From the NCBI GenBank assembly GCA_021833625.1, contig JAKBEU010000001.1:1-64000 (forward strand): a stretch of DNA of 64,000 nucleotides, in the 5' to 3' direction. The DNA is from a bacterium. GTDB taxonomy: Bacteria > Patescibacteriota > Microgenomatia > UBA1406 > GWC2-37-13. The notes beneath the pieces are model-generated. The model ran no database searches, was not told where the DNA came from, and saw only the letters and a program-made list of their open reading frames with translations. The stretch's first letter is position 1. Every line of letters starts with the position of its first letter. The translations under genes and the position numbers were made by a program. Below, in pieces: positions 1 to 64,000 of this stretch.

Positions 1-935
1 GCCCATCTAATTTGAGTCGTTATTGTATGGGTTCCGCCTCCTGCAGCTGCGGTTATATCTACAGCTGTCCCTGCCTGTGCATTTGCAACAGTCGTTGCCA
101 CCTTGATAGTTGTGGTACTCGCATTTATTGCATAATAGACAGTTCCTGCAGTTAATCCTGTTGGGACCGCTCCACCGGAGTTTGTGAATATGATTGGAGT
201 TGTTGTCGGAATCTCACGAGCTACTGTTATTACGTCAGAAGTTGTATTTACATTTGCATCAGTAAATGTCGTTCCTTTTCCGAACCAGGTAACAAGTCGT
301 GAACCTGTACCATCTTGAACAAGGTCAAGTAATATAGGTTTTCCTGATACTGCGTTTGACAATGCTAATGTTCTATTTCCACCAAGTACAACTGAAAATT
401 TTGCATTTATCGAATGGTCAATCGTTATTGTTGCTCCATCAGTCATGACCGTTATTCCCGCTGCTACTGGTTCCACTGGTGATTCTACTCCAGAAGAATT
501 TTCCTTATACAAAATTCCATCTGTTTTAAAGTAAAGCTTATTCCGTCCGGATGATGGGACAGCTGGCGTTGAAATCTGTTTTAGGTCAAGACCGGATACC
601 TCGAATTGGTCATTTATATAGTTTATATGTGCCTTCGAGATAGGAAATGCGATTGTGGCTCCGTTCTGATGTGTTTTTGCTGTAAATCCTTCTCCTCCTC
701 TTGTGACTCCCTGCAATACGTTCGATCCATTGATTGATGTATAAGGAATCCATTCGGCTTTTGTCGTGTCAAGAGGGTCTGAATAGGTAAAAAGAGCTAA
801 TCCGGGCTTAGTGATATCAAGACCTGATACCGATTGAAGCGTTATCCCTGTCGTTTGCGATGCCGTGATTCCGCCTCCAACATTCAAGGTTGTCGTGAAA
901 AACTGAGGTAAGTAATAAAGGTCTTGTGATGCCAT
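1..935 (-). CDS. Tail-fibre-like structural protein (C-terminus beyond window)
   Basis: An open frame starts at an ATG (933-935) and runs off the left edge after 311 codons. It begins MASQDLYYLPQFF. Residues about 60-120 contain VLQGVTRGGEGFTAKTH, a pattern common in phage tail-fibre and baseplate-associated proteins. The rest is rich in Thr, Gly and Ala with short beta-prone segments (GGNRTLALSNAVSGKPILL), typical of phage fibre shafts. It follows the propeller-like tail protein, which fits a receptor-binding role. Its ATG lies only six bases after the -10-like box of a conserved phage motif, so its mRNA may be leaderless. Function rests on position and composition; receptor specificity cannot be read. 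Confidence 0.6.
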   Translation of the reverse strand, partial: MASQDLYYLPQFFTTTLNVGGGITASQTTGITLQSVSGLDITKPGLALFTYSDPLDTTKAEWIPYTSINGSNVLQGVTRGGEGFTAKTHQNGATIAFPISKAHINYINDQFEVSGLDLKQISTPAVPSSGRNKLYFKTDGILYKENSSGVESPVEPVAAGITVMTDGATITIDHSINAKFSVVLGGNRTLALSNAVSGKPILLDLVQDGTGSRLVTWFGKGTTFTDANVNTTSDVITVAREIPTTTPIIFTNSGGAVPTGLTAGTVYYAINASTTTIKVATTVANAQAGTAVDITAAAGGGTHTITTQIRW

Positions 936-940
936 AGATT

Positions 941-972
941 AATTATGAAATAATAAAGATGTTTTCTTTACA
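941..972 (-). promoter_or_regulatory. Putative phage promoter, copy A
   Basis: On the minus strand TGTAAA (972-967) is followed after exactly 20 bases by ATAATT (946-941). The -10-like hexamer CATAAT ends six bases before the ATG of the fibre-like gene. Three more intergenic sites in the phage have the same boxes and spacing. Confidence 0.6.
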
Positions 973-2898
973 TTAGCTCGTATAGAATTTTGATGAACTT
1001 GGTAACGGTTTTCCTTCAAGTATTCGATATTCATGCGCAAGGGAAAGGAATTTATACCGGGCATCGATTCCTTCTGACCTAAATTCATATTTAATTGATC
1101 TTCCTTTTTTTATGAAGAATAATTGGACGATTGTATCGGCTGAAACTCCTGATGTAACCACTCCTCCGGGGGCATCACCTGGAAGAGTGAATCCGACAAG
1201 CGACACACCAACTCCGGCTCCTCCGGATGTCTGTGTCTGAACAGTGAAGTTCCCCGATACTATTGCTCCATCTATGATGATATCTCCAGTAATGGATCCT
1301 GATTTTGAAATATCCTTGAATTGAAATATGGGATTCCAATATTTTTTGAATTTATTGAATTGTTTCTGATTAAATGCTTTTGTTGCGAATTGGACTGATA
1401 CAGCAACCCCATTGTCGCTCCGTTCATCCCTAAACATTTCTTCAAAATATCCGGTTTGTTCATCCCCAAAATAAAGCTTTTCAGAACTGTCTGTATCGAT
1501 GTAATTCGTAAAGAAGTTTGGATGAAGGTCATCCCAATGTACCCATGCGCCAAACCGAGTATCAAGACACCAAATTCGATTGTTTACCGTTGAATCGGAT
1601 GTGGTAATTGCGCAGCCATATATACTATTGAAATAAAAAGCCGCAGCGTTCTTTATATTCGACATTAATACATCTTCAAGGTCTTTTGCAATCTTTATTG
1701 AAAGTTCATTTGTTCTAAGCACTCCGGCACTATAGTTTTCCTGATTACCGAGTGAATAAAAAGCAAGCCTTCCGTCTTTTTTAGCGGGAAATACAACGTC
1801 ATTTTCTACATGTTTGGAGCCACGCCATGCTATACCACCAAAAGAGCGCGTTATTTCTTCAAGTGTTGGCTGACCGGAAGAATTGAAGTAGAACTTATAT
1901 ATCGCATTATCCTTCCAGACGATAACTCCTCCCTGGAAGGGAAGCAAATCGCGGATTTCCGAACCATCGTTTTTAAATATATCTGTCGCTCCTCCTCCTG
2001 TTTCACTGAACGAGAAATTTCCTATATTTGAACCGACTCCACCATAAAATAACCTTGATGGATACGCCGGATCACCTGCGGCAAATATCCTAGATTGTGA
2101 GAATACTGCTTTTTTTGAAATTATTCCGGTTGTTGTGTTTCCCTCCGGAGGAAGTATTACTGTTGATGGAGTAAATTCAGCTTTATCGTTGAATGCGTTT
2201 GTATATACGGTTGTTAGATATGTTTCACCAAGTCCAGTGCTTTTATTTCCATATACATTGTATCCAGTAGCGCCAGCTGTAGCGGTCCAGGTCAACTTAT
2301 TATAGTTTGTCGCATCAAGTATTGCGTTTCCTGTCGCTATTTGGACTGATACACAAGCTAGGGTTTCTCCAATCGCATTGAATGCTGAAACACGATAAGA
2401 ATAAGTTGTGGTTCCTGCCGTCCCTTGTGTAGCCAAAGCAAGTCCTACCGGAGTAGTGAGCGCCGAATATACGTTTATGTTTGTTCCATCATAATAGGAA
2501 AGCGAATCTATACCATTGAAGAGAAAGACATTATCCCGCGCCTGCAAAAAATTCATCCGAGCGGCAGTATTGTATGTTTTGGTGCCTATCTGAGTCCAGG
2601 AAAGACCGTTTTTCTTCTCAAGATTTCCATTATTTGTTACTCTCAAAAGTTCATGGGTTCCATCTGACTTATAGTACCCAAAACCGCCAAGCATTTTTGT
2701 TGCTGTACCTTGTCCGCCATAATGGAGTATTCCCGGGCGCGGTTCGATTCCATCGACTGAAAGAATTATATTTTTTGCTTTAGAAAGCTCTGATTCCTTT
2801 AATACGGTTTCATCCTGGAAGGTATTCAATCCACCAAGTAGCCCTGTCACAACCTCAGTCTGCTTATCCGGATCTTTGATTTTTGTAATCCTTGGCAT
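973..2898 (-). CDS. Phage tail protein, beta-propeller/tail-hub type
   Basis: This is a 641-residue structural protein. The N-terminus carries a GGLNTFQDETVLKESE segment followed by an RPG motif. That opening is shared by many phage tail proteins of the T7 tail-tubular-B/P22 gp10 functional class, which form a propeller-like nozzle. Residues about 165-235 resemble a fibronectin type III domain (TYSYRVSAFNAIGE, then GYNVYG). The middle has repeating short strands with Trp and Phe. It lies three bases downstream of the adaptor gene and upstream of the fibre-like gene, matching podovirus order. The nozzle role is inferred from order and the N-terminal pattern; I cannot confirm the fold. Confidence 0.6.
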   Translation of the reverse strand: MPRITKIKDPDKQTEVVTGLLGGLNTFQDETVLKESELSKAKNIILSVDGIEPRPGILHYGGQGTATKMLGGFGYYKSDGTHELLRVTNNGNLEKKNGLSWTQIGTKTYNTAARMNFLQARDNVFLFNGIDSLSYYDGTNINVYSALTTPVGLALATQGTAGTTTYSYRVSAFNAIGETLACVSVQIATGNAILDATNYNKLTWTATAGATGYNVYGNKSTGLGETYLTTVYTNAFNDKAEFTPSTVILPPEGNTTTGIISKKAVFSQSRIFAAGDPAYPSRLFYGGVGSNIGNFSFSETGGGATDIFKNDGSEIRDLLPFQGGVIVWKDNAIYKFYFNSSGQPTLEEITRSFGGIAWRGSKHVENDVVFPAKKDGRLAFYSLGNQENYSAGVLRTNELSIKIAKDLEDVLMSNIKNAAAFYFNSIYGCAITTSDSTVNNRIWCLDTRFGAWVHWDDLHPNFFTNYIDTDSSEKLYFGDEQTGYFEEMFRDERSDNGVAVSVQFATKAFNQKQFNKFKKYWNPIFQFKDISKSGSITGDIIIDGAIVSGNFTVQTQTSGGAGVGVSLVGFTLPGDAPGGVVTSGVSADTIVQLFFIKKGRSIKYEFRSEGIDARYKFLSLAHEYRILEGKPLPSSSKFYTS

Positions 2899-2900
2899 TG

Positions 2901-3557
2901 TTATGGAAATTGCGCTTGCACACTATCGACATTTCCACCATCTTTGAGGGAGAACAAATATTTATTCTGTTCCTCAACCATGCGGCCCAATATCTCGTTA
3001 TACTCATCAAAAGAGTCAGAGGCAGAGCCTCTTTCTCCATCAACAAGGGTAACTCTTGCCTGTGCGTAAGCAACTAATATGTCGGAAAACAGATCAGGAA
3101 TGAGGATTGTTGAAGCGTCTCCAGTTAACTTTGTATAGTTTTGGTAATATTTCAGCGCAATTCCGTTTGTTACTGATGTTGAGATTGCCGGGACCGGATA
3201 TATTTTTCCGTTGAAGAGAAAATAACTATTTACGAAATTTGAATAAGAAGTGCTGTATGCGGTCATCGCGTCATACTGCGTTATCTGCGAATATACGATA
3301 CCGTTGAATCTAAACTCCAGGATTTGTCTAAAATCTGGCACACCATCGCTTGTCCCATATGATTCTTGTCCTGCTAATGAATTAAGAGTCGTAGATGCTT
3401 CAGTGAACCACCAATAATTTTTAGCCATTACTCCTCGATATCCTTCGTTTATGAAAGAAAGCCTGCGGGCTTTCTCATTTGCATCGTTTGGTGCGGAATC
3501 TTCCCCCAATCTGTATGCCAAGGCTAACTGGATGTCTCCGGCGGTGACTAGTGCCAT
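2901..3557 (-). CDS. Phage head-tail adaptor (tail tubular A/gp4-like)
   Basis: This 218-residue protein is predicted mostly helical at its N-terminus (AGDIQLALAYRLGEDSAPND, then ARRLSFINEGYRGVMAKNYWW). The pattern of a short N-terminal helix, then RRxxFINEGY and an aromatic WWF, is typical of small adaptor proteins that join portal to tail in short-tailed phages. It sits directly before the propeller-like tail gene. A hairpin and copy B of the phage promoter lie just upstream, leaving a leader of roughly 25 bases. No Shine-Dalgarno sequence precedes the ATG. The call rests on size, gene order and this N-terminal pattern. Confidence 0.6.
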   Translation of the reverse strand: MALVTAGDIQLALAYRLGEDSAPNDANEKARRLSFINEGYRGVMAKNYWWFTEASTTLNSLAGQESYGTSDGVPDFRQILEFRFNGIVYSQITQYDAMTAYSTSYSNFVNSYFLFNGKIYPVPAISTSVTNGIALKYYQNYTKLTGDASTILIPDLFSDILVAYAQARVTLVDGERGSASDSFDEYNEILGRMVEEQNKYLFSLKDGGNVDSVQAQFP

Positions 3558-3587
3558 TAAAAATAAATGTCAATTTATATCTAGTCT

Positions 3588-3619
3588 AATTATGGAGAAA
3601 ATGGGGGTGTTTCTTTACA
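3588..3619 (-). promoter_or_regulatory. Putative phage promoter, copy B
   Basis: On the minus strand TGTAAA (3619-3614), then 20 bases, then ATAATT (3593-3588), followed by AGACTAG. It lies between the GT75 gene and the adaptor gene. TGTAAA overlaps the stop codon of the GT75 gene and the arm of a hairpin. Confidence 0.6.
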
Positions 3620-3622
3620 CCC
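3605..3622 (-). terminator. Hairpin at the end of the GT75 gene
   Basis: The minus strand forms a perfect six-base-pair stem, GGGTGT/ACACCC, with loop AAAGAA, followed by CCATTTTC. The stop codon lies inside it. The short T tract makes it a weak intrinsic terminator at best. It may separate the sugar-modification genes from the tail genes that restart at promoter copy B. Confidence 0.35.
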
Positions 3623-4475
3623 GGGAGCGAATAAAGTCTTGCCAGCGCTTCCTATTTTCAAAGAAGATTTTGAAATACGGATCCTGTCCATAGTTCTCGT
3701 TCATCTTTAGTCCTTTTGCTTCTTTTATGAGGTTATCCCATACGTTTGAAGCCCTTTTATGCTGAACCGCAGCATACCCAGTGACAGCTGCCATTCCGAT
3801 ATTATCAATGTCTTTTTTCATTTCAATTCCACCCCAAATATCGGCAAATCTATCAAGACCGATTCTTGGTCCCATTGGTGCTTGGTACACATAAGGCAGT
3901 AGTTCTCTTTTAAATGCAAAGTTCATTGCACAAAGTGGAAACTGAATACCCTTTGGAACAATACCCTTATAAAAAGTAACCTCTTTATTTCCATGAATAA
4001 GTTGGGTTGGCGCGTCCCAGTCTGCAACACCTTTCCATACGCCATGGGATAATACCACCTCTGCTTCTTGACGGGCCTTGTAGGGGAAGCCACGCGTATA
4101 TTCTGAAGCGGTACTTAGCCACGAAATTGATACTTTCGTGCCTAGAACCGCCAAATGGTCCTCTATTGTGCTTCCGGAGGGTTCGACATCATCATCAAAA
4201 GAAATAATAGTATCAATATGGGGAAGATATTTCGCAACATAGGCAAATCCTAAATTTCTAACGCCATCGTTCTTCTGATAAATAATATCGCTGTATTCTC
4301 CCATTATTTCTTCAAGTCCAAAACCGATATTTCCTGAAACAACATGAGGTTTTTCCCCATCAAAAACAGTGACAAGCGTTACATCGTTTTTTTCAAAGGA
4401 CTCCTTCCATTTTTCAAGGAATTTCACATAAGTTTCCATCCGTATTGTTGGTATTACTACTGCAATTTTGTTCAT
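3615..4475 (-). CDS. GT75-family UDP-arabinopyranose mutase-like protein
   Basis: This 286-residue protein resembles the reversibly glycosylated polypeptide/UDP-arabinopyranose mutase family. The N-terminus is a GT-A-type start (KIAVVIPTIR). ISFDDDVEPSG places the metal-binding Asp triplet at 94-96. TRGFPYKAR holds Arg128 and Arg135, spaced as the two arginines of the plant enzymes (RGYPFSLR), which are linked to self-glycosylation and mutase activity. LSHGVWKGVADWDAPTQL and CAMNFAFKREL further match family blocks (SHGLW, DYDAPTQL, CGMNLAFDREL). It overlaps the upstream methyltransferase gene by four bases, so the two are probably translated together. Known members interconvert UDP-arabinopyranose and UDP-arabinofuranose; the phage substrate is unknown. 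Confidence 0.8.
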   Translation of the reverse strand: MNKIAVVIPTIRMETYVKFLEKWKESFEKNDVTLVTVFDGEKPHVVSGNIGFGLEEIMGEYSDIIYQKNDGVRNLGFAYVAKYLPHIDTIISFDDDVEPSGSTIEDHLAVLGTKVSISWLSTASEYTRGFPYKARQEAEVVLSHGVWKGVADWDAPTQLIHGNKEVTFYKGIVPKGIQFPLCAMNFAFKRELLPYVYQAPMGPRIGLDRFADIWGGIEMKKDIDNIGMAAVTGYAAVQHKRASNVWDNLIKEAKGLKMNENYGQDPYFKIFFENRKRWQDFIRSRV

Positions 4476-5164
4476 ATTTTTATTCCTATTCCAAAATTTG
4501 ATTTATTTTCAGGATGATCAATAAATTCATGGTATTCACATTCGTTTTCGTTCTCCTTTAGTTCCTTCCAGTGTCGAAGGGAGCCACCATCATTTATTTT
4601 TGTCTGATGTTCGTCAATGATGTCATGGAACATGCAAAGTTTCGCATATTTCCCAATATTTTCGTAATCCTTTACTACAGCGGAATATGAGTGGTCGGCA
4701 TCGATAAAACACAGGTCAGATTTTGCACCTATAAAATCATCTGACGTTCCAGTGTGGAATTTTATGTCAATTCGCTTTTTAAACTCTACTTCCATTAGCG
4801 GATTGTGGCGCACCATAATATCTATAGTCCGCGATTTGATACCTGGATTAAAAACCTTCAGATATGAAGCAATAAATGCAAAACAGGTTCCATTAAATGT
4901 CCCAATCTCTATATATTTATTTATCACGAAATTTGATAGGAATATAAGCGCATCTGCAAGCTGTTGAGGCTGCTGTAACATTCCGAATTGCTTTAAAAAG
5001 GCTTGTTCAGATGGGGAATAAAGATGATTGATAGAGGAGTCGTTGTGTAATCCCATCTCACGGATCAAGGCAATTACATAATCCCGATTCCTCAAATTTT
5101 CCTTAGTTGATGAAAGTATTTTATCGACTATGTATATTTTGTCCTCAAAGGGTATGTCTGCCAT
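4472..5164 (-). CDS. Class I SAM-dependent methyltransferase (Methyltransf_24-like)
   Basis: The 230-residue protein has a Rossmann-type methyltransferase core: motif I YIEIGTFNGTCFAFIASYL with the acidic Glu and Gly-rich turn, then a post-I region, then DLCFIDADHSYSAVVKDYEN, the acidic metal-binding segment common in O-methyltransferases acting on sugars or macrolides. CMFHDI follows as another expected acidic-His motif. It lies within a run of glycosyltransferase-like phage genes, two bases after the preceding gene and overlapping the next, so a sugar hydroxyl is a likely acceptor. Whether the target is phage DNA, capsid or fibre glycan, or host polysaccharide cannot be told. Confidence 0.75.
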   Translation of the reverse strand: MADIPFEDKIYIVDKILSSTKENLRNRDYVIALIREMGLHNDSSINHLYSPSEQAFLKQFGMLQQPQQLADALIFLSNFVINKYIEIGTFNGTCFAFIASYLKVFNPGIKSRTIDIMVRHNPLMEVEFKKRIDIKFHTGTSDDFIGAKSDLCFIDADHSYSAVVKDYENIGKYAKLCMFHDIIDEHQTKINDGGSLRHWKELKENENECEYHEFIDHPENKSNFGIGIKI

Positions 5165-5165
5165 A

Positions 5166-5696
5166 TTAGAGCATTGAACGGCTCCAAGTAGCCTTATATT
5201 TAATTAAATAATCGTTTTCGAGCTTCATGTTTTTTCTTCCAAACATCTCGCAGAAAATATCATTGTTATGAAGGGGATTAGAAATGATCTGCACATCTCC
5301 GTCAGTTTTGCAATACAAATTATTAAATTCTATTTCGTATTCGACCGCTTCAAGCTTCGTATGTGCTTTTGGAAGAAGTATTTTATTTAGCACTTCGCGC
5401 TTATATTTGCCGAGATACATACCGAAAATGCAGGGATGATCAGCAAGCGCGACACTTTTTCCTTTATGTGTTTCAAATACCAATTCAAAAAGGGAATTAT
5501 TTTTAATCTCACAAGTATCATGAAGGAATAAAAACTCATCAAGGTCGGTATTATATACAGCATGTGCTATCGCTCCAAGCTCAAAATCATTTCTATATAC
5601 CGGTAGGACCTGATAGTGAGTATTTATGGAGCGCATAAGATTATCAAACATTTCTTCTCTTCCTTTGTTGGTTTCAATAATGATTCCTTGTTTCAT
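5166..5696 (-). CDS. Small GT-A-like protein of the sugar cassette
   Basis: This 176-residue protein has no sure family. It begins KQGIIIETNKGREEMFDNLM and contains DEFLFLHDTCEIKNN, where FLHD takes the position of the DxD motif in a glycosyltransferase A fold. The C-terminal half (EYEIEFNNLYCKTDGDVQI) is acidic and aromatic. Position within a tight five-gene group supports a sugar-transfer or sugar-recognition role. The protein is short for a complete GT2 enzyme (usually 230 residues or more), so it may be a reduced or partner subunit. Confidence 0.5.
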   Translation of the reverse strand: MKQGIIIETNKGREEMFDNLMRSINTHYQVLPVYRNDFELGAIAHAVYNTDLDEFLFLHDTCEIKNNSLFELVFETHKGKSVALADHPCIFGMYLGKYKREVLNKILLPKAHTKLEAVEYEIEFNNLYCKTDGDVQIISNPLHNNDIFCEMFGRKNMKLENDYLIKYKATWSRSML

Positions 5697-5698
5697 AG

Positions 5699-5980
5699 TT
5701 AATATAAACCAATTATTTTTGTTTGGATCCTGTTCAAATGGTACAAATATCTTTCTTTCATGTATTCGACAACCTGATTTTTAAGTGTCTGATTCATATA
5801 TATTCTCAATTTGTAGTCATTAATCCCATACTGCGCGTATGCGTTTGAAGCGTCACCATAAGTTAAACCAAGCGCCAATTCTTCGTCTTTAGTGGGAGTT
5901 TTAGTATTATATTTACGAAAAATATCCTCATAAGAAAATCCTCCGGAGAACGGGCCCCAATCAAAATGTGGGTTTCTCAT
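5699..5980 (-). CDS. Hypothetical phage protein in sugar cassette
   Basis: This 93-residue protein shows no recognised domain. It is rich in Tyr (YGDASNAYAQYGINDYKLRIY) and has a basic, helical C-terminus. The start overlaps the stop of the upstream glycosyltransferase by four bases (ATGA type), and the gene ends two bases before the next one. It is therefore part of the same transcript and probably a real gene. No signal peptide or membrane helix is visible. Confidence 0.6.
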   Translation of the reverse strand: MRNPHFDWGPFSGGFSYEDIFRKYNTKTPTKDEELALGLTYGDASNAYAQYGINDYKLRIYMNQTLKNQVVEYMKERYLYHLNRIQTKIIGLY

Positions 5981-7191
5981 GCAAATAAATCAGGAACGTT
6001 TTTAAACGTGAGCTTCCTTTGGTTATAAAGCTTTTTATCATCTATATTTACTCCATGCTTCTTATAATCGACCTCAATTAGTACACTGTTTGGGTCATAA
6101 ATAAGTTTTTTTTCGCCAAGTGCCAACATGGTAAGCTCAGTATCGCCGTAATGTGAATGATATCCGGGATAGAATATATTTCCCTCATAATTTTTCTTCA
6201 TCCAATTAGCCTCAACCATTCCGAAAGTGGCAAGTGTCCCTGCGTATTTTCCATCATTGAAGGCAAATAGCGCTCCATCATACTTAATCATCGCCTCATA
6301 AGCCAATTTGAGCCATGATTTGCCCGCATACGCATCTTCCGCGGTGTAGACGTAATAATCGGCTTGTATATCTTTTACTGCCTGATTAATCGTCTTCATG
6401 AAGCCAGTTCGCATTTTGTCTTCAACGATATAATAATCAGCTGGAATATCTGCTTTTGCCTTAAGTTGATTTATTGTCTTATTGGCGCGTACCACATCAA
6501 TTGAAGGGATTATTACAGCAATCTTATGCTTTGATTTTTCCGGTTCGTTTCCTTTCCAGTTTTCTTCAGTAATAAGCATTTCCCCGATATGAGCTGCACG
6601 AATGGAAGAATGGATGTGAATCTTAAATCCATATCGATGAGCTGTCTTACAGAAAATGAGGTCATGCGACTCCTGATCCGTCATTTCGACAGGAATACCA
6701 AAATTCCTACCATATCTCATCCACATGTCAGGCCCCATTTTCTTATATACGTCCATTTTTACGAACATTCCACCGAATCCTATTCCATCAACCTCGACAA
6801 TTTGTCCCTTTTGAAGAGATTTTGTATCGATTGTCCTATATGGATGGGTTGGATTGCCGCTATATACATACACAACCGGGGAAAACGGTTCACTTCTCCT
6901 ATAGTAAATTGAGCCAATAATATCCTTGCCAGATTTTATGAACGTGTCGAGAATATCGGCAGGATAGATCTGGTCACAGTCAAGCCATAAAATAGCATCA
7001 ATTTGCTTCTCTAGGCATTGTTTTAGGATATAGTTCCTGTTTGATGAGGTCATTACTCCTCCCTTATGAATAGTAAAAAGCTCTATTCCCGGATTGTGAG
7101 CCTTCGTGTACTCGATTATTTGGGGAAGATTATTTAACGCAAAATCTGGGTTAATGGTTTGTGGTACTGGTATTCCTATGCAAACACGCAT
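5977..7191 (-). CDS. Two-domain GT-A glycosyltransferase
   Basis: The 404-residue protein carries two GT-A-like modules. Residues 1 to about 210 have an N-terminal nucleotide-binding start (VCIGIPVPQT), the phage-typical SSNRNYILKQCLE and the metal-binding LWLDCDQIYP. Residues about 225-404 restart with HKIAVIIPSIDVVRAN and have TAEDAYAGKSW as the second acidic motif. The first module is like many phage-encoded glycosyltransferases; the second looks degenerate. It is the first gene of the sugar cassette, separated from the decoration gene by a short spacer holding a hairpin. The donor sugar is unknown; given the GT75 gene nearby, an arabinofuranose donor is one testable idea. Confidence 0.7.
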   Translation of the reverse strand: MRVCIGIPVPQTINPDFALNNLPQIIEYTKAHNPGIELFTIHKGGVMTSSNRNYILKQCLEKQIDAILWLDCDQIYPADILDTFIKSGKDIIGSIYYRRSEPFSPVVYVYSGNPTHPYRTIDTKSLQKGQIVEVDGIGFGGMFVKMDVYKKMGPDMWMRYGRNFGIPVEMTDQESHDLIFCKTAHRYGFKIHIHSSIRAAHIGEMLITEENWKGNEPEKSKHKIAVIIPSIDVVRANKTINQLKAKADIPADYYIVEDKMRTGFMKTINQAVKDIQADYYVYTAEDAYAGKSWLKLAYEAMIKYDGALFAFNDGKYAGTLATFGMVEANWMKKNYEGNIFYPGYHSHYGDTELTMLALGEKKLIYDPNSVLIEVDYKKHGVNIDDKKLYNQRKLTFKNVPDLFA

Positions 7192-7230
7192 ATGACTTAT
7201 GGAGGGTCAAGCGCACTCATACTACAGCAA

Positions 7231-7253
7231 CCCCCACTATATTGCAAGTGGGG
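7231..7253 (-). terminator. Hairpin between capsid block and sugar cassette
   Basis: The minus strand reads CCCCAC, ten bases, GTGGGG, a perfect six-base-pair stem with all but one pair G-C. It lies in the 95-base gap after the decoration gene. No T tract follows, so it may be an attenuating or processing hairpin rather than a full terminator. Confidence 0.4.
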
Positions 7254-7286
7254 ATTGCCTATTAATAACTTTCTTGTCAAAAGGTA

Positions 7287-7754
7287 TTAAACACGAATCA
7301 AAGCAGCAGAAACAGTGCCTGCGGCTGATGTCGTTGCAGTGTCTGCACCAAGTGCTACGGCAAAGACATTCTTCATCGTGGAAGTTGTCGCTACGACAAC
7401 GCTTCCATCAGATGTTTCATGGGCGGTAAGCAGATTACCTGCAGCTACCACTCCGTTTGCGACCACTGTACAGTCGACTACACCGTCAGTTTGAAACCAT
7501 CCGTAGTTTCCTGCGGTAACTGCTCCAACTGCCACCCCTGCGACTGTTCGCCCGATGGAAGTTCCCCCTGCACGATCCTTAGTAACTGCTCCGGTTGTGG
7601 AAGAATACTCAACCACGTTTCCTGCAGCTACTGTTAAATCCTTGCAAAGGAAATAACGATACATCTTGCTTTCCTTGATGTATATCTGTCCTAAATCACC
7701 TTTTTTTGAAGCATCATTTGCTGTTATGCCGGATGCTGGGATTTGTTTGCTCAT
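7287..7754 (-). CDS. Phage capsid decoration (head-stabilising) protein
   Basis: This 155-residue, low-complexity, beta-prone protein is rich in Ala, Gly, Val and Thr. Segments such as AAGNVVEYSSTTGAVTKDRA and IGRTVAGVAVGAVTAGNYG match the pattern of DUF2190-like capsid cement proteins, which sit on the outside of HK97-fold capsids. It lies directly downstream of the major capsid gene, where decoration genes usually occur, and is probably made in similar amounts. The spacer to the capsid gene holds a strong hairpin. No signal peptide or enzyme motif is seen. Confidence 0.7.
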   Translation of the reverse strand: MSKQIPASGITANDASKKGDLGQIYIKESKMYRYFLCKDLTVAAGNVVEYSSTTGAVTKDRAGGTSIGRTVAGVAVGAVTAGNYGWFQTDGVVDCTVVANGVVAAGNLLTAHETSDGSVVVATTSTMKNVFAVALGADTATTSAAGTVSAALIRV

Positions 7755-7770
7755 AATAGTAAAAGTTGTA

Positions 7771-7797
7771 GGGGAGGGCAGATCATGCCATCTCCCC
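7771..7797 (-). promoter_or_regulatory. Hairpin between capsid and decoration genes
   Basis: The minus strand forms a ten-pair stem (GGGGAG and GGCA arms with a two-base bulge, loop TGATC) in the 56-base gap after the capsid gene. It is followed by TACAACTTTT. It could stabilise the capsid mRNA or act as a partial terminator that sets the capsid to decoration ratio. Confidence 0.4.
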
Positions 7798-7810
7798 CAA
7801 TGTTTCTAAA

Positions 7811-8764
7811 TTAACCAGTCTTGGCCGTAAGCTTACCAAGAGATTTTCGTCTGTTGGTAACTAACGCACATCTCAAGACAATGTGCTGAACGTTGACGTG
7901 CTGATCAGTCGGTCGTCTTGTTTCCGTTTTGTCCATGAATGCATCTTTATGCACATAGATTTTAAGGTTCTGTGTGTTCAAGAAGTACATGTTCGTTGCG
8001 GTTGCAGAATTGTCGATTACGACTGGAATGCCTGCATAAGCAAGAGCCGAGAATCCCGCATCAATCAATCTTTGAGTTTCCTTTGAAGTTACCAAAGGAT
8101 TCGCTTGGAATGTTGGTGTCGCTAGGGATTCATACTTTTCATACAGAGTCTGAGTGGTTGAGATTATAGACACGGGCGATCCACCTTTTCCCTGATTGAT
8201 AGTATTTTTAGCCGTTCTCATTTGAGCAAGCGTCAAAGCTCCTGCTGAGGACTCAACATAGGACTGCCAATCGGTATACGTTCCACCCGCGATTCCCGCG
8301 AATGTCCCTGTACCAATAAGCGTGTCAAGACCGACTATTGCTGGTCTGGCTTCTGATCCTGTCCCATTGTAGAGTTTGCTATTAAGCGCATCTGAAATGG
8401 TCAGTTCTGCCTGTTTGATTTTTGCTTCGATCAAGTCTACGACCTGTTCTTTTCCACTATTTGAAAGCTCATCATCAAGCGTAAAAACGATTGAAGCGTT
8501 AAGATTTCTCCAAGTGTATTCAGCAGCATCGAGAGTGTCTACTGGAGCCACATCCAAATGATCAGTTCCGCTAAACCATTCACTGGTTCCTTTGCCAGTC
8601 ATCAAAGGTACTCTAATCGTAGTACCACCGTCTTTTTCTAGTACTCCACCATTCTCCTTCATGTGGTTGAGTAATACTGTGTTGTAGAAAACCTGGTCTT
8701 TAAACTCCTTCTCATAGAGAGGAAGAGCTGCGGCCACTTTTTCTCCTAAATTCCATTGTGCCAT
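7811..8764 (-). CDS. Major capsid protein (HK97-fold type)
   Basis: This 317-residue protein has features of phage major capsid proteins: an N-terminal helix region (KVAAALPLYEKEFKDQVFYN), a beta segment TTIRVPLMTGKGTSEWF, a long spine-like helix (QVVDLIEAKIKQAELTISDA), and a C-terminal domain with PVSIISTTQTLYEKYESLA and the Pro-rich loop GIPVVIDNSATATNMYFL. It is flanked by a scaffold-like gene upstream and a decoration gene downstream. No N-terminal delta domain or protease motif is seen, so assembly probably uses the separate scaffold. The family call is by pattern and order; overall confidence is good. Confidence 0.8.
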   Translation of the reverse strand: MAQWNLGEKVAAALPLYEKEFKDQVFYNTVLLNHMKENGGVLEKDGGTTIRVPLMTGKGTSEWFSGTDHLDVAPVDTLDAAEYTWRNLNASIVFTLDDELSNSGKEQVVDLIEAKIKQAELTISDALNSKLYNGTGSEARPAIVGLDTLIGTGTFAGIAGGTYTDWQSYVESSAGALTLAQMRTAKNTINQGKGGSPVSIISTTQTLYEKYESLATPTFQANPLVTSKETQRLIDAGFSALAYAGIPVVIDNSATATNMYFLNTQNLKIYVHKDAFMDKTETRRPTDQHVNVQHIVLRCALVTNRRKSLGKLTAKTG

Positions 8765-8785
8765 AGTAAAAAAATAAACAAATAA

Positions 8786-9673
8786 TTATTCCAGTGTGCT
8801 GGCGATAATATCTCGAATGTTTTTCTTACCTGTCGGAATACTTGGGGTATTCTTCCCTGTAATAGAACTTTTCGCAAATTTGCCTGCACGATCTCGAGCA
8901 GCGCTGGTATTCCGCTGCACTCTACTACTAACGATTCTGTCAATCTCTTGGTCAAACTCGGAAATGAGCCTCGAAACGTTGCCTTTGTAGTCAAAACCTA
9001 CAGATGTACCGTTCTTGGCAATATGCTCATCGAGCAAATCCGCCATATCAGTCGCTAGACTTTTGAACATCCTCATGTTGAAATTCGGATTGTTCCTATC
9101 AAGGCGTTCATCGGCACTTGTAAAGTGATCCAGTGCTGACTGTTGGTAGGATTCCTCACTGTCTTGCTTTTTAAGAGAAGTAAACTCCTCTCTAGCAATT
9201 CGTCTGGACTCCTCCCTCGATAGTTCAAGTATCTTCTCGGTATATTGCTGAACAGTAAGATTCCCAAGCTCAAAATCATGCCGTACAGCATTCTTTTCAG
9301 CCTGCAGGTCCGGAGATTGTAATTTGTTCCCCGCCGACTCTAACTGTTTCAACCGTTCCTCGTACTGAGATACTTTAGTCCGGTACTCCTTGAGTTCTGC
9401 TGTTTCCTTTTGTCTAGTTTGAGTGTATTTCAAGTTCCACTCTTTATAGATTTGGTCAAGCTCCTCGGGAGTTTTTCCCTTAAGATCAGGTTTTTCAGCG
9501 AATGGCTTTAACACTTCCTCCGCAACTGCCGGATTAGTCTTATCGACCTCGGTAGATGGTGCTGGTGTCGCCCCTGCTTCAACCCTTTCTTCCTTATTTG
9601 TAACGTGCCCTTCGTCGTCACCCTCAAATTGAGAATTAACGACATCCCTTAATGAACCGTTTGGAGTTATCAT
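8786..9673 (-). CDS. Capsid scaffolding protein
   Basis: The protein is highly charged and helical. Residues about 75-140 are coiled-coil-like (ELDQIYKEWNLKYTQTRQKE, then KVSQYEERLKQLES), the tail ends basic, and no catalytic motif is present. That is the usual look of a scaffolding protein, and the position directly before the capsid gene agrees. I chose the ATG at 9671-9673 (295 residues) because AGGAG lies eight bases upstream, a rare clear ribosome site in this window. A longer form from a GTG at 9712 lacks this support. Transcription probably starts at promoter copy C, which leaves a leader of roughly 60 bases. Confidence 0.7.
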   Translation of the reverse strand: MITPNGSLRDVVNSQFEGDDEGHVTNKEERVEAGATPAPSTEVDKTNPAVAEEVLKPFAEKPDLKGKTPEELDQIYKEWNLKYTQTRQKETAELKEYRTKVSQYEERLKQLESAGNKLQSPDLQAEKNAVRHDFELGNLTVQQYTEKILELSREESRRIAREEFTSLKKQDSEESYQQSALDHFTSADERLDRNNPNFNMRMFKSLATDMADLLDEHIAKNGTSVGFDYKGNVSRLISEFDQEIDRIVSSRVQRNTSAARDRAGKFAKSSITGKNTPSIPTGKKNIRDIIASTLE

Positions 9674-9736
9674 ATTTGTTGCTCCTGTGCTAATTGCTAA
9701 TGACGCGCACACAAAATGTGTGGTTGGTACTAGTTA

Positions 9737-9768
9737 AATTATCTTTTAATGGAGCTATATTCTTTACA
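9737..9768 (-). promoter_or_regulatory. Putative phage promoter, copy C
   Basis: On the minus strand TGTAAA (9768-9763), 20 bases, ATAATT (9742-9737), then TAACTAG. It lies upstream of the scaffold and capsid genes. The spacer shares GCTCCA at the same offset as copy D. Confidence 0.6.
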
Positions 9769-10039
9769 CCCTGGTCGTGATTTTGCCGTTTTTTAGTTCA
9801 TGAAGGCCGGGAATAAAAGCAGTAGAATACTGACATTTATTACAGATTGCTTCGCGTGAAGAGCCCATTTCCCATACAAAAAAATGTTCACCCGGATAAC
9901 ACCATTCTTTGACTACTTTAGGTATGATGTTTTGCGTTAGAGATGATTTTCCCGTAACAGGATCTATTATTTCTTTCCACAAATCAATTGATTTTTTTTC
10001 TTCAGGAAGCTGGTTGATTGTTGACATATGGATTTGCAT
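9764..10039 (-). CDS. Small phage protein with a CxxC motif
   Basis: This 91-residue protein lies between the portal and scaffold genes. The C-terminal half has EAICNKCQYSTAFIPG, a CxxC knuckle. A further Cys in EWCYPGEHFFVWEMG could help bind zinc or form a small beta ribbon. It overlaps the portal 3' end by 38 bases if the first ATG (10039) is used, or by 26 bases from the ATG at 10027. Neither start has a Shine-Dalgarno sequence. The function is unknown; a gene here often encodes a head-maturation or packaging accessory. Confidence 0.55.
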   Translation of the reverse strand: MQIHMSTINQLPEEKKSIDLWKEIIDPVTGKSSLTQNIIPKVVKEWCYPGEHFFVWEMGSSREAICNKCQYSTAFIPGLHELKNGKITTRV

Positions 10040-11831
10040 TAGGATTTGGAGCCATTTCGTTTCCTAATAGGGGTAGATTATCGGCAGCTTCAGGTTGTGC
10101 TTGTGGATCGCTTACATCTGCCACAGCTCCTTGTTCTGCACCAGGCTCTATTGCAGCGCCTGCAACTGCCTTTACTAAGCTAGCCTGCGCCGGGGTCGGC
10201 TGTGTCCCGGTCTTGTCTTCCGCCAACATATAGCTTTCAGGATTTTTTATGTTGTATCCTTCGCGAAGCATTTTCGCAAATACTTTCTTCCGGTCAACCA
10301 AAGGATCATCTTTTACTTTATCATATAGAGCGATAGTACGCTCTGCTATTGTATCTTTATTTACTGAAAGTGATTCAAGGGATATATCGATATCGGTATC
10401 GAAGTTGATGTTTTGCAGGTCCGTGCCGGACACCTTAAATTCCTGTTGGTTACCGTCCTCATCGGTAATGGAGATTATTTTTTCCTCATCCCAATTGTCG
10501 CGGCATAATTTGAATAGGTTTATTACGACCTCTCGATAATATTTTGCAAGGGTTTTTCTTGCTTTCTGCATCCGTTTATCCTGGGATTGAGCAAACAGTT
10601 GTTGTCCAGTTGCCGTCTTTACTGTATTTGTTTCCTGCGCTCCTTTTGACATGTCGAGTGTGCCAGAAATGAACTGTGCATCTGATCGGGCAATATTGTC
10701 GGCTTCGGTTATCGTCCGGGGCATTTCAGGCGGAACAAGATAAGCAGGAGGTTTACCTGAATATGCGAGTGGTTTTCGTTTTTGAACATCTTGTATGCTG
10801 TTTTGGTCAACAACAGTTGCAAGGTCATGAGTAAGCCAGGGGAAGGCATATAAATCTGCATATCTAATTTGCTGTCCTCGCCTCATACTCATTTCTTTCT
10901 GTACGCTGCGAAGAGTCTTACCGATTCCGAATCCAAAAAATTCATTTGGAGCGCTAAACCACTTTGCCATTGTTGTATATTTTGGTTTTTCCTCTATATA
11001 TAGAAGCTTTGAAGTAGTGAAAACGGCAAAATATTCTTTTTCATATCCCCACTCCATGCCGTTTGTAGCCAATTCATCTTTAACATCAGATGATAAGCTA
11101 CCGGAATATTTATATATCTGAGCTCTTTTCAAGTCAGATTTTTGATTGTCGGTTATCCCTTTTATCGCAACCTGTAGCTCTTTTGTAGGTGGAACATCTT
11201 CATCGTAAGTCGATTTAATTTCATCAACGGGCATAAGACATTCAACAACCTTATAGGGAACTTTTTTACAGTTGAGTGAATATTCGCTATCCGGGGCAAA
11301 ATAGGTTTTTTCTGGGTTATCGACTGCAACAATCGGGTCGTTCCATTCATATATAGGAGCCTGGACGGGTTTTCCTTCAGGATCCATCATTGGCTCTCCA
11401 TTTGCGCCATTTACAGGAACATAGCCATTTATTTTTACTTCATATCCCTGAGTTGAGGATACTTGCCCCGTTAGAATATACCACCAAGCTGACGTATTCA
11501 TGAACTCATCCAGGTCGAGTTTATCCTGGAGATATTTATATACTGCCTTGATAAGGGATGCTTTCTCTTCATCATCTTCTCCTTTTCCTGTTAGGACAAG
11601 CTCCATAGGCTTTTCAAAGAGGGAAGAGAGCATCGATTCGTGCGTTGAATAGATATAGGGAATATTGAAAACATATCGTTTTTTTGTGAGATGTTGATCA
11701 ATTACTCCTTCGACCTTATCAGCCTGTTTGCATTTATAGTCTGCAACACACTTTTTTACCTCTGCCTGAAAGTCTTTAGTAAAGCTTTTTGCAATGGCAA
11801 CACGGCTATTCAATAATTCAAGTATTTGCAT
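10002..11831 (-). CDS. Phage portal protein
   Basis: The 609-residue protein has the size and composition of a portal, the ring through which DNA enters the head. A helical N-terminus (KYLQDKLDLDEFMNTSAWWY) is followed by a TGQVSSTQGYEVKI strand region, a long stem-like region with MSRGQ-type text (SMRRGQQIRYADLYAFPWLT) and a Gln/Lys-rich helix (TATGQQLFAQSQDKRMQKAR). The Ala/Pro-rich tail is probably disordered. It is located between terminase and scaffold/capsid genes, as expected. Its ATG begins six bases after the -10-like box of promoter copy D, so the mRNA may be leaderless. A P22-like portal class is plausible but not proven. Confidence 0.75.
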   Translation of the reverse strand: MQILELLNSRVAIAKSFTKDFQAEVKKCVADYKCKQADKVEGVIDQHLTKKRYVFNIPYIYSTHESMLSSLFEKPMELVLTGKGEDDEEKASLIKAVYKYLQDKLDLDEFMNTSAWWYILTGQVSSTQGYEVKINGYVPVNGANGEPMMDPEGKPVQAPIYEWNDPIVAVDNPEKTYFAPDSEYSLNCKKVPYKVVECLMPVDEIKSTYDEDVPPTKELQVAIKGITDNQKSDLKRAQIYKYSGSLSSDVKDELATNGMEWGYEKEYFAVFTTSKLLYIEEKPKYTTMAKWFSAPNEFFGFGIGKTLRSVQKEMSMRRGQQIRYADLYAFPWLTHDLATVVDQNSIQDVQKRKPLAYSGKPPAYLVPPEMPRTITEADNIARSDAQFISGTLDMSKGAQETNTVKTATGQQLFAQSQDKRMQKARKTLAKYYREVVINLFKLCRDNWDEEKIISITDEDGNQQEFKVSGTDLQNINFDTDIDISLESLSVNKDTIAERTIALYDKVKDDPLVDRKKVFAKMLREGYNIKNPESYMLAEDKTGTQPTPAQASLVKAVAGAAIEPGAEQGAVADVSDPQAQPEAADNLPLLGNEMAPNPNANPYVNNQPAS

Positions 11832-11836
11832 AATTA

Positions 11837-11868
11837 AATTATCATGAATTGGAGCCTTTTAATTTACA
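11837..11868 (-). promoter_or_regulatory. Putative phage promoter, copy D
   Basis: On the minus strand TGTAAA (11868-11863), 20 bases, ATAATT (11842-11837). The hexamer GATAAT ends six bases before the portal ATG, as in copy A. Confidence 0.6.
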
Positions 11869-11874
11869 CACAGC

Positions 11875-12120
11875 TTAAATTACGGTGTTATAATCCTTTT
11901 TGTAAATCTCAAGTCGTTTTTTCATCTTTTTCAAGTGCCGACAAACATTCGTTGGATGGACTGACAATGCATCAGCCGCATCAACGCTTTTGTTTCCCAA
12001 CATAAACACATAAAGAAATAGAAACTTTTCGACCGGATTTTTTAAGGTCTTTAACATCCTAATCTCTATGCAATGCATAAAAAATGGATTGTTCTCAAAT
12101 AGTTCATTTTCGTCACTCAT
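11875..12120 (-). CDS. Sigma-region-4-like helix-turn-helix protein
   Basis: This 81-residue protein ends in a helix-turn-helix. The FLFLYVFMLGNKSVDAADAL block and SVHPTNVCRHLKKMKKRL follow the spacing of sigma-70 region 4 or a LuxR-type HTH, with a basic recognition helix. There is no region 2, so it is not a complete sigma factor. It overlaps the upstream 139-residue gene by four bases and lies immediately before promoter copy D, where the structural genes start. Because a phage-specific promoter motif occurs only in the late region, this protein is a reasonable candidate for its activator. That link is inference. Confidence 0.6.
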   Translation of the reverse strand: MSDENELFENNPFFMHCIEIRMLKTLKNPVEKFLFLYVFMLGNKSVDAADALSVHPTNVCRHLKKMKKRLEIYKKDYNTVI

Positions 12121-12536
12121 ATTTTTTTTGGTTTATTTAATATCTCTGTAATCACCTTATGCTCTATCCCATTACCCTTAGGATCTACCTTCTCCTTTTT
12201 TACTTTCGGTTTCAAAAGACCACCTTCTTCGTCATAGTCATATAAAAACTTGTTCCAGTGTATCTTCTTTTCTTTGTAGAGCTTCAATAAGCCCTTAAGT
12301 ACTCTTAAATACACTTTTTGTACATCTTCTCGTATATTGAAAAAACACACGAACTCGCCATCAAAAAAGACCTGATAGACATAGTTTTCTTCCTTGTCTT
12401 GCGTCCATAGCGTCTGGTCTTCTCCCTTTCGATACATTTCGACCTCTGCAACGATTGCAAGACGATTTGAGAGAGAGAATTTAAAATCCTTCTGAATCTT
12501 TTCAAATAATACTTTCGCTGCCGTTTGGTACATCAT
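12117..12536 (-). CDS. Hypothetical phage protein
   Basis: This 139-residue charged protein lies between the large terminase and the HTH gene, overlapping each by four bases. It has a helical N-terminus (TAAKVLFEKIQKDFKFSLSN), a beta-prone middle (YVYQVFFDGEFVCFFNIRED) and a Lys-rich tail (KVKKEKVDPKGNG). I recognise no family. The overlaps show it is co-translated with the packaging genes. Confidence 0.6.
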   Translation of the reverse strand: MMYQTAAKVLFEKIQKDFKFSLSNRLAIVAEVEMYRKGEDQTLWTQDKEENYVYQVFFDGEFVCFFNIREDVQKVYLRVLKGLLKLYKEKKIHWNKFLYDYDEEGGLLKPKVKKEKVDPKGNGIEHKVITEILNKPKKI

Positions 12537-13936
12537 TCGTATTGTTCCACCTCCTCTCGTTCATACTCTTTCTGCTTCATGAGCTGTTGTAATATCGTTT
12601 CTCCTTGGAATTGGTCAGCTGGTTTCTTTTCTATCTTTGGGGCCAGTACTCGACCCATAACCGCATAGCGGAGTGCATCATATGCGTCATCGCCGCCCTC
12701 TCCATCGACTGCATCTACCTTCAGCACGTCCTCCGGGTCCGTTCCATCAAACTGCATTCCTGCCGTTACCGTGAAAACGTCCAAACAATTCCGGAAGAAA
12801 TAAAGCTCCGGCTTTTTATTTTGTTTGTTTTTGAAGGTGATGCATTTCCTCAGTTGTGCCACTCCTTGCTTGCGATCATCGAATGCATGGATAAGAACGT
12901 ATTGTGGAGGTCTAAGCCCATAGGCAAGAAACTGCTCATATACGCTCGGTGAACCATCGCGCTGGTTGCTCCATAAGTCATTTCCTGCAAATATCTGTAC
13001 GGTTTTATTTGGAGGAACATGTTGTCTTATTCCTTGTGCAATTTCGGATGGTCCAATAAGTCTGCTTTTATAGTGTTTTACGACATAGATTGTTCCATCT
13101 GGAATCATTGCACATAAGACAAAGGAGAAGGGATGATTATAACCATGATCATACCCGGCAAAATATCGCGTTTCCCGCGGCAGTTCAAATGGTTCGACTA
13201 TATGTACGTTTTCAGATAATTCATCAAATGCCATACCTGCAAATATGTTCCAGTCACCATCAAGATATGCCTTGCGTAAATGTTCGGGAAGGTCATACAG
13301 ACGCTTAACGTATTCTGGATCTGCAGCCATTAGCGCAAGGTTGTCCGATACTTTAGCCTGTACGAAATCAAAGTCGGCAGGATTTTCCTCCGGTTTAAAC
13401 CGTTTATCAACAAAAATACGCTTCACCCACTCATGTCCGACTCCTCCAGGGTTTCCGGTAAGGAGCATAGTTGGCTTGAATCCAACCGTTGTTGTGCGTA
13501 GGGAAGAGCGAAGGATCTTGAATGCAAGCTCTTCATGCTGTGTTATCTCATCCATTGAGATATCGTCATACTCTCGACCCTGATAGGTGTATACGTCATT
13601 GGTATTCTGCAGGTAGGAAAACTCGGTCGTTGAACCGTTGGGATAGTGGATAATCTTTTCTGATTTATTGAACCAATCGACCATGATCGGGTATTCTTTG
13701 AAGAGTTGCTGGATATGGTTTGAACGAAGCTCAGGTAGCGTTTTACGAATAATAAGTCCTTTAGTATTGGGATATTTGAGCCTACGCAATATTTCCTTTG
13801 CCCGGACTAAAAAGCTTTTGCCGCCCCCCTTTGCCCCTCCATAGAACAAAATAGGGGTAGCAACAGATTTTTGTAACGCTTCCTTTTGCTTTGGTTGTAC
13901 TCTGATCCTTAACTCAACGATGTTATTGTCTTGCAT
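12533..13936 (-). CDS. terL: Terminase large subunit
   Basis: The 467-residue packaging motor has both domains. The ATPase shows Walker A GGAKGGGKS at residues 33-41, the Q-motif-like VQPKQKEALQ before it, Walker B ISMDE near 126-130, and a coupling motif region LTGNPGG. The RNase-H-type nuclease domain starts at YFAGYDHGYNHPF with the first catalytic Asp and ends at GGDDAYDALRYAVMG with the last acidic residues. The enzyme cuts concatemeric DNA and pumps it through the portal. The start ATG lies inside a hairpin region and has no Shine-Dalgarno. The gene is complete; identity is secure. Confidence 0.93.
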   Translation of the reverse strand: MQDNNIVELRIRVQPKQKEALQKSVATPILFYGGAKGGGKSFLVRAKEILRRLKYPNTKGLIIRKTLPELRSNHIQQLFKEYPIMVDWFNKSEKIIHYPNGSTTEFSYLQNTNDVYTYQGREYDDISMDEITQHEELAFKILRSSLRTTTVGFKPTMLLTGNPGGVGHEWVKRIFVDKRFKPEENPADFDFVQAKVSDNLALMAADPEYVKRLYDLPEHLRKAYLDGDWNIFAGMAFDELSENVHIVEPFELPRETRYFAGYDHGYNHPFSFVLCAMIPDGTIYVVKHYKSRLIGPSEIAQGIRQHVPPNKTVQIFAGNDLWSNQRDGSPSVYEQFLAYGLRPPQYVLIHAFDDRKQGVAQLRKCITFKNKQNKKPELYFFRNCLDVFTVTAGMQFDGTDPEDVLKVDAVDGEGGDDAYDALRYAVMGRVLAPKIEKKPADQFQGETILQQLMKQKEYEREEVEQYE

Positions 13937-13939
13937 ACG

Positions 13940-13969
13940 GAGAGGGGAGCGCTAGAACACCCTCCTCTC
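13940..13969 (-). promoter_or_regulatory. Hairpin covering the terminase 5' region
   Basis: On the minus strand GAGAGGAGGG and CTCCCCTCTC pair (one mismatch, one G-T) around a ten-base loop. The stem ends four bases before the terminase ATG. Because the GGAGGG arm looks like a ribosome site but is locked in the stem, it could limit terminase translation. Confidence 0.35.
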
Positions 13970-14002
13970 ACCGCATACCTCTAGCAGACTACAACGCCTC
14001 GA

Positions 14003-14176
14003 TTAGCCTTTCCTATCGTCAATAATTCCACAAAATTCACACTCATTAACGTACTTTTCGTTGAGCAATTTTCCACTATTTATGAAATAATGTTTTCCTG
14101 TCATTGTTTTTGGGCATACATCTCTATTTTCCTTTGGCTGAGGATATACCCCTCCACCTCCGTTGTTATTGTCCAT
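14003..14176 (-). CDS. 57-residue zinc-finger-like phage protein
   Basis: An ATG (14174-14176) directly follows the stop codon of the upstream gene, giving a 57-codon frame that ends with TAA at 14003-14005. The product has a Gly-rich start (MDNNNGGGGVYPQPKE), then a Cys (DVCPKTMTGKHYF) and a CEFCG knuckle. The adjacent upstream gene encodes another Cys/His protein. Back-to-back stop/start coupling supports a real gene. It may bind zinc; no function is assigned. Confidence 0.55.
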   Translation of the reverse strand: MDNNNGGGGVYPQPKENRDVCPKTMTGKHYFINSGKLLNEKYVNECEFCGIIDDRKG

Positions 14177-14404
14177 TTATTTGTCAGAAACTTGTAATTC
14201 TTGTGGTTTCTTGGGTTCCTTTATCTCTTTAAGAAATACCGCAAGCGTTTTATTAAATTTAGATTGTACTAAGCCTCTAAATATTCCTTCCTCAAATCTG
14301 TGTTCATTGCAAAAATGAACGTTTATCGAGAAATCATTTTTGCTTAGTCCTCCACAGATATCGCAGACACAGACTTTTTCCTTGATTGTTATTGTTTTTT
14401 TCAT
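14177..14404 (-). CDS. 75-residue Cys/His zinc-finger-like phage protein
   Basis: The protein contains VCVCDICGG (CxCxxC) followed by HFCNEHRF, a set of Cys and His able to hold one zinc ion. The rest is basic and ends in a Pro/Lys-rich tail. It lies two bases after the basic 71-residue gene and is followed directly by the 57-residue gene. Together these three small proteins sit just upstream of the large terminase. A nucleic-acid-binding accessory role is plausible, but not shown. Confidence 0.6.
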   Translation of the reverse strand: MKKTITIKEKVCVCDICGGLSKNDFSINVHFCNEHRFEEGIFRGLVQSKFNKTLAVFLKEIKEPKKPQELQVSDK

Positions 14405-14406
14405 GT

Positions 14407-14622
14407 TTATTTGTTTTTATTTAACTTTCTACGCTTTGCAATAGCCCGATTAACATGTATTGCTTTTAATCTGTCCTTTTTTATTTTTCCTGCTCGATGT
14501 TTAAGGAAATTGTTAAAATCCTTCTGTCTGTTCTTGAGCGACTTTTCATTCTTTGGAACACGATATACCGTCATCGGTATTCTGAACTTTGGTTTTTTGA
14601 CTTTCTTCTTTTCTTCTACCAT
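14407..14622 (-). CDS. 71-residue very basic phage protein
   Basis: About a third of the residues are Lys or Arg (MVEEKKKVKKPKFRIPMTVY, then KSLKNRQKDFNNFLKHRAGK), with little hydrophobic core. Such composition suggests binding to nucleic acid, for example DNA compaction in the head or a packaging accessory. It lies two bases from each neighbour in the same direction, so it belongs to the packaging operon. No family recognised. Confidence 0.6.
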   Translation of the reverse strand: MVEEKKKVKKPKFRIPMTVYRVPKNEKSLKNRQKDFNNFLKHRAGKIKKDRLKAIHVNRAIAKRRKLNKNK

Positions 14623-14624
14623 GT

Positions 14625-15422
14625 TTATAAATCGCTAAGTAATAACATTTCCTTGTCCCAAGCACCCAATATCTGCCAAAAATGACCGAATGGGGATTGA
14701 GCAAGCAATATTGGATCTCTCCGCTTTACTGTCTTCTGAAAGTCTTTTTTATCCGCGATAATATAGAAAAGCGGGAATTTCTTGCACATTTTCTCCGTTG
14801 TTTTCTTATACGCTTGAATAGCGTCAATCGCTTCTTTTGGAAGGTCTGGCACGAACTGATCGACCATTCCCATCCTTAGATGAGTGTTTACCTCAAGAAC
14901 CTTTTGGATTTTCTCCGATTTTGCATAGGGGTATTGGTCAAAGAAGCTTTTAAACTCAGGATATTTCTTCCTGTTTTCAAGTCTGATTATCATGGATTGA
15001 ATCTCAAGTGAGCCATTTTCCATATCGAAATCGCTTACTTTTATGATGTTCAGGCGTTCCTTGAAGGAGTTCAGTTGCTCATCTATATATGCAGGGTCGG
15101 TATTAATCTTAAAAGCCATTTCATGAAGCAATTTAGCCTCATAAACGCCTTTTGGAGTTAGTGAAATCTTTTCCTCCGTCTTTGCTTTCATTTTTTTCTT
15201 TAAATCCTTGGCTGCCTGTTTACCCATAGAAATTGCTGTAGTTGCGTCAACCGCATAGGCTATTGGCATTTCCATTGGGTCCGTAGAGTTAAATCCAAAC
15301 ATGCGCGTTCCTCTATGGAAATCCGGGAGGTTTTTACTCTCCCGAATCTGATTGCGTGCGTTTCCATATAACATTTCTCCTTGATTTGATTTTCCAAATA
15401 GTTCGATCCCAAATATTTTCAT
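14625..15422 (-). CDS. Hypothetical phage protein, 265 residues
   Basis: This protein shows no known domain. It is mostly helical and charged, with a Lys-rich middle (QAAKDLKKKMKAKTEEKISL) and segments such as AIQAYKKTTEKMCKKFPLFY. There is no signal peptide and no membrane helix. It is transcribed with the coiled-coil gene before it and the basic gene after it. Its place among pre-terminase genes suggests a head or ejection-related role, but nothing in the sequence decides this. Confidence 0.6.
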   Translation of the reverse strand: MKIFGIELFGKSNQGEMLYGNARNQIRESKNLPDFHRGTRMFGFNSTDPMEMPIAYAVDATTAISMGKQAAKDLKKKMKAKTEEKISLTPKGVYEAKLLHEMAFKINTDPAYIDEQLNSFKERLNIIKVSDFDMENGSLEIQSMIIRLENRKKYPEFKSFFDQYPYAKSEKIQKVLEVNTHLRMGMVDQFVPDLPKEAIDAIQAYKKTTEKMCKKFPLFYIIADKKDFQKTVKRRDPILLAQSPFGHFWQILGAWDKEMLLLSDL

Positions 15423-15461
15423 AGTATTTAAAAATAAATTAATAAAATATTTCTAATAACC

Positions 15462-15875
15462 TTACCCATTATTTCTTTTCACCAAGTGATATTGCGGAAC
15501 GATTTCCTTTATTTCTCCATTTTCCCCTTCGAGTATGTTCGTTCCTGCAACTCTTTGGTATTCTTCCAAGTAGCCGGACAGCATTTCCTTTGCATCTTTT
15601 ATCTCCTGCTTGTATTCCTCTACCTTTGCAACAACCGCTTCCATTGCGGGTGTTTTCATTATTTTTGCTTTTATTTCGTTCATCTTTTTTTGAATATCTT
15701 TTTTTTGGATCTCAAGCTCATGATATGCTGCGTCACCTTCAACGGCATCGTGAAGCATTCCGCTTTGGATCTTGAGATTTTCTTTCATCTTTTTCAAATC
15801 TGCTTCGTATCGATTAATAATTGTCGTAAGCTCGACAATGTTCAGACTGGTTTTTTTAACTTCATCTTGGGACAT
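15462..15875 (-). CDS. Coiled-coil phage protein
   Basis: The 137-residue protein is almost wholly alpha-helical with heptad-like hydrophobic spacing (LTTIINRYEADLKKMKENLK, ELEIQKKDIQKKMNEIKAKI, VEEYKQEIKDAKEMLSGYL). The end is a short charged tail. It resembles small phage coiled-coil accessory proteins, but I recognise no specific family. It lies between the repeat protein and the 265-residue protein. An interaction role with either neighbour is only a guess. Confidence 0.6.
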   Translation of the reverse strand: MSQDEVKKTSLNIVELTTIINRYEADLKKMKENLKIQSGMLHDAVEGDAAYHELEIQKKDIQKKMNEIKAKIMKTPAMEAVVAKVEEYKQEIKDAKEMLSGYLEEYQRVAGTNILEGENGEIKEIVPQYHLVKRNNG

Positions 15876-15894
15876 AATGTTTTTAAATAAATAA

Positions 15895-16809
15895 TTATTT
15901 AATGACTGGTCTTTTGCTATTAACTAATGGAACATAGATTAAGAACGTATTGTCCACGACTCCAATTGGATAGAGTCCCATTTCAAAGAGGTCAACCATT
16001 TTAAGGAATGGAACGTCTTTATAGAGCTTTTTATAGCTCTTTATATCCTTAGTAATTAATCCGGCGGCACTCTCGGCGGCACTCCAGGCGGCACTCCGGG
16101 CGGCACTCCAGGCGGCACTCCGGGCGGCACTCTCGGCGGCACTCCAGGCGGCACTCCAGGCGGCACTCCGGGCGGCACTCTCGGCGGCACTCTCGGCGGC
16201 ACTCTCGGCGGCACTCCGGGCGGCACTCCGGGCGGCACTCCAGTCATCTACAGTATTCAAATATTTAAAATCGATTTTTACTCTGGGAAATTTAAATAGA
16301 TTGAGACATGCATCGACCGATAACGTTATCTCTTTTTTACTTACGATTGGTTTTGGAGTAAACCATTTTATTTTTTCTACTCTCTTAGTGAATAAATTAG
16401 CGCGTTCTATCGCTTTTTTCATTTCAGTTTCGTTTTCTTTGACGGTCCACCCAGTTATTTTCTTATAAAGGTAATCCTTTTCTTTCCCATTTTTCATTTC
16501 AGGAAGATAATCCCATTCTTCTTTTACATCTTTAAGCCATTTGTATAGTTGCTCAGGTGTATGCAACTCTTTTTTAATTAATTGCTTAATTAGCTTGTCA
16601 GAAGTGCTTTTTTTTATAAATGACAACATTTCCTCGGCGGTCCTATCGTAATGCTCATCGACAAGCTCCTTCTTCCACCAGTGATATTCATATTTCCTGA
16701 ACCTGTCCTCATTAATACCTAACATCTCACAAGCAGTAGAGTGGGAATTTGTTTTTTTCCCAAACAATGCTTTTTTGTTATCAGCGAACATGGGTACTCC
16801 GACACACAT
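15895..16809 (-). CDS. Phage protein with 15-unit SAAx tetrapeptide repeat
   Basis: The 304-residue protein has three parts. Residues 1 to about 188 are charged and helical, with an HTH-like start (STACEMLGINEDRFRKYEYH). Residues about 190-250 are a tandem array of SAAx units where x is Arg, Glu or Trp, encoded by an almost perfect 12-base repeat. The last 55 residues form a compact end (FLKMVDLFEMGLYPIGVVDN, then FLIYVP). The array should form one long helix with small residues on two faces and a variable stripe. Similar Ala-rich arrays occur in uncharacterised phage and bacterial proteins. The function is unknown. Confidence 0.65.
   Translation of the reverse strand: MCVGVPMFADNKKALFGKKTNSHSTACEMLGINEDRFRKYEYHWWKKELVDEHYDRTAEEMLSFIKKSTSDKLIKQLIKKELHTPEQLYKWLKDVKEEWDYLPEMKNGKEKDYLYKKITGWTVKENETEMKKAIERANLFTKRVEKIKWFTPKPIVSKKEITLSVDACLNLFKFPRVKIDFKYLNTVDDWSAARSAARSAAESAAESAAESAARSAAWSAAWSAAESAARSAAWSAARSAAWSAAESAAGLITKDIKSYKKLYKDVPFLKMVDLFEMGLYPIGVVDNTFLIYVPLVNSKRPVIK
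16063..16243 (-). repeat. 12-bp tandem repeat, about 15 copies
   Basis: The unit on the minus strand is AGTGCCGCCNNN. The Ser and two Ala codons are identical in all copies. Only the fourth codon changes, and only among CGG (Arg), GAG (Glu) and TGG (Trp), with one end copy GGA. The array is in frame with the 304-residue protein, and gains or losses of units would keep the frame. Confidence 0.95.
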
Positions 16810-16834
16810 AGAATGAAAATTTAATTAATAATAA

Positions 16835-17266
16835 TTAGATCCAATCCTCGACAATAACTCGGATTTCCTTATCGCCATCCTTAACGGATAATCCGGTTGT
16901 TTTTGTTTGCTTTGCTATTACTTTGTCTAAAATGTCATTGCTCGCCTTGTTTCGTATTTTTACGTCTCTATGGCTTATTTCATCAACCAATTCAGTAGCT
17001 GCGGCAAGGGAACCGCCTTGTAATATTCGTAAAGCATCATTTGGCAGTCCTTCAGTCATTGATTTCCAATCATCTTTTATGACCGAATATATCTTTTGAT
17101 AGAAGTAAGCTCTTGACCTTCCTGTGAATACCTTGAATTTCCTTGCGGCATCATTGACGCTATGAGAAAGAGTAAGCGCTAGTACACCGTTCTTTTGTTC
17201 GCTATTCAGGTCTGTCCATGACAGTCTTTTTACCGTATTTTCAGCTTGTATATCACTTGTTGTCAT
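16835..17266 (-). CDS. Small terminase-like HTH protein
   Basis: The 143-residue protein begins with LSWTDLNSEQKNGVLALTLS and SVNDAARKF, a homeodomain-like helix-turn-helix. It then has ALRILQGGSLAAATELVDEI and VKIRNKASNDILDKVIAKQT, the pattern seen in small-terminase and phBC6A51-type DNA-recognition proteins, and it ends with the usual EIRVIVEDWI strand. Small terminases bind pac or cos DNA and hand it to TerL. TerL lies about 3 kb downstream here instead of next to it, which is unusual but known in some phages. It overlaps the following 89-residue gene by 14 bases. Confidence 0.6.
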   Translation of the reverse strand: MTTSDIQAENTVKRLSWTDLNSEQKNGVLALTLSHSVNDAARKFKVFTGRSRAYFYQKIYSVIKDDWKSMTEGLPNDALRILQGGSLAAATELVDEISHRDVKIRNKASNDILDKVIAKQTKTTGLSVKDGDKEIRVIVEDWI

Positions 17267-17522
17267 TTTTTGGCTTTAGTTCAACTTGAAATTCATCCTC
17301 AAAATACATATTGAGTATGTTCGCGAATTGGTCGGGAGTACCATAGCAGTCAATTACTATTTCAAATACGTTTGGGGATAAGATTTTGCTTTTGATCATG
17401 TCAGCGGAGGAACGCGCGAGAATTGCTTTGAAAAGAAGGGGAGTGGTTAAGAAAGAGGAGCGGTTAAGCCCCTTATTATCTGTATGTGATGATTGATTAT
17501 TCTGATTTTTGTTGAACTGCAT
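17253..17522 (-). CDS. Hypothetical phage protein, 89 residues
   Basis: The N-terminus is polar and Asn/Gln/Ser-rich (MQFNKNQNNQSSHTDNKG) and probably disordered. The rest has a mixed alpha/beta pattern (FKAILARSSADMIKSKIL, FEIVIDCYGTPDQFANILN). It overlaps the small-terminase-like gene by 14 bases in a different frame. No family recognised. The 89-base spacer upstream contains GGTGTAAA, which resembles the first box of the phage promoter, but the second box is missing. Confidence 0.5.
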   Translation of the reverse strand: MQFNKNQNNQSSHTDNKGLNRSSFLTTPLLFKAILARSSADMIKSKILSPNVFEIVIDCYGTPDQFANILNMYFEDEFQVELKPKNDNK

Positions 17523-17611
17523 TTTTTACTTGCAGTTCGTTAAGCACAATAAAACTAACAGACTATTTACACCTTTGCAATAGGTAAATTAAATTATATT
17601 GTTGTGAGGCT

Positions 17612-17863
17612 TTATTTCTGTCTTTTAAGAAGTTTCGCTATTGTCTCTTCCCGTTTTTCGAGGGATTCATCAAGACGCTTTAGATATTCCATGAATCGAG
17701 AAGTGTTAGTGTCATTCTCTTCCTTATTCTTTATGACCTTTTTGTCAATCTGTCTTAGCTTCCTTAGTATGAAAGCAATCGAAGATAATACGACAGCATC
17801 GAATATAATGCCGCCGTATAAACAGTATTCAGCCCTTATTTCCCCTAATATATTGGTACTCAT
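17612..17863 (-). CDS. Small membrane protein, holin-like
   Basis: The 83-residue protein has one clear hydrophobic helix (residues about 15-33, LYGGIIFDAVVLSSIAFIL) followed by a long charged helix (LRQIDKKVIKNKEENDTNTS, then LKRLDESLEKREETIAKLL). One membrane span plus a charged C-terminal coiled segment fits several small phage holins or holin-associated proteins. The first codon overlaps the last codon of the integrase (ATGA type). No endolysin is next to it, so the lysis role is uncertain; it could also be a superinfection-exclusion membrane protein. Confidence 0.55.
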   Translation of the reverse strand: MSTNILGEIRAEYCLYGGIIFDAVVLSSIAFILRKLRQIDKKVIKNKEENDTNTSRFMEYLKRLDESLEKREETIAKLLKRQK

Positions 17864-18852
17864 ACGAGTTTACTTAGAGTGGTAATTGCACGGTGCTGTT
17901 CCCTGTCCAATGATAACCATTGTACTAGTTTCAATTTTTCGTGCAAGTCGAGTTTCGGAACAAATTCCTTAATCATATTTTTGATTACCTCAAATGTTGG
18001 TTTGTAATGGGTAATGGGATTCATTTGGAGAGCAACTGCTTGATCGTCTATGTTGAGGTGTACATAGCTTTGCAGGCTGGATAAGGATGAATGACCGGAG
18101 ATCTGCTGAATAATGGAAAGAGGGATATTTGCCCGGACAAGGCTTGTGATGAGTGTATGCCGGAAGATGTGCGAAAATACACGTTTATGAATCCCTGCTG
18201 TCACTGCTCTTCGTTTCAACTCAACAGCGAACTTCTTGTCGCAGAGCTTTCCGTGTTTTGAGCCAAAGACATAATTATGGTAATAGCGGGGAAGATTGCA
18301 TATTTTGTCATATGTATACTTGCTTATCATTATTATTCTCATATGATTTGTTTTGCTGTCCCGGATGATAATCCGGTCTGGCAATACGTCCGGCTCTGGA
18401 CTCCATTTAAGATTACATAGTTCGTTTATGCGCATTCCGGTTACGGAAAGAGTATGAATTACCGCGGCATATCGTTCATTAATTACCGTGTTTTCCCGGG
18501 CGTACTTCAGTTTTACTTTTTCAAGCTTTTCAATGTCTTTCCAGGAAAGAGGATCTATATGAGGAGAAACGGAGGGAAAATAAGTATATTCATCCAAAAA
18601 GTCAAGCTTTTGGAATCGACACATATTTTTGAACATCTTTATGTAATTGTTTATGGTCGATTTCATCAGTCCTATGTCAATAAGATAAGAGATGAATTGG
18701 TTTACGGAGTCTTTATTAAAATCTTTGTTGTTTTCCTTAAACCATTTTTCTATGATGTTGAATCGGTAGTGGAGAGATTGTTTACTAGACAGGTCTATCT
18801 TACGCTCAATAAAGAGGAATGAAGAAAATGAATCCCAGGATATGAAATTCAT
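17860..18852 (-). CDS. int: Tyrosine recombinase/phage integrase
   Basis: The 330-residue site-specific recombinase carries an N-terminal SAM-like core-binding domain (residues about 8-95) and a C-terminal catalytic domain. The catalytic set is visible: Arg141 in TGMRINEL, Lys167 in the beta hairpin, His228 and Arg231 in HIFRH, His254 in SGHSS and the Tyr263 nucleophile in SYVHL. A further 60-residue helical tail follows. It is the right-most phage gene and lies next to cellular DNA, as expected for the enzyme that inserted the element. The reading frame is intact, so the prophage may still excise. It could alternatively resemble a XerC-type enzyme, but context favours integrase. Confidence 0.92.
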   Translation of the reverse strand: MNFISWDSFSSFLFIERKIDLSSKQSLHYRFNIIEKWFKENNKDFNKDSVNQFISYLIDIGLMKSTINNYIKMFKNMCRFQKLDFLDEYTYFPSVSPHIDPLSWKDIEKLEKVKLKYARENTVINERYAAVIHTLSVTGMRINELCNLKWSPEPDVLPDRIIIRDSKTNHMRIIMISKYTYDKICNLPRYYHNYVFGSKHGKLCDKKFAVELKRRAVTAGIHKRVFSHIFRHTLITSLVRANIPLSIIQQISGHSSLSSLQSYVHLNIDDQAVALQMNPITHYKPTFEVIKNMIKEFVPKLDLHEKLKLVQWLSLDREQHRAITTLSKLV

Positions 18853-18903
18853 ATTATTACAAATTAATAATTGAGTTATAACATATTAGAAGTAAATATG
18901 CAC

Positions 18904-18932
18904 TTGACAATAGAAATTAATCTGTTTATACT
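18904..18932 (+). promoter_or_regulatory. Strong sigma-70-type promoter with no gene behind it
   Basis: TTGACA (18904-18909), a 17-base spacer and TATACT (18927-18932) make a near-consensus promoter pointing away from the prophage. The next plus-strand gene starts 600 bases later, and only minus-strand coding lies between. The 180-base gap 18853-19032 holds this promoter, probably an attachment site, and no convincing gene. Confidence 0.6.
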
Positions 18933-19032
18933 GAAGGTGTTACTTTAAAATTCGTTTCCTTTTAGAACTTCGTAGCCTCGCTCCACGGTACGGATCCTGT
19001 CGGATTCACTCTATCTAATACGGATAATTAAA

Positions 19033-19296
19033 TTATTTACGAGAAGTGTGAAGTGCATTGAGTTTGCAATAAGGTTCGTGAATGTCTGACAACTTCTGAA
19101 GGTAGCTCAACGCTAAATCCGCACTTCCTCCGCCAACTCCTTGAAAGACAATCAGCGGATTGTTCCCGATGTGGGGGACAAGGGTATTATACAAATCACA
19201 GTCCTCCGGTTTCTTTCTCATTTCAGCGAGAACGCTTTCTCCGTATTTTTCAGCACGAGACAATGGCCTTTCAGATGGTTTAGCCCGTTCTGTCAT
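19033..19296 (-). CDS. Hypothetical protein next to the prophage end
   Basis: An 87-residue protein from the ATG at 19294-19296. It has a charged N-terminus (MTERAKPSERPLSRAEKYGE) and a Gly-rich LIVFQGVGGGSADLALSYLQ segment; no known domain. I chose this start because a perfect promoter, TTGACA-17-TATGAT, ends seven bases before the ATG, giving a probably leaderless mRNA. A longer frame from a TTG at 19332 would begin inside the -35 box. It is either the first host gene or the last gene of the element. Integration may have changed its 3' end, since it ends close to the presumed attachment region. Confidence 0.55.
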   Translation of the reverse strand: MTERAKPSERPLSRAEKYGESVLAEMRKKPEDCDLYNTLVPHIGNNPLIVFQGVGGGSADLALSYLQKLSDIHEPYCKLNALHTSRK

Positions 19297-19303
19297 GATG
19301 AAT

Positions 19304-19332
19304 ATCATATCATCCCCTATTTTTATTGTCAA
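19304..19332 (-). promoter_or_regulatory. Promoter of the 87-residue gene (leaderless)
   Basis: On the minus strand TTGACA (19332-19327), 17 bases, TATGAT (19309-19304), then ATTCATC and the ATG. The expected RNA start falls at or next to the start codon. Confidence 0.7.
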
Positions 19333-19460
19333 ATCAAGCTAATCTTATAATCAAAGCAAATACAAATGTATTACACACGGATTTTTTTACTATAATCCTA
19401 TAGTTAGTTCTTTAGTATCAGTTTTTAAGCTTTTGCAAAGCCCTATGTGATAAATATCTC

Positions 19461-19488
19461 TTGACAAAGTATGGCAATATAGTATTCT
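19461..19488 (+). promoter_or_regulatory. Probable promoter of the surface protein gene
   Basis: TTGACA (19461-19466), a 16-base spacer and TATTCT (19483-19488) lie 52 bases before the ATG of the 2025-residue protein. No Shine-Dalgarno sequence is seen in the leader. Confidence 0.5.
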
Positions 19489-19540
19489 TTTTGTGTAAAG
19501 GATGAAGTTTGGGCAAGTTTTATCAATTATTTAGCTTCCC

Positions 19541-22500
19541 ATGAAGACCAATTTGGCCCGTAAGGTCGTATCGTTCCTTTCTTCGTTATCAATTCTTCTT
19601 AACTCTTTCGCTCCTTTTGTCCTTATCACCCCTCAGACGGCATTTTCCCATGAGCCCCTTAAGAATACAATAACTTATAATAACAGCAAAGGGGTCTTTC
19701 ATTTTGAAGTCAATAATAAAGATGCGGCGGTTACGAGCGGCCCAATTTCATATTCACTTTTGTATCGGAATGAACTGACGGGACAAATACAAAACGTAAA
19801 CGGATCAACCGATTTGTCCGACTTCAACTTCGCCCGAGATATCGATGCAGCGACCTGTTCGTCAGGTGGCACCTGCGTTCCACATGTCGTCAATCAGGGA
19901 ATAATAAAGGTCAAAGTGGAGAGCGCGAATTGGTTTGACTCACAGTGGTTCAAAATCGAAAACGGAAGTCTTGTCGTAAAAGCGCAATTCAACTCGGGAG
20001 ATGTCATGGGCTTAAGCTCAGACGAGCAGAATTGGCTAAGTACTGGAGAAGGTCCTGCTCCCACTCCGACCCCGACAGTTGAGCCGACTGCAACACCGAC
20101 AGTTGAGCCCACAGCTACTCCAACCGAAGTTCCCACTCCCACAGCGACAATTATTCCGACCGCAATTCCGCAATTAGGAAACGAAGAAGTACAGGTAAAA
20201 GTCGTGAAGCTTGACGGATCATATGCTGATCCGAATCTTGTGCCTTCCACATGGACGGATAAGGCGGATTATGCGCCGACGGAAAAAGTAGTGGTGTCGG
20301 GAAAGAATTTCGTTCCAAATTACGAATATACAATAGTTATTTCTTCAAATGATGATCCTGCAGTGACGCACACCGGTACCTTTGCGGCACTTTCTGATGG
20401 TACGTTTACCTATGAATATCAACTTGACGGTCACTACAGACCGAATTATGTGGTGCAGATTAAAGACGCAACGGGAACGGTGGTTGCTAGTACGACATTT
20501 ACTGATAGTGTGTCAACGACGACGACCGTTTCAGGAGTTTCCTGTATGGCTGAGCAACCAAATCAAACGCACTTAACTTGTACAGCGCAAGACACCCCTC
20601 TTACACATGTTTCTGCGATTACAATAAATACGAGTTCAGATGGCCATAAGGGATGTAGGTATCCGGGTGACAAAGTAGACTTCACGGCTACGTGGGAATT
20701 ACAAGCAAATGCAAACGAAAGATACAATTTAGGCCTTTGGTTTGCGACAGAGGGTCAAGCAAGTGCATTAAACGGCATATGCTCAGTTACTTCACTTCCA
20801 AGCTCTCCTCCGCCTTTTTTTGATGGAGGTACCAAATGTGGTGGTATTGATAAAAACGGAACAGGAACAATCCAAGTTACTATGAGTGCTGTTTGTAATC
20901 CTGATGCAAACGGACTGCTTAGGTTACCCTATTGCTCAAGTTGGCAACAAAAAGACAACAACGGCAATGGTAATAACAATAATATAACTGCTTGCAACAG
21001 TCCGATTGATACCGTTCCAGGATCGCCATCAAAGTGTAAATGTGAAGATGGATTTACAATCGACATTCCAGTCCCCCCATCAACTATCGAGGTGGTTAAA
21101 AAAACTTCTCCACTAGACGATGGGGGGAAATTTAATCTTAAAATTAATGGAACAACGTATGCGTCAAACGTTGGAAATGGAGGAACGACGGGAAGACAAA
21201 CCGTAAGTGCTGGTAGTAATTCGATCGCAGAAGCTGCAGGCAGTGACACTGATTTAACAAACTACAGTTCTTCAGTTTTGTGTAAAGATAAGCACGGAGA
21301 TGGGACGGAAGTTACAACCAGTGGTACAAATCCATGGCCGTTAACTGCTTCTGTCGGGCAAGATATCCTATGCACCATTACAAACACTCGAAAAAATAAT
21401 GCCTCTATAACCGTAATCAAACATGCGGCTCCGCATGATTCCCAAGATTTTGAATTTACCACAACGGGCGGTTTAACTACGCCGTTTTATCTTGATGATG
21501 ATACAGATGCAACACTTCCAAACACGACGACATTCGGAAGTCTTGCGGCAGGGCCATATTCGATAACAGAATCGCCGACAACGGGTTGGAATCTAACTAA
21601 CCTCGTATGTACTGACAACGCAACGGGCGTCAGTGTCGGAAGCATTGTAGACAGTACTGCATCCCTTGCACTTGGCGCTGGTCAAAATGTTACCTGCACC
21701 TTCACAAACACACGTCAACCGAAGCTTACGTTAGTAAAGACGGTGACGAAAGATAACGGAGGAACTGCCGTTCCGACCGATTGGACACTCAGCGCCACGA
21801 GCACATCAAAAACCGCTTCGGGCAAAACGGGAGACAGCACAATTACCAATGCGTATGTTCCCGCAGGAATCTATACCTTATCCGAATCGGGAGGACCTTC
21901 AGGATATACCCCAGGAAACTGGAGCTGTGTGGGCGCAACGGTTGTCGGCTCTTCGCTTAGCTTGTCAAATGGGGATATTGCGATTTGTACGATAAATAAC
22001 GATGATAAACCAGCAACGCTTACAGTTACAAAAAGTTTCAACAAACTTTATAACGGAACATTAGGATGCAGCGATTTTTCATTTAAAGTAAACGACGGTC
22101 CATCTATTCCGTTTGAAGCAGATTGTTCAAATGACATAACGGTCAATGCAGGAACATATTCCGTCGTAGAAAATCCAGTTGACGGATATACGCCCGCTTA
22201 TACAAATTGCACAGATGTCGTAATTAGTAACGGAGGAAAAGCAACTTGTTCGATCGTGAATAATGATCTTCCTGCAACTCTTATTGTGAAAAAAATTGTC
22301 GTGAACGATAACGGAGGAACAAAAGTTGCCCAGGATTTTACATTCAAAGTAAACGGGACGGGGTCTGATATTCAATTTATCGGAACAGGTGCAACGGGAG
22401 AAGTGACTCTTACTCAAAATCAAGGTACATATTCTGTTGTTGAAAATCCCGATTCCCAATACACGACCACATACGACAATTGTTCGAGAGTACGAATTGA

Positions 22501-25500
22501 TAATGGAAAAACGGCAACGTGCACGATAACAAACGATGACAAACCTGCAACGCTGACATTAACAAAAATTGTCGATAATTTTGACGGAGGAATGAAGGGT
22601 GCGAGCGACTTCCCGGTACAGATTGACAATGTTATTTCAACATGGGGCGCTCATACGGTGAATGCAGGACCTCATACCGTTTCTGAGACATCTCAATTCG
22701 GATATACTCCATCAGCTTGGGGAGGCAGTTGTTCAGCAACAGGAGAAATAACTCTTTTGCCTGGAGAGAGCAAGTCGTGTACCATAACCAACGATGATGT
22801 TGCTCCACAATTAAAGCTTGTAAAATCCGTAGTAAACGATAATGGAGGAGGAGTACATGCGGACGGGTGGAATTTGACTGCGACGGGAACTGTTCTTGGA
22901 TTTACGGACAAAGGTGATTCGATTGATTTTCACACCGTAAAAGCAGGAGTTGTGTATACGCTTTCCGAATCAACAGTTGCAGGCTATGCATCCAGTGGAT
23001 GGTCATGTGACGGGGGTAATTTGGTTGACGGAAAAGTTACGTTATTACCCGGACAGAATGTTATCTGTACGGTAACGAATGACGACGTAGCACCAAAGCT
23101 TACGCTTATAAAAAAAGTAACAACAGACAACGGAGGAACTGCAAAGCCCGATGATTTTAATCTGACGGTGGGAGGAACATCCGTTAAATCGGGAGAAAAA
23201 AATACTTTTGCTGCCAATACTCCGTATGCGATAAATGAAACTCAACAGGACGGATACGGTTTTGTCAGCATTACGGGTGATGAAGGTTGTCCGAAAAGTC
23301 TCGGAGGCACCATTACTCTTAAGCCTGGCGATAATAAAACATGTACCATAACGAATGACGATATTGCTCCATCCCTCACTCTTAAAAAAGAAGTTAAAAA
23401 TGATAATGGAGGAAGGGCAGTTTCGACTGACTGGAAGCTTATCGCAACCGGACCTTCGACTCTTTCAGGACAAGGAATTGCGACGAGTGGTGCTACTTTT
23501 GCAGCCGGCACGTATACCTTGACCGAAAGCGGTCCGAATGGCTATACCGCCGGCCCTTGGTCTTGTACGGGAGTTGACGTGGTCGTCTCGGAAAATATAA
23601 GCAAAATTACGCTCAGTCCGGGACAAAGTACCGTTTGTACAATTACCAACGACGATATTGCGCCGAAAGTAACACTCATAAAACAAATATTGGGACGTGA
23701 GGGACTAGGAGAACTTAATTTCGGACTTACCGTTGGAGGCAGTGCAGTTACATCAGGAATTCCAATAGAAGTAAGGGCGAATACTCCTATTTCACTGAAT
23801 GAAAATGGGTTGCCCGGATACCAGTTTGTCGCGATACACGGAACTGGAGAAGGTGATCAATGTCCAGAAGTATTAGGCGGCACCGTAACGCTGAGTGAAG
23901 GGCAAAACGTATCGTGCACAATAACCAATCAATATGTGCCCGCAGAGTTGACGATTGCAAAATACAACACGACATGGCCCAATACAACGACCCCTGGAGG
24001 CGAAGTGCAGTATACGCTCAAATTGAAAGTATCAAAGAATAATATCAACAACTTGCTGGTGGTAGACCTTCCGGCAAACGGATTCAAGTACAAGCCGGGA
24101 AGCTATCACGTAACCATCGGAGGAGTGGATGCAACGGCTTCAATTGCTGAACCGCAATATCACTCACCAGGACAATGGAAACTAGGCGATATCAATCTAG
24201 GGGAGAACGATGAAGTTGAAATACTTCTAAGTTACACAGCAACGGTTGATCCAAACCAGAAGCCGGGATTGTATAAAGACCTTGCGTGGGCGTATGGGTC
24301 ACAAGCAGGGATAAATGCCGACTCAACCCGCCTTCTTGCTTCATCGACTGATGCAGGAACCTCCGATCCGGGAGTTATCACGGACCAGTTTGTAGGCTCG
24401 AAAGTGGCAGTTAACAAGGAGACACAAAATTCGACTTCCGTCAATGTGGTGACAAAGCAGACGTCAACGGGAGAAGTATTAGGCGCCTCAACAAATCTAC
24501 CAAGCACAGGAGCATCAACTGTTTGGGCGTATATCATTTCATTATTAATAGGACTTGGATCACTTAGTATTTTTATGGGAATAGCACTAAAAAAAAGACT
24601 GTTTAAAAAAATAACCCTGTTTTCGATGGCTTTGCTGCTTGTCGCAAGCGTATTCGCTGTTCCACATGCAGTTCAGGCGGCAGACAGCGATCTTACCATC
24701 CGCATTTCCGAACCTAAAACGCCCATTAATCAAACATTTGACCTTATCTTTGTTGCGCTTGATATGCAGCAAACAAGACCGCTTACGGTGAAGTGTTACA
24801 AGAAAGGTCCGTCAGACGGAGCGTACAGTCAGTTTGGTTCGGATATCGCAGTTATTGCAGGAGGCAATTCGGGTAAGTGTGATATCACCGATTCGCTGCT
24901 TTCACAAAAGGGCACGTACTATTTCTATACCACCGTCGAAGCAGATTTAGGTCCCGTTGCGAGTCAAACCGTTGCCGTTGATTACAACAGCACGGACGGT
25001 CCCGGAACGCCGACTAACTATGCAAAAGACCATATTTCGTCCTGCCAAAACAAAATATCGTTTAAGACCTCAGATGACGGAGGGAAAACGGTAAAAGTAG
25101 AGGTGTATCGAAATGAGAATACAAGCTTTGGAGTGGATTCAAGCAATAGGGTTTCATCAATCGGGATAGGATCAAACACCGACGGAAGCTATACCGATAC
25201 GGTGCCTGATTGTAATAAAACATATTACTATGTTATCCGCGCGTTTGATATTGCAGGAAACGGCTCGGGAGTAATTGGAGACAGTGTTGTAACAATAACG
25301 AATTCTTCAACAACCACAACGACAACAACAGCCGCAGCGGGAGGAGCGATTCCCGTTGCCGGAGGGAATATCCCAGGTGAAGCATCAGTTCTGGGAGAAG
25401 AAACATCCGCAACCAAGGAAGCGAAAGCGCAAGGCGAAGTATTAGGCCAGAAAGCAGAGGTACAGAAAAAATCGGTCGGCTCGAATATACTGAGTGTATT

Positions 25501-25618
25501 GGCCGATAAAAAAATGAGACCATGGTATATCGCAATTGCCTTATTAGCGGTTGGAATAATCGGATATGTCATCTATAAAAAAAGAAATCAAAACGAAACA
25601 GAAACACCGCACCTTTAA
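19541..25618 (+). CDS. Giant surface protein, ten SpaA-like repeats, internal LPSTG
   Basis: 2025 residues. A signal peptide (1 to about 37) and a Pro/Thr linker (about 175-215) lead to beta domains. Ten SpaA/prealbumin-like repeats of 85-105 residues follow at about 514-1465. Most keep Lys in strand 1 (LTLVKK), Glu in YTLSES and Asn in CTITNDD, the set that forms isopeptide bonds in SpaA domains, plus two Cys. A DUF11-like domain (about 1466-1610) precedes LPSTG (1653-1657), a membrane helix and KKRLFKK. The chain does not stop there. A second signal-like helix begins near Met1679 (LFSMALLLVASVFAV, ending AVQA), followed by two more beta domains, a Thr run and a last membrane helix with a KKR tail. 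The sortase gene overlaps its 3' end. It is probably a cell-surface stalk or adhesin. Confidence 0.85.
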   Translation: MKTNLARKVVSFLSSLSILLNSFAPFVLITPQTAFSHEPLKNTITYNNSKGVFHFEVNNKDAAVTSGPISYSLLYRNELTGQIQNVNGSTDLSDFNFARDIDAATCSSGGTCVPHVVNQGIIKVKVESANWFDSQWFKIENGSLVVKAQFNSGDVMGLSSDEQNWLSTGEGPAPTPTPTVEPTATPTVEPTATPTEVPTPTATIIPTAIPQLGNEEVQVKVVKLDGSYADPNLVPSTWTDKADYAPTEKVVVSGKNFVPNYEYTIVISSNDDPAVTHTGTFAALSDGTFTYEYQLDGHYRPNYVVQIKDATGTVVASTTFTDSVSTTTTVSGVSCMAEQPNQTHLTCTAQDTPLTHVSAITINTSSDGHKGCRYPGDKVDFTATWELQANANERYNLGLWFATEGQASALNGICSVTSLPSSPPPFFDGGTKCGGIDKNGTGTIQVTMSAVCNPDANGLLRLPYCSSWQQKDNNGNGNNNNITACNSPIDTVPGSPSKCKCEDGFTIDIPVPPSTIEVVKKTSPLDDGGKFNLKINGTTYASNVGNGGTTGRQTVSAGSNSIAEAAGSDTDLTNYSSSVLCKDKHGDGTEVTTSGTNPWPLTASVGQDILCTITNTRKNNASITVIKHAAPHDSQDFEFTTTGGLTTPFYLDDDTDATLPNTTTFGSLAAGPYSITESPTTGWNLTNLVCTDNATGVSVGSIVDSTASLALGAGQNVTCTFTNTRQPKLTLVKTVTKDNGGTAVPTDWTLSATSTSKTASGKTGDSTITNAYVPAGIYTLSESGGPSGYTPGNWSCVGATVVGSSLSLSNGDIAICTINNDDKPATLTVTKSFNKLYNGTLGCSDFSFKVNDGPSIPFEADCSNDITVNAGTYSVVENPVDGYTPAYTNCTDVVISNGGKATCSIVNNDLPATLIVKKIVVNDNGGTKVAQDFTFKVNGTGSDIQFIGTGATGEVTLTQNQGTYSVVENPDSQYTTTYDNCSRVRIDNGKTATCTITNDDKPATLTLTKIVDNFDGGMKGASDFPVQIDNVISTWGAHTVNAGPHTVSETSQFGYTPSAWGGSCSATGEITLLPGESKSCTITNDDVAPQLKLVKSVVNDNGGGVHADGWNLTATGTVLGFTDKGDSIDFHTVKAGVVYTLSESTVAGYASSGWSCDGGNLVDGKVTLLPGQNVICTVTNDDVAPKLTLIKKVTTDNGGTAKPDDFNLTVGGTSVKSGEKNTFAANTPYAINETQQDGYGFVSITGDEGCPKSLGGTITLKPGDNKTCTITNDDIAPSLTLKKEVKNDNGGRAVSTDWKLIATGPSTLSGQGIATSGATFAAGTYTLTESGPNGYTAGPWSCTGVDVVVSENISKITLSPGQSTVCTITNDDIAPKVTLIKQILGREGLGELNFGLTVGGSAVTSGIPIEVRANTPISLNENGLPGYQFVAIHGTGEGDQCPEVLGGTVTLSEGQNVSCTITNQYVPAELTIAKYNTTWPNTTTPGGEVQYTLKLKVSKNNINNLLVVDLPANGFKYKPGSYHVTIGGVDATASIAEPQYHSPGQWKLGDINLGENDEVEILLSYTATVDPNQKPGLYKDLAWAYGSQAGINADSTRLLASSTDAGTSDPGVITDQFVGSKVAVNKETQNSTSVNVVTKQTSTGEVLGASTNLPSTGASTVWAYIISLLIGLGSLSIFMGIALKKRLFKKITLFSMALLLVASVFAVPHAVQAADSDLTIRISEPKTPINQTFDLIFVALDMQQTRPLTVKCYKKGPSDGAYSQFGSDIAVIAGGNSGKCDITDSLLSQKGTYYFYTTVEADLGPVASQTVAVDYNSTDGPGTPTNYAKDHISSCQNKISFKTSDDGGKTVKVEVYRNENTSFGVDSSNRVSSIGIGSNTDGSYTDTVPDCNKTYYYVIRAFDIAGNGSGVIGDSVVTITNSSTTTTTTTAAAGGAIPVAGGNIPGEASVLGEETSATKEAKAQGEVLGQKAEVQKKSVGSNILSVLADKKMRPWYIAIALLAVGIIGYVIYKKRNQNETETPHL

Positions 25619-26204
25619 TCCGGAGCAGATACTATTGTGGGTGGGAGCTGTGATGTTGGTGTGCGGCGTCTTTCTTTTTCTTCTCACGTTTTTTCCTGTC
25701 ATCAAACAGGAAGTTATATATCGAATAGAGGCAAACACGACGTCTCAAAGTAAAAAGATTGTTCCAGTGAACAGCGAATTCGGTATCGTCATTCCGAAGA
25801 TACAGGCGAATGCAAAAGTTGTTGCAAACGTTGACCCGCTAAATGAAAAGGTGTATCAGCAGGCGCTCACCCAAGGGGTTGCCCATGCGCGTGGAACGGT
25901 CCTTCCCGGGCAGACGGGTAACACCTTTATCTTCGCTCACTCAGCAGGGAACTGGTACGTTGCAAACCAGTACAACGCGGTATTTTACCTGTTGTATAAG
26001 CTCGTCAAAGGAGACGCGATTGATATCTTTTATCAGAACAAACAATATACGTATAAGGTCAGAGAGGTGAAATATATTGATGCAAAAGAGGTGAACTATC
26101 TGTCGCCGAAAACGGATGGGTGGAAGACACTTACTCTCATGACCTGCTGGCCGCCTGGCACCACTATGAAGCGCCTCATCGTCATCGCCGATATCCAGGA
26201 ATGA
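25566..26204 (+). CDS. Sortase (class D/E-like)
   Basis: The 212-residue membrane-bound transpeptidase has an N-terminal membrane helix (residues about 22-44, LLWVGAVMLVCGVFLFLLTF) and a sortase barrel. The catalytic residues are His125 in FIFAHSAG, Cys194 in LTLMTCWPPG and Arg203 in TTMKRLIV. Length and the TCWPPGT motif suit class D or E enzymes. It overlaps the 3' end of the giant LPSTG protein gene by 53 bases in another frame, so the two are surely one operon and substrate and enzyme. It should cut between Thr and Gly of LPSTG and link the N-terminal part to an acceptor in the envelope. Confidence 0.9.
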   Translation: MSSIKKEIKTKQKHRTFNPEQILLWVGAVMLVCGVFLFLLTFFPVIKQEVIYRIEANTTSQSKKIVPVNSEFGIVIPKIQANAKVVANVDPLNEKVYQQALTQGVAHARGTVLPGQTGNTFIFAHSAGNWYVANQYNAVFYLLYKLVKGDAIDIFYQNKQYTYKVREVKYIDAKEVNYLSPKTDGWKTLTLMTCWPPGTTMKRLIVIADIQE

Positions 26205-28497
26205 AAAATTTGAAGACCTTAATTATCGAGTCCTTGATAATCAGAATGAATATCGGTCCCTTTGTGCCGCCAAAATGCCGCGACCTTAAAGGTCGCGGGT
26301 TCCGAGTCGGCAAAGGCTTAGCTGTGGGTATGGGTTTATGAGTTGGTTTTACAATAGGTTTTAAAGTGGGTGAAGGAGTTTTTGTTGGAACGAGCGTAGG
26401 AGCTGGTGTAGGTGTTGGCGATGGGGGAATGTACTCAGCGACGTTTCCGCCATCAGTCGTGTTAAATGAAATTATAAAACTATCCTTCGAGCCAACAGAT
26501 GATATTTTTTTAAATTGAAACCATTTATCACTACTTTCTCCAATCAACCATACACTGGCTGTATATTCGCCATTTCCTACCCCATTTATGTTTAGCCTGT
26601 ATTCTCCACTTTGCGTATTTTGCATCCAGATCATTCCTTCGTCTTCCTTTATAAATTGTCCGTTATGTTCTATTTCCATTGTGGCGGAAGATTGAATAAA
26701 CGCTAAAATTGCTGGAAAAATCTGCGTTGATTTTCCGTTTGGAATTTCACTATCTTGAACGTTTATATTAAGTGAAGAAAGTATTGACTTAATATTTTCC
26801 TTTGAAAAAATTATCTCTCCATGATTTGATAAGGGAGCCGGCGTGATTTGATTTAGAGAGCTTTTAAGTAAAACTATTCCGTCACCATCCTCTTGCCAGG
26901 AGCTAAGTGGATGACCATCTTGATATATATTTTGTAGTTTATCTAAAGGAGTTTGTTCTCCAAGAATATAACCGGCGTCTGTTTGATGACTAGCCCCCCC
27001 GATATGGAGTTGTAAAATAGAGGAGGTAAGCGAAGTATTTATAACACCCGTATTTCCAAGAACGCTGTCAAGCGTCAACCCGTTTTCATTTTTCAGATAG
27101 GGAAACATAGGAAGAAGGTCTTTAAGGACAGGAAAAGTTCGCGAGATAGTATCCTTATCGTTTTCAATTATGGACTTATTCAATAAGAGAATTATTTTTT
27201 CTGCCAACCATATAAGATTATTCTGACGATCAATTTCTCCACCCGCAAGGGGTTTATATGATTGAGCAGCTCCTAAAAGCGGTGAGCCCGCTGTGACGAT
27301 GTTTTTAATAGGTTTTGTATTATTTTTTTGCGCATACAGTTGTGCGATATTTCCTCCAAGAGAATGTCCTATTAATTGAACCGGAAGGTAGGGATGAGTG
27401 ATCCAAATATTTTTATTGATAAACTGATCTAGGTTGTTAACTGTTATTGCAAGAGGAGCACGCCAATCGTAAGGAAACACAAAGTAGCTGTCATTTAAAA
27501 TCCTCCCTTTGTTTTCGAGAGTCTTTTGTAATGCTTCATATTCCAATACGGCAGGATTTAATTTCCAAGTATCGAATGCAACGTTTTCATTGTGTAATAT
27601 CGCATTTCCATTCCACGATGCAAACATTCCCGGGATAATAACGATTGGGTAATTGGGCTTTGTAATAGTTGTGTTTGCCGCCAGGCCGACGTGATAACCG
27701 GTTTCATTGGGGAGAGTTCCATATAACCACAAATCGTTTCCCACCTGAATGGGAGATGGGTCTCGTAGTGGACTATTTATTATATGTCGATTCGTCCAAA
27801 CCGTATTACATCCATTAAGGGAATCTGCTTGCTGAACTTCAAGTCCTGCGGGCGATTGGAAAAATAAATAAAATACGTTGTTGTACTTTATTATGTGTTC
27901 GCTTGCTCCGGGGGCAATGAAAGGATTGTTTGCACATTTTTGCCAATTTGTTCCATCGGTTGAGGTTGCAAGTCCTATACCCCAATTTCCGGTGCCGCTC
28001 CCTGAATAAAACAAATAAGACAAATTATTTTCCTCAATGACAGACGGACAAGAAAGATTGGTTCCTTCCCAAGATGAATCGGCTTTTAGAATTTCTTTTT
28101 CCGATCCGGTTTCAAACGTAACTCCGTCATTACTCGTTGATTCCCACAATGATATATTTCCAAAATCAGAAGATGCAAAAAATAGATTGTATTTACCATC
28201 TTCAAGGACCACATAAGGATCACTTGCATTTTGTTTATTAGTTACTTGAGTGTCCTTTGCATCAAACCAATCGATGCCATTGGAAGACTTGACTGACTTA
28301 ATTCGGTATTGAGGCGCTATATCTGCATACCACAACGTATAGTAGTTATTTTCCTGTAAAACGAAGGGTTGTACGGCCCCTATGTGTGACGTTTCTTTTT
28401 GGATAACGGGGTTATTTTGATAAGGAATAAATTCTTGGGCTTGAGCAGAGAATGGAGTGATGATAAGGGTTAGAATGAAGAGGGCAATAAACATCAT
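26182..28497 (-). CDS. Secreted protein: propeller domain plus alpha/beta-hydrolase (lipase-like)
   Basis: 771 residues. After a signal peptide (1-20, ending AQA), residues about 25-280 contain repeated SSNGIDWF, TSNDGVTFE and TSTDGTNWQ blades, typical of five-bladed GH43/GH32-like propellers. Residues about 285-600 form an alpha/beta-hydrolase of the lecithin:cholesterol acyltransferase or triacylglycerol lipase type. It has the oxyanion region PIVIIPGMFASW, FPYDWRAPL and the nucleophile Ser379 in GHSLGG. A beta domain and a Pro/Thr/Lys linker follow. The end, NPRPLRSRHFGG, is encoded by a dispersed palindromic repeat. Its 3' end overlaps the convergent sortase gene by 23 bases. An extracellular esterase bound to glycan is likely; the substrate is unknown. 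Confidence 0.75.
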   Translation of the reverse strand: MMFIALFILTLIITPFSAQAQEFIPYQNNPVIQKETSHIGAVQPFVLQENNYYTLWYADIAPQYRIKSVKSSNGIDWFDAKDTQVTNKQNASDPYVVLEDGKYNLFFASSDFGNISLWESTSNDGVTFETGSEKEILKADSSWEGTNLSCPSVIEENNLSYLFYSGSGTGNWGIGLATSTDGTNWQKCANNPFIAPGASEHIIKYNNVFYLFFQSPAGLEVQQADSLNGCNTVWTNRHIINSPLRDPSPIQVGNDLWLYGTLPNETGYHVGLAANTTITKPNYPIVIIPGMFASWNGNAILHNENVAFDTWKLNPAVLEYEALQKTLENKGRILNDSYFVFPYDWRAPLAITVNNLDQFINKNIWITHPYLPVQLIGHSLGGNIAQLYAQKNNTKPIKNIVTAGSPLLGAAQSYKPLAGGEIDRQNNLIWLAEKIILLLNKSIIENDKDTISRTFPVLKDLLPMFPYLKNENGLTLDSVLGNTGVINTSLTSSILQLHIGGASHQTDAGYILGEQTPLDKLQNIYQDGHPLSSWQEDGDGIVLLKSSLNQITPAPLSNHGEIIFSKENIKSILSSLNINVQDSEIPNGKSTQIFPAILAFIQSSATMEIEHNGQFIKEDEGMIWMQNTQSGEYRLNINGVGNGEYTASVWLIGESSDKWFQFKKISSVGSKDSFIISFNTTDGGNVAEYIPPSPTPTPAPTLVPTKTPSPTLKPIVKPTHKPIPTAKPLPTRNPRPLRSRHFGGTKGPIFILIIKDSIIKVFKFFIPGYRR
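26265..26312. repeat. Bipartite palindromic repeat, copy 1 (in coding sequence)
   Basis: Inner arms CGCGACC/GGTCGCG around TTAAA, outer arms TGCCG/CGGCA. It lies near the 3' end of the lipase-like gene and is read there as RPLRSR. Confidence 0.8.
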
Positions 28498-28536
28498 TCT
28501 TTTACTCTGTATGAGGTGTTTTAAAAATACAACGGA

Positions 28537-29460
28537 CTATAATCCGCTTTTGTTAGATATTTTCTCTACGTATAGCTCCAAAACACTCCCTTTATGGTAT
28601 AGGTTAAGCACGCCTGTGAGAAAAGGTGCGATTAAGCGATCAAAAAAGAAGTAGGAAATTTGTTTTTTAAAAGTTGAGGGACGACTTTCAGTTATTTGTT
28701 TTACATTGATTCCAGTAGGATTTATTATGTCATTCTTTTTCTTAATTATACGTTTTAAAATTCCCATAAAGTGTTCGGAATAACTATATGTTTGGATGCA
28801 TTTGATATGAACATTATGAGGGAGCATTGTTTTAATGGACTTCCAAGAAAATATCCAGAGATGTTCCGGAGGGATGAGAAATGTATAGTGTTCTCTTTCA
28901 GCGTAGAGAAGATGGCTGTCGCTATTGGGAGTCTCGATGTAAAGAATTCCTCCAGGCTTCACAAGTGTCAAAAGGTCTGAAATAAATTTTTTTGGTTTTT
29001 TCACGTGTTCTATCACATGAATACAGGTCACTACGTCGAATTGTCCAGGGTTTGTTTTTGTATAATCCTGCAAATCCATTGCACATACTAAGACGCGATA
29101 TTTTTTACCGGTAATTTTTGCAAGCAGTACTGACGGTTCTATGCCAATCGTGTCATATTTCTTTTTCTTCGCTTCATCAAGAAAAAAACCATGTCCGCTT
29201 CCCACATCACAGATTGTAGTTGCGGTGGGAACAATTTTTTTTATTTTGTGAAGTATTATAGTGCCTCTTTTTCTAATTATTTTTTCATTAGCGAGTCCGT
29301 CTCTATATGAAAAGTGTTTTGCATAATATTCATTTAATTTTTTTGATGGAGGCAGCTTGTGTAAAAATATAACCTTACAGGCTTTGCATCGATGAAATTC
29401 ATATTCATTTTTATATGCAAAAAAAGATATGTTTTTCGATTGACAGATCGGGCAAAGCAT
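28537..29460 (-). CDS. SAM methyltransferase with N-terminal zinc ribbon
   Basis: The 307-residue protein begins with a four-Cys ribbon (MLCPICQSKNISFF, then CKACKVIFLHK). A class I methyltransferase domain of the Methyltransf_23 type follows: motif I TICDVGSGHGFFLDEAKK, acidic IGIEPSVLL, motif IV FDVVTCIHVIEHVKKPKKF and GGILYIETPNS. Proteins of this architecture often modify sugars or lipid-linked precursors in envelope gene clusters. It is divergent from the permease gene, and a related methyltransferase lies 1 kb away on the other strand. The acceptor is unknown. Confidence 0.8.
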   Translation of the reverse strand: MLCPICQSKNISFFAYKNEYEFHRCKACKVIFLHKLPPSKKLNEYYAKHFSYRDGLANEKIIRKRGTIILHKIKKIVPTATTICDVGSGHGFFLDEAKKKKYDTIGIEPSVLLAKITGKKYRVLVCAMDLQDYTKTNPGQFDVVTCIHVIEHVKKPKKFISDLLTLVKPGGILYIETPNSDSHLLYAEREHYTFLIPPEHLWIFSWKSIKTMLPHNVHIKCIQTYSYSEHFMGILKRIIKKKNDIINPTGINVKQITESRPSTFKKQISYFFFDRLIAPFLTGVLNLYHKGSVLELYVEKISNKSGL

Positions 29461-29628
29461 ATCAGGACTTTAATCAAAAAACATAAATAATGCAGCGGAT
29501 TATAAACAACATTTTTCTTATCTGGGCCGTTGGGACAGTAAATAAAATGCATTAGCGGTGTAGACTTAATTTTCGTTCTGATGAGGTAATGAGCTTTCCT
29601 GCTACAATGATTGGATTGTTATAAAACA

Positions 29629-30387
29629 ATGGGTGCAACAATTCTGATTTTTTTTATTGCCGTCGTTTGCGAATTTATCGATAGCTCGCTTGGAATGATG
29701 TACGGAACAATTTTGTCGCCGGTCTTGATATTGGCGGGTTACAATCCAAAGCTTGTTGTTCCTGCAATTCTTATTTCACAAGCCGTTGGCGGCGCTGTTG
29801 CTTCCTGGCGTCACCACTCGCTGAAGAATGCGCACATTTTCGATAAGGATTCCGAAGACTTCAAAGTAACTCTCCTTATCGCCTCTTTAGGTGTTGTTGC
29901 GACTCTCGTTGGAGCGTTTCTCGGGGCGAGCATTATCCCTAGTACCTGGCTTAAAAACTATATTGGTATTTTGTGTGTTGTCATGGGGGCAAGCATTTTG
30001 CTGAAAATTTCGTTTCAGTTTACCTGGGGGAAAATGGTCATCTTAGGGATAGTGAGCGCTTTTAATAAGGCAATTTCCGGCGGGGGATATGGACCATTGA
30101 TGTCGTCAGGACAGATTGTTATCGGGCGGGAAAGCAAGAATTCGATTGTTGTTACCGATTTTGCCGAAGTTCCCATTTGTCTGTTCAGTTTTGCAATGTG
30201 GGTTTGGATAAACAAATGGCCAAGTTCACCCCTCATCTATATTCTTCCAGTGGGCGCTGCTATTGGCGGATATTTGGGACCGATTCTTCTGAAGAAAAAC
30301 AAATCAAAAAAAAGAATTGCCCAAATAGTGGGAGCACTTGCTTTCATTCTTGGCGTTGCCGTTCTTACTCTTGGAGTCAAAAGCTGA
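29629..30387 (+). CDS. TauE/SafE-family permease
   Basis: This is an integral membrane protein of 252 residues with about seven to eight hydrophobic helices. The family pattern is visible in CEFIDSSLGMMYGTILSPVL, VPAILISQAVGGAVASW and the second half SAFNKAISGGGYGPLMSSGQ, which repeats the first half as in TauE/SafE exporters. These carry sulfite, sulfonates or related small anions across the membrane. A TTG at 29611 could extend it by six residues, but a -10-like TACAAT (29606-29611) overlaps that codon, so the ATG at 29629 is preferred. The real substrate is unknown. Confidence 0.8.
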   Translation: MGATILIFFIAVVCEFIDSSLGMMYGTILSPVLILAGYNPKLVVPAILISQAVGGAVASWRHHSLKNAHIFDKDSEDFKVTLLIASLGVVATLVGAFLGASIIPSTWLKNYIGILCVVMGASILLKISFQFTWGKMVILGIVSAFNKAISGGGYGPLMSSGQIVIGRESKNSIVVTDFAEVPICLFSFAMWVWINKWPSSPLIYILPVGAAIGGYLGPILLKKNKSKKRIAQIVGALAFILGVAVLTLGVKS

Positions 30388-30395
30388 CTAAGGAA

Positions 30396-30437
30396 ACGTG
30401 GCCAAGGGCGCGACCGTAAGGATCGCGGGATACCGGC
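30396..30437. repeat. Bipartite palindromic repeat, copy 2 (intergenic)
   Basis: The inner arms CGCGACC/GGATCGCG are imperfect, with loop GTAA. The outer arms are GTGGCC and GGCAC. It lies between the permease stop and the -10 box of the next gene. Confidence 0.65.
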
Positions 30438-30450
30438 ACGGACGGTTTAT

Positions 30451-30456
30451 TATAAT
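30451..30456 (+). promoter_or_regulatory. -10 box eight bases before the methyltransferase start
   Basis: TATAAT is followed by AAGGTGAT and the ATG at 30465. The short distance implies a leaderless or nearly leaderless mRNA. AAGGTGA could also serve as a weak ribosome site if transcription starts further upstream. Confidence 0.45.
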
Positions 30457-30464
30457 AAGGTGAT

Positions 30465-31286
30465 ATGCAATGCCGGGTGTGCAAGTCCAAACATATTAAA
30501 TTCCACAGGGTGGTAAGCGGTGTCCCTATTTATCAATGTCAGTCCTGTGACATTGCATTCGTACACGCCGATACTCCCCGAAAAAAAACTTCGCATATTT
30601 ATTCATTTAAGGATTATCAAAAAAGGGAAGATCAGTTCAGAAAAAGATATGAGAAAACTCTCCATTTATTGAAAAAACACACAACAGGGAAAAAAGTTCT
30701 GGAAGTAGGGGCGGGATTCGGCCTTCTCAGCAGCATTTTATCCGGTAATGGATACGAAGTGGATGCTCTTGAACCCGTTGTAACTCCCCATTATCTGAAA
30801 AAAGCACCGGTCTATATCATACACAAGCCATTCGATTCATTTGCTAAGAAAACGACAAAAAAGTATGATGCGATAATTTTATACGATGTCTTTGAGCATG
30901 TTGATGATCCCAAAGCAACTGTCGCATTGTTTTCAAAACTTCTGGCAAAAAATGGAATCGTTTTTATTCAGACCCCAAACTATTTGAGTTTGATGGCGAA
31001 AATGGTAAAGGACTGGTCCTGGTGGATGATAGAGGATCATCGGTTTTTTTACAGCAAAAAATCTTTTGAGTTATTATTCTCAAAGCGAAGTTGGAAAAAA
31101 CTTGTTTATAACACCTATGAAGAATGGCCGGATTTTAAGAAAAATCTGGACGGAAACTTCGGTACCGACAAAATGGAAAAATACATCTTTTTCGGTTGGT
31201 GGATCCCGAGTTATTTCTTATTACGGAGAGTTATGTGGTCGCTTGGTAGGGGAGGGCTTATTACCATTATTTATCAAAAGAATTAA
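30465..31286 (+). CDS. SAM methyltransferase with N-terminal zinc ribbon
   Basis: The 273-residue protein has a four-Cys ribbon (QCRVCKSKHIKFH, then QCQSCDIAFVH) and a class I methyltransferase core (GKKVLEVGAGFGLLSSILSG, acidic VDALEP, then YDAIILYDVFEHVDDPKATV and NGIVFIQTPNY). It shares layout and several motifs with the minus-strand methyltransferase at 28.5-29.5 kb, so the two are distant paralogues within one glycan locus. Bordering palindromic repeats on both sides mark it as a separate transcription unit. The target is probably a sugar or polyprenyl-linked intermediate; this is inferred from context. Confidence 0.8.
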   Translation: MQCRVCKSKHIKFHRVVSGVPIYQCQSCDIAFVHADTPRKKTSHIYSFKDYQKREDQFRKRYEKTLHLLKKHTTGKKVLEVGAGFGLLSSILSGNGYEVDALEPVVTPHYLKKAPVYIIHKPFDSFAKKTTKKYDAIILYDVFEHVDDPKATVALFSKLLAKNGIVFIQTPNYLSLMAKMVKDWSWWMIEDHRFFYSKKSFELLFSKRSWKKLVYNTYEEWPDFKKNLDGNFGTDKMEKYIFFGWWIPSYFLLRRVMWSLGRGGLITIIYQKN

Positions 31287-31326
31287 TGCCGCAAAGGGCG
31301 CGACCTTTAAGGTCGCGGCGCGGCAT
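31286..31326. repeat. Bipartite palindromic repeat, copy 3 (intergenic)
   Basis: The inner perfect palindrome is CGCGACCTTTAAGGTCGCG (31299-31317) and the outer arms are ATGCCGC/GCGGCAT. It begins at the stop codon of the methyltransferase gene and ends 25 bases before the radical SAM gene. Confidence 0.85.
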
Positions 31327-31333
31327 CCGGGCT

Positions 31334-31342
31334 TGGTATAAT
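31334..31342 (+). promoter_or_regulatory. Extended -10 promoter of the radical SAM gene
   Basis: TGGTATAAT matches the extended -10 form (TGnTATAAT), which needs no -35 box. The ATG follows eight bases later, so the mRNA is probably leaderless. Confidence 0.55.
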
Positions 31343-31350
31343 GCAATGAA

Positions 31351-32709
31351 ATGAAAGTTGTTGTTACCCGGCCACGTTATCACACCCACATCATAACTCC
31401 GCCTCTCGGGATTGGATATTTATCCTCGTACCTCAAGAGTAAAAAAATCGATTGTCAGGTCATTGACGGACTCAATTTGGATTTATCCAACAGGGAAATC
31501 GTTGCACGGGTAAGGCATGTTGATGTGGTGGGAATATCCGTCCTGTCATATTACTTTTTGGAAGCAATTGATCTTGCAAAAAAATTAAAAAAGGCCGGCA
31601 AGATTGTCGTCATCGGAGGCCCGCACGCCTCGACCCTCCCCCTTTTGACACTGCAAAAAACGGGAGCGGACTATATCGCCATAGGAGAGGGAGAAGAAGT
31701 TTTTTTTAAATTAATTAATCAGTTAAAACAGGGAAAACGAAAAAAAGATATTAAGTTAGATGGGATTATCAGCTCTTCTTATAAAAAGCCCGTCTTTGCC
31801 CCCTTTACGAAAAACTTATCATCGCTCCCCATGCCGGACTGGGATCAGATAGACCCGCTGTACTACAAGAAAGCGCCTCATGGCGGAATAGTAAGCAACT
31901 TTCCGGTTGCTCCCATGCTGACAACACGCGGATGTCCGTATGAATGCAAGTTTTGCGCTTCTCCTTTTTTATGGAAGCGGAAAATACGGTTTCGTGACCC
32001 AAGCGAAGTCGTACGGGAAATTGAATATTTGGTAAAGAAAAAAGGAGTAAAGGAAGTACAGTTTGAAGATGACAATTTTACGCTCGACAGGGCACATGCC
32101 GAAAAGGTATGCAAAGGAATTCTCAAAAAGAAAATAAAGGTTGCCTGGTGCACGCCAAACGGCATTCGGGCGGACAAAGTCGATAAGAAATTATTGACAC
32201 TGATGAAGAAGGCGGGATGCTACTCCGTTGCATTCGGAATAGAGTCGGGCAACCAAAAGATTTTGGCAAATATTCTGAAGCATGAAAAGTTGGAAATAAT
32301 AAAAAAAGCGGTAATAATGGCTCATGAGGTGGGACTCCTCACTCAGGGATTTTTTATTTTTGGACTGCCGGGCGAAACGAAAGAAACGGTTGATGAAACG
32401 ATTAATTTTGCAAAAAGCATGCCACTCGATAAAGCTCAATTTTTGCTTCTTGATATTATTCCGGGATCGGCCCTTTGGAATGAACTTAAGTTCAGAAGTA
32501 GAGTGAACTGGCGGATAAACTCGTTTCATGAAGTTTCATGGCTTCCTCCGACCATTGACAAAAAAACCCTTTCAAACGTATTGCCGAAAGCATTTCTGGG
32601 ATTTTATCTGCGGCCCAAACAGATTTTCGTTTTCCTGAAATATTTTAAACTGTCTCAATTTCCGTTTCTGCTGCGGAGGGTACGGGATTTCAAGATAATT
32701 AAAGTATAA
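31351..32709 (+). CDS. B12-binding-domain radical SAM protein
   Basis: The 452-residue enzyme has an N-terminal cobalamin-binding-like domain (residues 1 to about 140: YLSSYLKSKKIDCQVIDGLN, VVGISVLSYY, VVIGGPHAS, GEGEE). The radical SAM barrel carries the CxxxCxxC iron-sulfur site at Cys195, Cys199 and Cys202 (TRGCPYECKFCASPF), followed by QFEDDNFT, AFGIESGNQKIL and FGLPGETKET. The B12-binding domain lacks an obvious DxHxxG motif, as in many family members that bind cobalamin base-off. Such enzymes methylate unactivated carbons or phosphinates, or rearrange lipids. In this glycan locus a lipid or sugar modification is likely. The substrate is unknown. Confidence 0.85.
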   Translation: MKVVVTRPRYHTHIITPPLGIGYLSSYLKSKKIDCQVIDGLNLDLSNREIVARVRHVDVVGISVLSYYFLEAIDLAKKLKKAGKIVVIGGPHASTLPLLTLQKTGADYIAIGEGEEVFFKLINQLKQGKRKKDIKLDGIISSSYKKPVFAPFTKNLSSLPMPDWDQIDPLYYKKAPHGGIVSNFPVAPMLTTRGCPYECKFCASPFLWKRKIRFRDPSEVVREIEYLVKKKGVKEVQFEDDNFTLDRAHAEKVCKGILKKKIKVAWCTPNGIRADKVDKKLLTLMKKAGCYSVAFGIESGNQKILANILKHEKLEIIKKAVIMAHEVGLLTQGFFIFGLPGETKETVDETINFAKSMPLDKAQFLLLDIIPGSALWNELKFRSRVNWRINSFHEVSWLPPTIDKKTLSNVLPKAFLGFYLRPKQIFVFLKYFKLSQFPFLLRRVRDFKIIKV

Positions 32710-32740
32710 TGACTGAAATAACAGAGATTAGACACGTGCA

Positions 32741-34018
32741 ATGATTATATTTGTCGTTTGTTTGCTTGCATATTTATTTCTTTTGCTCTCTACTCCGCTT
32801 CTTATTTATCCGGAGTTCTTTTTTTATCCGTGGCTTATTTCAAGGGGAGCTGTTCAGTATAAGGATTTTTTTGATGATCACGGATTTTTTACCAACATTT
32901 TCTTTGCCCCGTTTGCACATAGTCTCCCACTTGTTTCGTTTATATTTATCGCTTTTGAAATCATACAGTTTGGGATTATCGCCCACCTTATCCGAAAAAA
33001 AGTAAAAAATTCGCTTGTCTATTTTATTCTTCTTATTTTGTATGTTTTATTCCAGTTTACGGTTGTTCATCAGCAGATTTGGTATGACGCTATAATGGTT
33101 TTTTTTGTTGTCGTTGCTTGGTACTTGTTTGAAAAAGAAAATGAATTTTTCGGATGGATATTTTTTGCCATTGCCACGATGGTAAAACCGACCGTCGGAT
33201 TGTTTTTACTTCCTTTTTTTATCAGGTCAAAAAATAAAAAAGGCGTGACGGTATTTTTTATCTCCTGGATTATTGCAGTCTGTTATTTTATAAGTAGGGG
33301 AGCTTTCAGCGAGCTGTGGCGGCAACTTATCCTATTTAATTTCGTATACGGAAAATCCATATATAAAACCTTTACGATAGGAATTGCTTATAAATTGTTG
33401 GCAATTATTATCGGAGGATTTTCCGTTCTTATTTTTTTTGCGGTAAAACAAAGAAGAAAAAATATTCCTCTTCTCTTAGCGGTTTTTATTTCCCTCATCT
33501 TTTTTTCGTTCGGTTTTACGAAATTGAACTTTGCACTGTTCGTTCCGTTTTTTACTCTTCTTGCCGCACATATTTTTGCTAATAAAAAAATAAACCGCTA
33601 TGTGATTATTGTTCTTTCGCTTTTTACGCTTATTATCGTTCGTGATGCATACAAGACATATATGGATTGCAGAAATAGGCAGGTGTACATCACGCGGGCA
33701 GTTGTCGATGAAGCAAAGCAGGTGGGTACATTTATCAAAGAGAAGAAGGATAAAAAAGTGCTTGTTATCGGTAACCACGTCGAACTCTATTATCTTCTCA
33801 ATGTGTTGCCGCCGGAGTTTATTCTGCTTCATTTTCCGTGGATTACTAAAGAGTATCCTCAAAAACTGAGCTTGAACGGAATTCAATATATGATAGTCCC
33901 AAAAAAATTAGGACAATATGAGTCGATCGATACAAGAACGGAAAATGAACTGCAATCAAACTATCTCCTGTCGGGACAAACTGCTACCTATATCATTTGG
34001 CAGTATAATAAGAAATAA
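32741..34018 (+). CDS. Polytopic membrane protein, GT-C-like glycosyltransferase
   Basis: 425 residues with about ten to eleven hydrophobic helices. The first periplasmic loop has RGAVQYKDFFDDHGFFTNIF, with the acidic pair typical of GT-C (ArnT/PMT/GT39-like) enzymes that use polyprenyl-phosphate sugars. A short soluble C-terminal domain follows (about 325-425). The gene is the first of a tight run of four glycan genes (2-3 base gaps or overlaps), suggesting it glycosylates a lipid carrier or surface protein outside the cell. Family level only; donor and acceptor are not known. Confidence 0.7.
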   Translation: MIIFVVCLLAYLFLLLSTPLLIYPEFFFYPWLISRGAVQYKDFFDDHGFFTNIFFAPFAHSLPLVSFIFIAFEIIQFGIIAHLIRKKVKNSLVYFILLILYVLFQFTVVHQQIWYDAIMVFFVVVAWYLFEKENEFFGWIFFAIATMVKPTVGLFLLPFFIRSKNKKGVTVFFISWIIAVCYFISRGAFSELWRQLILFNFVYGKSIYKTFTIGIAYKLLAIIIGGFSVLIFFAVKQRRKNIPLLLAVFISLIFFSFGFTKLNFALFVPFFTLLAAHIFANKKINRYVIIVLSLFTLIIVRDAYKTYMDCRNRQVYITRAVVDEAKQVGTFIKEKKDKKVLVIGNHVELYYLLNVLPPEFILLHFPWITKEYPQKLSLNGIQYMIVPKKLGQYESIDTRTENELQSNYLLSGQTATYIIWQYNKK

Positions 34019-34020
34019 CT

Positions 34021-36453
34021 ATGGACTTGACGGTACTTATCATCACGAAAAACTCAAGTTCCACGCTTGAGGCAACGCTCAAGAGCATTGTCTCTTGGGC
34101 GGACAAAATCCTGATAATAGACGACTTCTCAGTTGACGGCACAAGCGATATTGCGTATAAATATGGGTGCACTGCTATTCATAACGATGAAACAGGATTT
34201 AGTGCACAACGCGCATTTGCTCTCTCTCAAGTAAAAACGAAATGGACGCTTGTTCTGGACTGCGATGAAGTACTGACTGAAAACAATAAAAAGGAAATAG
34301 AAAATGCGATTCGGGATGAAAAGACCGCAGGGTATTATTTATACTTCCGGAATCATCTTTTTGGAAAAAAATTACTGTATGGTGAACTGCATAAAAAATT
34401 AGTTCTCTTTCAAACAAAAAAAGCAACAATTCAGCAAAGAGAGATTCATGAACAGTATGAAGTTGAGGGAGTAATTGGGGAACTAAAATCAGAGGTACTC
34501 CACTATTCATATCAGAATATTTTTCAGTTATATTCCAAGTTTTTCCGCTACAGCATTCTCCAGGCGAAACAATATAAAAAAGAAAATAAGCAATATGGAC
34601 TTCGTGAACTTTTCCTTAATCCTTGCCACATGTTTTATGCACGATTTATAAAAGATGGAGGATATAAAGATGGGATAACGCGTCTTATTCTTGACGGAGC
34701 TTTTGCAAAAATGGAGTTTTTGTCTTATTTTCTTGTCCCATTTGTCAAAACAAAAAAAAGAATTGCGGTTGATTGCGGCGGGTACGCCATAGGAGACACT
34801 GTCACAAGCGGAATAGAACGGCTCATTCAGGGAATATATAACAATGCGTTAAAAGATAATGAATACTATTGGTTTAGTTTTAACAGGAAAGCGAAAGACA
34901 GGCTCCCTTCCCGTTTTTTTTCGCAACTATGGTTGCCGATTGGTGTACTTATCAACAGATGCGATGAATTTTTGGGAGTTGCCGGAAACATTCCGTTTAT
35001 TTTACGGTTTTTTAAAATAAAGAAAATATTGTTTCTGTATGATTTTGGTTTTTTTTCCTCATCTGAGAAATATATTTCCTCGGCGAGAAGACTCCAGTCT
35101 CAGACTATTGATTCAATAAAAAGTGCTGACAAAATCATAGTGTTGCATCCGGAAATATACAAACAATTTGTTAAACTCTTTCCTGAATACGGATATAAGG
35201 CAACCGTACTTCCATCAGGCGCGGATCATTTGGAAAACGTCAAAGAAGTATCGCTTCCTATAGAAGGTAAAAAGCCAATTGCGCTGTATGTAGGGGTCGT
35301 GAAGCCTGTTAAGCAAGTAGAGATACTCCTGTCTGCCGTACCAAATGAATTTTCACTTGTTATCGCAGGACCTCAGGAAGCGGAATATGTAAAAAAACTA
35401 AGAATAGAAAAAAAGCAAAATGTGGAGCTTATTCAAAACTTCTCGGACTCCCAATTGAAATGGTTATATAAAAAAGCTAACGTCATGGTCTATGCATCGG
35501 AACATGAAGGTTTTTGTTATCCTGTTCTGGAAGCGCTCACACTTGGTCTTCCGGTAGTTGCCATAGATCTTCCGGTGTTTAAAGAATATAAAAAATATTT
35601 TCCCCACCTTACCCTTATTGCCGGTAAAGAAGAGATAAAAGAAGTATTAAAAAAAGATAATTTCAAAAAAGAGCAGACAAGCAAAGATCATCCGTATAAA
35701 TGGGGTGCTTTTGCGCAGGGCCTTGAAAAGGCGCGACCTTTAAGGTCGCGGACTTTGGCAGATAAAAGAGTTGCGTTTATCGTTATCCTCTATAAAACGC
35801 CGGAGGGGGAAAAAGAACGGTTGAAGAAAGAGATTGGTGCAATTGGGCTTAAAGACTGTTTCATTTATTGGATTGATAATTCCGATAATAAAAAAGGATA
35901 TGCTGCAGGAATTAATGAAGGTATTCGGAGGGGATTATCTGACGATTGCGAACTTTTTTTTGCCCTTAATCCTGATATTTCCCTTCGAAATATGACAAAA
36001 CAAAATCTGTTGGACGTTGCCGCGAGGTTTGACGTGTGGGGATACGCGATGAAACAGGGAAATGAAATGTATTATGGGGGAACGCTTGATAAATGGCGTC
36101 TCAGCGGAGGACTCGTGACTGATAAACCTGATGTACGATTTTCAACGGTTGATTTTGTAAGTGGTTCCGTTATGGGATTTACCCGCGAGGCCTTGCAGCG
36201 TATTGGGTTTTGGGACGAGTCGTATTTTATGTATTATGAGGACGTTGATTTTTGCATGCGGGCAAAGAGAAACGGTCTTATTGTGGGAATTGACACAGAC
36301 ACGCAGTACGAGCATTTTGAGGTTTCCCAGTATAATGAAAGGAAGGCGAGATGGATTGCAAAAAGCAGATGGAAGTTCTTTTGGAAGTATGCAAATGCCA
36401 TACAGGTCGCACGGGAACTATTCCGGTTACCTAAAACGTTATTGAACAAATAA
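34021..36453 (+). CDS. Three-module glycosyltransferase (GT2-GT4-GT2)
   Basis: 810 residues in three catalytic modules. Residues 1 to about 230 are a WaaE/KdtX-like GT2 (LTVLIITKNSSSTLEATLKS, then LVLDCDEVL). About 245-565 is a GT4/GT-B module (AVDCGGYAIGDTVTSGIERL, ALYVGVVKPVKQVEILLSAV, EHEGFCYPVLEALTLGLPVV with the EX7E motif). About 580-810 is a second GT2 of the rhamnosyltransferase type (VAFIVILYKTPEGEKERLKK, LNPDISL, FMYYEDVDFCMRAKRNG). The joint between modules 2 and 3, residues 571-577 (ARPLRSR), is encoded by a dispersed palindromic repeat, suggesting that two genes became fused there. It probably adds consecutive sugars of one repeat unit. Confidence 0.85.
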   Translation: MDLTVLIITKNSSSTLEATLKSIVSWADKILIIDDFSVDGTSDIAYKYGCTAIHNDETGFSAQRAFALSQVKTKWTLVLDCDEVLTENNKKEIENAIRDEKTAGYYLYFRNHLFGKKLLYGELHKKLVLFQTKKATIQQREIHEQYEVEGVIGELKSEVLHYSYQNIFQLYSKFFRYSILQAKQYKKENKQYGLRELFLNPCHMFYARFIKDGGYKDGITRLILDGAFAKMEFLSYFLVPFVKTKKRIAVDCGGYAIGDTVTSGIERLIQGIYNNALKDNEYYWFSFNRKAKDRLPSRFFSQLWLPIGVLINRCDEFLGVAGNIPFILRFFKIKKILFLYDFGFFSSSEKYISSARRLQSQTIDSIKSADKIIVLHPEIYKQFVKLFPEYGYKATVLPSGADHLENVKEVSLPIEGKKPIALYVGVVKPVKQVEILLSAVPNEFSLVIAGPQEAEYVKKLRIEKKQNVELIQNFSDSQLKWLYKKANVMVYASEHEGFCYPVLEALTLGLPVVAIDLPVFKEYKKYFPHLTLIAGKEEIKEVLKKDNFKKEQTSKDHPYKWGAFAQGLEKARPLRSRTLADKRVAFIVILYKTPEGEKERLKKEIGAIGLKDCFIYWIDNSDNKKGYAAGINEGIRRGLSDDCELFFALNPDISLRNMTKQNLLDVAARFDVWGYAMKQGNEMYYGGTLDKWRLSGGLVTDKPDVRFSTVDFVSGSVMGFTREALQRIGFWDESYFMYYEDVDFCMRAKRNGLIVGIDTDTQYEHFEVSQYNERKARWIAKSRWKFFWKYANAIQVARELFRLPKTLLNK
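35720..35760. repeat. Bipartite palindromic repeat, copy 4 (in coding sequence)
   Basis: The perfect inner palindrome CGCGACCTTTAAGGTCGCG is at 35732-35750. The flanking GCC...GGC arms are weak. It is translated in frame as ARPLRSR in the three-module glycosyltransferase. Confidence 0.85.
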
Positions 36454-36454
36454 A

Positions 36455-37573
36455 GTGAAAATATCATTTATTAGAGGAGCGTATCTAAATAATTTCGAGG
36501 GGCAAAACTATAATTTTGGGACGCAAAATTCCACCGACCAATTTGTAGGGTTTTCTTCTCTTTTTCCGATAGACTCCCACGTGCCCTTTCCTGTTGTCAG
36601 ACTTCCCAGTATTGCGGATTTGCAGAAACTTCCTCTATTAAATCTCCTTATTCGTTTTATTGCGAATAGAACGCTTGGGGACAGTCAAATATTGTTCGGC
36701 CTTGAGAAGAAGATAATTGGCTCCGACATAGTGCATATCGCGGACCCTCACTATTATTATTCGTATCAGGCCGCTCTTCTCAAAGAGCAGGGAAAAATAA
36801 AAAAACTTGTTTCCACATGGTGGGAAACCATCCCGTTTAATAACGAATCAACGCTTGCCAAAAAAAGAATAAAAAAATACGTGATGAGCCAAGTTGATAT
36901 TTTTGTGTGTTATACGCATAAGGCAAAAGCATGTCTGTTGAAAGAAGGGGTGGCGGAAAAACGTATCGTCGTTATCCCCCTGGGTGTTGATTTGGAATTA
37001 TTTAAGCCCAGAGAAAAAAAAGAAGAAACGGTGTTTACTATCCTTTTCGTGGGGAGGCTGGTCAAGGAAAAAGGTGTCCTTGAAATGTACGATGCATTCA
37101 AAAAAATAGCGCCCTATATGAAACACGCCGTCCTGAGAATCGTTGGTGCGGGGCCTCTAAAAAACACGCTGCAGCAGATGATCGCCTCTGACGATTTAAA
37201 CGCAAAAGTAACCATTGAGACGAGGGAGTATCATCAGATGCCTGCCGTGTATCAGGAGGCAGATGTACTTTTTGTACCTTCAAGGCGCGTCAAGACGTGG
37301 GAAGAACAATACGGAATGGTGTTCATAGAAGCTATGGCAAGCGGACTTCCCGTCATATCGTATGCAACCGGCGCTATTCCGGAAGTTGTTGATAGAGCGG
37401 GAATACTATCGACAGAAAACAAACTAAGCGAACTGGTGACTTCCCTTATTAAATTGATTAGAGATAGGGAACTGGGGAAAAGAATTGGTACAATTGGAAG
37501 AGAACGTGCGGAAAAATATTTTAATGCCCGATTGACGTCAAAAAAAATACGCGAGTTTTATTCAAGCTTATGA
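36455..37573 (+). CDS. GT4-family glycosyltransferase
   Basis: The 372-residue GT-B enzyme begins at a GTG one base after the stop of the previous gene. The N-terminal domain binds the acceptor. The C-terminal domain has the donor motifs TILFVGRLVKEKGVLEMYDA, LRIVGAGPLKNTLQQMI and EEQYGMVFIEAMASGLPVIS with the EX7E pair. Retaining transfer of a nucleotide-sugar hexose to a growing glycan is the family reaction. The gene overlaps the next glycosyltransferase by four bases, so it belongs to the same operon of surface polysaccharide assembly. Confidence 0.88.
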   Translation: MKISFIRGAYLNNFEGQNYNFGTQNSTDQFVGFSSLFPIDSHVPFPVVRLPSIADLQKLPLLNLLIRFIANRTLGDSQILFGLEKKIIGSDIVHIADPHYYYSYQAALLKEQGKIKKLVSTWWETIPFNNESTLAKKRIKKYVMSQVDIFVCYTHKAKACLLKEGVAEKRIVVIPLGVDLELFKPREKKEETVFTILFVGRLVKEKGVLEMYDAFKKIAPYMKHAVLRIVGAGPLKNTLQQMIASDDLNAKVTIETREYHQMPAVYQEADVLFVPSRRVKTWEEQYGMVFIEAMASGLPVISYATGAIPEVVDRAGILSTENKLSELVTSLIKLIRDRELGKRIGTIGRERAEKYFNARLTSKKIREFYSSL

Positions 37574-38313
37574 AAATTTCTGCAATCATACTGACAAAAA
37601 ATGAAGAAAAACGCATTGAAAAGACAATAAGGTCATTATCTTTTTGCGATGAAGTTGTCGTAATTGACGATGTGTCAACGGACGGAACAGTCGAAAGGGC
37701 GAAAGAAATGGGAGCGACGGTACACATTCATGAAAAGAACAAAACATTCAGCGGTCAGCGGAATTTTGCAATGGAAAAAGCCACAAATGAATGGATTTTG
37801 TTTGTCGATGCGGATGAAGAAGTATCGGAGGAATTAAAGCGCGAAATACTTCACCTTAAGACGGACGAAGTGACGGCATATTCTCTCCCCCGACGTGATT
37901 TTTTTTGGGGACATGAAATGAAATATGGCGAAACAAAGAAAGTCCGAAATGAAGGGATAGTACGTCTTATGAAGAAAGAGAGTGGCGTATGGGTAGGTCT
38001 TGTTCACGAGCGCTTTGTCTCTTCCCAAAAATCCGTGAAATTGAACGGATTTTTGAATCATTATTCCCACGACTCCGTTTCCTCATTTATAGAAGACGTG
38101 AACAACTATTCCACAATTCGCTCGGAAGAACTTTTTAAAACGGGAACGAGAGTGTCGGGACTTGAGCTTATTCTTTATCCTTTTGGAAAATTTATATACA
38201 CTTATTTTTTCCTGTGCGGATTTCTTGACGGACCAGCCGGTTTCGTATATTCATTTATCATGTCATTTCACTCGTTTTTAGTTCGTGCAAAACTGCACAC
38301 CCATTATGTTTGA
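37570..38313 (+). CDS. GT2 glycosyltransferase (WaaE/KdtX-like)
   Basis: The 247-residue enzyme has the WaaE/KdtX pattern: ISAIILTKNEEKRIEKTIRS, EVVVIDDVSTDGTVERAKEM, GQRNFAMEKATNEWILFVDA followed by DEE as the metal-binding acidic site, and LVHERFVSS. It is closely similar in layout to the first module of the three-module glycosyltransferase 3 kb upstream. An inverting transfer from a nucleotide sugar on the cytoplasmic face is expected. A C-terminal hydrophobic stretch (about 205-232, IYTYFFLCGFLDGPAGFVYS) may attach it to the membrane. It overlaps the polymerase gene by eight bases. Confidence 0.88.
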   Translation: MKISAIILTKNEEKRIEKTIRSLSFCDEVVVIDDVSTDGTVERAKEMGATVHIHEKNKTFSGQRNFAMEKATNEWILFVDADEEVSEELKREILHLKTDEVTAYSLPRRDFFWGHEMKYGETKKVRNEGIVRLMKKESGVWVGLVHERFVSSQKSVKLNGFLNHYSHDSVSSFIEDVNNYSTIRSEELFKTGTRVSGLELILYPFGKFIYTYFFLCGFLDGPAGFVYSFIMSFHSFLVRAKLHTHYV

Positions 38314-39433
38314 AACATATTTGCTGTATGCAATAAGTGCTTGTCTTCTTGCCGGACAGTTTGTGAGAATAGAATTGTTTAACAGAATGGTGAACGGGTA
38401 CGGGCAGGAATTCTTCATTTTATTATTCATACTTTACTCGCTTTTGAAATACGGACTGGAGCCGATAAAAAAACTCTCCTCAAAAAAGAGCATAAAAACT
38501 GTCGGTCTGTTGTTTCTCATTTCCTTTTTTTGGACAATATCCCGGTATACATTCGCGCAAAACCTGGTAGCGGTTCTTTTTCCGCTCCGCCTTGTTTTGT
38601 ACATCTGTTTCGGCGTATATCTGCTTAATTTTGTCAGTAAAACCAAGTCCCGTGCAATTGTTGATTCCATCGTCTATACGTTCAGCATCCTGCTACTGGT
38701 TGGCACTGCCATTCAATACTTTTTTTTTACGAATTTGTGGAGTCTGTACACTTCCGGGTGGGATCCTCATGAGTTCCGTACCTACTTTACGTTTCTTGAC
38801 GTATATGTTGCTGCGGCACTTTTTGGTATGCTTTGTTTTTATTGGATAAAAAAACGGAACTGGATTCTTTCGTTTTTGTTTTTACTGAGTCTTATCCTTT
38901 CGTTTTCACGGTCGGCATATGTGGCCTTTGTTGTAGTCGCGGTGTTTTCCTATCTTCTTAGAAAAAAATGGAAAACACTTTTCTTTTTGATAGCACTTTT
39001 TGTTGCACTTGTTGTACTTGTTCCCAAACCGTTTGGGGAAGGGGTGAACCTGCTTCGTACCGTCTCCATCAACTCTCGCATTCAGGATTATAAGGTCGCT
39101 TTGCTTTTATGGGAAAAACAGCCCATACTGGGGCACGGATATAATAGAATTCATTTCGTAAAGGAAAAGATGGGCCTTATTAAAATGGATGACGCTTCCC
39201 ATGCAGCGTCTTCCTTTCATTCAAGCTTCCTTATCGTCCTGACTACGGGCGGCTTGTTGGGGCTTGGTGCGTTTTTGTATCTTCTGTTTGATCTTATGAG
39301 AAAGTATAAGGAATCGGTAAGCATCATAAGTTTTGTTCTTATCATGTCGCTGTTTGATAATGTTATTCTTCACGTTCTTGTGCTGTTGCCGCTTATTATC
39401 CTTATGGTAGATCAGAAGGAAGCGAAGGCTTAG
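38306..39433 (+). CDS. O-antigen ligase/polymerase (Wzy_C-like) membrane protein
   Basis: The protein has about 375 residues and ten or more hydrophobic helices. The Wzy_C/O-antigen ligase region is recognisable: LSFSRSAYVAFVVVAVFSYL, SRIQDYKVALLLWEKQPILG, then HGYNRIHF and a loop with HAASSFHSSFLIVLTTGGLL. These polymerise or transfer undecaprenyl-linked glycans on the outer face of the membrane. The ATG at 38306 overlaps the previous gene by eight bases and is preferred to the GTG at 38285. It ends the glycan operon and converges on the next gene with a four-base overlap. No flippase is present in the window. Confidence 0.78.
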   Translation: MFETYLLYAISACLLAGQFVRIELFNRMVNGYGQEFFILLFILYSLLKYGLEPIKKLSSKKSIKTVGLLFLISFFWTISRYTFAQNLVAVLFPLRLVLYICFGVYLLNFVSKTKSRAIVDSIVYTFSILLLVGTAIQYFFFTNLWSLYTSGWDPHEFRTYFTFLDVYVAAALFGMLCFYWIKKRNWILSFLFLLSLILSFSRSAYVAFVVVAVFSYLLRKKWKTLFFLIALFVALVVLVPKPFGEGVNLLRTVSINSRIQDYKVALLLWEKQPILGHGYNRIHFVKEKMGLIKMDDASHAASSFHSSFLIVLTTGGLLGLGAFLYLLFDLMRKYKESVSIISFVLIMSLFDNVILHVLVLLPLIILMVDQKEAKA

Positions 39434-40134
39434 TCATCCTTTGAATAAGTGACGGTGAGGGTTTTCTCCGTTTGGTTTCCGACGATGTCTTCGGCAGTTA
39501 TTACTATTTTATTTTCTCCGCTTTTTAATCGAACGGAAGACGTGAATTTGCCGTCGGCATCAACGATTATGGGCTGGTCATTTATCTTGATGGAGGTTTC
39601 TTTGTCCGTGCTTCCGGAGATGATAATATCTTCCTTATTTGTTTTTGAATTGTCTCCCGGAGAGGAAATATCAAGCTTTGGTTTATCCGTTTTGTAAAGA
39701 ACGGAAAATGTCTGGGTTTTCTTCGTTGTTTTGGATGAGGATGATTTTGCAATAAAGTAAATGGTGTTTTGTCCCTTCTCAAGATCTTTCACTTCACCCG
39801 CAAACGTATCGGATATAGACATCTGTCCCTGTTTTGTGTCATTCAAATATATTTCAAGGGAATCAAAGTTAAGCGAAGTTCCGGTAAATTCAATTGTCGC
39901 GCTGTTTGTTGCCGAAGCAATCGGGTCGATATCGACAGAATTAAGGGTCTGTTGTTTTTCAACGGTCTGCTGTTTGTTTCCGCCGTTTGCAAGTTGATTA
40001 AGGAAGAGGGTGAAGGAGACAAGAAGTTTTATTCCTGTCGTAAAAAGAAAAAAGAATACGAATACGAAAAGGACAATTCCTATAACAATCCTCTGCAGAA
40101 ATTGCTTGTTCTGTCGCTTCTCAAGGTGAGACAT
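39430..40134 (-). CDS. Membrane-anchored protein with Ig-like (Big) domains
   Basis: The 234-residue protein has a short cytoplasmic basic start (MSHLEKRQNKQFLQRI), one membrane helix (about 15-40, VIGIVLFVFVFFFLFTTGIK) and an extracellular part with two Ig/glucodextranase-like repeats. The second is clear: DISSPGDNSKTNKEDIIISG, then GKFTSSVRLKSGENKIVITA and DIVGNQTEKTLTVTYS. Such domains are structural, often for binding surface glycans. It overlaps the convergent polymerase gene by four bases. Function beyond a surface role is unknown. Confidence 0.7.
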   Translation of the reverse strand: MSHLEKRQNKQFLQRIVIGIVLFVFVFFFLFTTGIKLLVSFTLFLNQLANGGNKQQTVEKQQTLNSVDIDPIASATNSATIEFTGTSLNFDSLEIYLNDTKQGQMSISDTFAGEVKDLEKGQNTIYFIAKSSSSKTTKKTQTFSVLYKTDKPKLDISSPGDNSKTNKEDIIISGSTDKETSIKINDQPIIVDADGKFTSSVRLKSGENKIVITAEDIVGNQTEKTLTVTYSKDD

Positions 40135-40165
40135 ATTGTTGGTTCATTATACAATTATTTTAGTG

Positions 40166-40238
40166 AGCCAGTAGTCGGAATCGGACCGACGATCTTTCGC
40201 TTACGAAGCGACTGCTCTACCAACTGAGCTATACTGGC
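40166..40238 (-). tRNA. tRNA-Thr(CGU)
   Basis: The minus strand folds as a cloverleaf. The acceptor is GCCAGTA/TACTGGC, with a D arm GCTC/GAGC, an anticodon loop TTCGTAA giving CGU, and a T arm GTCGG/CCGAC. The first anticodon pair (27-43) is a G-A mismatch. The T loop is TCCGATT, with C where U55 is expected. CCA is not encoded. A TATAAT on the same strand lies at 40265-40260. Confidence 0.85.
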
Positions 40239-40279
40239 ACTTTGTATTTCTGTAAAATTATTATAGCAGAGGATCCGGC

Positions 40280-40882
40280 CTATTCGAGCAATTTATTCGT
40301 TAAATCCAATAAAATAGGAAATTCCTTAAAGTTGTCGCCCAAATGAAGTCCGTTTTCAATAGGGACAATCTCGCTTCCCAGACGCTTTGCAAAATCTATC
40401 GGGAAACGATTGGGAACGTAGGGATCATTTGTTCCATATAAAACGTATGAACGGGGAATAAGTGTTTTTAGTTTTATCCAGTCAAAATCAGTTTTATAAA
40501 AAGTGTTATTTACTACGTCAAATTGCCACGTTTTTTCCTGATGGAGAGATTCCAAAAATGGGGACGCAAAAATTGCGCCCTTCAGTTGTAAGTTGAATTT
40601 ACCAACAAGGTGCAGAACAAAAACTGGACTGAGCGAATGTCCGTAAAAAATAATTTCCCCCTTCTTATTTAATTTGGGAAGGATATTCTTTTCAAAAAAA
40701 CTCATCCATGAAGTAAGATTTTGGGTAGTGTTTACTGATTCTTTCTTTATATCATCCCAATTGTCGACAGGATATTGTTCTAAAAAAACCTCATGGTTCA
40801 TTGCTTCCAATTTTTTTTTGAGCCAAGGAAACCAATTTCCATTCTTGCTTCCAAATGCTCCGTGCAATATGACGCACTGCAT
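40280..40882 (-). CDS. Small alpha/beta-hydrolase (RBBP9/YdeN-like)
   Basis: The 200-residue protein is compact, as in the RBBP9/YdeN serine hydrolase family. It has the oxyanion start CVILHGAFGSKNGNWFPWLK, the nucleophile elbow FYGHSLSPVF, YGTNDPYVP with the acidic residue, and the final His in NGLHLGDNF. No signal peptide is present, so it acts in the cytoplasm. The family is poorly characterised, so the substrate cannot be predicted. It lies between two tRNA genes on the same strand. Confidence 0.8.
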   Translation of the reverse strand: MQCVILHGAFGSKNGNWFPWLKKKLEAMNHEVFLEQYPVDNWDDIKKESVNTTQNLTSWMSFFEKNILPKLNKKGEIIFYGHSLSPVFVLHLVGKFNLQLKGAIFASPFLESLHQEKTWQFDVVNNTFYKTDFDWIKLKTLIPRSYVLYGTNDPYVPNRFPIDFAKRLGSEIVPIENGLHLGDNFKEFPILLDLTNKLLE

Positions 40883-40909
40883 AAAAACGATTACATAAAT
40901 ATTTAATTT

Positions 40910-40983
40910 TGGAGCGGGCGAAGGGAATTGAACCCTCTACTTATCCTTGGGAAGGATACATTTTACCGGTAAACTACGCCCGC
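40910..40983 (-). tRNA. tRNA-Gly(CCC)
   Basis: The minus strand folds with acceptor GCGGGCG/CGCCCGC, anticodon stem TATCC/GGATA around loop TTCCCAA (anticodon CCC), T arm GAGGG/CCCTT and T loop TTCAATT. The 3' CCA is encoded, unlike in the nearby tRNA-Thr. Confidence 0.88.
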
Positions 40984-41024
40984 AGACCTCATTGGCCAAC
41001 ACTATGTAGTATATCAAAAAGAGG

Positions 41025-41582
41025 TTATGGCACGATGAGCTTTTGACCTGCCTCGACGTTGTAGGGATAGGGAATATTGTTTGCATTAATAAGCTTGCCC
41101 ATCTGATTTCCGTCTCCGTATATCTTCTCTGCAATCTGCCACAGGTATTCGCCTTGAAGGACTACGTATTCCGAAATATGTTGGGTGGAAGGGGCAGACT
41201 CGGTTATCTCTCCCTGTGTCGGCTGTTTTGCTGCGGCGCTCGGGATAATAAGAATCTGATTGTCACTGAGGGTATAGGGTTCTTCCAGTTTATTTGCCTT
41301 TGCAATGTCGTATGCATTAAATCCCGAACCGTAAAATTTTTGTGCAACACTCCACAGGTCGTCTCCCGGCTGCACGGTATAGGTTTGTACTTTCGCGATA
41401 TGAAGGGTGTCTTTCACCACAATTTTTTTGTGTTTGGAGAAGGGGATAAACTTGAAAGTAGAAGCGGCAAAAAAAAGCGCAAATCCGGTGACGATACATC
41501 CGAAAATGAGTGCGGGATATTTTCCTTTCACAAGAGCGACAACCGCGCTTTTATAGTCTTCGGAAAATACTGTCTTTTTCAT
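41025..41582 (-). CDS. Membrane-anchored LysM protein
   Basis: The 185-residue protein has a cytoplasmic N-terminus, a membrane helix (about 25-42, ALIFGCIVTGFALFFAAS) and two extracellular LysM domains. LysM1 is about 68-113 (TYTVQPGDDLWSVAQKFYGS, then ILIIPS), and LysM2 is about 137-185 (EYVVLQGEYLWQIAEKIYGD, then QKLIVP). LysM binds the N-acetylglucosamine parts of peptidoglycan, so the protein links membrane and wall. A short linker separates the two. No catalytic domain is present. It is divergent from lemA. Confidence 0.85.
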   Translation of the reverse strand: MKKTVFSEDYKSAVVALVKGKYPALIFGCIVTGFALFFAASTFKFIPFSKHKKIVVKDTLHIAKVQTYTVQPGDDLWSVAQKFYGSGFNAYDIAKANKLEEPYTLSDNQILIIPSAAAKQPTQGEITESAPSTQHISEYVVLQGEYLWQIAEKIYGDGNQMGKLINANNIPYPYNVEAGQKLIVP

Positions 41583-41656
41583 ATGATTATATTGTTGTGA
41601 CTTTCTGAAAATATAATATCATAATTTGCTTTGTTTGCAATGATATAATGATTCTG

Positions 41657-41667
41657 AAAGGAGGTGA
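41657..41667 (+). promoter_or_regulatory. Strong Shine-Dalgarno of lemA, with -10 box
   Basis: AAAGGAGGTGA lies four bases before the ATG at 41672 and decides the start. TATAAT (41644-41649) is just upstream, so the leader is only about 16 bases. This is the best ribosome site in the window, where most genes have none. Confidence 0.8.
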
Positions 41668-41671
41668 ACAT

Positions 41672-42226
41672 ATGAACACAGGTATTTTATTTATCGGCAT
41701 AGCAGTCGTTCTCGTTTTCTATCTCATCGGAACGTACAACTCATTTATCGTACTCAAAACCCGCATTCAAGAAGCGCTTTCAGGAATCGACGTCCAATTA
41801 AAAAGACGTGCAGAACTTATTCCGAACTTAGTCGAAACGGTGAAAGGATACGCAAAACATGAGAAGTCCGTCTTTGAAGATGTTACGAAAGCACGGTCTG
41901 CCCTTATGTCAGCAGGAACCTTGCAGGAAAAAGCCGAAGCTAACAACCAGGTTGCAGGTGCTTTGAAATCCTTATTTGCAGTTGCTGAGGCCTATCCGGA
42001 CCTTAAGGCAAACACAAACTTTCAGGATTTACAGCGCCAACTCGAGGATACCGAAGACAAAGTCGCATACTCAAGACAGTTTTACAACAGCAACGTATTG
42101 GAATTCAACAGCAAGATACAGTTATTTCCAAGCAACGTCATTGCAAACATGTTTGGATTTAAGTCTGCTGAATTTTTTGCAGCAAACGAGGAAGAAAGAA
42201 AAGCGGTCAAAGTTTCGTTTTCCTAA
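41672..42226 (+). CDS. lemA: LemA family protein
   Basis: The 184-residue protein has an N-terminal membrane helix (about 4-20, [17 protein letters not shown]) and the LemA helical domain: [60 protein letters not shown] and [19 protein letters not shown]. This is one of the most conserved bacterial envelope proteins of unclear role. In many genomes it is next to the HtpX protease, as here (90 bases downstream), which suggests joint work in membrane protein quality control. A start 24 bases upstream is possible but would lie before the strong ribosome site. Confidence 0.93.
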
Positions 42227-42242
42227 TTTGGTATATTACACG

Positions 42243-42293
42243 CATTGTTCCATTGAGTAGTGGGAGACATCTTGCTCAAACAATGGAGCAATG
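42243..42293 (+). promoter_or_regulatory. Large imperfect hairpin between lemA and htpX
   Basis: The arm CATTGTTCCATTGAG (42243-42257) pairs with CTCAAACAATGGAGCAATG (42275-42293), with one three-base bulge and a G-T pair, around a 17-base loop. It ends 23 bases before the htpX ATG and lacks a T tract, so it is more likely an mRNA stability or translation element than a terminator. Confidence 0.4.
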
Positions 42294-42316
42294 AAGTAGT
42301 TTAGCAAGTATCTATT

Positions 42317-43210
42317 ATGACACTTTATTCGCAGGTGAGCTCAAACAAGACAAAGTCCTTATTCATCTTCGGACTGTTTATCGCTCTCATTTCGGGCTTT
42401 TTTTACCTTGTCGGATTATATTACGATAACGGATCCGGCTACTTTGTAGCGGGACTGTTGTTTTCTTCCATCTCGTCAGTTTTTAGTTATTTTTATGCCG
42501 ACAAAATAGTCCTTATGTCCGTCAAGGCACATCCAGCCGATAAAAAGACATATTTTGATTTTTATACCGTTGCCGAAAATTTGGCGATAGCCGACGGACT
42601 TCCCGTACCGAAGCTCTATGTAATTGATGATCCGTCCCCCAACGCATTTGCAACGGGGCGAGACCCAAAGCACGCGGTCGTGTGCGCCACATCCGGACTT
42701 CTGTCGCTTCTTGACAGAGGCGAGCTTGAAGGGGTTATTGCACATGAATTGTCACATGTCAAAAATTATGACGTGTTGGTGATGACGGTTGTTAGCGTGC
42801 TTGTCGGTACGGTTTCACTCGTGGCCGACTGGATCATGCGAAGCCTTTGGTGGCGTGACCGTGACGATGACCGCGATCGCGGAAGCAGTCCGATTATGTT
42901 TATTCTCTTGCTTGTTGCGCTTATCTTAGCTCCTCTTGCGGCGACGATTATTCAACTGGCAATCTCACAAAAGCGGGAATTTTTGGCTGATGCAAGTGGG
43001 GCCCTTCTGACCCGCTATCCGGAAGGACTTGCGCGTGCGCTTGAGAAAATAAGCGGCTATCCGCGTTCCATGTCCTCAGCAACGACCGCAACAGCCCATC
43101 TGTTTATCAGTAATCCGTTTAAGAAAGATCAAAAGGGGAGCTGGCTTACCAATCTTTTCAGCACTCATCCTCCCGTTGAAGAAAGAATAAAGATATTAAG
43201 GTCCCTATAA
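42317..43210 (+). CDS. htpX: HtpX-like M48 membrane metalloprotease
   Basis: 297 residues. Two N-terminal membrane helices (about 15-60) come before the protease domain with the zinc motif HELSH (His143, Glu144, His147) in GVIAHELSHVKNYDVLVM. Two further membrane segments follow (about 150-170 and 190-220). The third zinc ligand region is QKREFLADASGALLTRYPEG. HtpX cleaves damaged membrane proteins. The C-terminus LFSTHPPVEERIKIL is the family-typical end. It follows lemA, a frequent pair, and is followed by murT after only three bases. Confidence 0.95.
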   Translation: MTLYSQVSSNKTKSLFIFGLFIALISGFFYLVGLYYDNGSGYFVAGLLFSSISSVFSYFYADKIVLMSVKAHPADKKTYFDFYTVAENLAIADGLPVPKLYVIDDPSPNAFATGRDPKHAVVCATSGLLSLLDRGELEGVIAHELSHVKNYDVLVMTVVSVLVGTVSLVADWIMRSLWWRDRDDDRDRGSSPIMFILLLVALILAPLAATIIQLAISQKREFLADASGALLTRYPEGLARALEKISGYPRSMSSATTATAHLFISNPFKKDQKGSWLTNLFSTHPPVEERIKILRSL

Positions 43211-43213
43211 CTT

Positions 43214-44530
43214 ATGCGCACACGACTTGCTTTTTTATCGGGAAAAATAATGGATGTTTTTATACGGTTGTTTCATCTTGGCGCAGGGTCTACGTGGCCG
43301 GGTGAAATAGCGCTGCGCATTGATGCGTTCTTTATCCGACGCATCTTATCCGGATCAAAAATAAGAACAATCATCGTTGTAGGAACTAATGGCAAGACAA
43401 CTACTTCATCAATGATTACCTATGGACTTGTGAAAGCAAAAAAAACGGTTATTCACAATCCTGAAGGCGCCAACCTCGCAAACGGAGTCGCTTCAGCGCT
43501 CATCAGGGGCGCAACGCTGGGCGGTACATTGACGTCTGATTTTGCCGTACTTGAAGTGGATGAAAATGCATTTACCCAGGTTATTCGGGATATTCCAAGT
43601 CCAAGTGCCGTCGTATTTCTCAATCTGTTCCGCGATCAACTTGACCGGTATGGGGAAGTTCACGCCATTGCAGCGCGTTGGAAGGAAGCACTGTCAAACA
43701 TTCCCTCTACAACGAAGCTTGTTGTTAACGGGGACGATCCTCAGCTTGTTTTTCTGAGTAAGGATAAGGCGTCGCAGACAACCTATTTCGGTGCTCCGCA
43801 GAAAGATAAAAAAAAGATACAACTGGGACATGACGTTGATTCCATTTACTGTCCCGTTTGCGGGAAGAAGCTGACCTATGATCTTGTCAGCTATTCCCAT
43901 TTGGGCGTTTTCCATTGTACGTGCGGCTTTAAGTCGCCTTTCATTTCAACAAATGAAGAAGTTTCTCTTCCCGGTTTTGCAGGCGTATATAACCGTTACA
44001 ACATGAACGGTGCACTTGCCACTCTTAGTGTGACTCTCAGGAAAAATCCCCACGCGGCACGAGAACTGCTTGACGGCTTTGCTCCTGCGTTTGGCCGTCA
44101 GGAACGGGTGAATGCAAGGGGACGCGACTGGATTCTTCTTCTTTCCAAAAATCCCGCAGGTTTTAACCAGTCCATACAAGCGGTGCCTGAGTTATTGCAG
44201 AATAAAAAAAGCACGGTAGTCCTTATTCTTAATGACCGCATTCCGGACGGCACGGATGTTTCGTGGATTTGGGATGTTGAATTTGAAAATGTATCCCGGT
44301 TCGCAACAGATATCATTGCAACGGGAGACAGAACGTATGACATGGCAATACGGATGAAGTACTGCTTTGAAAAAGAAGATGGGGAACGGGTAGAGGCAAT
44401 CGCCAATCTTGAAGAAGCGCTGAGTACCGCCGCAAAAAAACAAAGCTCCGAAGTTCCCATAATTCTTCTTGCGACATATACCGGAATGCTTGACGCAAGA
44501 GAATTGTTAGTCGGCAAAAAACTATTATGA
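43214..44530 (+). CDS. murT: Lipid II isoglutaminyl synthase, MurT subunit
   Basis: The 438-residue Mur-ligase-like protein has an ATP site IIVVGTNGKTTTSSMITYGL (Gly57 to Thr62). It continues with HNPEGANLANGVASALI, FLNLFRDQLDRYGEV and the MurT-specific zinc ribbon (Cys213 and Cys216 in YCPVCGKKL, then HCTCGF). The C-terminal DUF1727-like domain holds the catalytic region. With GatD it amidates D-Glu of lipid II to D-isoglutamine, needed for strong wall cross-linking in many Gram-positive bacteria. The reading frame overlaps gatD by four bases, so both subunits are made together. Confidence 0.93.
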   Translation: MRTRLAFLSGKIMDVFIRLFHLGAGSTWPGEIALRIDAFFIRRILSGSKIRTIIVVGTNGKTTTSSMITYGLVKAKKTVIHNPEGANLANGVASALIRGATLGGTLTSDFAVLEVDENAFTQVIRDIPSPSAVVFLNLFRDQLDRYGEVHAIAARWKEALSNIPSTTKLVVNGDDPQLVFLSKDKASQTTYFGAPQKDKKKIQLGHDVDSIYCPVCGKKLTYDLVSYSHLGVFHCTCGFKSPFISTNEEVSLPGFAGVYNRYNMNGALATLSVTLRKNPHAARELLDGFAPAFGRQERVNARGRDWILLLSKNPAGFNQSIQAVPELLQNKKSTVVLILNDRIPDGTDVSWIWDVEFENVSRFATDIIATGDRTYDMAIRMKYCFEKEDGERVEAIANLEEALSTAAKKQSSEVPIILLATYTGMLDARELLVGKKLL

Positions 44531-45300
44531 AAACAACATATTCGATAACAATCGGGTGGCTGTATCCTGACCTTATGAGCACTTACGGGGACAGGGGGAA
44601 CATTATCACCTTCAGAAAAAGATGTGCGTGGCGGGGGATACAAACAACACTTATTCCTATAGACAGTTCGCTTAACGCTGAGAAAATAGGGGAAATGGAC
44701 TTTATTTTCGGGGGAGGAAGCCAGGATTTGGAACAGGAATTAGTTATGAGAGATTTAAAAGGGAAAAAGTCGGAGGCAATCCGTCAAAAAATTGAAAAGG
44801 GAACTCCCGCCCTGTTTGTGTGTGGATCTCCACAGCTGATGGGTCACTACTATGAACCGGCAGAAGGAAAACGGATTGAGGGATTGGGTATTTTTGACAT
44901 CACCTCCGTTCATCCAGGGATTGACATGCCCCGTTGTATAGGGAACACGGTCGGAAGCGTCATCTGGGATAATCTCGGGACGAGTGAGCCGGATAACTTC
45001 ATTGTCGGATTTGAAAATCACGGAGGACGCACCTACCTCGGGAAAACGGCAAAACCCTTTGCCCGCGTCATCCGAGGATATGGGAACAACGGAGTCGATA
45101 AAACGGAAGGGGTCGTCTATAAAAATGCAATTGGATGCTATTATCACGGTCCGTTTCTACCGAAAAATCCAAGCGTGTCCGATTTTATTACAAGGCGGAT
45201 AATCGAGGTGAAGTATGGGGAAAAGATTGACTTGGCTCCCCTTTCCGACGCACTGGAAAATGCGGCACGGAAAACACTGTTTGAACGTTTTGGAGTTTAA
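44527..45300 (+). CDS. gatD: Lipid II isoglutaminyl synthase, GatD glutaminase subunit
   Basis: The 257-residue class I glutamine amidotransferase is of the CobB/CobQ-like type. The nucleophile Cys99 is in ALFVCGSPQLMGHYYEPA and the catalytic His207 in IGCYYHGPFLPKNP. The start ITIGWLYPDLMSTYGDRGNI is family-typical. It releases ammonia from glutamine for MurT. It must not be confused with archaeal GatD of tRNA amidation, although a true gatCAB operon starts 42 bases downstream. A promoter for gatC begins inside the end of this gene. Confidence 0.93.
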   Translation: MKTTYSITIGWLYPDLMSTYGDRGNIITFRKRCAWRGIQTTLIPIDSSLNAEKIGEMDFIFGGGSQDLEQELVMRDLKGKKSEAIRQKIEKGTPALFVCGSPQLMGHYYEPAEGKRIEGLGIFDITSVHPGIDMPRCIGNTVGSVIWDNLGTSEPDNFIVGFENHGGRTYLGKTAKPFARVIRGYGNNGVDKTEGVVYKNAIGCYYHGPFLPKNPSVSDFITRRIIEVKYGEKIDLAPLSDALENAARKTLFERFGV

Positions 45301-45308
45301 GATATAAT
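45281..45308 (+). promoter_or_regulatory. Promoter of gatCAB
   Basis: TTGAAC (45281-45286), 16 bases and TATAAT (45303-45308) lie 33 bases before the gatC ATG. The -35 box lies within the 3' end of gatD. Confidence 0.6.
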
Positions 45309-45341
45309 CTAGATTGTAAAATTACAAAATAATCCTGACAT

Positions 45342-45644
45342 ATGTCAACAAAAAATATGCTTTCGAAAGATGAAGTCTTACATCTTTCAAAGCTGGCAAA
45401 CCTTACTCTTTCAGACGCAGAAATTAAAAAATATGGTAGTCAACTTGCCGAAACCATTGACTACGTCAAGAATCTTGACGAGTTGAAAACGGAAAAAGTA
45501 GCTCCGACCAACTCGGTTGTTGATCTTTCAAATGTGTCCTTTGAAGACGGGACGGAAAACACAAGAGGCCTTTCGCAGCAAGAAGCGCTGTCAAACGGCA
45601 AAACAATCGTTGACAATTCATTCTCACTGGGAAGAATAATGTAA
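45342..45644 (+). CDS. gatC: Asp/Glu-tRNA amidotransferase subunit C
   Basis: The 100-residue protein has the GatC pattern: LSKDEVLHLSKLANLTLSDA, YGSQLAETIDYVKNLDELKT, then the extended VAPTNSVVDLSNVSFEDGT that wraps around GatA. It stabilises the GatA-GatB complex, which turns misacylated Glu-tRNA-Gln or Asp-tRNA-Asn into the amidated forms. It is five bases upstream of gatA and is the first gene of the operon. Confidence 0.93.
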   Translation: MSTKNMLSKDEVLHLSKLANLTLSDAEIKKYGSQLAETIDYVKNLDELKTEKVAPTNSVVDLSNVSFEDGTENTRGLSQQEALSNGKTIVDNSFSLGRIM

Positions 45645-45648
45645 AAAT

Positions 45649-47034
45649 ATGATACTCGGAAAAACTATTTTGGAGCTTAAAGAACTCCTTAACACAAAAA
45701 AAATATCAAGGGAAGAAGTATTTTCTTTTTTTGAAAAAAGAATTAAAAAATACAATCCCGCATTAAACGCATATCTGACCGTCCAGGACAGAATGGGAAA
45801 CGCAGCGCAGGAAGGACCTCTTTCTGGCGTTCCGCTTGCCATAAAGGACAATTTTTGCACCAAAGGAGTACGTACTACCGCCTCCTCAAATGTCCTGAAT
45901 GACTTTATCCCACCTTACGAATCAACAGTTACCTCAAAACTGAAACGGGCAGGATATGAGCTGCTCGGGAAAACCAATATGGATGCGTGGGCGCATGGAT
46001 CCTCAACTGAGACTTCCGACTTTGGGCCTACGAAAAATCCATGGGACACAGCGCGCAGTCCGGGCGGCTCCTCAGGCGGAACTGCAGCTGCAGTCTCTGC
46101 GTATTTGGCGCCGGGAGGAATCGGGAGTGAAACGGCAGGTTCTATTCGTCAGCCAGCTGCGTGGAGTGGTATTGTAGGACTGAAGCCGACCTACGGACGT
46201 GTCTCACGTTACGGAGTCATTGCAATGGGATCATCTTTTGACTGTCCCGGTCCCATGACTCTTTCCGTGTCGGACGCCGCCTATCTGCTTGGCATAATTG
46301 CAGGAAATGACAGGTTCGACGGTACCTCTTCTCCTTCTCCCGTTGGAGAATATATGAAGGATATGAAAGAAAAACGGACTTTTACCATAGGAATCCCTGC
46401 CGACTATTTTGAAGGTCTGGAACCGGGTACGGAAAAGCGGCTTCGCGAAGCGATTGCAGTGTTTAAAAAAAGCGGACACAAAGTAAAGTCAATTTCGCTT
46501 CTTTCTCCGAAGTATTCCATTTCCGACTATACCATTCTGCAGCGAGCTGAAGTGTCGTCCAATTTGGCCCGCTTTGACGGGATACGTTACGGAAACCCCC
46601 GCACACAGTTCGGGAGTGAAGCAAAAAGACGCATAATGCTCGGGACCTATACGCTCTCCTACGGGTACTACGATGCGTTTTATAAAAAGGCGCAGAAGGT
46701 AAGAACGCTTATCATTAATGATTTTAAGCGGGCATTTAAGGAGGTTGATGCAATAGTTGCTCCGACCACTCCCGTGACGGCACTCAAGCTTGGTGAATTC
46801 GAAAAATATCCGTTCTTCGGGGAGATGATGGACGTCATGAACGAGCCCGGTGCAATGGCAGGAATTCCTGCAATCAATCTGCCCGTAGGTCTTGATTCAA
46901 ACAACTTACCTGTCGGCATGCAGATTATGGGAAATTATTTTGATGAAGGATCAATCCTCAATCTTGCGTACCAGTTTGAACAGGAAACGGAGTTGATGGG
47001 CGTTATCAAACGGGGAGTTTCGAATTTAAAATAA
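45649..47034 (+). CDS. gatA: Asp/Glu-tRNA amidotransferase subunit A
   Basis: The 461-residue amidase-signature enzyme has the triad Lys66 (AIKDNF), Ser141/Ser142 in the Gly-Ser-rich SPGGSSGGTAAAV and the nucleophile Ser165 in GSETAGSIRQPAAW. Usual family members read GSDTGGSIRQP, so two conservative changes are seen. It hydrolyses glutamine and channels ammonia to GatB. Length is slightly below the typical 480-490 residues. It is placed between gatC and gatB with 4- and 1-base gaps. Confidence 0.95.
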   Translation: MILGKTILELKELLNTKKISREEVFSFFEKRIKKYNPALNAYLTVQDRMGNAAQEGPLSGVPLAIKDNFCTKGVRTTASSNVLNDFIPPYESTVTSKLKRAGYELLGKTNMDAWAHGSSTETSDFGPTKNPWDTARSPGGSSGGTAAAVSAYLAPGGIGSETAGSIRQPAAWSGIVGLKPTYGRVSRYGVIAMGSSFDCPGPMTLSVSDAAYLLGIIAGNDRFDGTSSPSPVGEYMKDMKEKRTFTIGIPADYFEGLEPGTEKRLREAIAVFKKSGHKVKSISLLSPKYSISDYTILQRAEVSSNLARFDGIRYGNPRTQFGSEAKRRIMLGTYTLSYGYYDAFYKKAQKVRTLIINDFKRAFKEVDAIVAPTTPVTALKLGEFEKYPFFGEMMDVMNEPGAMAGIPAINLPVGLDSNNLPVGMQIMGNYFDEGSILNLAYQFEQETELMGVIKRGVSNLK

Positions 47035-47035
47035 T

Positions 47036-48361
47036 ATGGAAAAAAAATATACGCCGGTCATAGGACTTGAGGTGCACGTCGAACTGAAGACAAAATCAAA
47101 AATGTTTTGTCAGTGTGATGCAAACTATTTCGGCGCAAAACCCAATACTCACGTTTGTCCTGTCTGTATGGGGATGCCGGGAGCGCTTCCCGTTCCCAAT
47201 AAAACTGCCATTGAATGGATGCAGAGAGTCGGAAAAGCGCTTAACTGTACGATAACCGCAAATTCAAAATTCGACCGCAAGCACTATTCCTATCCCGATC
47301 TTCCGAAGGGCTATCAGATAAGTCAGTATGATGAACCGTTTGCTGTAAAAGGAAAAGTGACGGTCAAAAACCCGTATGTAAAGGGAGAGGCGAAATCATT
47401 CCGGATAACAAGAGTGCATATGGAAGAGGATACCGCAAAACTTTCCCATGAAGGATCAAATACGCTTGTTGACTTCAACAGGTCAAGCGTTCCACTTGTT
47501 GAAATAGTGACGGAGCCTGATTTTTCCAGTGCGGAAGACGTCAAAATGTTTCTTGAAGAATTGCAGGTCATTATCCGCTATCTTGGAGTGTCCGATGCCG
47601 ACATGGAAAAAGGAAGTATGCGCCTTGAGCCGAATATCAGCGTGATGAAGACGGGGCTCGGCACACTGCCTCCGTACAAAGTAGAAGTAAAAAACATCAA
47701 CTCATTCCGCTTTGTAAAGGAAGCGATTGAGTACGAAGTGAAACGGCAAATTGTGTTGCTTGAAAAAGGGGAGACGCCCAAACAGGAGACCCGCGGGTAT
47801 GACGACGTAAAACGGATTACCTACAGTCAGCGGAGCAAAGAAGATGCGCAGGATTACCGCTATTTTCCGGACCCTGACATTCCGCCGTTTGCATTTGATG
47901 AAAAATACCGGCGCGATATTGAAAACAGCCTTCCGGAACTGCCTCCCGCCAAAATGGAACGGTTTGAAAAAGAGTTAAAAGTAAAGGAAGTGGATGCGTT
48001 CATCCTGACTCGTGATCTTGGAACGGCTGACTATTTTGAAAAAGCATGTAAGGCCTTAAAAGCGGAAAAAATTGAACCGCAATCCGTTGCGAACATAATA
48101 ATCAATAAAAGATTATTGACTTCCCTGAAGCTTGAAGATTTTGTTTCAAAGGCAAAAGGATTATTGGCCGCCAAAAAAACAGACACGGCCTTACTTGAAA
48201 AGAATATTGCGGAAGTCATAAAACAGAACCCTCAGGTAGTTGCTGACGTTAAAGGCGGGAAGCAGAGTGCCATAATGTTTCTCGTGGGACAGGTCATGAA
48301 AATGATGAAAGGACAGGCAGATGCAAAGACGGTAATCCAAACGCTAAAAGAAAAGTTGTAA
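47036..48361 (+). CDS. gatB: Asp/Glu-tRNA amidotransferase subunit B
   Basis: The 441-residue subunit has the GatB kinase-like catalytic domain (YTPVIGLEVHVELKTKSKMF, FDRKHYSYPDLPKGYQISQY, DFNRSSVPLVEIVTEPD) and a zinc site (CQCDANYFG, then HVCPVCMG). It ends with helical and YqeY-like domains that recognise the tRNA (NPQVVADVKGGKQSAIMFLV). It transfers ammonia to the acyl group of misacylated tRNA using ATP. It is shorter than the usual 475 residues, mostly through trimmed loops. Confidence 0.95.
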   Translation: MEKKYTPVIGLEVHVELKTKSKMFCQCDANYFGAKPNTHVCPVCMGMPGALPVPNKTAIEWMQRVGKALNCTITANSKFDRKHYSYPDLPKGYQISQYDEPFAVKGKVTVKNPYVKGEAKSFRITRVHMEEDTAKLSHEGSNTLVDFNRSSVPLVEIVTEPDFSSAEDVKMFLEELQVIIRYLGVSDADMEKGSMRLEPNISVMKTGLGTLPPYKVEVKNINSFRFVKEAIEYEVKRQIVLLEKGETPKQETRGYDDVKRITYSQRSKEDAQDYRYFPDPDIPPFAFDEKYRRDIENSLPELPPAKMERFEKELKVKEVDAFILTRDLGTADYFEKACKALKAEKIEPQSVANIIINKRLLTSLKLEDFVSKAKGLLAAKKTDTALLEKNIAEVIKQNPQVVADVKGGKQSAIMFLVGQVMKMMKGQADAKTVIQTLKEKL

Positions 48362-48384
48362 CTTAATCTTGAGCTCGATATAAT
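48356..48384 (+). promoter_or_regulatory. Promoter of dnaE (leaderless)
   Basis: TTGTAA (48356-48361), a 17-base spacer and TATAAT (48379-48384). The ATG starts six bases after the -10 box, so the RNA start should fall on or beside the first codon. Confidence 0.65.
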
Positions 48385-48390
48385 AAGAAA

Positions 48391-51300
48391 ATGGCGTTTA
48401 CTCATCTGCATGTTCATACAGAATACTCACTTCTTGATGGGATGAGCCGAATAAGTGAAGTGCTCCAAAAAGCGAAAGATATGGGGATGACCTCCCTTGC
48501 CATAACTGATCACGGAGCTCTTTATGGAGCTTTTAAATTCTTTCTTAAAGCAAAAGACGTCGGTATCAAACCGATTATCGGAGTTGAAGTATATAAAGCA
48601 AAACATTCCCGACTGGACCGTGATGCGGTTGAGGACAAAGGGCGCTACCATCTCGTGCTTCTTGCAAAAAATCTAACGGGATATCGCAACCTGATGAAAC
48701 TCGTGAGCGTTGCCCATCTTGAAGGAATGTATTACAAACCGAGAGTTGATTTTGAAATCCTTGAAAAATACAAGGAAGGGGTTATCGCACTTTCCGCATG
48801 TTTGGCGGGTGAAATTCCGCAGGCCATTCTGGCAGGACAAAACAAAACCGCAGAAGAACTGGTGCAAAAATACCAATCGATTTACGGTGAGGATTTCTAC
48901 CTTGAGATGCAGCGTCATCCCAATGTCCCCGACCAGGATGTAGTGAATAAAGAATTGGTTGCTCTCAGCCGAAAGTTTGGAATCCCCCTTGTTGCAACAA
49001 ACGACGTGCACTATATCTTAGAGTCTGATGCATACGCTCAGGAAGTACTTCTTTGTATCCAAACACAACGGACGATATTTGAAAAAAACAGACCAATGTC
49101 CATGTTTGACGTTCCGGACTACTACTTTAAATCTGAAGAAGAAATGCGGACAGCCTTCAGCGACTTGCCTGAGGCAATTGAGAATACGAATGTCATTGCG
49201 GAAAAATGTAATGTTGAAATCCCATACGGCAAATGGGTTCTTCCGAAATATGATACTCCCGACAATATGCCCGGAGATCTTTATTTGCGCCAGCTGGTAG
49301 AGGAACGGAAAGGAAGAGTTTTAGGATTTGACAAAAAACTTATTGACGAGAGGTTGGAGTATGAACTGAAAATCATCATCGGAAAAGGATATGGTACATA
49401 TTTTCTTATTGTTCAAGACTTTGTAAACTGGGCAAAAAATAAAGGATTGGGAGTAGGACCGGGCCGAGGATCCGTTGCAGGATCACTTGTTGCCTATGTC
49501 CTTCGCATTACCGACATCAATCCGCTTGAGCACGGTCTTCCGTTTGAACGCTTCCTTAATCCGGAGCGTCCTACCCCTCCTGATATCGATATTGATTTTG
49601 CCGATATCCAGCGTGATGAAGTACTGGCCTACGTTACGGACAAATACGGAAAAGATAAAGTTGCACAGATTATTACCTTCGGAACAATGGAAGCCCGCAT
49701 GGCAGTACGCGACGTTGCGCGTGCCCTTGGCATGTCCTACTCCCAAGGGGACAGAATTGCCAAAATGATTCCTATGGGAAAACAGGGAGCCAAAATGAAA
49801 CTCTCCCAGGCACTTGCCGAAACGCCGCCGCTTAAGTACGCCTACGACAATGAACCGGAAACAAAACGAATGATAGATGTGGCGCAGCGCATTGAAGGGC
49901 TGCCGCGCCATTCCTCAGTTCACGCGGCAGGAGTTATCATTGCAGCGGATGATCTTACCAATTTCGTCCCCATTCAAACCGAGCCGAAACAAAACAGGGT
50001 AATTACGCAGTACGACATGTACTGTCTCGACTTAAATGCAGTTCAAAACAACAGGGCCGTCGGACTTCTTAAGGTCGACTTTTTGGGCCTTCGCAACTTG
50101 ACGATTTTGGATAACGCAATAAAGTTTACCGAGCAGACAACGGGAAGCAAAATAGACATCCACGAAATCCGTATGGATGACAAGAAAACATATGATCTTA
50201 TTTCAGACGGCAACACGATAGGCGTCTTCCAGTTGGAATCTGCAGGTATGCGCCGCTTGGCACGCGATCTTAAACCGAATAAAATGAGCGACATTACCGC
50301 TATGGTCGCCCTTTTCCGCCCCGGTCCGATGGATCTTATTCCGATGTTTTTGGAAGGAAAACTCAACCCGAAAACCATCAAATACCTTCATCCCGACTTA
50401 GAAAAAATTATGGGAGAGACGTACGGCGTTCTCGTCTATCAGGAACAGGTGATGGAAATTGCCCACAGTCTTGCGGGTTACTCAATGAGCGAAGCAGACA
50501 ATCTGCGCATGGCAATGGGAAAAAAGAAAAAATCCCTCATGGACATGGAACACAAGAAATTTATCCAAGGGTGCGTAAAGAACGGATATACGAAGACGAT
50601 GGCGGAGAAAATATTCGAATTTATGGAGAAGTTCGCCGCATACGGATTCAATAAGCCGCATTCCGCATCATACGCTCTTATTGCCTACTGGACAGCTTAT
50701 ATGAAGGCAAATTATCCCGTTGAATACATGACTGCCCTTTTGTCAGCCGAACTTCAGGGTGTAGCCGGCCCTATGCGCGAGGTAAAAATGGCGCAAGGGA
50801 TTGAGGAGTGTAGACGGATGGATATTGCCGTTTTGCCGCCTGACATCAACAAATCAACCCACGGTTTTTCCATTGAAGGAAGCAGTATCCGCTTCGGATT
50901 GTCAGCCATAAAAAACGTCGGGAGCGCTGCCATTGATTCCATCATTACGGCCCGTGCCACAGGCCTCTTTACCGGGTTTAAAGACTTCTTGAATAGAGTA
51001 GATCTGCGCAAGGTCAATAAAAAAACAATTGAAAGCCTTATTGAAGCCGGTGCATTTGAGCATTTTGCCAATCATGCGACTCTCCTTCATAATTATCCGA
51101 TAGTGGTAAAGGATATTGCCGATGCAAAAGAAGGCGAATCAAAAGGACAGTTCGGGTTATTCGCCGGACAGGTGCAGGAGAAAAAAATGGTGGATAATTT
51201 TGAACCCCTTCCGGAGCTTTCCGAGGATGTGTTGACTCTCCAGGAGAAAGAAGTCATTGGCTTTTTAATCAGCCGCAATCCCCTAACACGTTTTGCGGAT

Positions 51301-51606
51301 ATTATCCAGAAAAAGGCCACAAAACACATAGGAGAAGTCGCAAAGAGCGATGCAAATAAAATGGTTATCCTGGTCGGAGTCATCAGCTCAAAAAAAATCA
51401 TCAAGACAAAAAAAGACAATAAGGAGATGGCATTCGTCAGTATGTATGATGATACGGGGTCGATTGAAGGAGTCTTTTTTCCCCGGACTTTTGAGAAATT
51501 GAAGGCGATGATAAACGTAAATCAGGTGATTATCGCAAAGGGAAAAGTGGTGGAGCGGGATGACTCCATGAGCTTTCTTGTCGAGAATGCCGTTAAGTTA
51601 GGTTGA
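48391..51606 (+). CDS. dnaE: DNA polymerase III subunit alpha
   Basis: The 1071-residue replicative polymerase has an N-terminal PHP domain (FTHLHVHTEYSLLDGMSRIS, LAITDHGALYG) and the polymerase core with GRGSVAGSLVAYVLRITDIN. The catalytic acidic motif is PDIDIDF (Asp400 and Asp402). It also has fingers HAAGVIIAADDLTNFVPIQT and RPGPMDLIPMF, a helix-hairpin-helix region and a C-terminal OB fold (KMVILVGVISSKKIIKTKKD). It is slightly shorter than E. coli DnaE (1160), chiefly at the C-terminus. It has no proofreading exonuclease module. Transcription starts at its own promoter after gatB. Confidence 0.97.
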   Translation: MAFTHLHVHTEYSLLDGMSRISEVLQKAKDMGMTSLAITDHGALYGAFKFFLKAKDVGIKPIIGVEVYKAKHSRLDRDAVEDKGRYHLVLLAKNLTGYRNLMKLVSVAHLEGMYYKPRVDFEILEKYKEGVIALSACLAGEIPQAILAGQNKTAEELVQKYQSIYGEDFYLEMQRHPNVPDQDVVNKELVALSRKFGIPLVATNDVHYILESDAYAQEVLLCIQTQRTIFEKNRPMSMFDVPDYYFKSEEEMRTAFSDLPEAIENTNVIAEKCNVEIPYGKWVLPKYDTPDNMPGDLYLRQLVEERKGRVLGFDKKLIDERLEYELKIIIGKGYGTYFLIVQDFVNWAKNKGLGVGPGRGSVAGSLVAYVLRITDINPLEHGLPFERFLNPERPTPPDIDIDFADIQRDEVLAYVTDKYGKDKVAQIITFGTMEARMAVRDVARALGMSYSQGDRIAKMIPMGKQGAKMKLSQALAETPPLKYAYDNEPETKRMIDVAQRIEGLPRHSSVHAAGVIIAADDLTNFVPIQTEPKQNRVITQYDMYCLDLNAVQNNRAVGLLKVDFLGLRNLTILDNAIKFTEQTTGSKIDIHEIRMDDKKTYDLISDGNTIGVFQLESAGMRRLARDLKPNKMSDITAMVALFRPGPMDLIPMFLEGKLNPKTIKYLHPDLEKIMGETYGVLVYQEQVMEIAHSLAGYSMSEADNLRMAMGKKKKSLMDMEHKKFIQGCVKNGYTKTMAEKIFEFMEKFAAYGFNKPHSASYALIAYWTAYMKANYPVEYMTALLSAELQGVAGPMREVKMAQGIEECRRMDIAVLPPDINKSTHGFSIEGSSIRFGLSAIKNVGSAAIDSIITARATGLFTGFKDFLNRVDLRKVNKKTIESLIEAGAFEHFANHATLLHNYPIVVKDIADAKEGESKGQFGLFAGQVQEKKMVDNFEPLPELSEDVLTLQEKEVIGFLISRNPLTRFADIIQKKATKHIGEVAKSDANKMVILVGVISSKKIIKTKKDNKEMAFVSMYDDTGSIEGVFFPRTFEKLKAMINVNQVIIAKGKVVERDDSMSFLVENAVKLG

Positions 51607-51632
51607 CATTTCTACGACTTTCATGGTAAAAT
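51603..51632 (+). promoter_or_regulatory. Candidate promoter of the ATP synthase operon
   Basis: TTGACA (51603-51608), an 18-base spacer and TAAAAT (51627-51632). The -35 box overlaps the dnaE stop codon and the -10 box lies inside the first codons of the atpI-like frame, so the two cannot both be right as drawn. Confidence 0.45.
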
Positions 51633-51905
51633 ATTTGCGGTCGAATGTAAAAAAAATAAATTCGGCATTTGTCATTGAGCCTCTGGAGCAGAAGAAGCCA
51701 CATAAGAAAGTTAATCCGGCCTCTTTGACAGACAGTCTGAATATAGGAATGTACTTGGTAGCTCCACTTCTTTGTGGAGTTTTGTTGGGCATACTGCTTG
51801 ACAATAAGTTCGGTACGAAGCCTGTATTCGTTCTTATCGGAATTTTTTTCGGTGTACTTGGTTCTTTTTTTAATTTAATTAAGGTTGTAAAATCGATATC
51901 AGACA

Positions 51906-51913
<8 letters not shown>
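51623..51913 (+). CDS. ATP synthase assembly/AtpI-like membrane protein
   Basis: The protein has 96 residues from the first ATG. Two membrane helices are clear (about 43-61, YLVAPLLCGVLLGILLD, and 66-86, PVFVLIGIFFGVLGSFFN), with the LLDNKFGTKP link typical of the ATPase_gene1/AtpI-like family. These proteins help assemble the c ring or carry Mg2+. The N-terminal 40 residues are polar and poorly conserved in kind. The candidate promoter suggests a later start such as TTG at 51635, TTG at 51722 or ATG at 51749. It overlaps atpB by eight bases and leads the operon. Confidence 0.7.
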
Positions 51914-52956
<1,043 letters not shown>

Positions 52957-52977
52957 TTTGAGTCAAAAAGAAAAAAT

Positions 52978-53466
52978 ATGGAAAATCTTGGATTAAATCC
53001 CAAATTACTTATCGCGCAGCTTATTAACTTTGGCATATTTTTCTTTATATTCAAGAAATTCATCGCGAAACCTTTTATTGAAGTGATGAAAGACGAAAAA
53101 AAGAAAGCCGAAGAACGAAAAAAAGCGTCTGAAGCAGTCGAAAAGCAGCGAATACTCCTGGCCGAAGAAGAAAAAGCCGCACGAGAAGAAATAAAACAAA
53201 AAACTCAGGCAAGCTTAACTGCAGTCCGACAGGGAGCTGAGGCAGAAAGAGCGGCTCTTTTGAAAAAGGCACAAGCGGAAGCTAATGAAGTCGTCAAAAA
53301 AGGCGAACAAAAAGTAGCAGAAGAACGCTCAACGATGGAAAAAGAGTATAAGCAGACCGTTGCAAAAGTAAGCGTCATGACTGTTGAAAATGTCCTGAAG
53401 GATTTCCTTACCGAGGACATGCAGAAACAGGTGAATGAACGTGTTCTTACCCATTTGAACAAATAA
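52978..53466 (+). CDS. atpF: ATP synthase subunit b
   Basis: The 162-residue protein has one N-terminal membrane helix (about 10-28, LLIAQLINFGIFFFIFKKF) and a long charged helix rich in Ala, Lys and Glu (KKAEERKKASEAVEKQRILL, AEANEVVKKGEQKVAEERS). It forms the peripheral stalk holding alpha/beta to subunit a. The length is usual. It lies 21 bases after atpE and four bases before the short delta gene. The C-terminus MQKQVNERVLTHLNK should contact delta. Confidence 0.93.
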   Translation: MENLGLNPKLLIAQLINFGIFFFIFKKFIAKPFIEVMKDEKKKAEERKKASEAVEKQRILLAEEEKAAREEIKQKTQASLTAVRQGAEAERAALLKKAQAEANEVVKKGEQKVAEERSTMEKEYKQTVAKVSVMTVENVLKDFLTEDMQKQVNERVLTHLNK

Positions 53467-53469
53467 TGT

Positions 53470-53754
53470 ATGCGACTTGACCCACAGGTAAAAGAAAAAT
53501 TAAAGAAAACATTTTCCGCCGAGCTGTCAGCTTCCCGTAATGCAGTACGCATTACCTCAAGTTATCCTTTTTCGAAGGAATATATCGACAGTATTTTGGC
53601 GCGTTTCCCGGAATTTTCAGGCGGAAATGTTGAAAATGTCGTTGATAAGCAAATTTTAGGAGGCTTTATTATCCAGTCCGGATCGCAAATGGTTGATTTG
53701 TCGATTCGCAGTGCATTACATTTATTACAAAAAAAATTGTATGAAAGCGTTTGA
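53470..53754 (+). CDS. atpH: ATP synthase subunit delta, short form
   Basis: The 94-residue protein matches only the C-terminal part of the delta/OSCP family. It has a central [20 protein letters not shown] and the typical ending [20 protein letters not shown] then [13 protein letters not shown]. The usual subunit has about 175-180 residues, with an N-terminal six-helix domain that binds the top of alpha. That domain is missing, and no other frame in the upstream spacer could supply it. The ATG follows three bases after the atpF stop. It overlaps atpA by 14 bases. Confidence 0.85.
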
Positions 53755-55249
53755 TCAGTATCTAAAACAAATTGAGCAGGAAATTAAAACAAAAAAAGTA
53801 GGATATGCGACTGATGAAATTGGCTCCGTACAAGAAGTGCATGATGGAGTTGCATTGGTAGCTGGACTGGATAAAGCGGGATTTGGAGAAGTCGTCGAGT
53901 TTGAAAGTGGCGTAAAAGGATATATCATCGATATGACGGAAGACTCCGTCGGAGTCATTGTTTTGGGAGACTATCTTCTTATTAAATCGGGTGAGCAGGT
54001 AAAAGCGCTCAACTACACGCTCTCGGTTCCGGTTGGGGACGAGTTTATAGGGCGAAGCATCAATCCGCTCGGTGAAGTTATTGACGGAGGTGCTGCGATA
54101 AATGCGGTGTCACGAAATCCCGTTGAAAAAGTGGCTCCCTCAGTTGTCTATCGAAAATCAGTGACCGTTCCGCTTCAGACGGGTATCAAATCAATCGATG
54201 CAATATTCCCGATAGGACGGGGACAGCGAGAACTCATTATCGGAGACCGAGGAACGGGAAAATCAACAATAGCCCTTGACACCATCATCAATCAAAAAGG
54301 ACAGGGTGTTATCTGTATTTACTGCGGCATCGGACAAAAGAATTCAAAAATCGCGCTTGTATCTGAGCTTCTCCGCAAACACGGAGCGCTTGACTACTCC
54401 ATTATCGTGAGTGCATCAGCATCAGACCCTGCAGCGCTTCAATATCTTGCCCCTTACTCGGCAAGTGCAATGGCAGAATATTTTATGAGCAAAGGAAAAG
54501 ACGTACTTGTCATTTATGACGATTTGTCAAAACACGCATGGGCATACCGACAGGTTTCGCTCATCCTTCGCCGACCGGCAGGGCGTGAGGCATATCCGGG
54601 AGATATTTTTTACCTTCATTCCCGCTTGCTTGAACGCGCATGCCGACTTGACCCGAAATACGGAGGCGGATCAATCACCGCTCTTCCTATTATTGAAACA
54701 TTGGAAGGAGACGTATCCGCATATATTCCGACAAACGTCATTTCCATCACCGACGGTCAGATTTTCCTTGAAACCGATTTGTTCAATGCAGGCATACGAC
54801 CCGCAATCAACATCGGTATTTCCGTCTCCCGCGTAGGTGGAAATGCACAGACAAAAGCAATGAAACAGGTTGCAGGTAAGCTCAAGCTTGACCTTGCCCA
54901 GTACCGAGAAATGGCTGCATTTTCACAGTTTGAGTCAGATCTTGACGAGCAGACGAAAAAACTCTTAAATCAAGGGGCAAAAGTAACCCAACTCATGAAA
55001 CAGGACAAGAACAAACCATACAGATTAGGGGAAGAAATCATCGTGTTGTGGGCAGCCAACAAAGGATATCTGGAGTCTGTTCCGGTTACGGCGGTGAATG
55101 ACTGTGAAGCTCAACTTCTGTCTGCGATACGGACACGGGGACAAAAACTGTGTGCCAAGATAGAAAAGGAAAAGATAGTAAACGAAGAAACGGAAGCGGA
55201 ACTGAAACCATTCGTTAAAGACATTGTTGAGGGATTTGTCACAACCTAA
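53741..55249 (+). CDS. atpA: ATP synthase subunit alpha
   Basis: The 502-residue catalytic-head subunit starts at [12 protein letters not shown]. Walker A GDRGTGKS is at residues 168-175 and the family run [17 protein letters not shown] is complete. [20 protein letters not shown] is the alpha signature. The regulatory nucleotide site is here rather than the catalytic one. A longer frame from 53693 would overlap delta by more than 60 bases and is not supported. It follows a short delta gene and precedes atpG after six bases. Confidence 0.96.
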
Positions 55250-55255
55250 ATCAGT

Positions 55256-56122
55256 ATGAATGTCAGACAGGTGAGAAAAAAAATTAAGTCTGTTTCGAAT
55301 GTAAAGAAGATAACCCGTTCTATGCAGCTTGTTTCGGCAATCAAAATGAAAAAAGCCCAGCAGGCGGCAATTGAAGCGCGACCCTACCAGGAACATCTCG
55401 AGTCCGTCATCAAGCGTGTTATGGCACGAAACGAGACGACAGAGTCTCCTTTTCTTGTTTCTCACTCCGATTCAAAAAACACAACGGATCTTGTTATCGT
55501 CCTGACGACCAACAAGGGACTCTGTGGCTCTTTCAATATTGATATATTGCGCTATATTTCCACCAAAATTGATGTGGAAGAAACGAAATTTATTACCATC
55601 GGCAAGAAGGGATCCCAATTTCTTTCCAAAGTGGGAGGGGAGATAATCGCCGATTACTCAACCGCTTTTCCGTCAGACGCCGTGTCTGCCGTAATAAAGC
55701 TTGCGACAGATGCATTCTTTAAGGGAACATACAAACGCGTTTTTGTTCTGTATAACAGATTCATTTCGACCCTGAAGACGGAGCCTGATCTTGCACAAAT
55801 CATGCCGTATCACCTGAGTCTTGATAAGCCTATTAAAAAAATTGAGGAAAAGGAATTTATTGAATATCTCATCGAACCGAACCCTCAGCAGATTATCGAT
55901 ACAATTCTCCGCAGTTTCGTTGAAGAAAAAGTGCGCAACGCCCTCATTCAGTCTGACGCAGGCGAACAGTCTGCCAGAATGATTGCAATGAAAAACGCAA
56001 CCGACAACGCAAATGACGTCATCTACAATCTCACGCTCGTTGGAAACAAATTGAGACAGGAAAAGATTACAAATGAACTGCTTGACATGATTACCGCAAA
56101 GGAATCTGTCGAACAGAATTAA
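55256..56122 (+). CDS. atpG: ATP synthase subunit gamma
   Basis: The 288-residue rotor shaft has two long antiparallel helices at the ends: VRQVRKKIKSVSNVKKITRS and MKNATDNANDVIYNLTLVGN, which runs into NKLRQEKITNELLDMITAKE. The Rossmann-like middle contains VLTTNKGLCGSFNIDILRYI. The family end motif is complete. It turns inside the alpha/beta ring and connects to epsilon and the c ring. Located between alpha and beta as usual. Confidence 0.95.
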   Translation: MNVRQVRKKIKSVSNVKKITRSMQLVSAIKMKKAQQAAIEARPYQEHLESVIKRVMARNETTESPFLVSHSDSKNTTDLVIVLTTNKGLCGSFNIDILRYISTKIDVEETKFITIGKKGSQFLSKVGGEIIADYSTAFPSDAVSAVIKLATDAFFKGTYKRVFVLYNRFISTLKTEPDLAQIMPYHLSLDKPIKKIEEKEFIEYLIEPNPQQIIDTILRSFVEEKVRNALIQSDAGEQSARMIAMKNATDNANDVIYNLTLVGNKLRQEKITNELLDMITAKESVEQN

Positions 56123-56139
56123 TTTACATTTTTTATTAA

Positions 56140-57528
<1,389 letters not shown>

Positions 57529-57529
57529 T

Positions 57530-57946
57530 ATGCGAACACTGAAACTGACGATTATAACGCCAAAACAGATAGCTCTTGAAAAGGTAATACAGGGCGTTAC
57601 TCTTCCGTCAACGGAAGGCGAGATCACCATTCTTCCCGGACACATCAATTTGTTTGCGCTCCTTGAAGAGGGGGTTGTGCGTTATTGGAAAGACGATAAG
57701 GAAGAATTTTTGGCAATAGGGGGCGGGTATGTCGAAACGGACGGCGAATGCGTGGAGCTTTTAGTCTCACGGGCATACGGACAGGATAAGATTGATGAGG
57801 AAGCAACAAAAAAAGCGATTGAACAGGCAAAAACAATGAAAAAGAGTGCAAAGACGGTTGACGCGCAAAAAGAAGTTTCCTCGCTCCTGCGCAGATCCAT
57901 CGTCGATTTGAAACTTCTCAAAAAGAAAAGACGACACTCCGCGTAA
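57530..57946 (+). CDS. atpC: ATP synthase subunit epsilon
   Basis: The 138-residue protein has an N-terminal beta sandwich (LTIITPKQIALEKVIQGVTL, PSTEGEITILPGHINLFALL, FLAIGGGYVETDGECVELLV) and a C-terminal helical hairpin (EATKKAIEQAKTMKKSAKTV). It couples gamma to the c ring and can inhibit ATP hydrolysis. It is the last gene of the operon; 60 bases later topA starts at its own -10 box. Confidence 0.94.
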   Translation: MRTLKLTIITPKQIALEKVIQGVTLPSTEGEITILPGHINLFALLEEGVVRYWKDDKEEFLAIGGGYVETDGECVELLVSRAYGQDKIDEEATKKAIEQAKTMKKSAKTVDAQKEVSSLLRRSIVDLKLLKKKRRHSA

Positions 57947-57992
57947 TATTTTTTTAACGGATATTTGATGGACTTTCCCAAATTCCAGGCTG

Positions 57993-57998
57993 TATAAT
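57993..57998 (+). promoter_or_regulatory. -10 box of topA (near-leaderless)
   Basis: TATAAT is followed by eight bases and the ATG at 58007. A good -35 box is not evident at the right distance. The expected RNA start is one or two bases before the start codon. Confidence 0.5.
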
Positions 57999-58006
57999 AG
58001 AACTTT

Positions 58007-60088
58007 ATGGCACTGATAATAGTCGAGTCCCCAACAAAAGCGCGTACCTTCAACAGAATTTTAAAGATAGAAGGGAAGGGCGATAAATACTTCGTCATCG
58101 CTACCATGGGACATATCCGTGATCTTCCCGGACGCGAAATGGCAATTGATTTCAAAGACCAATACCGTCCGAAATACGAATATATCGAAAAAAGGAAAAA
58201 AGTTATCGACCAGCTCATTGCCCTCTCCAAAGAACATGACGAAATAATTCTCGCAACGGACTTGGACCGCGAAGGTGAGTCCATCTCCTATCATGTCGCT
58301 TATATTTTGGGACTTATTAAGGAAGACTGGCCGGACATCCATTTAGCCGATGTCGCAAAAAAAATAAAACGAATTGTCTTTCACGAAATCACTGCCTCCG
58401 CCCTTAAAGAGGCTCTTGAAAATCCCGGAGAGCTCAGGCTTCCCCTAGTCAAAGCACAACAGGCCCGCCGTATTTTAGACAGAATAGTGGGATACGACCT
58501 CTCTCCACTCCTTTGGAAAAAAACGGGAAAAAATTGGCTTTCAGCAGGACGCGTGCAGACGGTCGGAGTGCGGCTTGTGGTAGAGCGCGAAAAGGAACGT
58601 CTCGCATTCGGTCAGGAACCGTACATCTTAATGACGGGACTTTTCAATATAGAAGGTCATGAATTGACGGCAAAATTAAAGCAGATTGACGGAACCTCAA
58701 TTGAGGAGTCAAAAACGCTTAAATTGTATGCGGGAGAATACACTTATACAAAAACAACGGTGACGGCAGAGACAGCGCCTGTAACAAAAGAAAAACTACT
58801 TGCAGCAAAGTACAGTGTTGCCAACATGAAAGAAACCATAACAAGCAGATATCCGACTCCTCCTTATACGACCTCTTCTCTCCAACAGGATGCTTTTTTT
58901 AAGTGCGGATTTTCTTCCCGGCAGGTGATGAGTCTTGCGCAGTCGTTGTATGAAAAAGGATTTATTACCTATCACCGTACAGACTCATTCAATCTTTCGA
59001 CACAGTTTGTGTTCCGCGCAAAAGACTATATCATCGAAAAATTCGGCAAAGAGTACGCTCTTGAAAAACCCCGCGGATATCACACGAAAAGCCGCATGGC
59101 GCAGGAAGCCCACGAAGCCATTCGTCCGACAAAACTTATCGAAGTTGATGACCTGGGTAAGAAAAAAGAATCCCTTACCGTCAACCACAAGAAGCTCTAC
59201 AAGCTCATTTTTGACCGTGCCGTTGCAACACAGATGAAGGAAGCCTCCCTCAAAACGATAACCTTTGATTTGGTCTCTCCCGAGAAACATCTGTTTGAAG
59301 CATCAGCAACAAAGGTCGAATTTGACGGATTCCTCAAACTCATGACGACAACCAAGCAGGAAAATAAGGAGTTGACGCACGTGACTGACGGAACAAAAGC
59401 GGAAATAAAAGATATAGAGGTCAAGGAACAAAAAACATCCCCGCCTCCCCGCTATAACGAAGCATCCCTCATCAGAACCATGGAAGAAGAAGGAATTGGG
59501 AGACCGTCTACCTACGCGGCAATCATCTCGCTTATCCAGGTGAAAGGATATGTCGATAAGGACGGACGATACTTTATCCCGACGGTTATCGGAACTGCAA
59601 TTTCCGATTACTTAAGTAAGAATTTTTCACACATTTTCGAACTCGATTTTACCTCCACTATGGAGGACAGGTTTGATGCGATTGCCGACGGTAAGGAAGA
59701 CATGATCGCAGTCCTTGATGATTTTTACAAGCCGTTTGAGGTAGAACTTGAAGCTAAAAAGAAGGAAATCGGTATGATACAGATTAAAGAAGAAACGAGT
59801 GAGAAATGCCCGAAATGCGGCAAGCCCCTTATCATCCGGTTTTCCAAATACGGAAAGTTTTATGCATGCAGCGGATACCCGGACTGCAAGTTTACGAAAC
59901 CGTTTTTGTTTGCGATAAAAAACAGAAAATGTCCGAAATGCGGAGGAGACATTGTGGTAAAATTTACCAAGACAAAAAAGAAATTTTACGGATGTTCAAA
60001 CTATCCGAAATGTGATTTTTCCAGTTGGGCGTTAAATAAAATTCCAGTAACCGAAGTCCCCAATGACCAAAAGAAGCCGACCGCTTAA
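58007..60088 (+). CDS. topA: DNA topoisomerase I
   Basis: The 693-residue type IA topoisomerase has a TOPRIM domain (ALIIVESPTKARTFNRILKI, then ILATDLDREGESISYHVAYI with the acidic metal site) and the toroidal core with the catalytic Tyr322 in GFITYHRTDSFNLS. Two C-terminal four-Cys zinc ribbons follow (CPKCGKPLIIRFSKYGKFYA then CSGYPDC, and CPKCGGDIVVKF then CSNYPKC). It relaxes negative supercoils by cutting one strand. It overlaps the pyrG start by 26 bases in another frame. Confidence 0.96.
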   Translation: MALIIVESPTKARTFNRILKIEGKGDKYFVIATMGHIRDLPGREMAIDFKDQYRPKYEYIEKRKKVIDQLIALSKEHDEIILATDLDREGESISYHVAYILGLIKEDWPDIHLADVAKKIKRIVFHEITASALKEALENPGELRLPLVKAQQARRILDRIVGYDLSPLLWKKTGKNWLSAGRVQTVGVRLVVEREKERLAFGQEPYILMTGLFNIEGHELTAKLKQIDGTSIEESKTLKLYAGEYTYTKTTVTAETAPVTKEKLLAAKYSVANMKETITSRYPTPPYTTSSLQQDAFFKCGFSSRQVMSLAQSLYEKGFITYHRTDSFNLSTQFVFRAKDYIIEKFGKEYALEKPRGYHTKSRMAQEAHEAIRPTKLIEVDDLGKKKESLTVNHKKLYKLIFDRAVATQMKEASLKTITFDLVSPEKHLFEASATKVEFDGFLKLMTTTKQENKELTHVTDGTKAEIKDIEVKEQKTSPPPRYNEASLIRTMEEEGIGRPSTYAAIISLIQVKGYVDKDGRYFIPTVIGTAISDYLSKNFSHIFELDFTSTMEDRFDAIADGKEDMIAVLDDFYKPFEVELEAKKKEIGMIQIKEETSEKCPKCGKPLIIRFSKYGKFYACSGYPDCKFTKPFLFAIKNRKCPKCGGDIVVKFTKTKKKFYGCSNYPKCDFSSWALNKIPVTEVPNDQKKPTA

Positions 60089-61706
60089 ATATATCTTTAT
60101 TTCAGGTGGAGTTATTTCCGGAATAGGAAAAGGAATAACTTCGGCATCTATCTGCTACCTTCTTAAAAATTCCGGCTACAACGTCGTCCCGATAAAATTC
60201 GAAAACTACCTTAATGTTGATGCAGGCACCATCAATCCGATAGAACACGGTGATCCGTACTTGTGTGAAGACGGTACCGAAACCGACATGGATATCGGCA
60301 CCTATGAAAAATTCTTGAGCATGGAAATGGGGGTCGATAACTTCGTCACCATGGGAAAAATATATAAAACAGTTATTGATCGCGAAAGGCGTTTTGAATA
60401 TAAAGGTGAAGACGTTGAAGCGATTCCCCATATCACAAATGAGATCGTTGACAGGATTCATATGGCAGCGGACAAAAAAAACGCGGATATCGTCGTAATA
60501 GAACTTGGCGGTACGGCAGGCGAATACCAGAATGTCTTTTATTACGAAGCGTCCCGCATGTTGACTCTCCAGAAACCCGGAGATGTCATCCATATCCACG
60601 TAAGCTATGTACCGACTCCCAAACACTTAGGAGAACCGAAGACAAAACCGACACAGCTGTCAGTCAGAACGCTTAATTCAATGGGAATACAGCCGAATTT
60701 CATCGTTGCCCGTTCGGAAAAATATCTTGACCAGAGAAGACGCGACAGGTTTGCGCTTTTCTGCAACGTCCATACAGACGACATCATCTCAAATCCCGAC
60801 GTGGAAAGCGTGTATGAAATCCCGCTTGTCCTTCATAAGCAGGATATGACAAAGAAAATACTGAAAAAATTAAGTCTTGAAGAACGGGCTCCCGATTTGA
60901 CGGCGCTCCATAGATTAGTTGACTCGGTCAAGGCAACAAAAGAAAAAACACTCCACATTGCAATTGTCGGCAAATATTTCAGTACCGGTGATTATCAGCT
61001 GAGGGATTCGTATGCAGCTCTTTTTGATGCGCTCGACCATGCTGCGTGGAACCAGAAGGTCACCATAAAAACACAGTGGCTTGATGCGGAGAAAATCGAA
61101 AAAGAGGGGACGGACATTATCGGCAAACCGGACGGAATAATCGTTCCAATCGGTTGGGGAGAACGGGGAGCTGAAGGGATGATTGCCGCCGCAAACTATG
61201 CGCGCGAAAAGAAAATCCCTTACCTGGGACTCTGCTACGGAATGCAGCTTGCCGTTGTGGCATTTGCTCGTAACGTCGCCGGGTTAAAGGATGCCAATAC
61301 CGCTGAGAATGATTCAAAAACAAAAAATCCCGTCATCCATCTTATCAATGATCAGGAAAAGTTCCTCAAAAACAGGGCATACGGAGGCACAATGAGGCTG
61401 GGAGGTTGGGAAGCATTGGTCAAAAAAGGCACCCTTGCTTATAAGATCTACGGAACAAGCGATACGAGCGAGCGTCATCGACATCGCTATGAATTCAACA
61501 ATGAATACGCAAAGCTATTGGAAGAAAAAGGTCTTGTTATCAGCGCACGCTCGAAAAAAGAGGGGCTGGTGGAGATAGTCGAGCTTGACCCGTCCGTTCA
61601 CCCGTTTTATTTGGGTACTCAGGGCCATCCGGAATATAAAAGCTATCCGAGCAAACCCCATCCGATATTTGTCGCATTTATTGCCGCTTGTAAAAAAACG
61701 GCCTGA
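60063..61706 (+). CDS. pyrG: CTP synthase
   Basis: The 547-residue enzyme aminates UTP to CTP. The synthetase domain starts KYIFISGGVISGIGKGITSA, with the P-loop-like SGIGKGI and the Asp/Glu metal site in YLNVDAGTINPIEHGDPYLC. The glutaminase domain holds Cys391 in YLGLCYGMQLAVVAFARNV and the final His and Glu near HPEYKSYP. It overlaps the 3' end of topA by 26 bases, so the two are translated from one mRNA. Confidence 0.97.
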   Translation: MTKRSRPLKYIFISGGVISGIGKGITSASICYLLKNSGYNVVPIKFENYLNVDAGTINPIEHGDPYLCEDGTETDMDIGTYEKFLSMEMGVDNFVTMGKIYKTVIDRERRFEYKGEDVEAIPHITNEIVDRIHMAADKKNADIVVIELGGTAGEYQNVFYYEASRMLTLQKPGDVIHIHVSYVPTPKHLGEPKTKPTQLSVRTLNSMGIQPNFIVARSEKYLDQRRRDRFALFCNVHTDDIISNPDVESVYEIPLVLHKQDMTKKILKKLSLEERAPDLTALHRLVDSVKATKEKTLHIAIVGKYFSTGDYQLRDSYAALFDALDHAAWNQKVTIKTQWLDAEKIEKEGTDIIGKPDGIIVPIGWGERGAEGMIAAANYAREKKIPYLGLCYGMQLAVVAFARNVAGLKDANTAENDSKTKNPVIHLINDQEKFLKNRAYGGTMRLGGWEALVKKGTLAYKIYGTSDTSERHRHRYEFNNEYAKLLEEKGLVISARSKKEGLVEIVELDPSVHPFYLGTQGHPEYKSYPSKPHPIFVAFIAACKKTA

Positions 61707-61716
61707 ATGATACAAT
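61688..61716 (+). promoter_or_regulatory. Promoter of rplS
   Basis: TTGTAA (61688-61693), 17 bases and TACAAT (61711-61716). The expected RNA start is about 61723, so the ATG at 61715 would lie outside the transcript and the ATG at 61736 is the start. Confidence 0.6.
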
Positions 61717-61735
61717 GAGAACTCTATTTAACACT

Positions 61736-62068
61736 ATGGCAAACTCAATTACGTTCAACGAAGCAAAACTTAAAGTCGGTGATACCGTCTCTTTAAACTA
61801 CAAGTTTAAGGAAGGCGACAAAGAGCGCACGCAGCTTTTCAAAGGTATCCTCATCAAAATAACCGGAGCTGACGCACAACGCAGGACAATCACCATCCGT
61901 AAAATATCAAAAACAGGTATCGGCATTGAGCGTATCATTCCTCTTGCCTCAAAAAATATTGTCAGCCTGAAGCTTGACAAAGCAGGGTCTTATACAAAGT
62001 CAAAACTCTTTTTCATCAGAGACTTGACAGAGGCTGAGACCAGAAACAAACTATATAGAAAAAAGTAA
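61736..62068 (+). CDS. rplS: Ribosomal protein L19
   Basis: The 110-residue ribosomal protein has an SH3-like barrel. The L19 pattern is clear: FNEAKLKVGDTVSLNYKFKE, LFKGILIKITGADAQRRTIT, IRKISKTGIGIERIIPLASK then NIVSLKLDKAGSYTKSKL, and the Arg/Lys-rich end TRNKLYRKK. I chose the second ATG because the promoter -10 box covers the first. It lies at the 30S-50S interface of the ribosome. The leader is only about 13 bases and has no Shine-Dalgarno. Confidence 0.95.
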   Translation: MANSITFNEAKLKVGDTVSLNYKFKEGDKERTQLFKGILIKITGADAQRRTITIRKISKTGIGIERIIPLASKNIVSLKLDKAGSYTKSKLFFIRDLTEAETRNKLYRKK

Positions 62069-62070
62069 TC

Positions 62071-62424
62071 ATGTCTAATTCATCAGTTGGAAGACTGGGT
62101 GAAGATAAAGCAACTTCTTATTTACTTTCTCAGGGTTATTCTATCCTTCAACGTAATTATCGTACCAAATTAGGCGAGCTTGATATCGTGGCGCAAAAAC
62201 GGGGGATTATCACGTTTTGTGAAGTGAAAACGCGTATAGGCGACAGCAAGGGCAAGCCCTACGAAGCGGTTGATAAATGCAAACTCCAACACTTATACAG
62301 AGCATGCCAACTATACGTCTTGCAAAACAAATTAAAAAACGCTAAACTGAGCCTGCAGGTGATTTCGATAGAGTTGAGCAGTAATTTGTCTGTAAAATCG
62401 TTACGGATGTATGAAGTTATATAA
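62071..62424 (+). CDS. YraN/UPF0102 family nuclease-like protein
   Basis: The 117-residue protein is of the YraN (UPF0102) family with a restriction-endonuclease-like fold: GRLGEDKATSYLLSQGYSIL, RNYRTKLGELDIVAQKRGII and TFCEVKTRIGDSKGKPYEAV. The acidic pair (GELDIV Asp and CEVKTR Glu-x-Lys) matches the PD-(D/E)xK catalytic core. The Holliday-junction-resolvase-like role is still unproven in the family. It is encoded two bases after rplS; rplS and yraN often share an operon. Confidence 0.9.
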   Translation: MSNSSVGRLGEDKATSYLLSQGYSILQRNYRTKLGELDIVAQKRGIITFCEVKTRIGDSKGKPYEAVDKCKLQHLYRACQLYVLQNKLKNAKLSLQVISIELSSNLSVKSLRMYEVI

Positions 62425-62488
62425 AAATAGTATCAATTTAAAATTGATTAAAAATTAAAAATTTCAAATTAAAAATTATTTAATACAT
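62425..62488. repeat. AT-rich spacer with inverted and tandem AATTAAAAATT motifs
   Basis: Sixty-four bases, nearly all A and T, contain the palindrome CAATTTAAAATTG and repeated AAATTAAAAATT blocks before the channel gene. No promoter box pair stands out because the sequence is so simple. Confidence 0.5.
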
Positions 62489-63142
62489 ATGTTTGAAACG
62501 ACCAACGGAGTTATTTTTAATTTCTGGACGAAGTTTGTTAATTTCCTTCCCGATTTCTTCGGAGGACTTCTTATCCTCATTATCGGTTACATCGTCTCCG
62601 TACTCGTTAAGAAGCTGTTTTTAACCATTCTGCGCTTCTTCCGGATAGATGCGATACTTAATAGGACGAAACTCATCTCCCAGAAGGAAGTGCGCCTGTG
62701 GGAAGAGATATTGGCAGAACTTGTCAGATGGACGCTTATCATCCTCTTCCTTATTCCGACCCTTGAAACATGGGGTCTTTCGAAAGCAACCGCAGTACTT
62801 AATCAGTTCCTGTTCTATATCCCGAACGTCATTGTATCGGTCATCATAGGCTTTGTCGGAATCGTTATCTCAAACCTTGCCGCTAACCTTGTCAAGCAAA
62901 GTGCAAAGTCGGTAGGGGATCAGGCAGCTAATACGCTCGCAGTCTTCGCCCGCTCAACCATCCTGTTCTTCTCAGTACTTATCATGTTAAACCAACTGGG
63001 AGTGGCACAGGACCTTATCCGCATATTCTTTACGGGGCTTGTCGCGATGCTCGCAATTGCCGGAGGGCTTGCGTTCGGGCTTGGCGGACAGGAGAGTGCA
63101 AAAGAGATACTCGACAATATTAAGAAAAAGTTTGCTAAATAA
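62489..63142 (+). CDS. Small MscS-like channel (TM-helix repeat protein)
   Basis: The 217-residue membrane protein has about four to five hydrophobic segments (FGGLLILIIGYIVSVLVKKL, LIILFLIPTLETWGLSKATA, FYIPNVIVSVIIGFVGIVIS, TILFFSVLIMLNQLGVAQDL). The end, GLAFGLGGQESAKEILDNI, is the pore-lining MscS helix with its Gly/Ala packing. The MscS C-terminal cytoplasmic cage is missing, as in the conserved-TM-helix (PF05552-like) proteins. It probably acts as a mechanosensitive or osmolyte channel. Confidence 0.8.
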   Translation: MFETTNGVIFNFWTKFVNFLPDFFGGLLILIIGYIVSVLVKKLFLTILRFFRIDAILNRTKLISQKEVRLWEEILAELVRWTLIILFLIPTLETWGLSKATAVLNQFLFYIPNVIVSVIIGFVGIVISNLAANLVKQSAKSVGDQAANTLAVFARSTILFFSVLIMLNQLGVAQDLIRIFFTGLVAMLAIAGGLAFGLGGQESAKEILDNIKKKFAK

Positions 63143-63160
63143 GACTTCATTTCATATAAT
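63132..63160 (+). promoter_or_regulatory. Promoter of tRNA-Glu
   Basis: TTGCTA (63132-63137), 17 bases and TATAAT (63155-63160) lie 30 bases before the tRNA. The -35 box overlaps the end of the channel gene. Confidence 0.55.
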
Positions 63161-63190
63161 AGAATATTGACTTATCGGTGTTCTTTTATT

Positions 63191-63264
63191 GGAGCGTTCG
63201 TCTAGCGGCCTAGGACATCACCTTTTCAGGGTGAATATCAAGGGTTCGAATCCCTTACGCTTCA
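63191..63264 (+). tRNA. tRNA-Glu(UUC)
   Basis: The sequence folds with acceptor GGAGCGT/ACGCTTC, anticodon stem TCACC/GGTGA around loop TTTTCAG (anticodon UUC), T arm AAGGG/CCCTT and T loop TTCGAAT. CCA is not encoded. Confidence 0.9.
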
Positions 63265-63366
63265 CAACTCAATACACCACCTTCAACACACTGCTTATAA
63301 GAATATTTCCAATAGGGTGTTGTTCGTTATATTTTGCCCATTTCATTTTTCGTGTTCTACATCCTC

Positions 63367-63394
63367 TTGCAACGGTATGTCGTTTTGCTACAAT
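63367..63394 (+). promoter_or_regulatory. Promoter of the phosphorylase gene (near-leaderless)
   Basis: TTGCAA (63367-63372), 16 bases and TACAAT (63389-63394), then eight bases to the ATG at 63403. Confidence 0.55.
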
Positions 63395-63402
63395 TCGTGT
63401 AT

Positions 63403-64000
63403 ATGGCCAGTCGTCCTGAACAAAGACAGGGGATAATTGCAGGGACAGGATTCAGCGAAAAAGCTTCCGGATTTGAAGTGATTCAAACCGATTACGGTGA
63501 TGTGCGGTTTGGTCACTTGGAGCTTGGAGGACGCGACACCATATTTCTTGCACGACATCAACAACTTCAAATTCCCTCCCACGTGAATTATCGGGCAAAT
63601 GTTGAAGCTCTCAAATTACTGGGAGTGAATAGAGTGTTTACCATAAGCGCTGCAGGACGGATGAATAAAGATGTATTGCCGGGACATTTGGTGAACATAA
63701 GCGATTTGGTATGGGATCAAACAGGTAATCGCGAAACTACATTTGCCGAAGATGGTGCTCTTATCCTTCACGCGCCACTTGCAGGATTGTATAGTGCGGG
63801 GCTAAGGGCAGCGATTGATGAGTCGTGGGAAGAAGCGCGCCCAGAGGTTGAAAAGATATATCGCGGAATCTCCGGACTTTCGGTCGGATATCACCAGGAC
63901 GGAGTCTATTTTAATACGGAAACACCCCAGTTCAGCACTGAGGCACGAGAAGCGTGGCTGAGAAACACGGTACCCGATATTAAACTGATAGGACAAACGT
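63403..64000 (+). CDS. MTAP/purine nucleoside phosphorylase (C-terminus beyond window)
   Basis: The frame begins at the ATG at 63403-63405 and runs off the right edge after 199 codons. The pattern is that of the MTAP/PNP family: GIIAGTGFSEKASGFEVI, DTIFLARHQQLQIPSHVNYR then ANVEALKLLGVNRVFTISA, and LPGHLVNISDLVWDQTGN. The expected Gly-Thr-Gly phosphate site and the RANVEALKLLG core are present. It would split 5'-methylthioadenosine or purine nucleosides with phosphate. The active-site Asp near the C-terminus lies outside the window, so MTAP and PNP cannot be separated. Confidence 0.85.
   Translation, partial: MASRPEQRQGIIAGTGFSEKASGFEVIQTDYGDVRFGHLELGGRDTIFLARHQQLQIPSHVNYRANVEALKLLGVNRVFTISAAGRMNKDVLPGHLVNISDLVWDQTGNRETTFAEDGALILHAPLAGLYSAGLRAAIDESWEEARPEVEKIYRGISGLSVGYHQDGVYFNTETPQFSTEAREAWLRNTVPDIKLIGQT

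Follow-up and report, generated by a model that had tools for sequence, protein, structure and literature searches.

A small family of REP-like palindromes, some read in frame within proteins, in a Microgenomatia genome without a detectable RAYT

Among described systems, REPs and their RAYT transposases come closest to the palindrome that we report here. REPs may lie inside ORFs and supply stop codons, untagged REP-like families occur, and different REPs occupy the same recB site in two Xanthomonas species (Di Nocera 2013, PMC3733652). The same work describes genomes that have lost their REPtron and the loss of RAYTs by deletion in many E. coli strains, and the Rickettsia palindromic elements (RPEs) correspond in part to its CGTC-tagged REPs. 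According to another study, two inverted REPs invariably flank a RAYT, and RAYTs were proposed to have originated after the branching of gammaproteobacteria (Nunvar 2010, PMC2817692). In the open-access literature we found no paper that joins RAYTs or REPs with candidate phyla.

The window, a stretch of 64,000 nucleotides from the Patescibacteriota contig JAKBEU010000001.1, contains several copies of a short palindrome that an earlier note on this DNA had likened to RPEs. As an analogy the likeness is apt: in both cases palindromes are read in frame within proteins, and the genome holds no dedicated transposase flanked by them. The REP/RAYT class is nevertheless the nearer match, and the present element differs from RPEs in its sequence, in the lack of a CGTC tag, in that only 3-4 of its ~10 inserted-looking copies touch genes, and in that relatives of its genome possess RAYT genes with palindromes of like design on their flanks. 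With REPs it shares a short (20-40+ bp), imperfect, hairpin-forming and lineage-specific palindrome dispersed in one genome, copies in ORFs, the supply of a stop codon, different palindromes at the same coding site, and RAYT genes in relatives that are flanked by matching palindromes. Unlike REPs, which exceed 100 copies, it numbers only 12; its copy flanks show no common GTAG/CGTC foot, its copies form no BIME or REPIN doublets, and no RAYT was detected in its genome. The low number, the missing foot and the missing pairing count against a REP origin, and the few copies, the absent tag and the absent transposase make the family a variant that works like REP, not a tagged REP. We consider it likely that the element is a small, non-autonomous family of REP-like palindromes copied by a RAYT that is no longer detectable here.

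The palindrome, its copies and their sites

With at most three mismatches to CGCGACCTTTAAGGTCGCG allowed on both strands, the window yields seven strand-doubled matches, against 0.02 expected in shuffles, at 26279-26297, 30409-30427, 31299-31317 and 35732-35750, a span of 9.5 kb or less. All four copies reported in the earlier note are thus present, but the one at 30409-30427 is imperfect (three mismatches, CGCGATCCTTACGGTCGCG on the minus strand); the other three carry the perfect 19-bp core CGCGACCTT(A/T)AAGGTCGCG. The count across the whole genome (1,095,652 bases, three contigs, 99.6% complete), proposed there as a check, brought further copies to light, 12 in total. Contig C2 holds 11 of them, at 26-338 kb (C2:26280-338176): eight have the exact core, one (275079) departs from it at a single base, and two (30410, 215729) are of the CGCGACCGTAAGGATCGCG type. 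The only copy on C1, at C1:327349, has G as its centre base. Two chance-like matches with three mismatches, C1:322695 (CofD) and C2:88076, were dropped as family members. All copies are single, the nearest two being ~760 bp apart, and in sampled stretches covering about half of the genome (579 kb, 53%) the palindrome is the sole dispersed non-simple repeat family among 14-mers that occur at least four times and in several places.

Written in one direction, the unit has the form GCC-(several nt)-CGCGACCTTAAAGGTCGCG-(several nt)-GGC and measures ~37-48 bp; it folds into an inner hairpin atop outer arms, with internal loops. GCC upstream and GGC downstream within ~16 nt accompany 11 of the 12 copies, against a background of 1.3% at random and 5.9% at GC-rich positions, which bears out the two-arm structure described earlier. 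The core is near-identical from copy to copy, whereas the outer arms diverge. In a permutation test the arms of these copies pair no better than swapped arms (223/1000), so we claim no pairing beyond GCC/GGC. A MITE of a DDE transposon would be expected to have target-site duplications and the terminal inverted repeats of a known IS; by eye, the copy flanks show no consistent direct duplications.

Two copies of the window are translated. Copy 1 (26265-26312, core 26279-26297, arms TGCCG/CGGCA) lies at the C-terminal end of a lipase-like alpha/beta hydrolase gene with an LCAT domain (26182-28497, minus strand), whose product contains the element in its Pro/Thr-rich tail. Copy 4 (35719-35760, core 35732-35750, weak outer arms) lies in an inter-module linker of an 810-aa glycosyltransferase (34021-36453, plus strand) with the order GT2 - GT4 - GT2-like (Pfam PF00535, PF00534, PF13632). 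Both are read as RPLRSR, the copy at 26279 on the minus strand and that at 35732 on the plus strand, just as the earlier note had it; its statement that one of three frames contains a stop holds for each strand, and because only two of the six frames of the element hold a stop codon, in-frame reading needs no special adaptation. The remaining two copies are intergenic. Copy 2 (30398-30439, imperfect core CGCGACCGTAAGGATCGCG at 30409-30427, outer GTGGCC/CCGGCAC) lies between a TauE-like gene and a methyltransferase gene (30465-31286), and copy 3 (31286-31326, core 31299-31317, arms ATGCCGC/GCGGCAT) separates the stop codon of the methyltransferase gene from a radical-SAM gene (31351-32709). Both immediately precede TATAAT-like boxes, in agreement with the position upstream of promoters that had been assigned to them.

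Over the whole genome, six copies are intergenic, three lie within ORFs, one lies at a gene end and two coincide with native codons. The copy in a linker of MiaA is read through as RDLKGR, and the stop codon of RibF is supplied by the element (PRP-stop). The palindromes form strong hairpins, and several are found where a gene ends or directly behind its stop codon, which, together with the RibF stop, would suit independently arisen RNA hairpins that terminate transcription or take part in mRNA processing. Independent origins, however, cannot account for a 19-bp core that is near-identical at a dozen sites; the hairpins lack a U-run, several copies lie within coding sequence, and a search of Rfam gave no match to the palindrome, by which a known RNA family was rejected. 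We regard this explanation as highly improbable.

The two copies in native codons are of a different kind. The YchF copy (C2:324233), read as ATFKVA, and the MurL copy (C1:327349), read as RDLEGR, have exact arms and lie in conserved proteins that align to relatives without gaps (MurL was aligned against Xanthomonas and Pseudonocardia homologues). From these alignments they do not appear to be insertions, and we count them accordingly. The YchF homologue of another genome (L059, G021:C6:60383) has GCGACCTTCGAGGTCGC at the same codons, so that a near-identical palindrome occupies the same place in two genera with no indel, though G021 is without the family. Since a chance match of 18 bases is expected at ~5e-6 per genome (a composition estimate, before any coding constraint), the YchF and MurL copies are unexplained by plain insertion. 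They count against the REP-like reading, as does the clustering of 11 of the 12 copies on C2. An alternative that we hold to be unlikely is that existing sequence, such as near-palindromic codons of YchF and MurL or older palindromes of another family, was overwritten by the current core with its length unchanged; in a variant of this explanation the sites would serve a DNA-binding protein of the terminus region. If overwriting is true, the palindrome repertoire would turn over at fixed sites by conversion and not by insertion.

Different palindromes at corresponding sites of related genomes

The core family is peculiar to this genome: neither 95 relatives, among them both same-genus relatives (G001 and G002), nor a further 372 genomes from the class hold the core in multiple copies. 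Outside its own genome the 19-mer has three single matches in 257 Gb of genome contigs, approximately the chance level. Viral contigs contain none, and a phage origin of the core was rejected because it is absent from all viral contigs searched.

The window is syntenic at 27-38 kb with contig C146 of G001 and contig C141 of G002. Upstream of the methyltransferase gene, where the present genome reads GTGGCC-AAGGG-CGCGACCGTAAGGATCGCG-GGATACC-GGCAC, G001 has TTTAGCCTCT-AACCTGCGAGGTT-AACAGCAGGGCTTA, and G002 has a palindrome related to that of G001 with CCTGCCTGCCGGCAGGCAGG in its middle. In the glycosyltransferase linker (orthologues L089 in G001 and L088 in G002), G001 carries AGCCTTGGCAACCTCGCAGGTTAACGGAGGCT, while the related sequence of G002 encloses TCGTACCTGCCTGCCGGTAGGCAGG and is read as YLPAGRQG; the linker of the present genome is ~3 aa shorter than that of G001, and hence shows no net gain. 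Two of the element's sites are thus occupied by a family common to G001 and G002, with a consensus near TAGCCTCTGTTAACCT-CGC-AGGTTAACAGAGGCTA, which in G001 is a near-perfect 35-bp palindrome. Because G001 and G002 have palindromes there that differ from those of the present genome, the spots repeatedly host different families. For both the glycosyltransferase linker and the region upstream of the methyltransferase, the comparison of sequences suggests either that the same site was targeted repeatedly or that its palindromes turn over. Neither G001 nor G002 has the TauE-like (29611-30387) and radical-SAM (31351-32709) genes at the corresponding position, and copies 2 and 3, next to which these genes lie, may mark recombination joints.

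Comparison of the orthologues of the two RPLRSR proteins, which had been recommended as a check, gave a mixed answer: the glycosyltransferase linker carries other palindromes in G001 and G002, and the lipase tail of G001 lacks the palindrome but is different throughout. The MiaA linker is hypervariable among orthologues. For no copy did we find a clean pair of filled and empty sites among the relatives compared. The view that insertion is tolerated in linkers fits the lipase-like protein, the glycosyltransferase and MiaA, but it does not extend to the indel-free copies in YchF and MurL.

The nesting seen in G002 would suit another explanation, namely that a 19-20-bp hairpin tip, and not the whole two-arm unit, moves and lands in, or converts, pre-existing palindromes. 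Two sites in G002 have CCTGCCTGCCGGCAGGCAGG, or a form that differs by one base, in the middle of an older AACC...GGTT palindrome, and G001 is without it there; in the family of the present genome, the core is near-identical across copies while the arms are divergent. Over many genomes the flanks of the 20-mer CCTGCCTGCCGGCAGGCAGG pair more than swapped flanks do (0/2000 permutations, 48 copies), but the excess is modest, since the second set alone gives 91/2000. The present family shows no excess pairing beyond GCC/GGC, and none of its sites was found with an empty outer palindrome. We judge movement of the tip to be doubtful. As separate observations, the CCTGCCTGCCGGCAGGCAGG palindrome occurs in 29 of the 57 genomes searched (L150-L178, L225-L244), the present genome being without it, and in G002 it is read as LPAGRQG and is nested at the centre of another palindrome at two sites (L117, L088).

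The distribution among relatives also bears on the possibility that the palindrome is a protein-binding site that organises the chromosome, similar to matS, parS or Noc sites, and is kept by selection between genes as well as within them, through codon-compatible substitutions. Such a role would accommodate the exact-arm copies that lie without an indel in the conserved YchF and MurL. It would also agree with the position of 11 of the 12 copies at 26-338 kb of C2, around a terminus-like change of GC skew from mainly positive to mainly negative; like matS, parS and Noc sites, the palindrome occurs inside and outside genes and is regionally clustered. The motifs of chromosome-organising sites are, however, usually conserved between related species, whereas the present motif is absent from its genus-mates and from the rest of the class, and relatives have other palindromes at the same sites. 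Furthermore, four copies crowd into 9.5 kb of the window, and 549 kb sampled from the genome contain no canonical parS. This role seems to us quite unlikely.

Clustering of the copies in the terminus region (C2:26280-338176, at the turn of skew) is possible in its own right; a search for dnaA around the tentative origin, on C3, gave no match, so that the map of origin and terminus is unsure. A local flip of GC and AT skew and of gene strand at ~19 kb of the window results from a prophage-like block on the minus strand (973-18852), with genes for a phage integrase (17860-18852), a terminase large subunit (12533-13936) and a P22-like portal (10002-11831), all on the minus strand; an origin at the skew flip of 18-20 kb was rejected because the stretch is this prophage. 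One ORF of the prophage (15895-16809) contains a coding minisatellite of ~14 tandem 12-bp units (GGCGGCACTCCA-like) at 16063-16243. Positions 19541-26204 comprise a gene for a 2025-aa protein with SpaA/prealbumin-like repeats, followed directly by a sortase gene, a pair consisting of a surface adhesin and its sortase.

RAYTs in relatives and the probable origin of the family

Y1_Tnp proteins of the IS200/RAYT type, mostly ~215-240 aa long, are encoded in 43 of the 57 genomes searched. For the two that were scanned, NCBIfam REP_Tyr_transpos is the best family, far ahead of IS200, with E-values of 1.8e-22 and 9e-19 and scores that are both just under the family cut-off. At 17 of 21 RAYT loci the two flanks have a word of at least 12 nt in common, compared with 5% of swapped pairs. 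These words are mostly lineage-specific palindromes, and most of them are hairpins located ~70-180 bp upstream and up to ~85 bp downstream. The RAYT of G001 is flanked by a close variant of the very family that occupies two of the element's sites in G001 and G002. The presence of RAYTs in this lineage extends the early picture of their distribution (PMC2817692).

The design of these palindromes recurs in the present genome. By eye, an ACC...GGT apex is seen at 18 of the 21 RAYT loci and ACCT-N3-AGGT at 11 of them, and the apex of the present core, ACCT-TAA-AGGT, follows the same design; the two-arm folds look alike as well. Palindromes of the form AACCT-N3-AGGTT are multi-copy in several relatives (26 in G008, 19 in G005, 18 in G020, 11 in G017 and 7 in G001). 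In the genome itself, which is 99.6% complete, no Y1_Tnp protein was found, and a 16-row RAYT profile gave no match at a cut-off as loose as E <= 10. The palindrome set therefore looks orphaned, and its mobilising enzyme is one that we can only infer.

Taken together with the genome specificity and the 12 copies, the palindrome-flanked transposases of relatives lend good support to the earlier proposal of a mobile or self-copying type of palindrome. On the reading that we prefer, a REP-like family copied by a RAYT, a single-strand transposase of the Y1 (HUH) type would most likely have copied the hairpin. The enzyme may since have been lost from this genome, or may have acted earlier from elsewhere. 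Copies would persist where they are harmless, between genes, in linkers and tails, and in codons that tolerate them, and purifying selection would have shaped their present locations.

Our data suggest that REP/RAYT systems occur in this lineage, in genomes that are small and gene-dense, and that their palindromes turn over fast between species at the same sites. They further suggest that an orphan palindrome set can outlast its enzyme, even inside proteins. The indel-free copies in the conserved YchF and MurL raise a testable question on how such repeats move.
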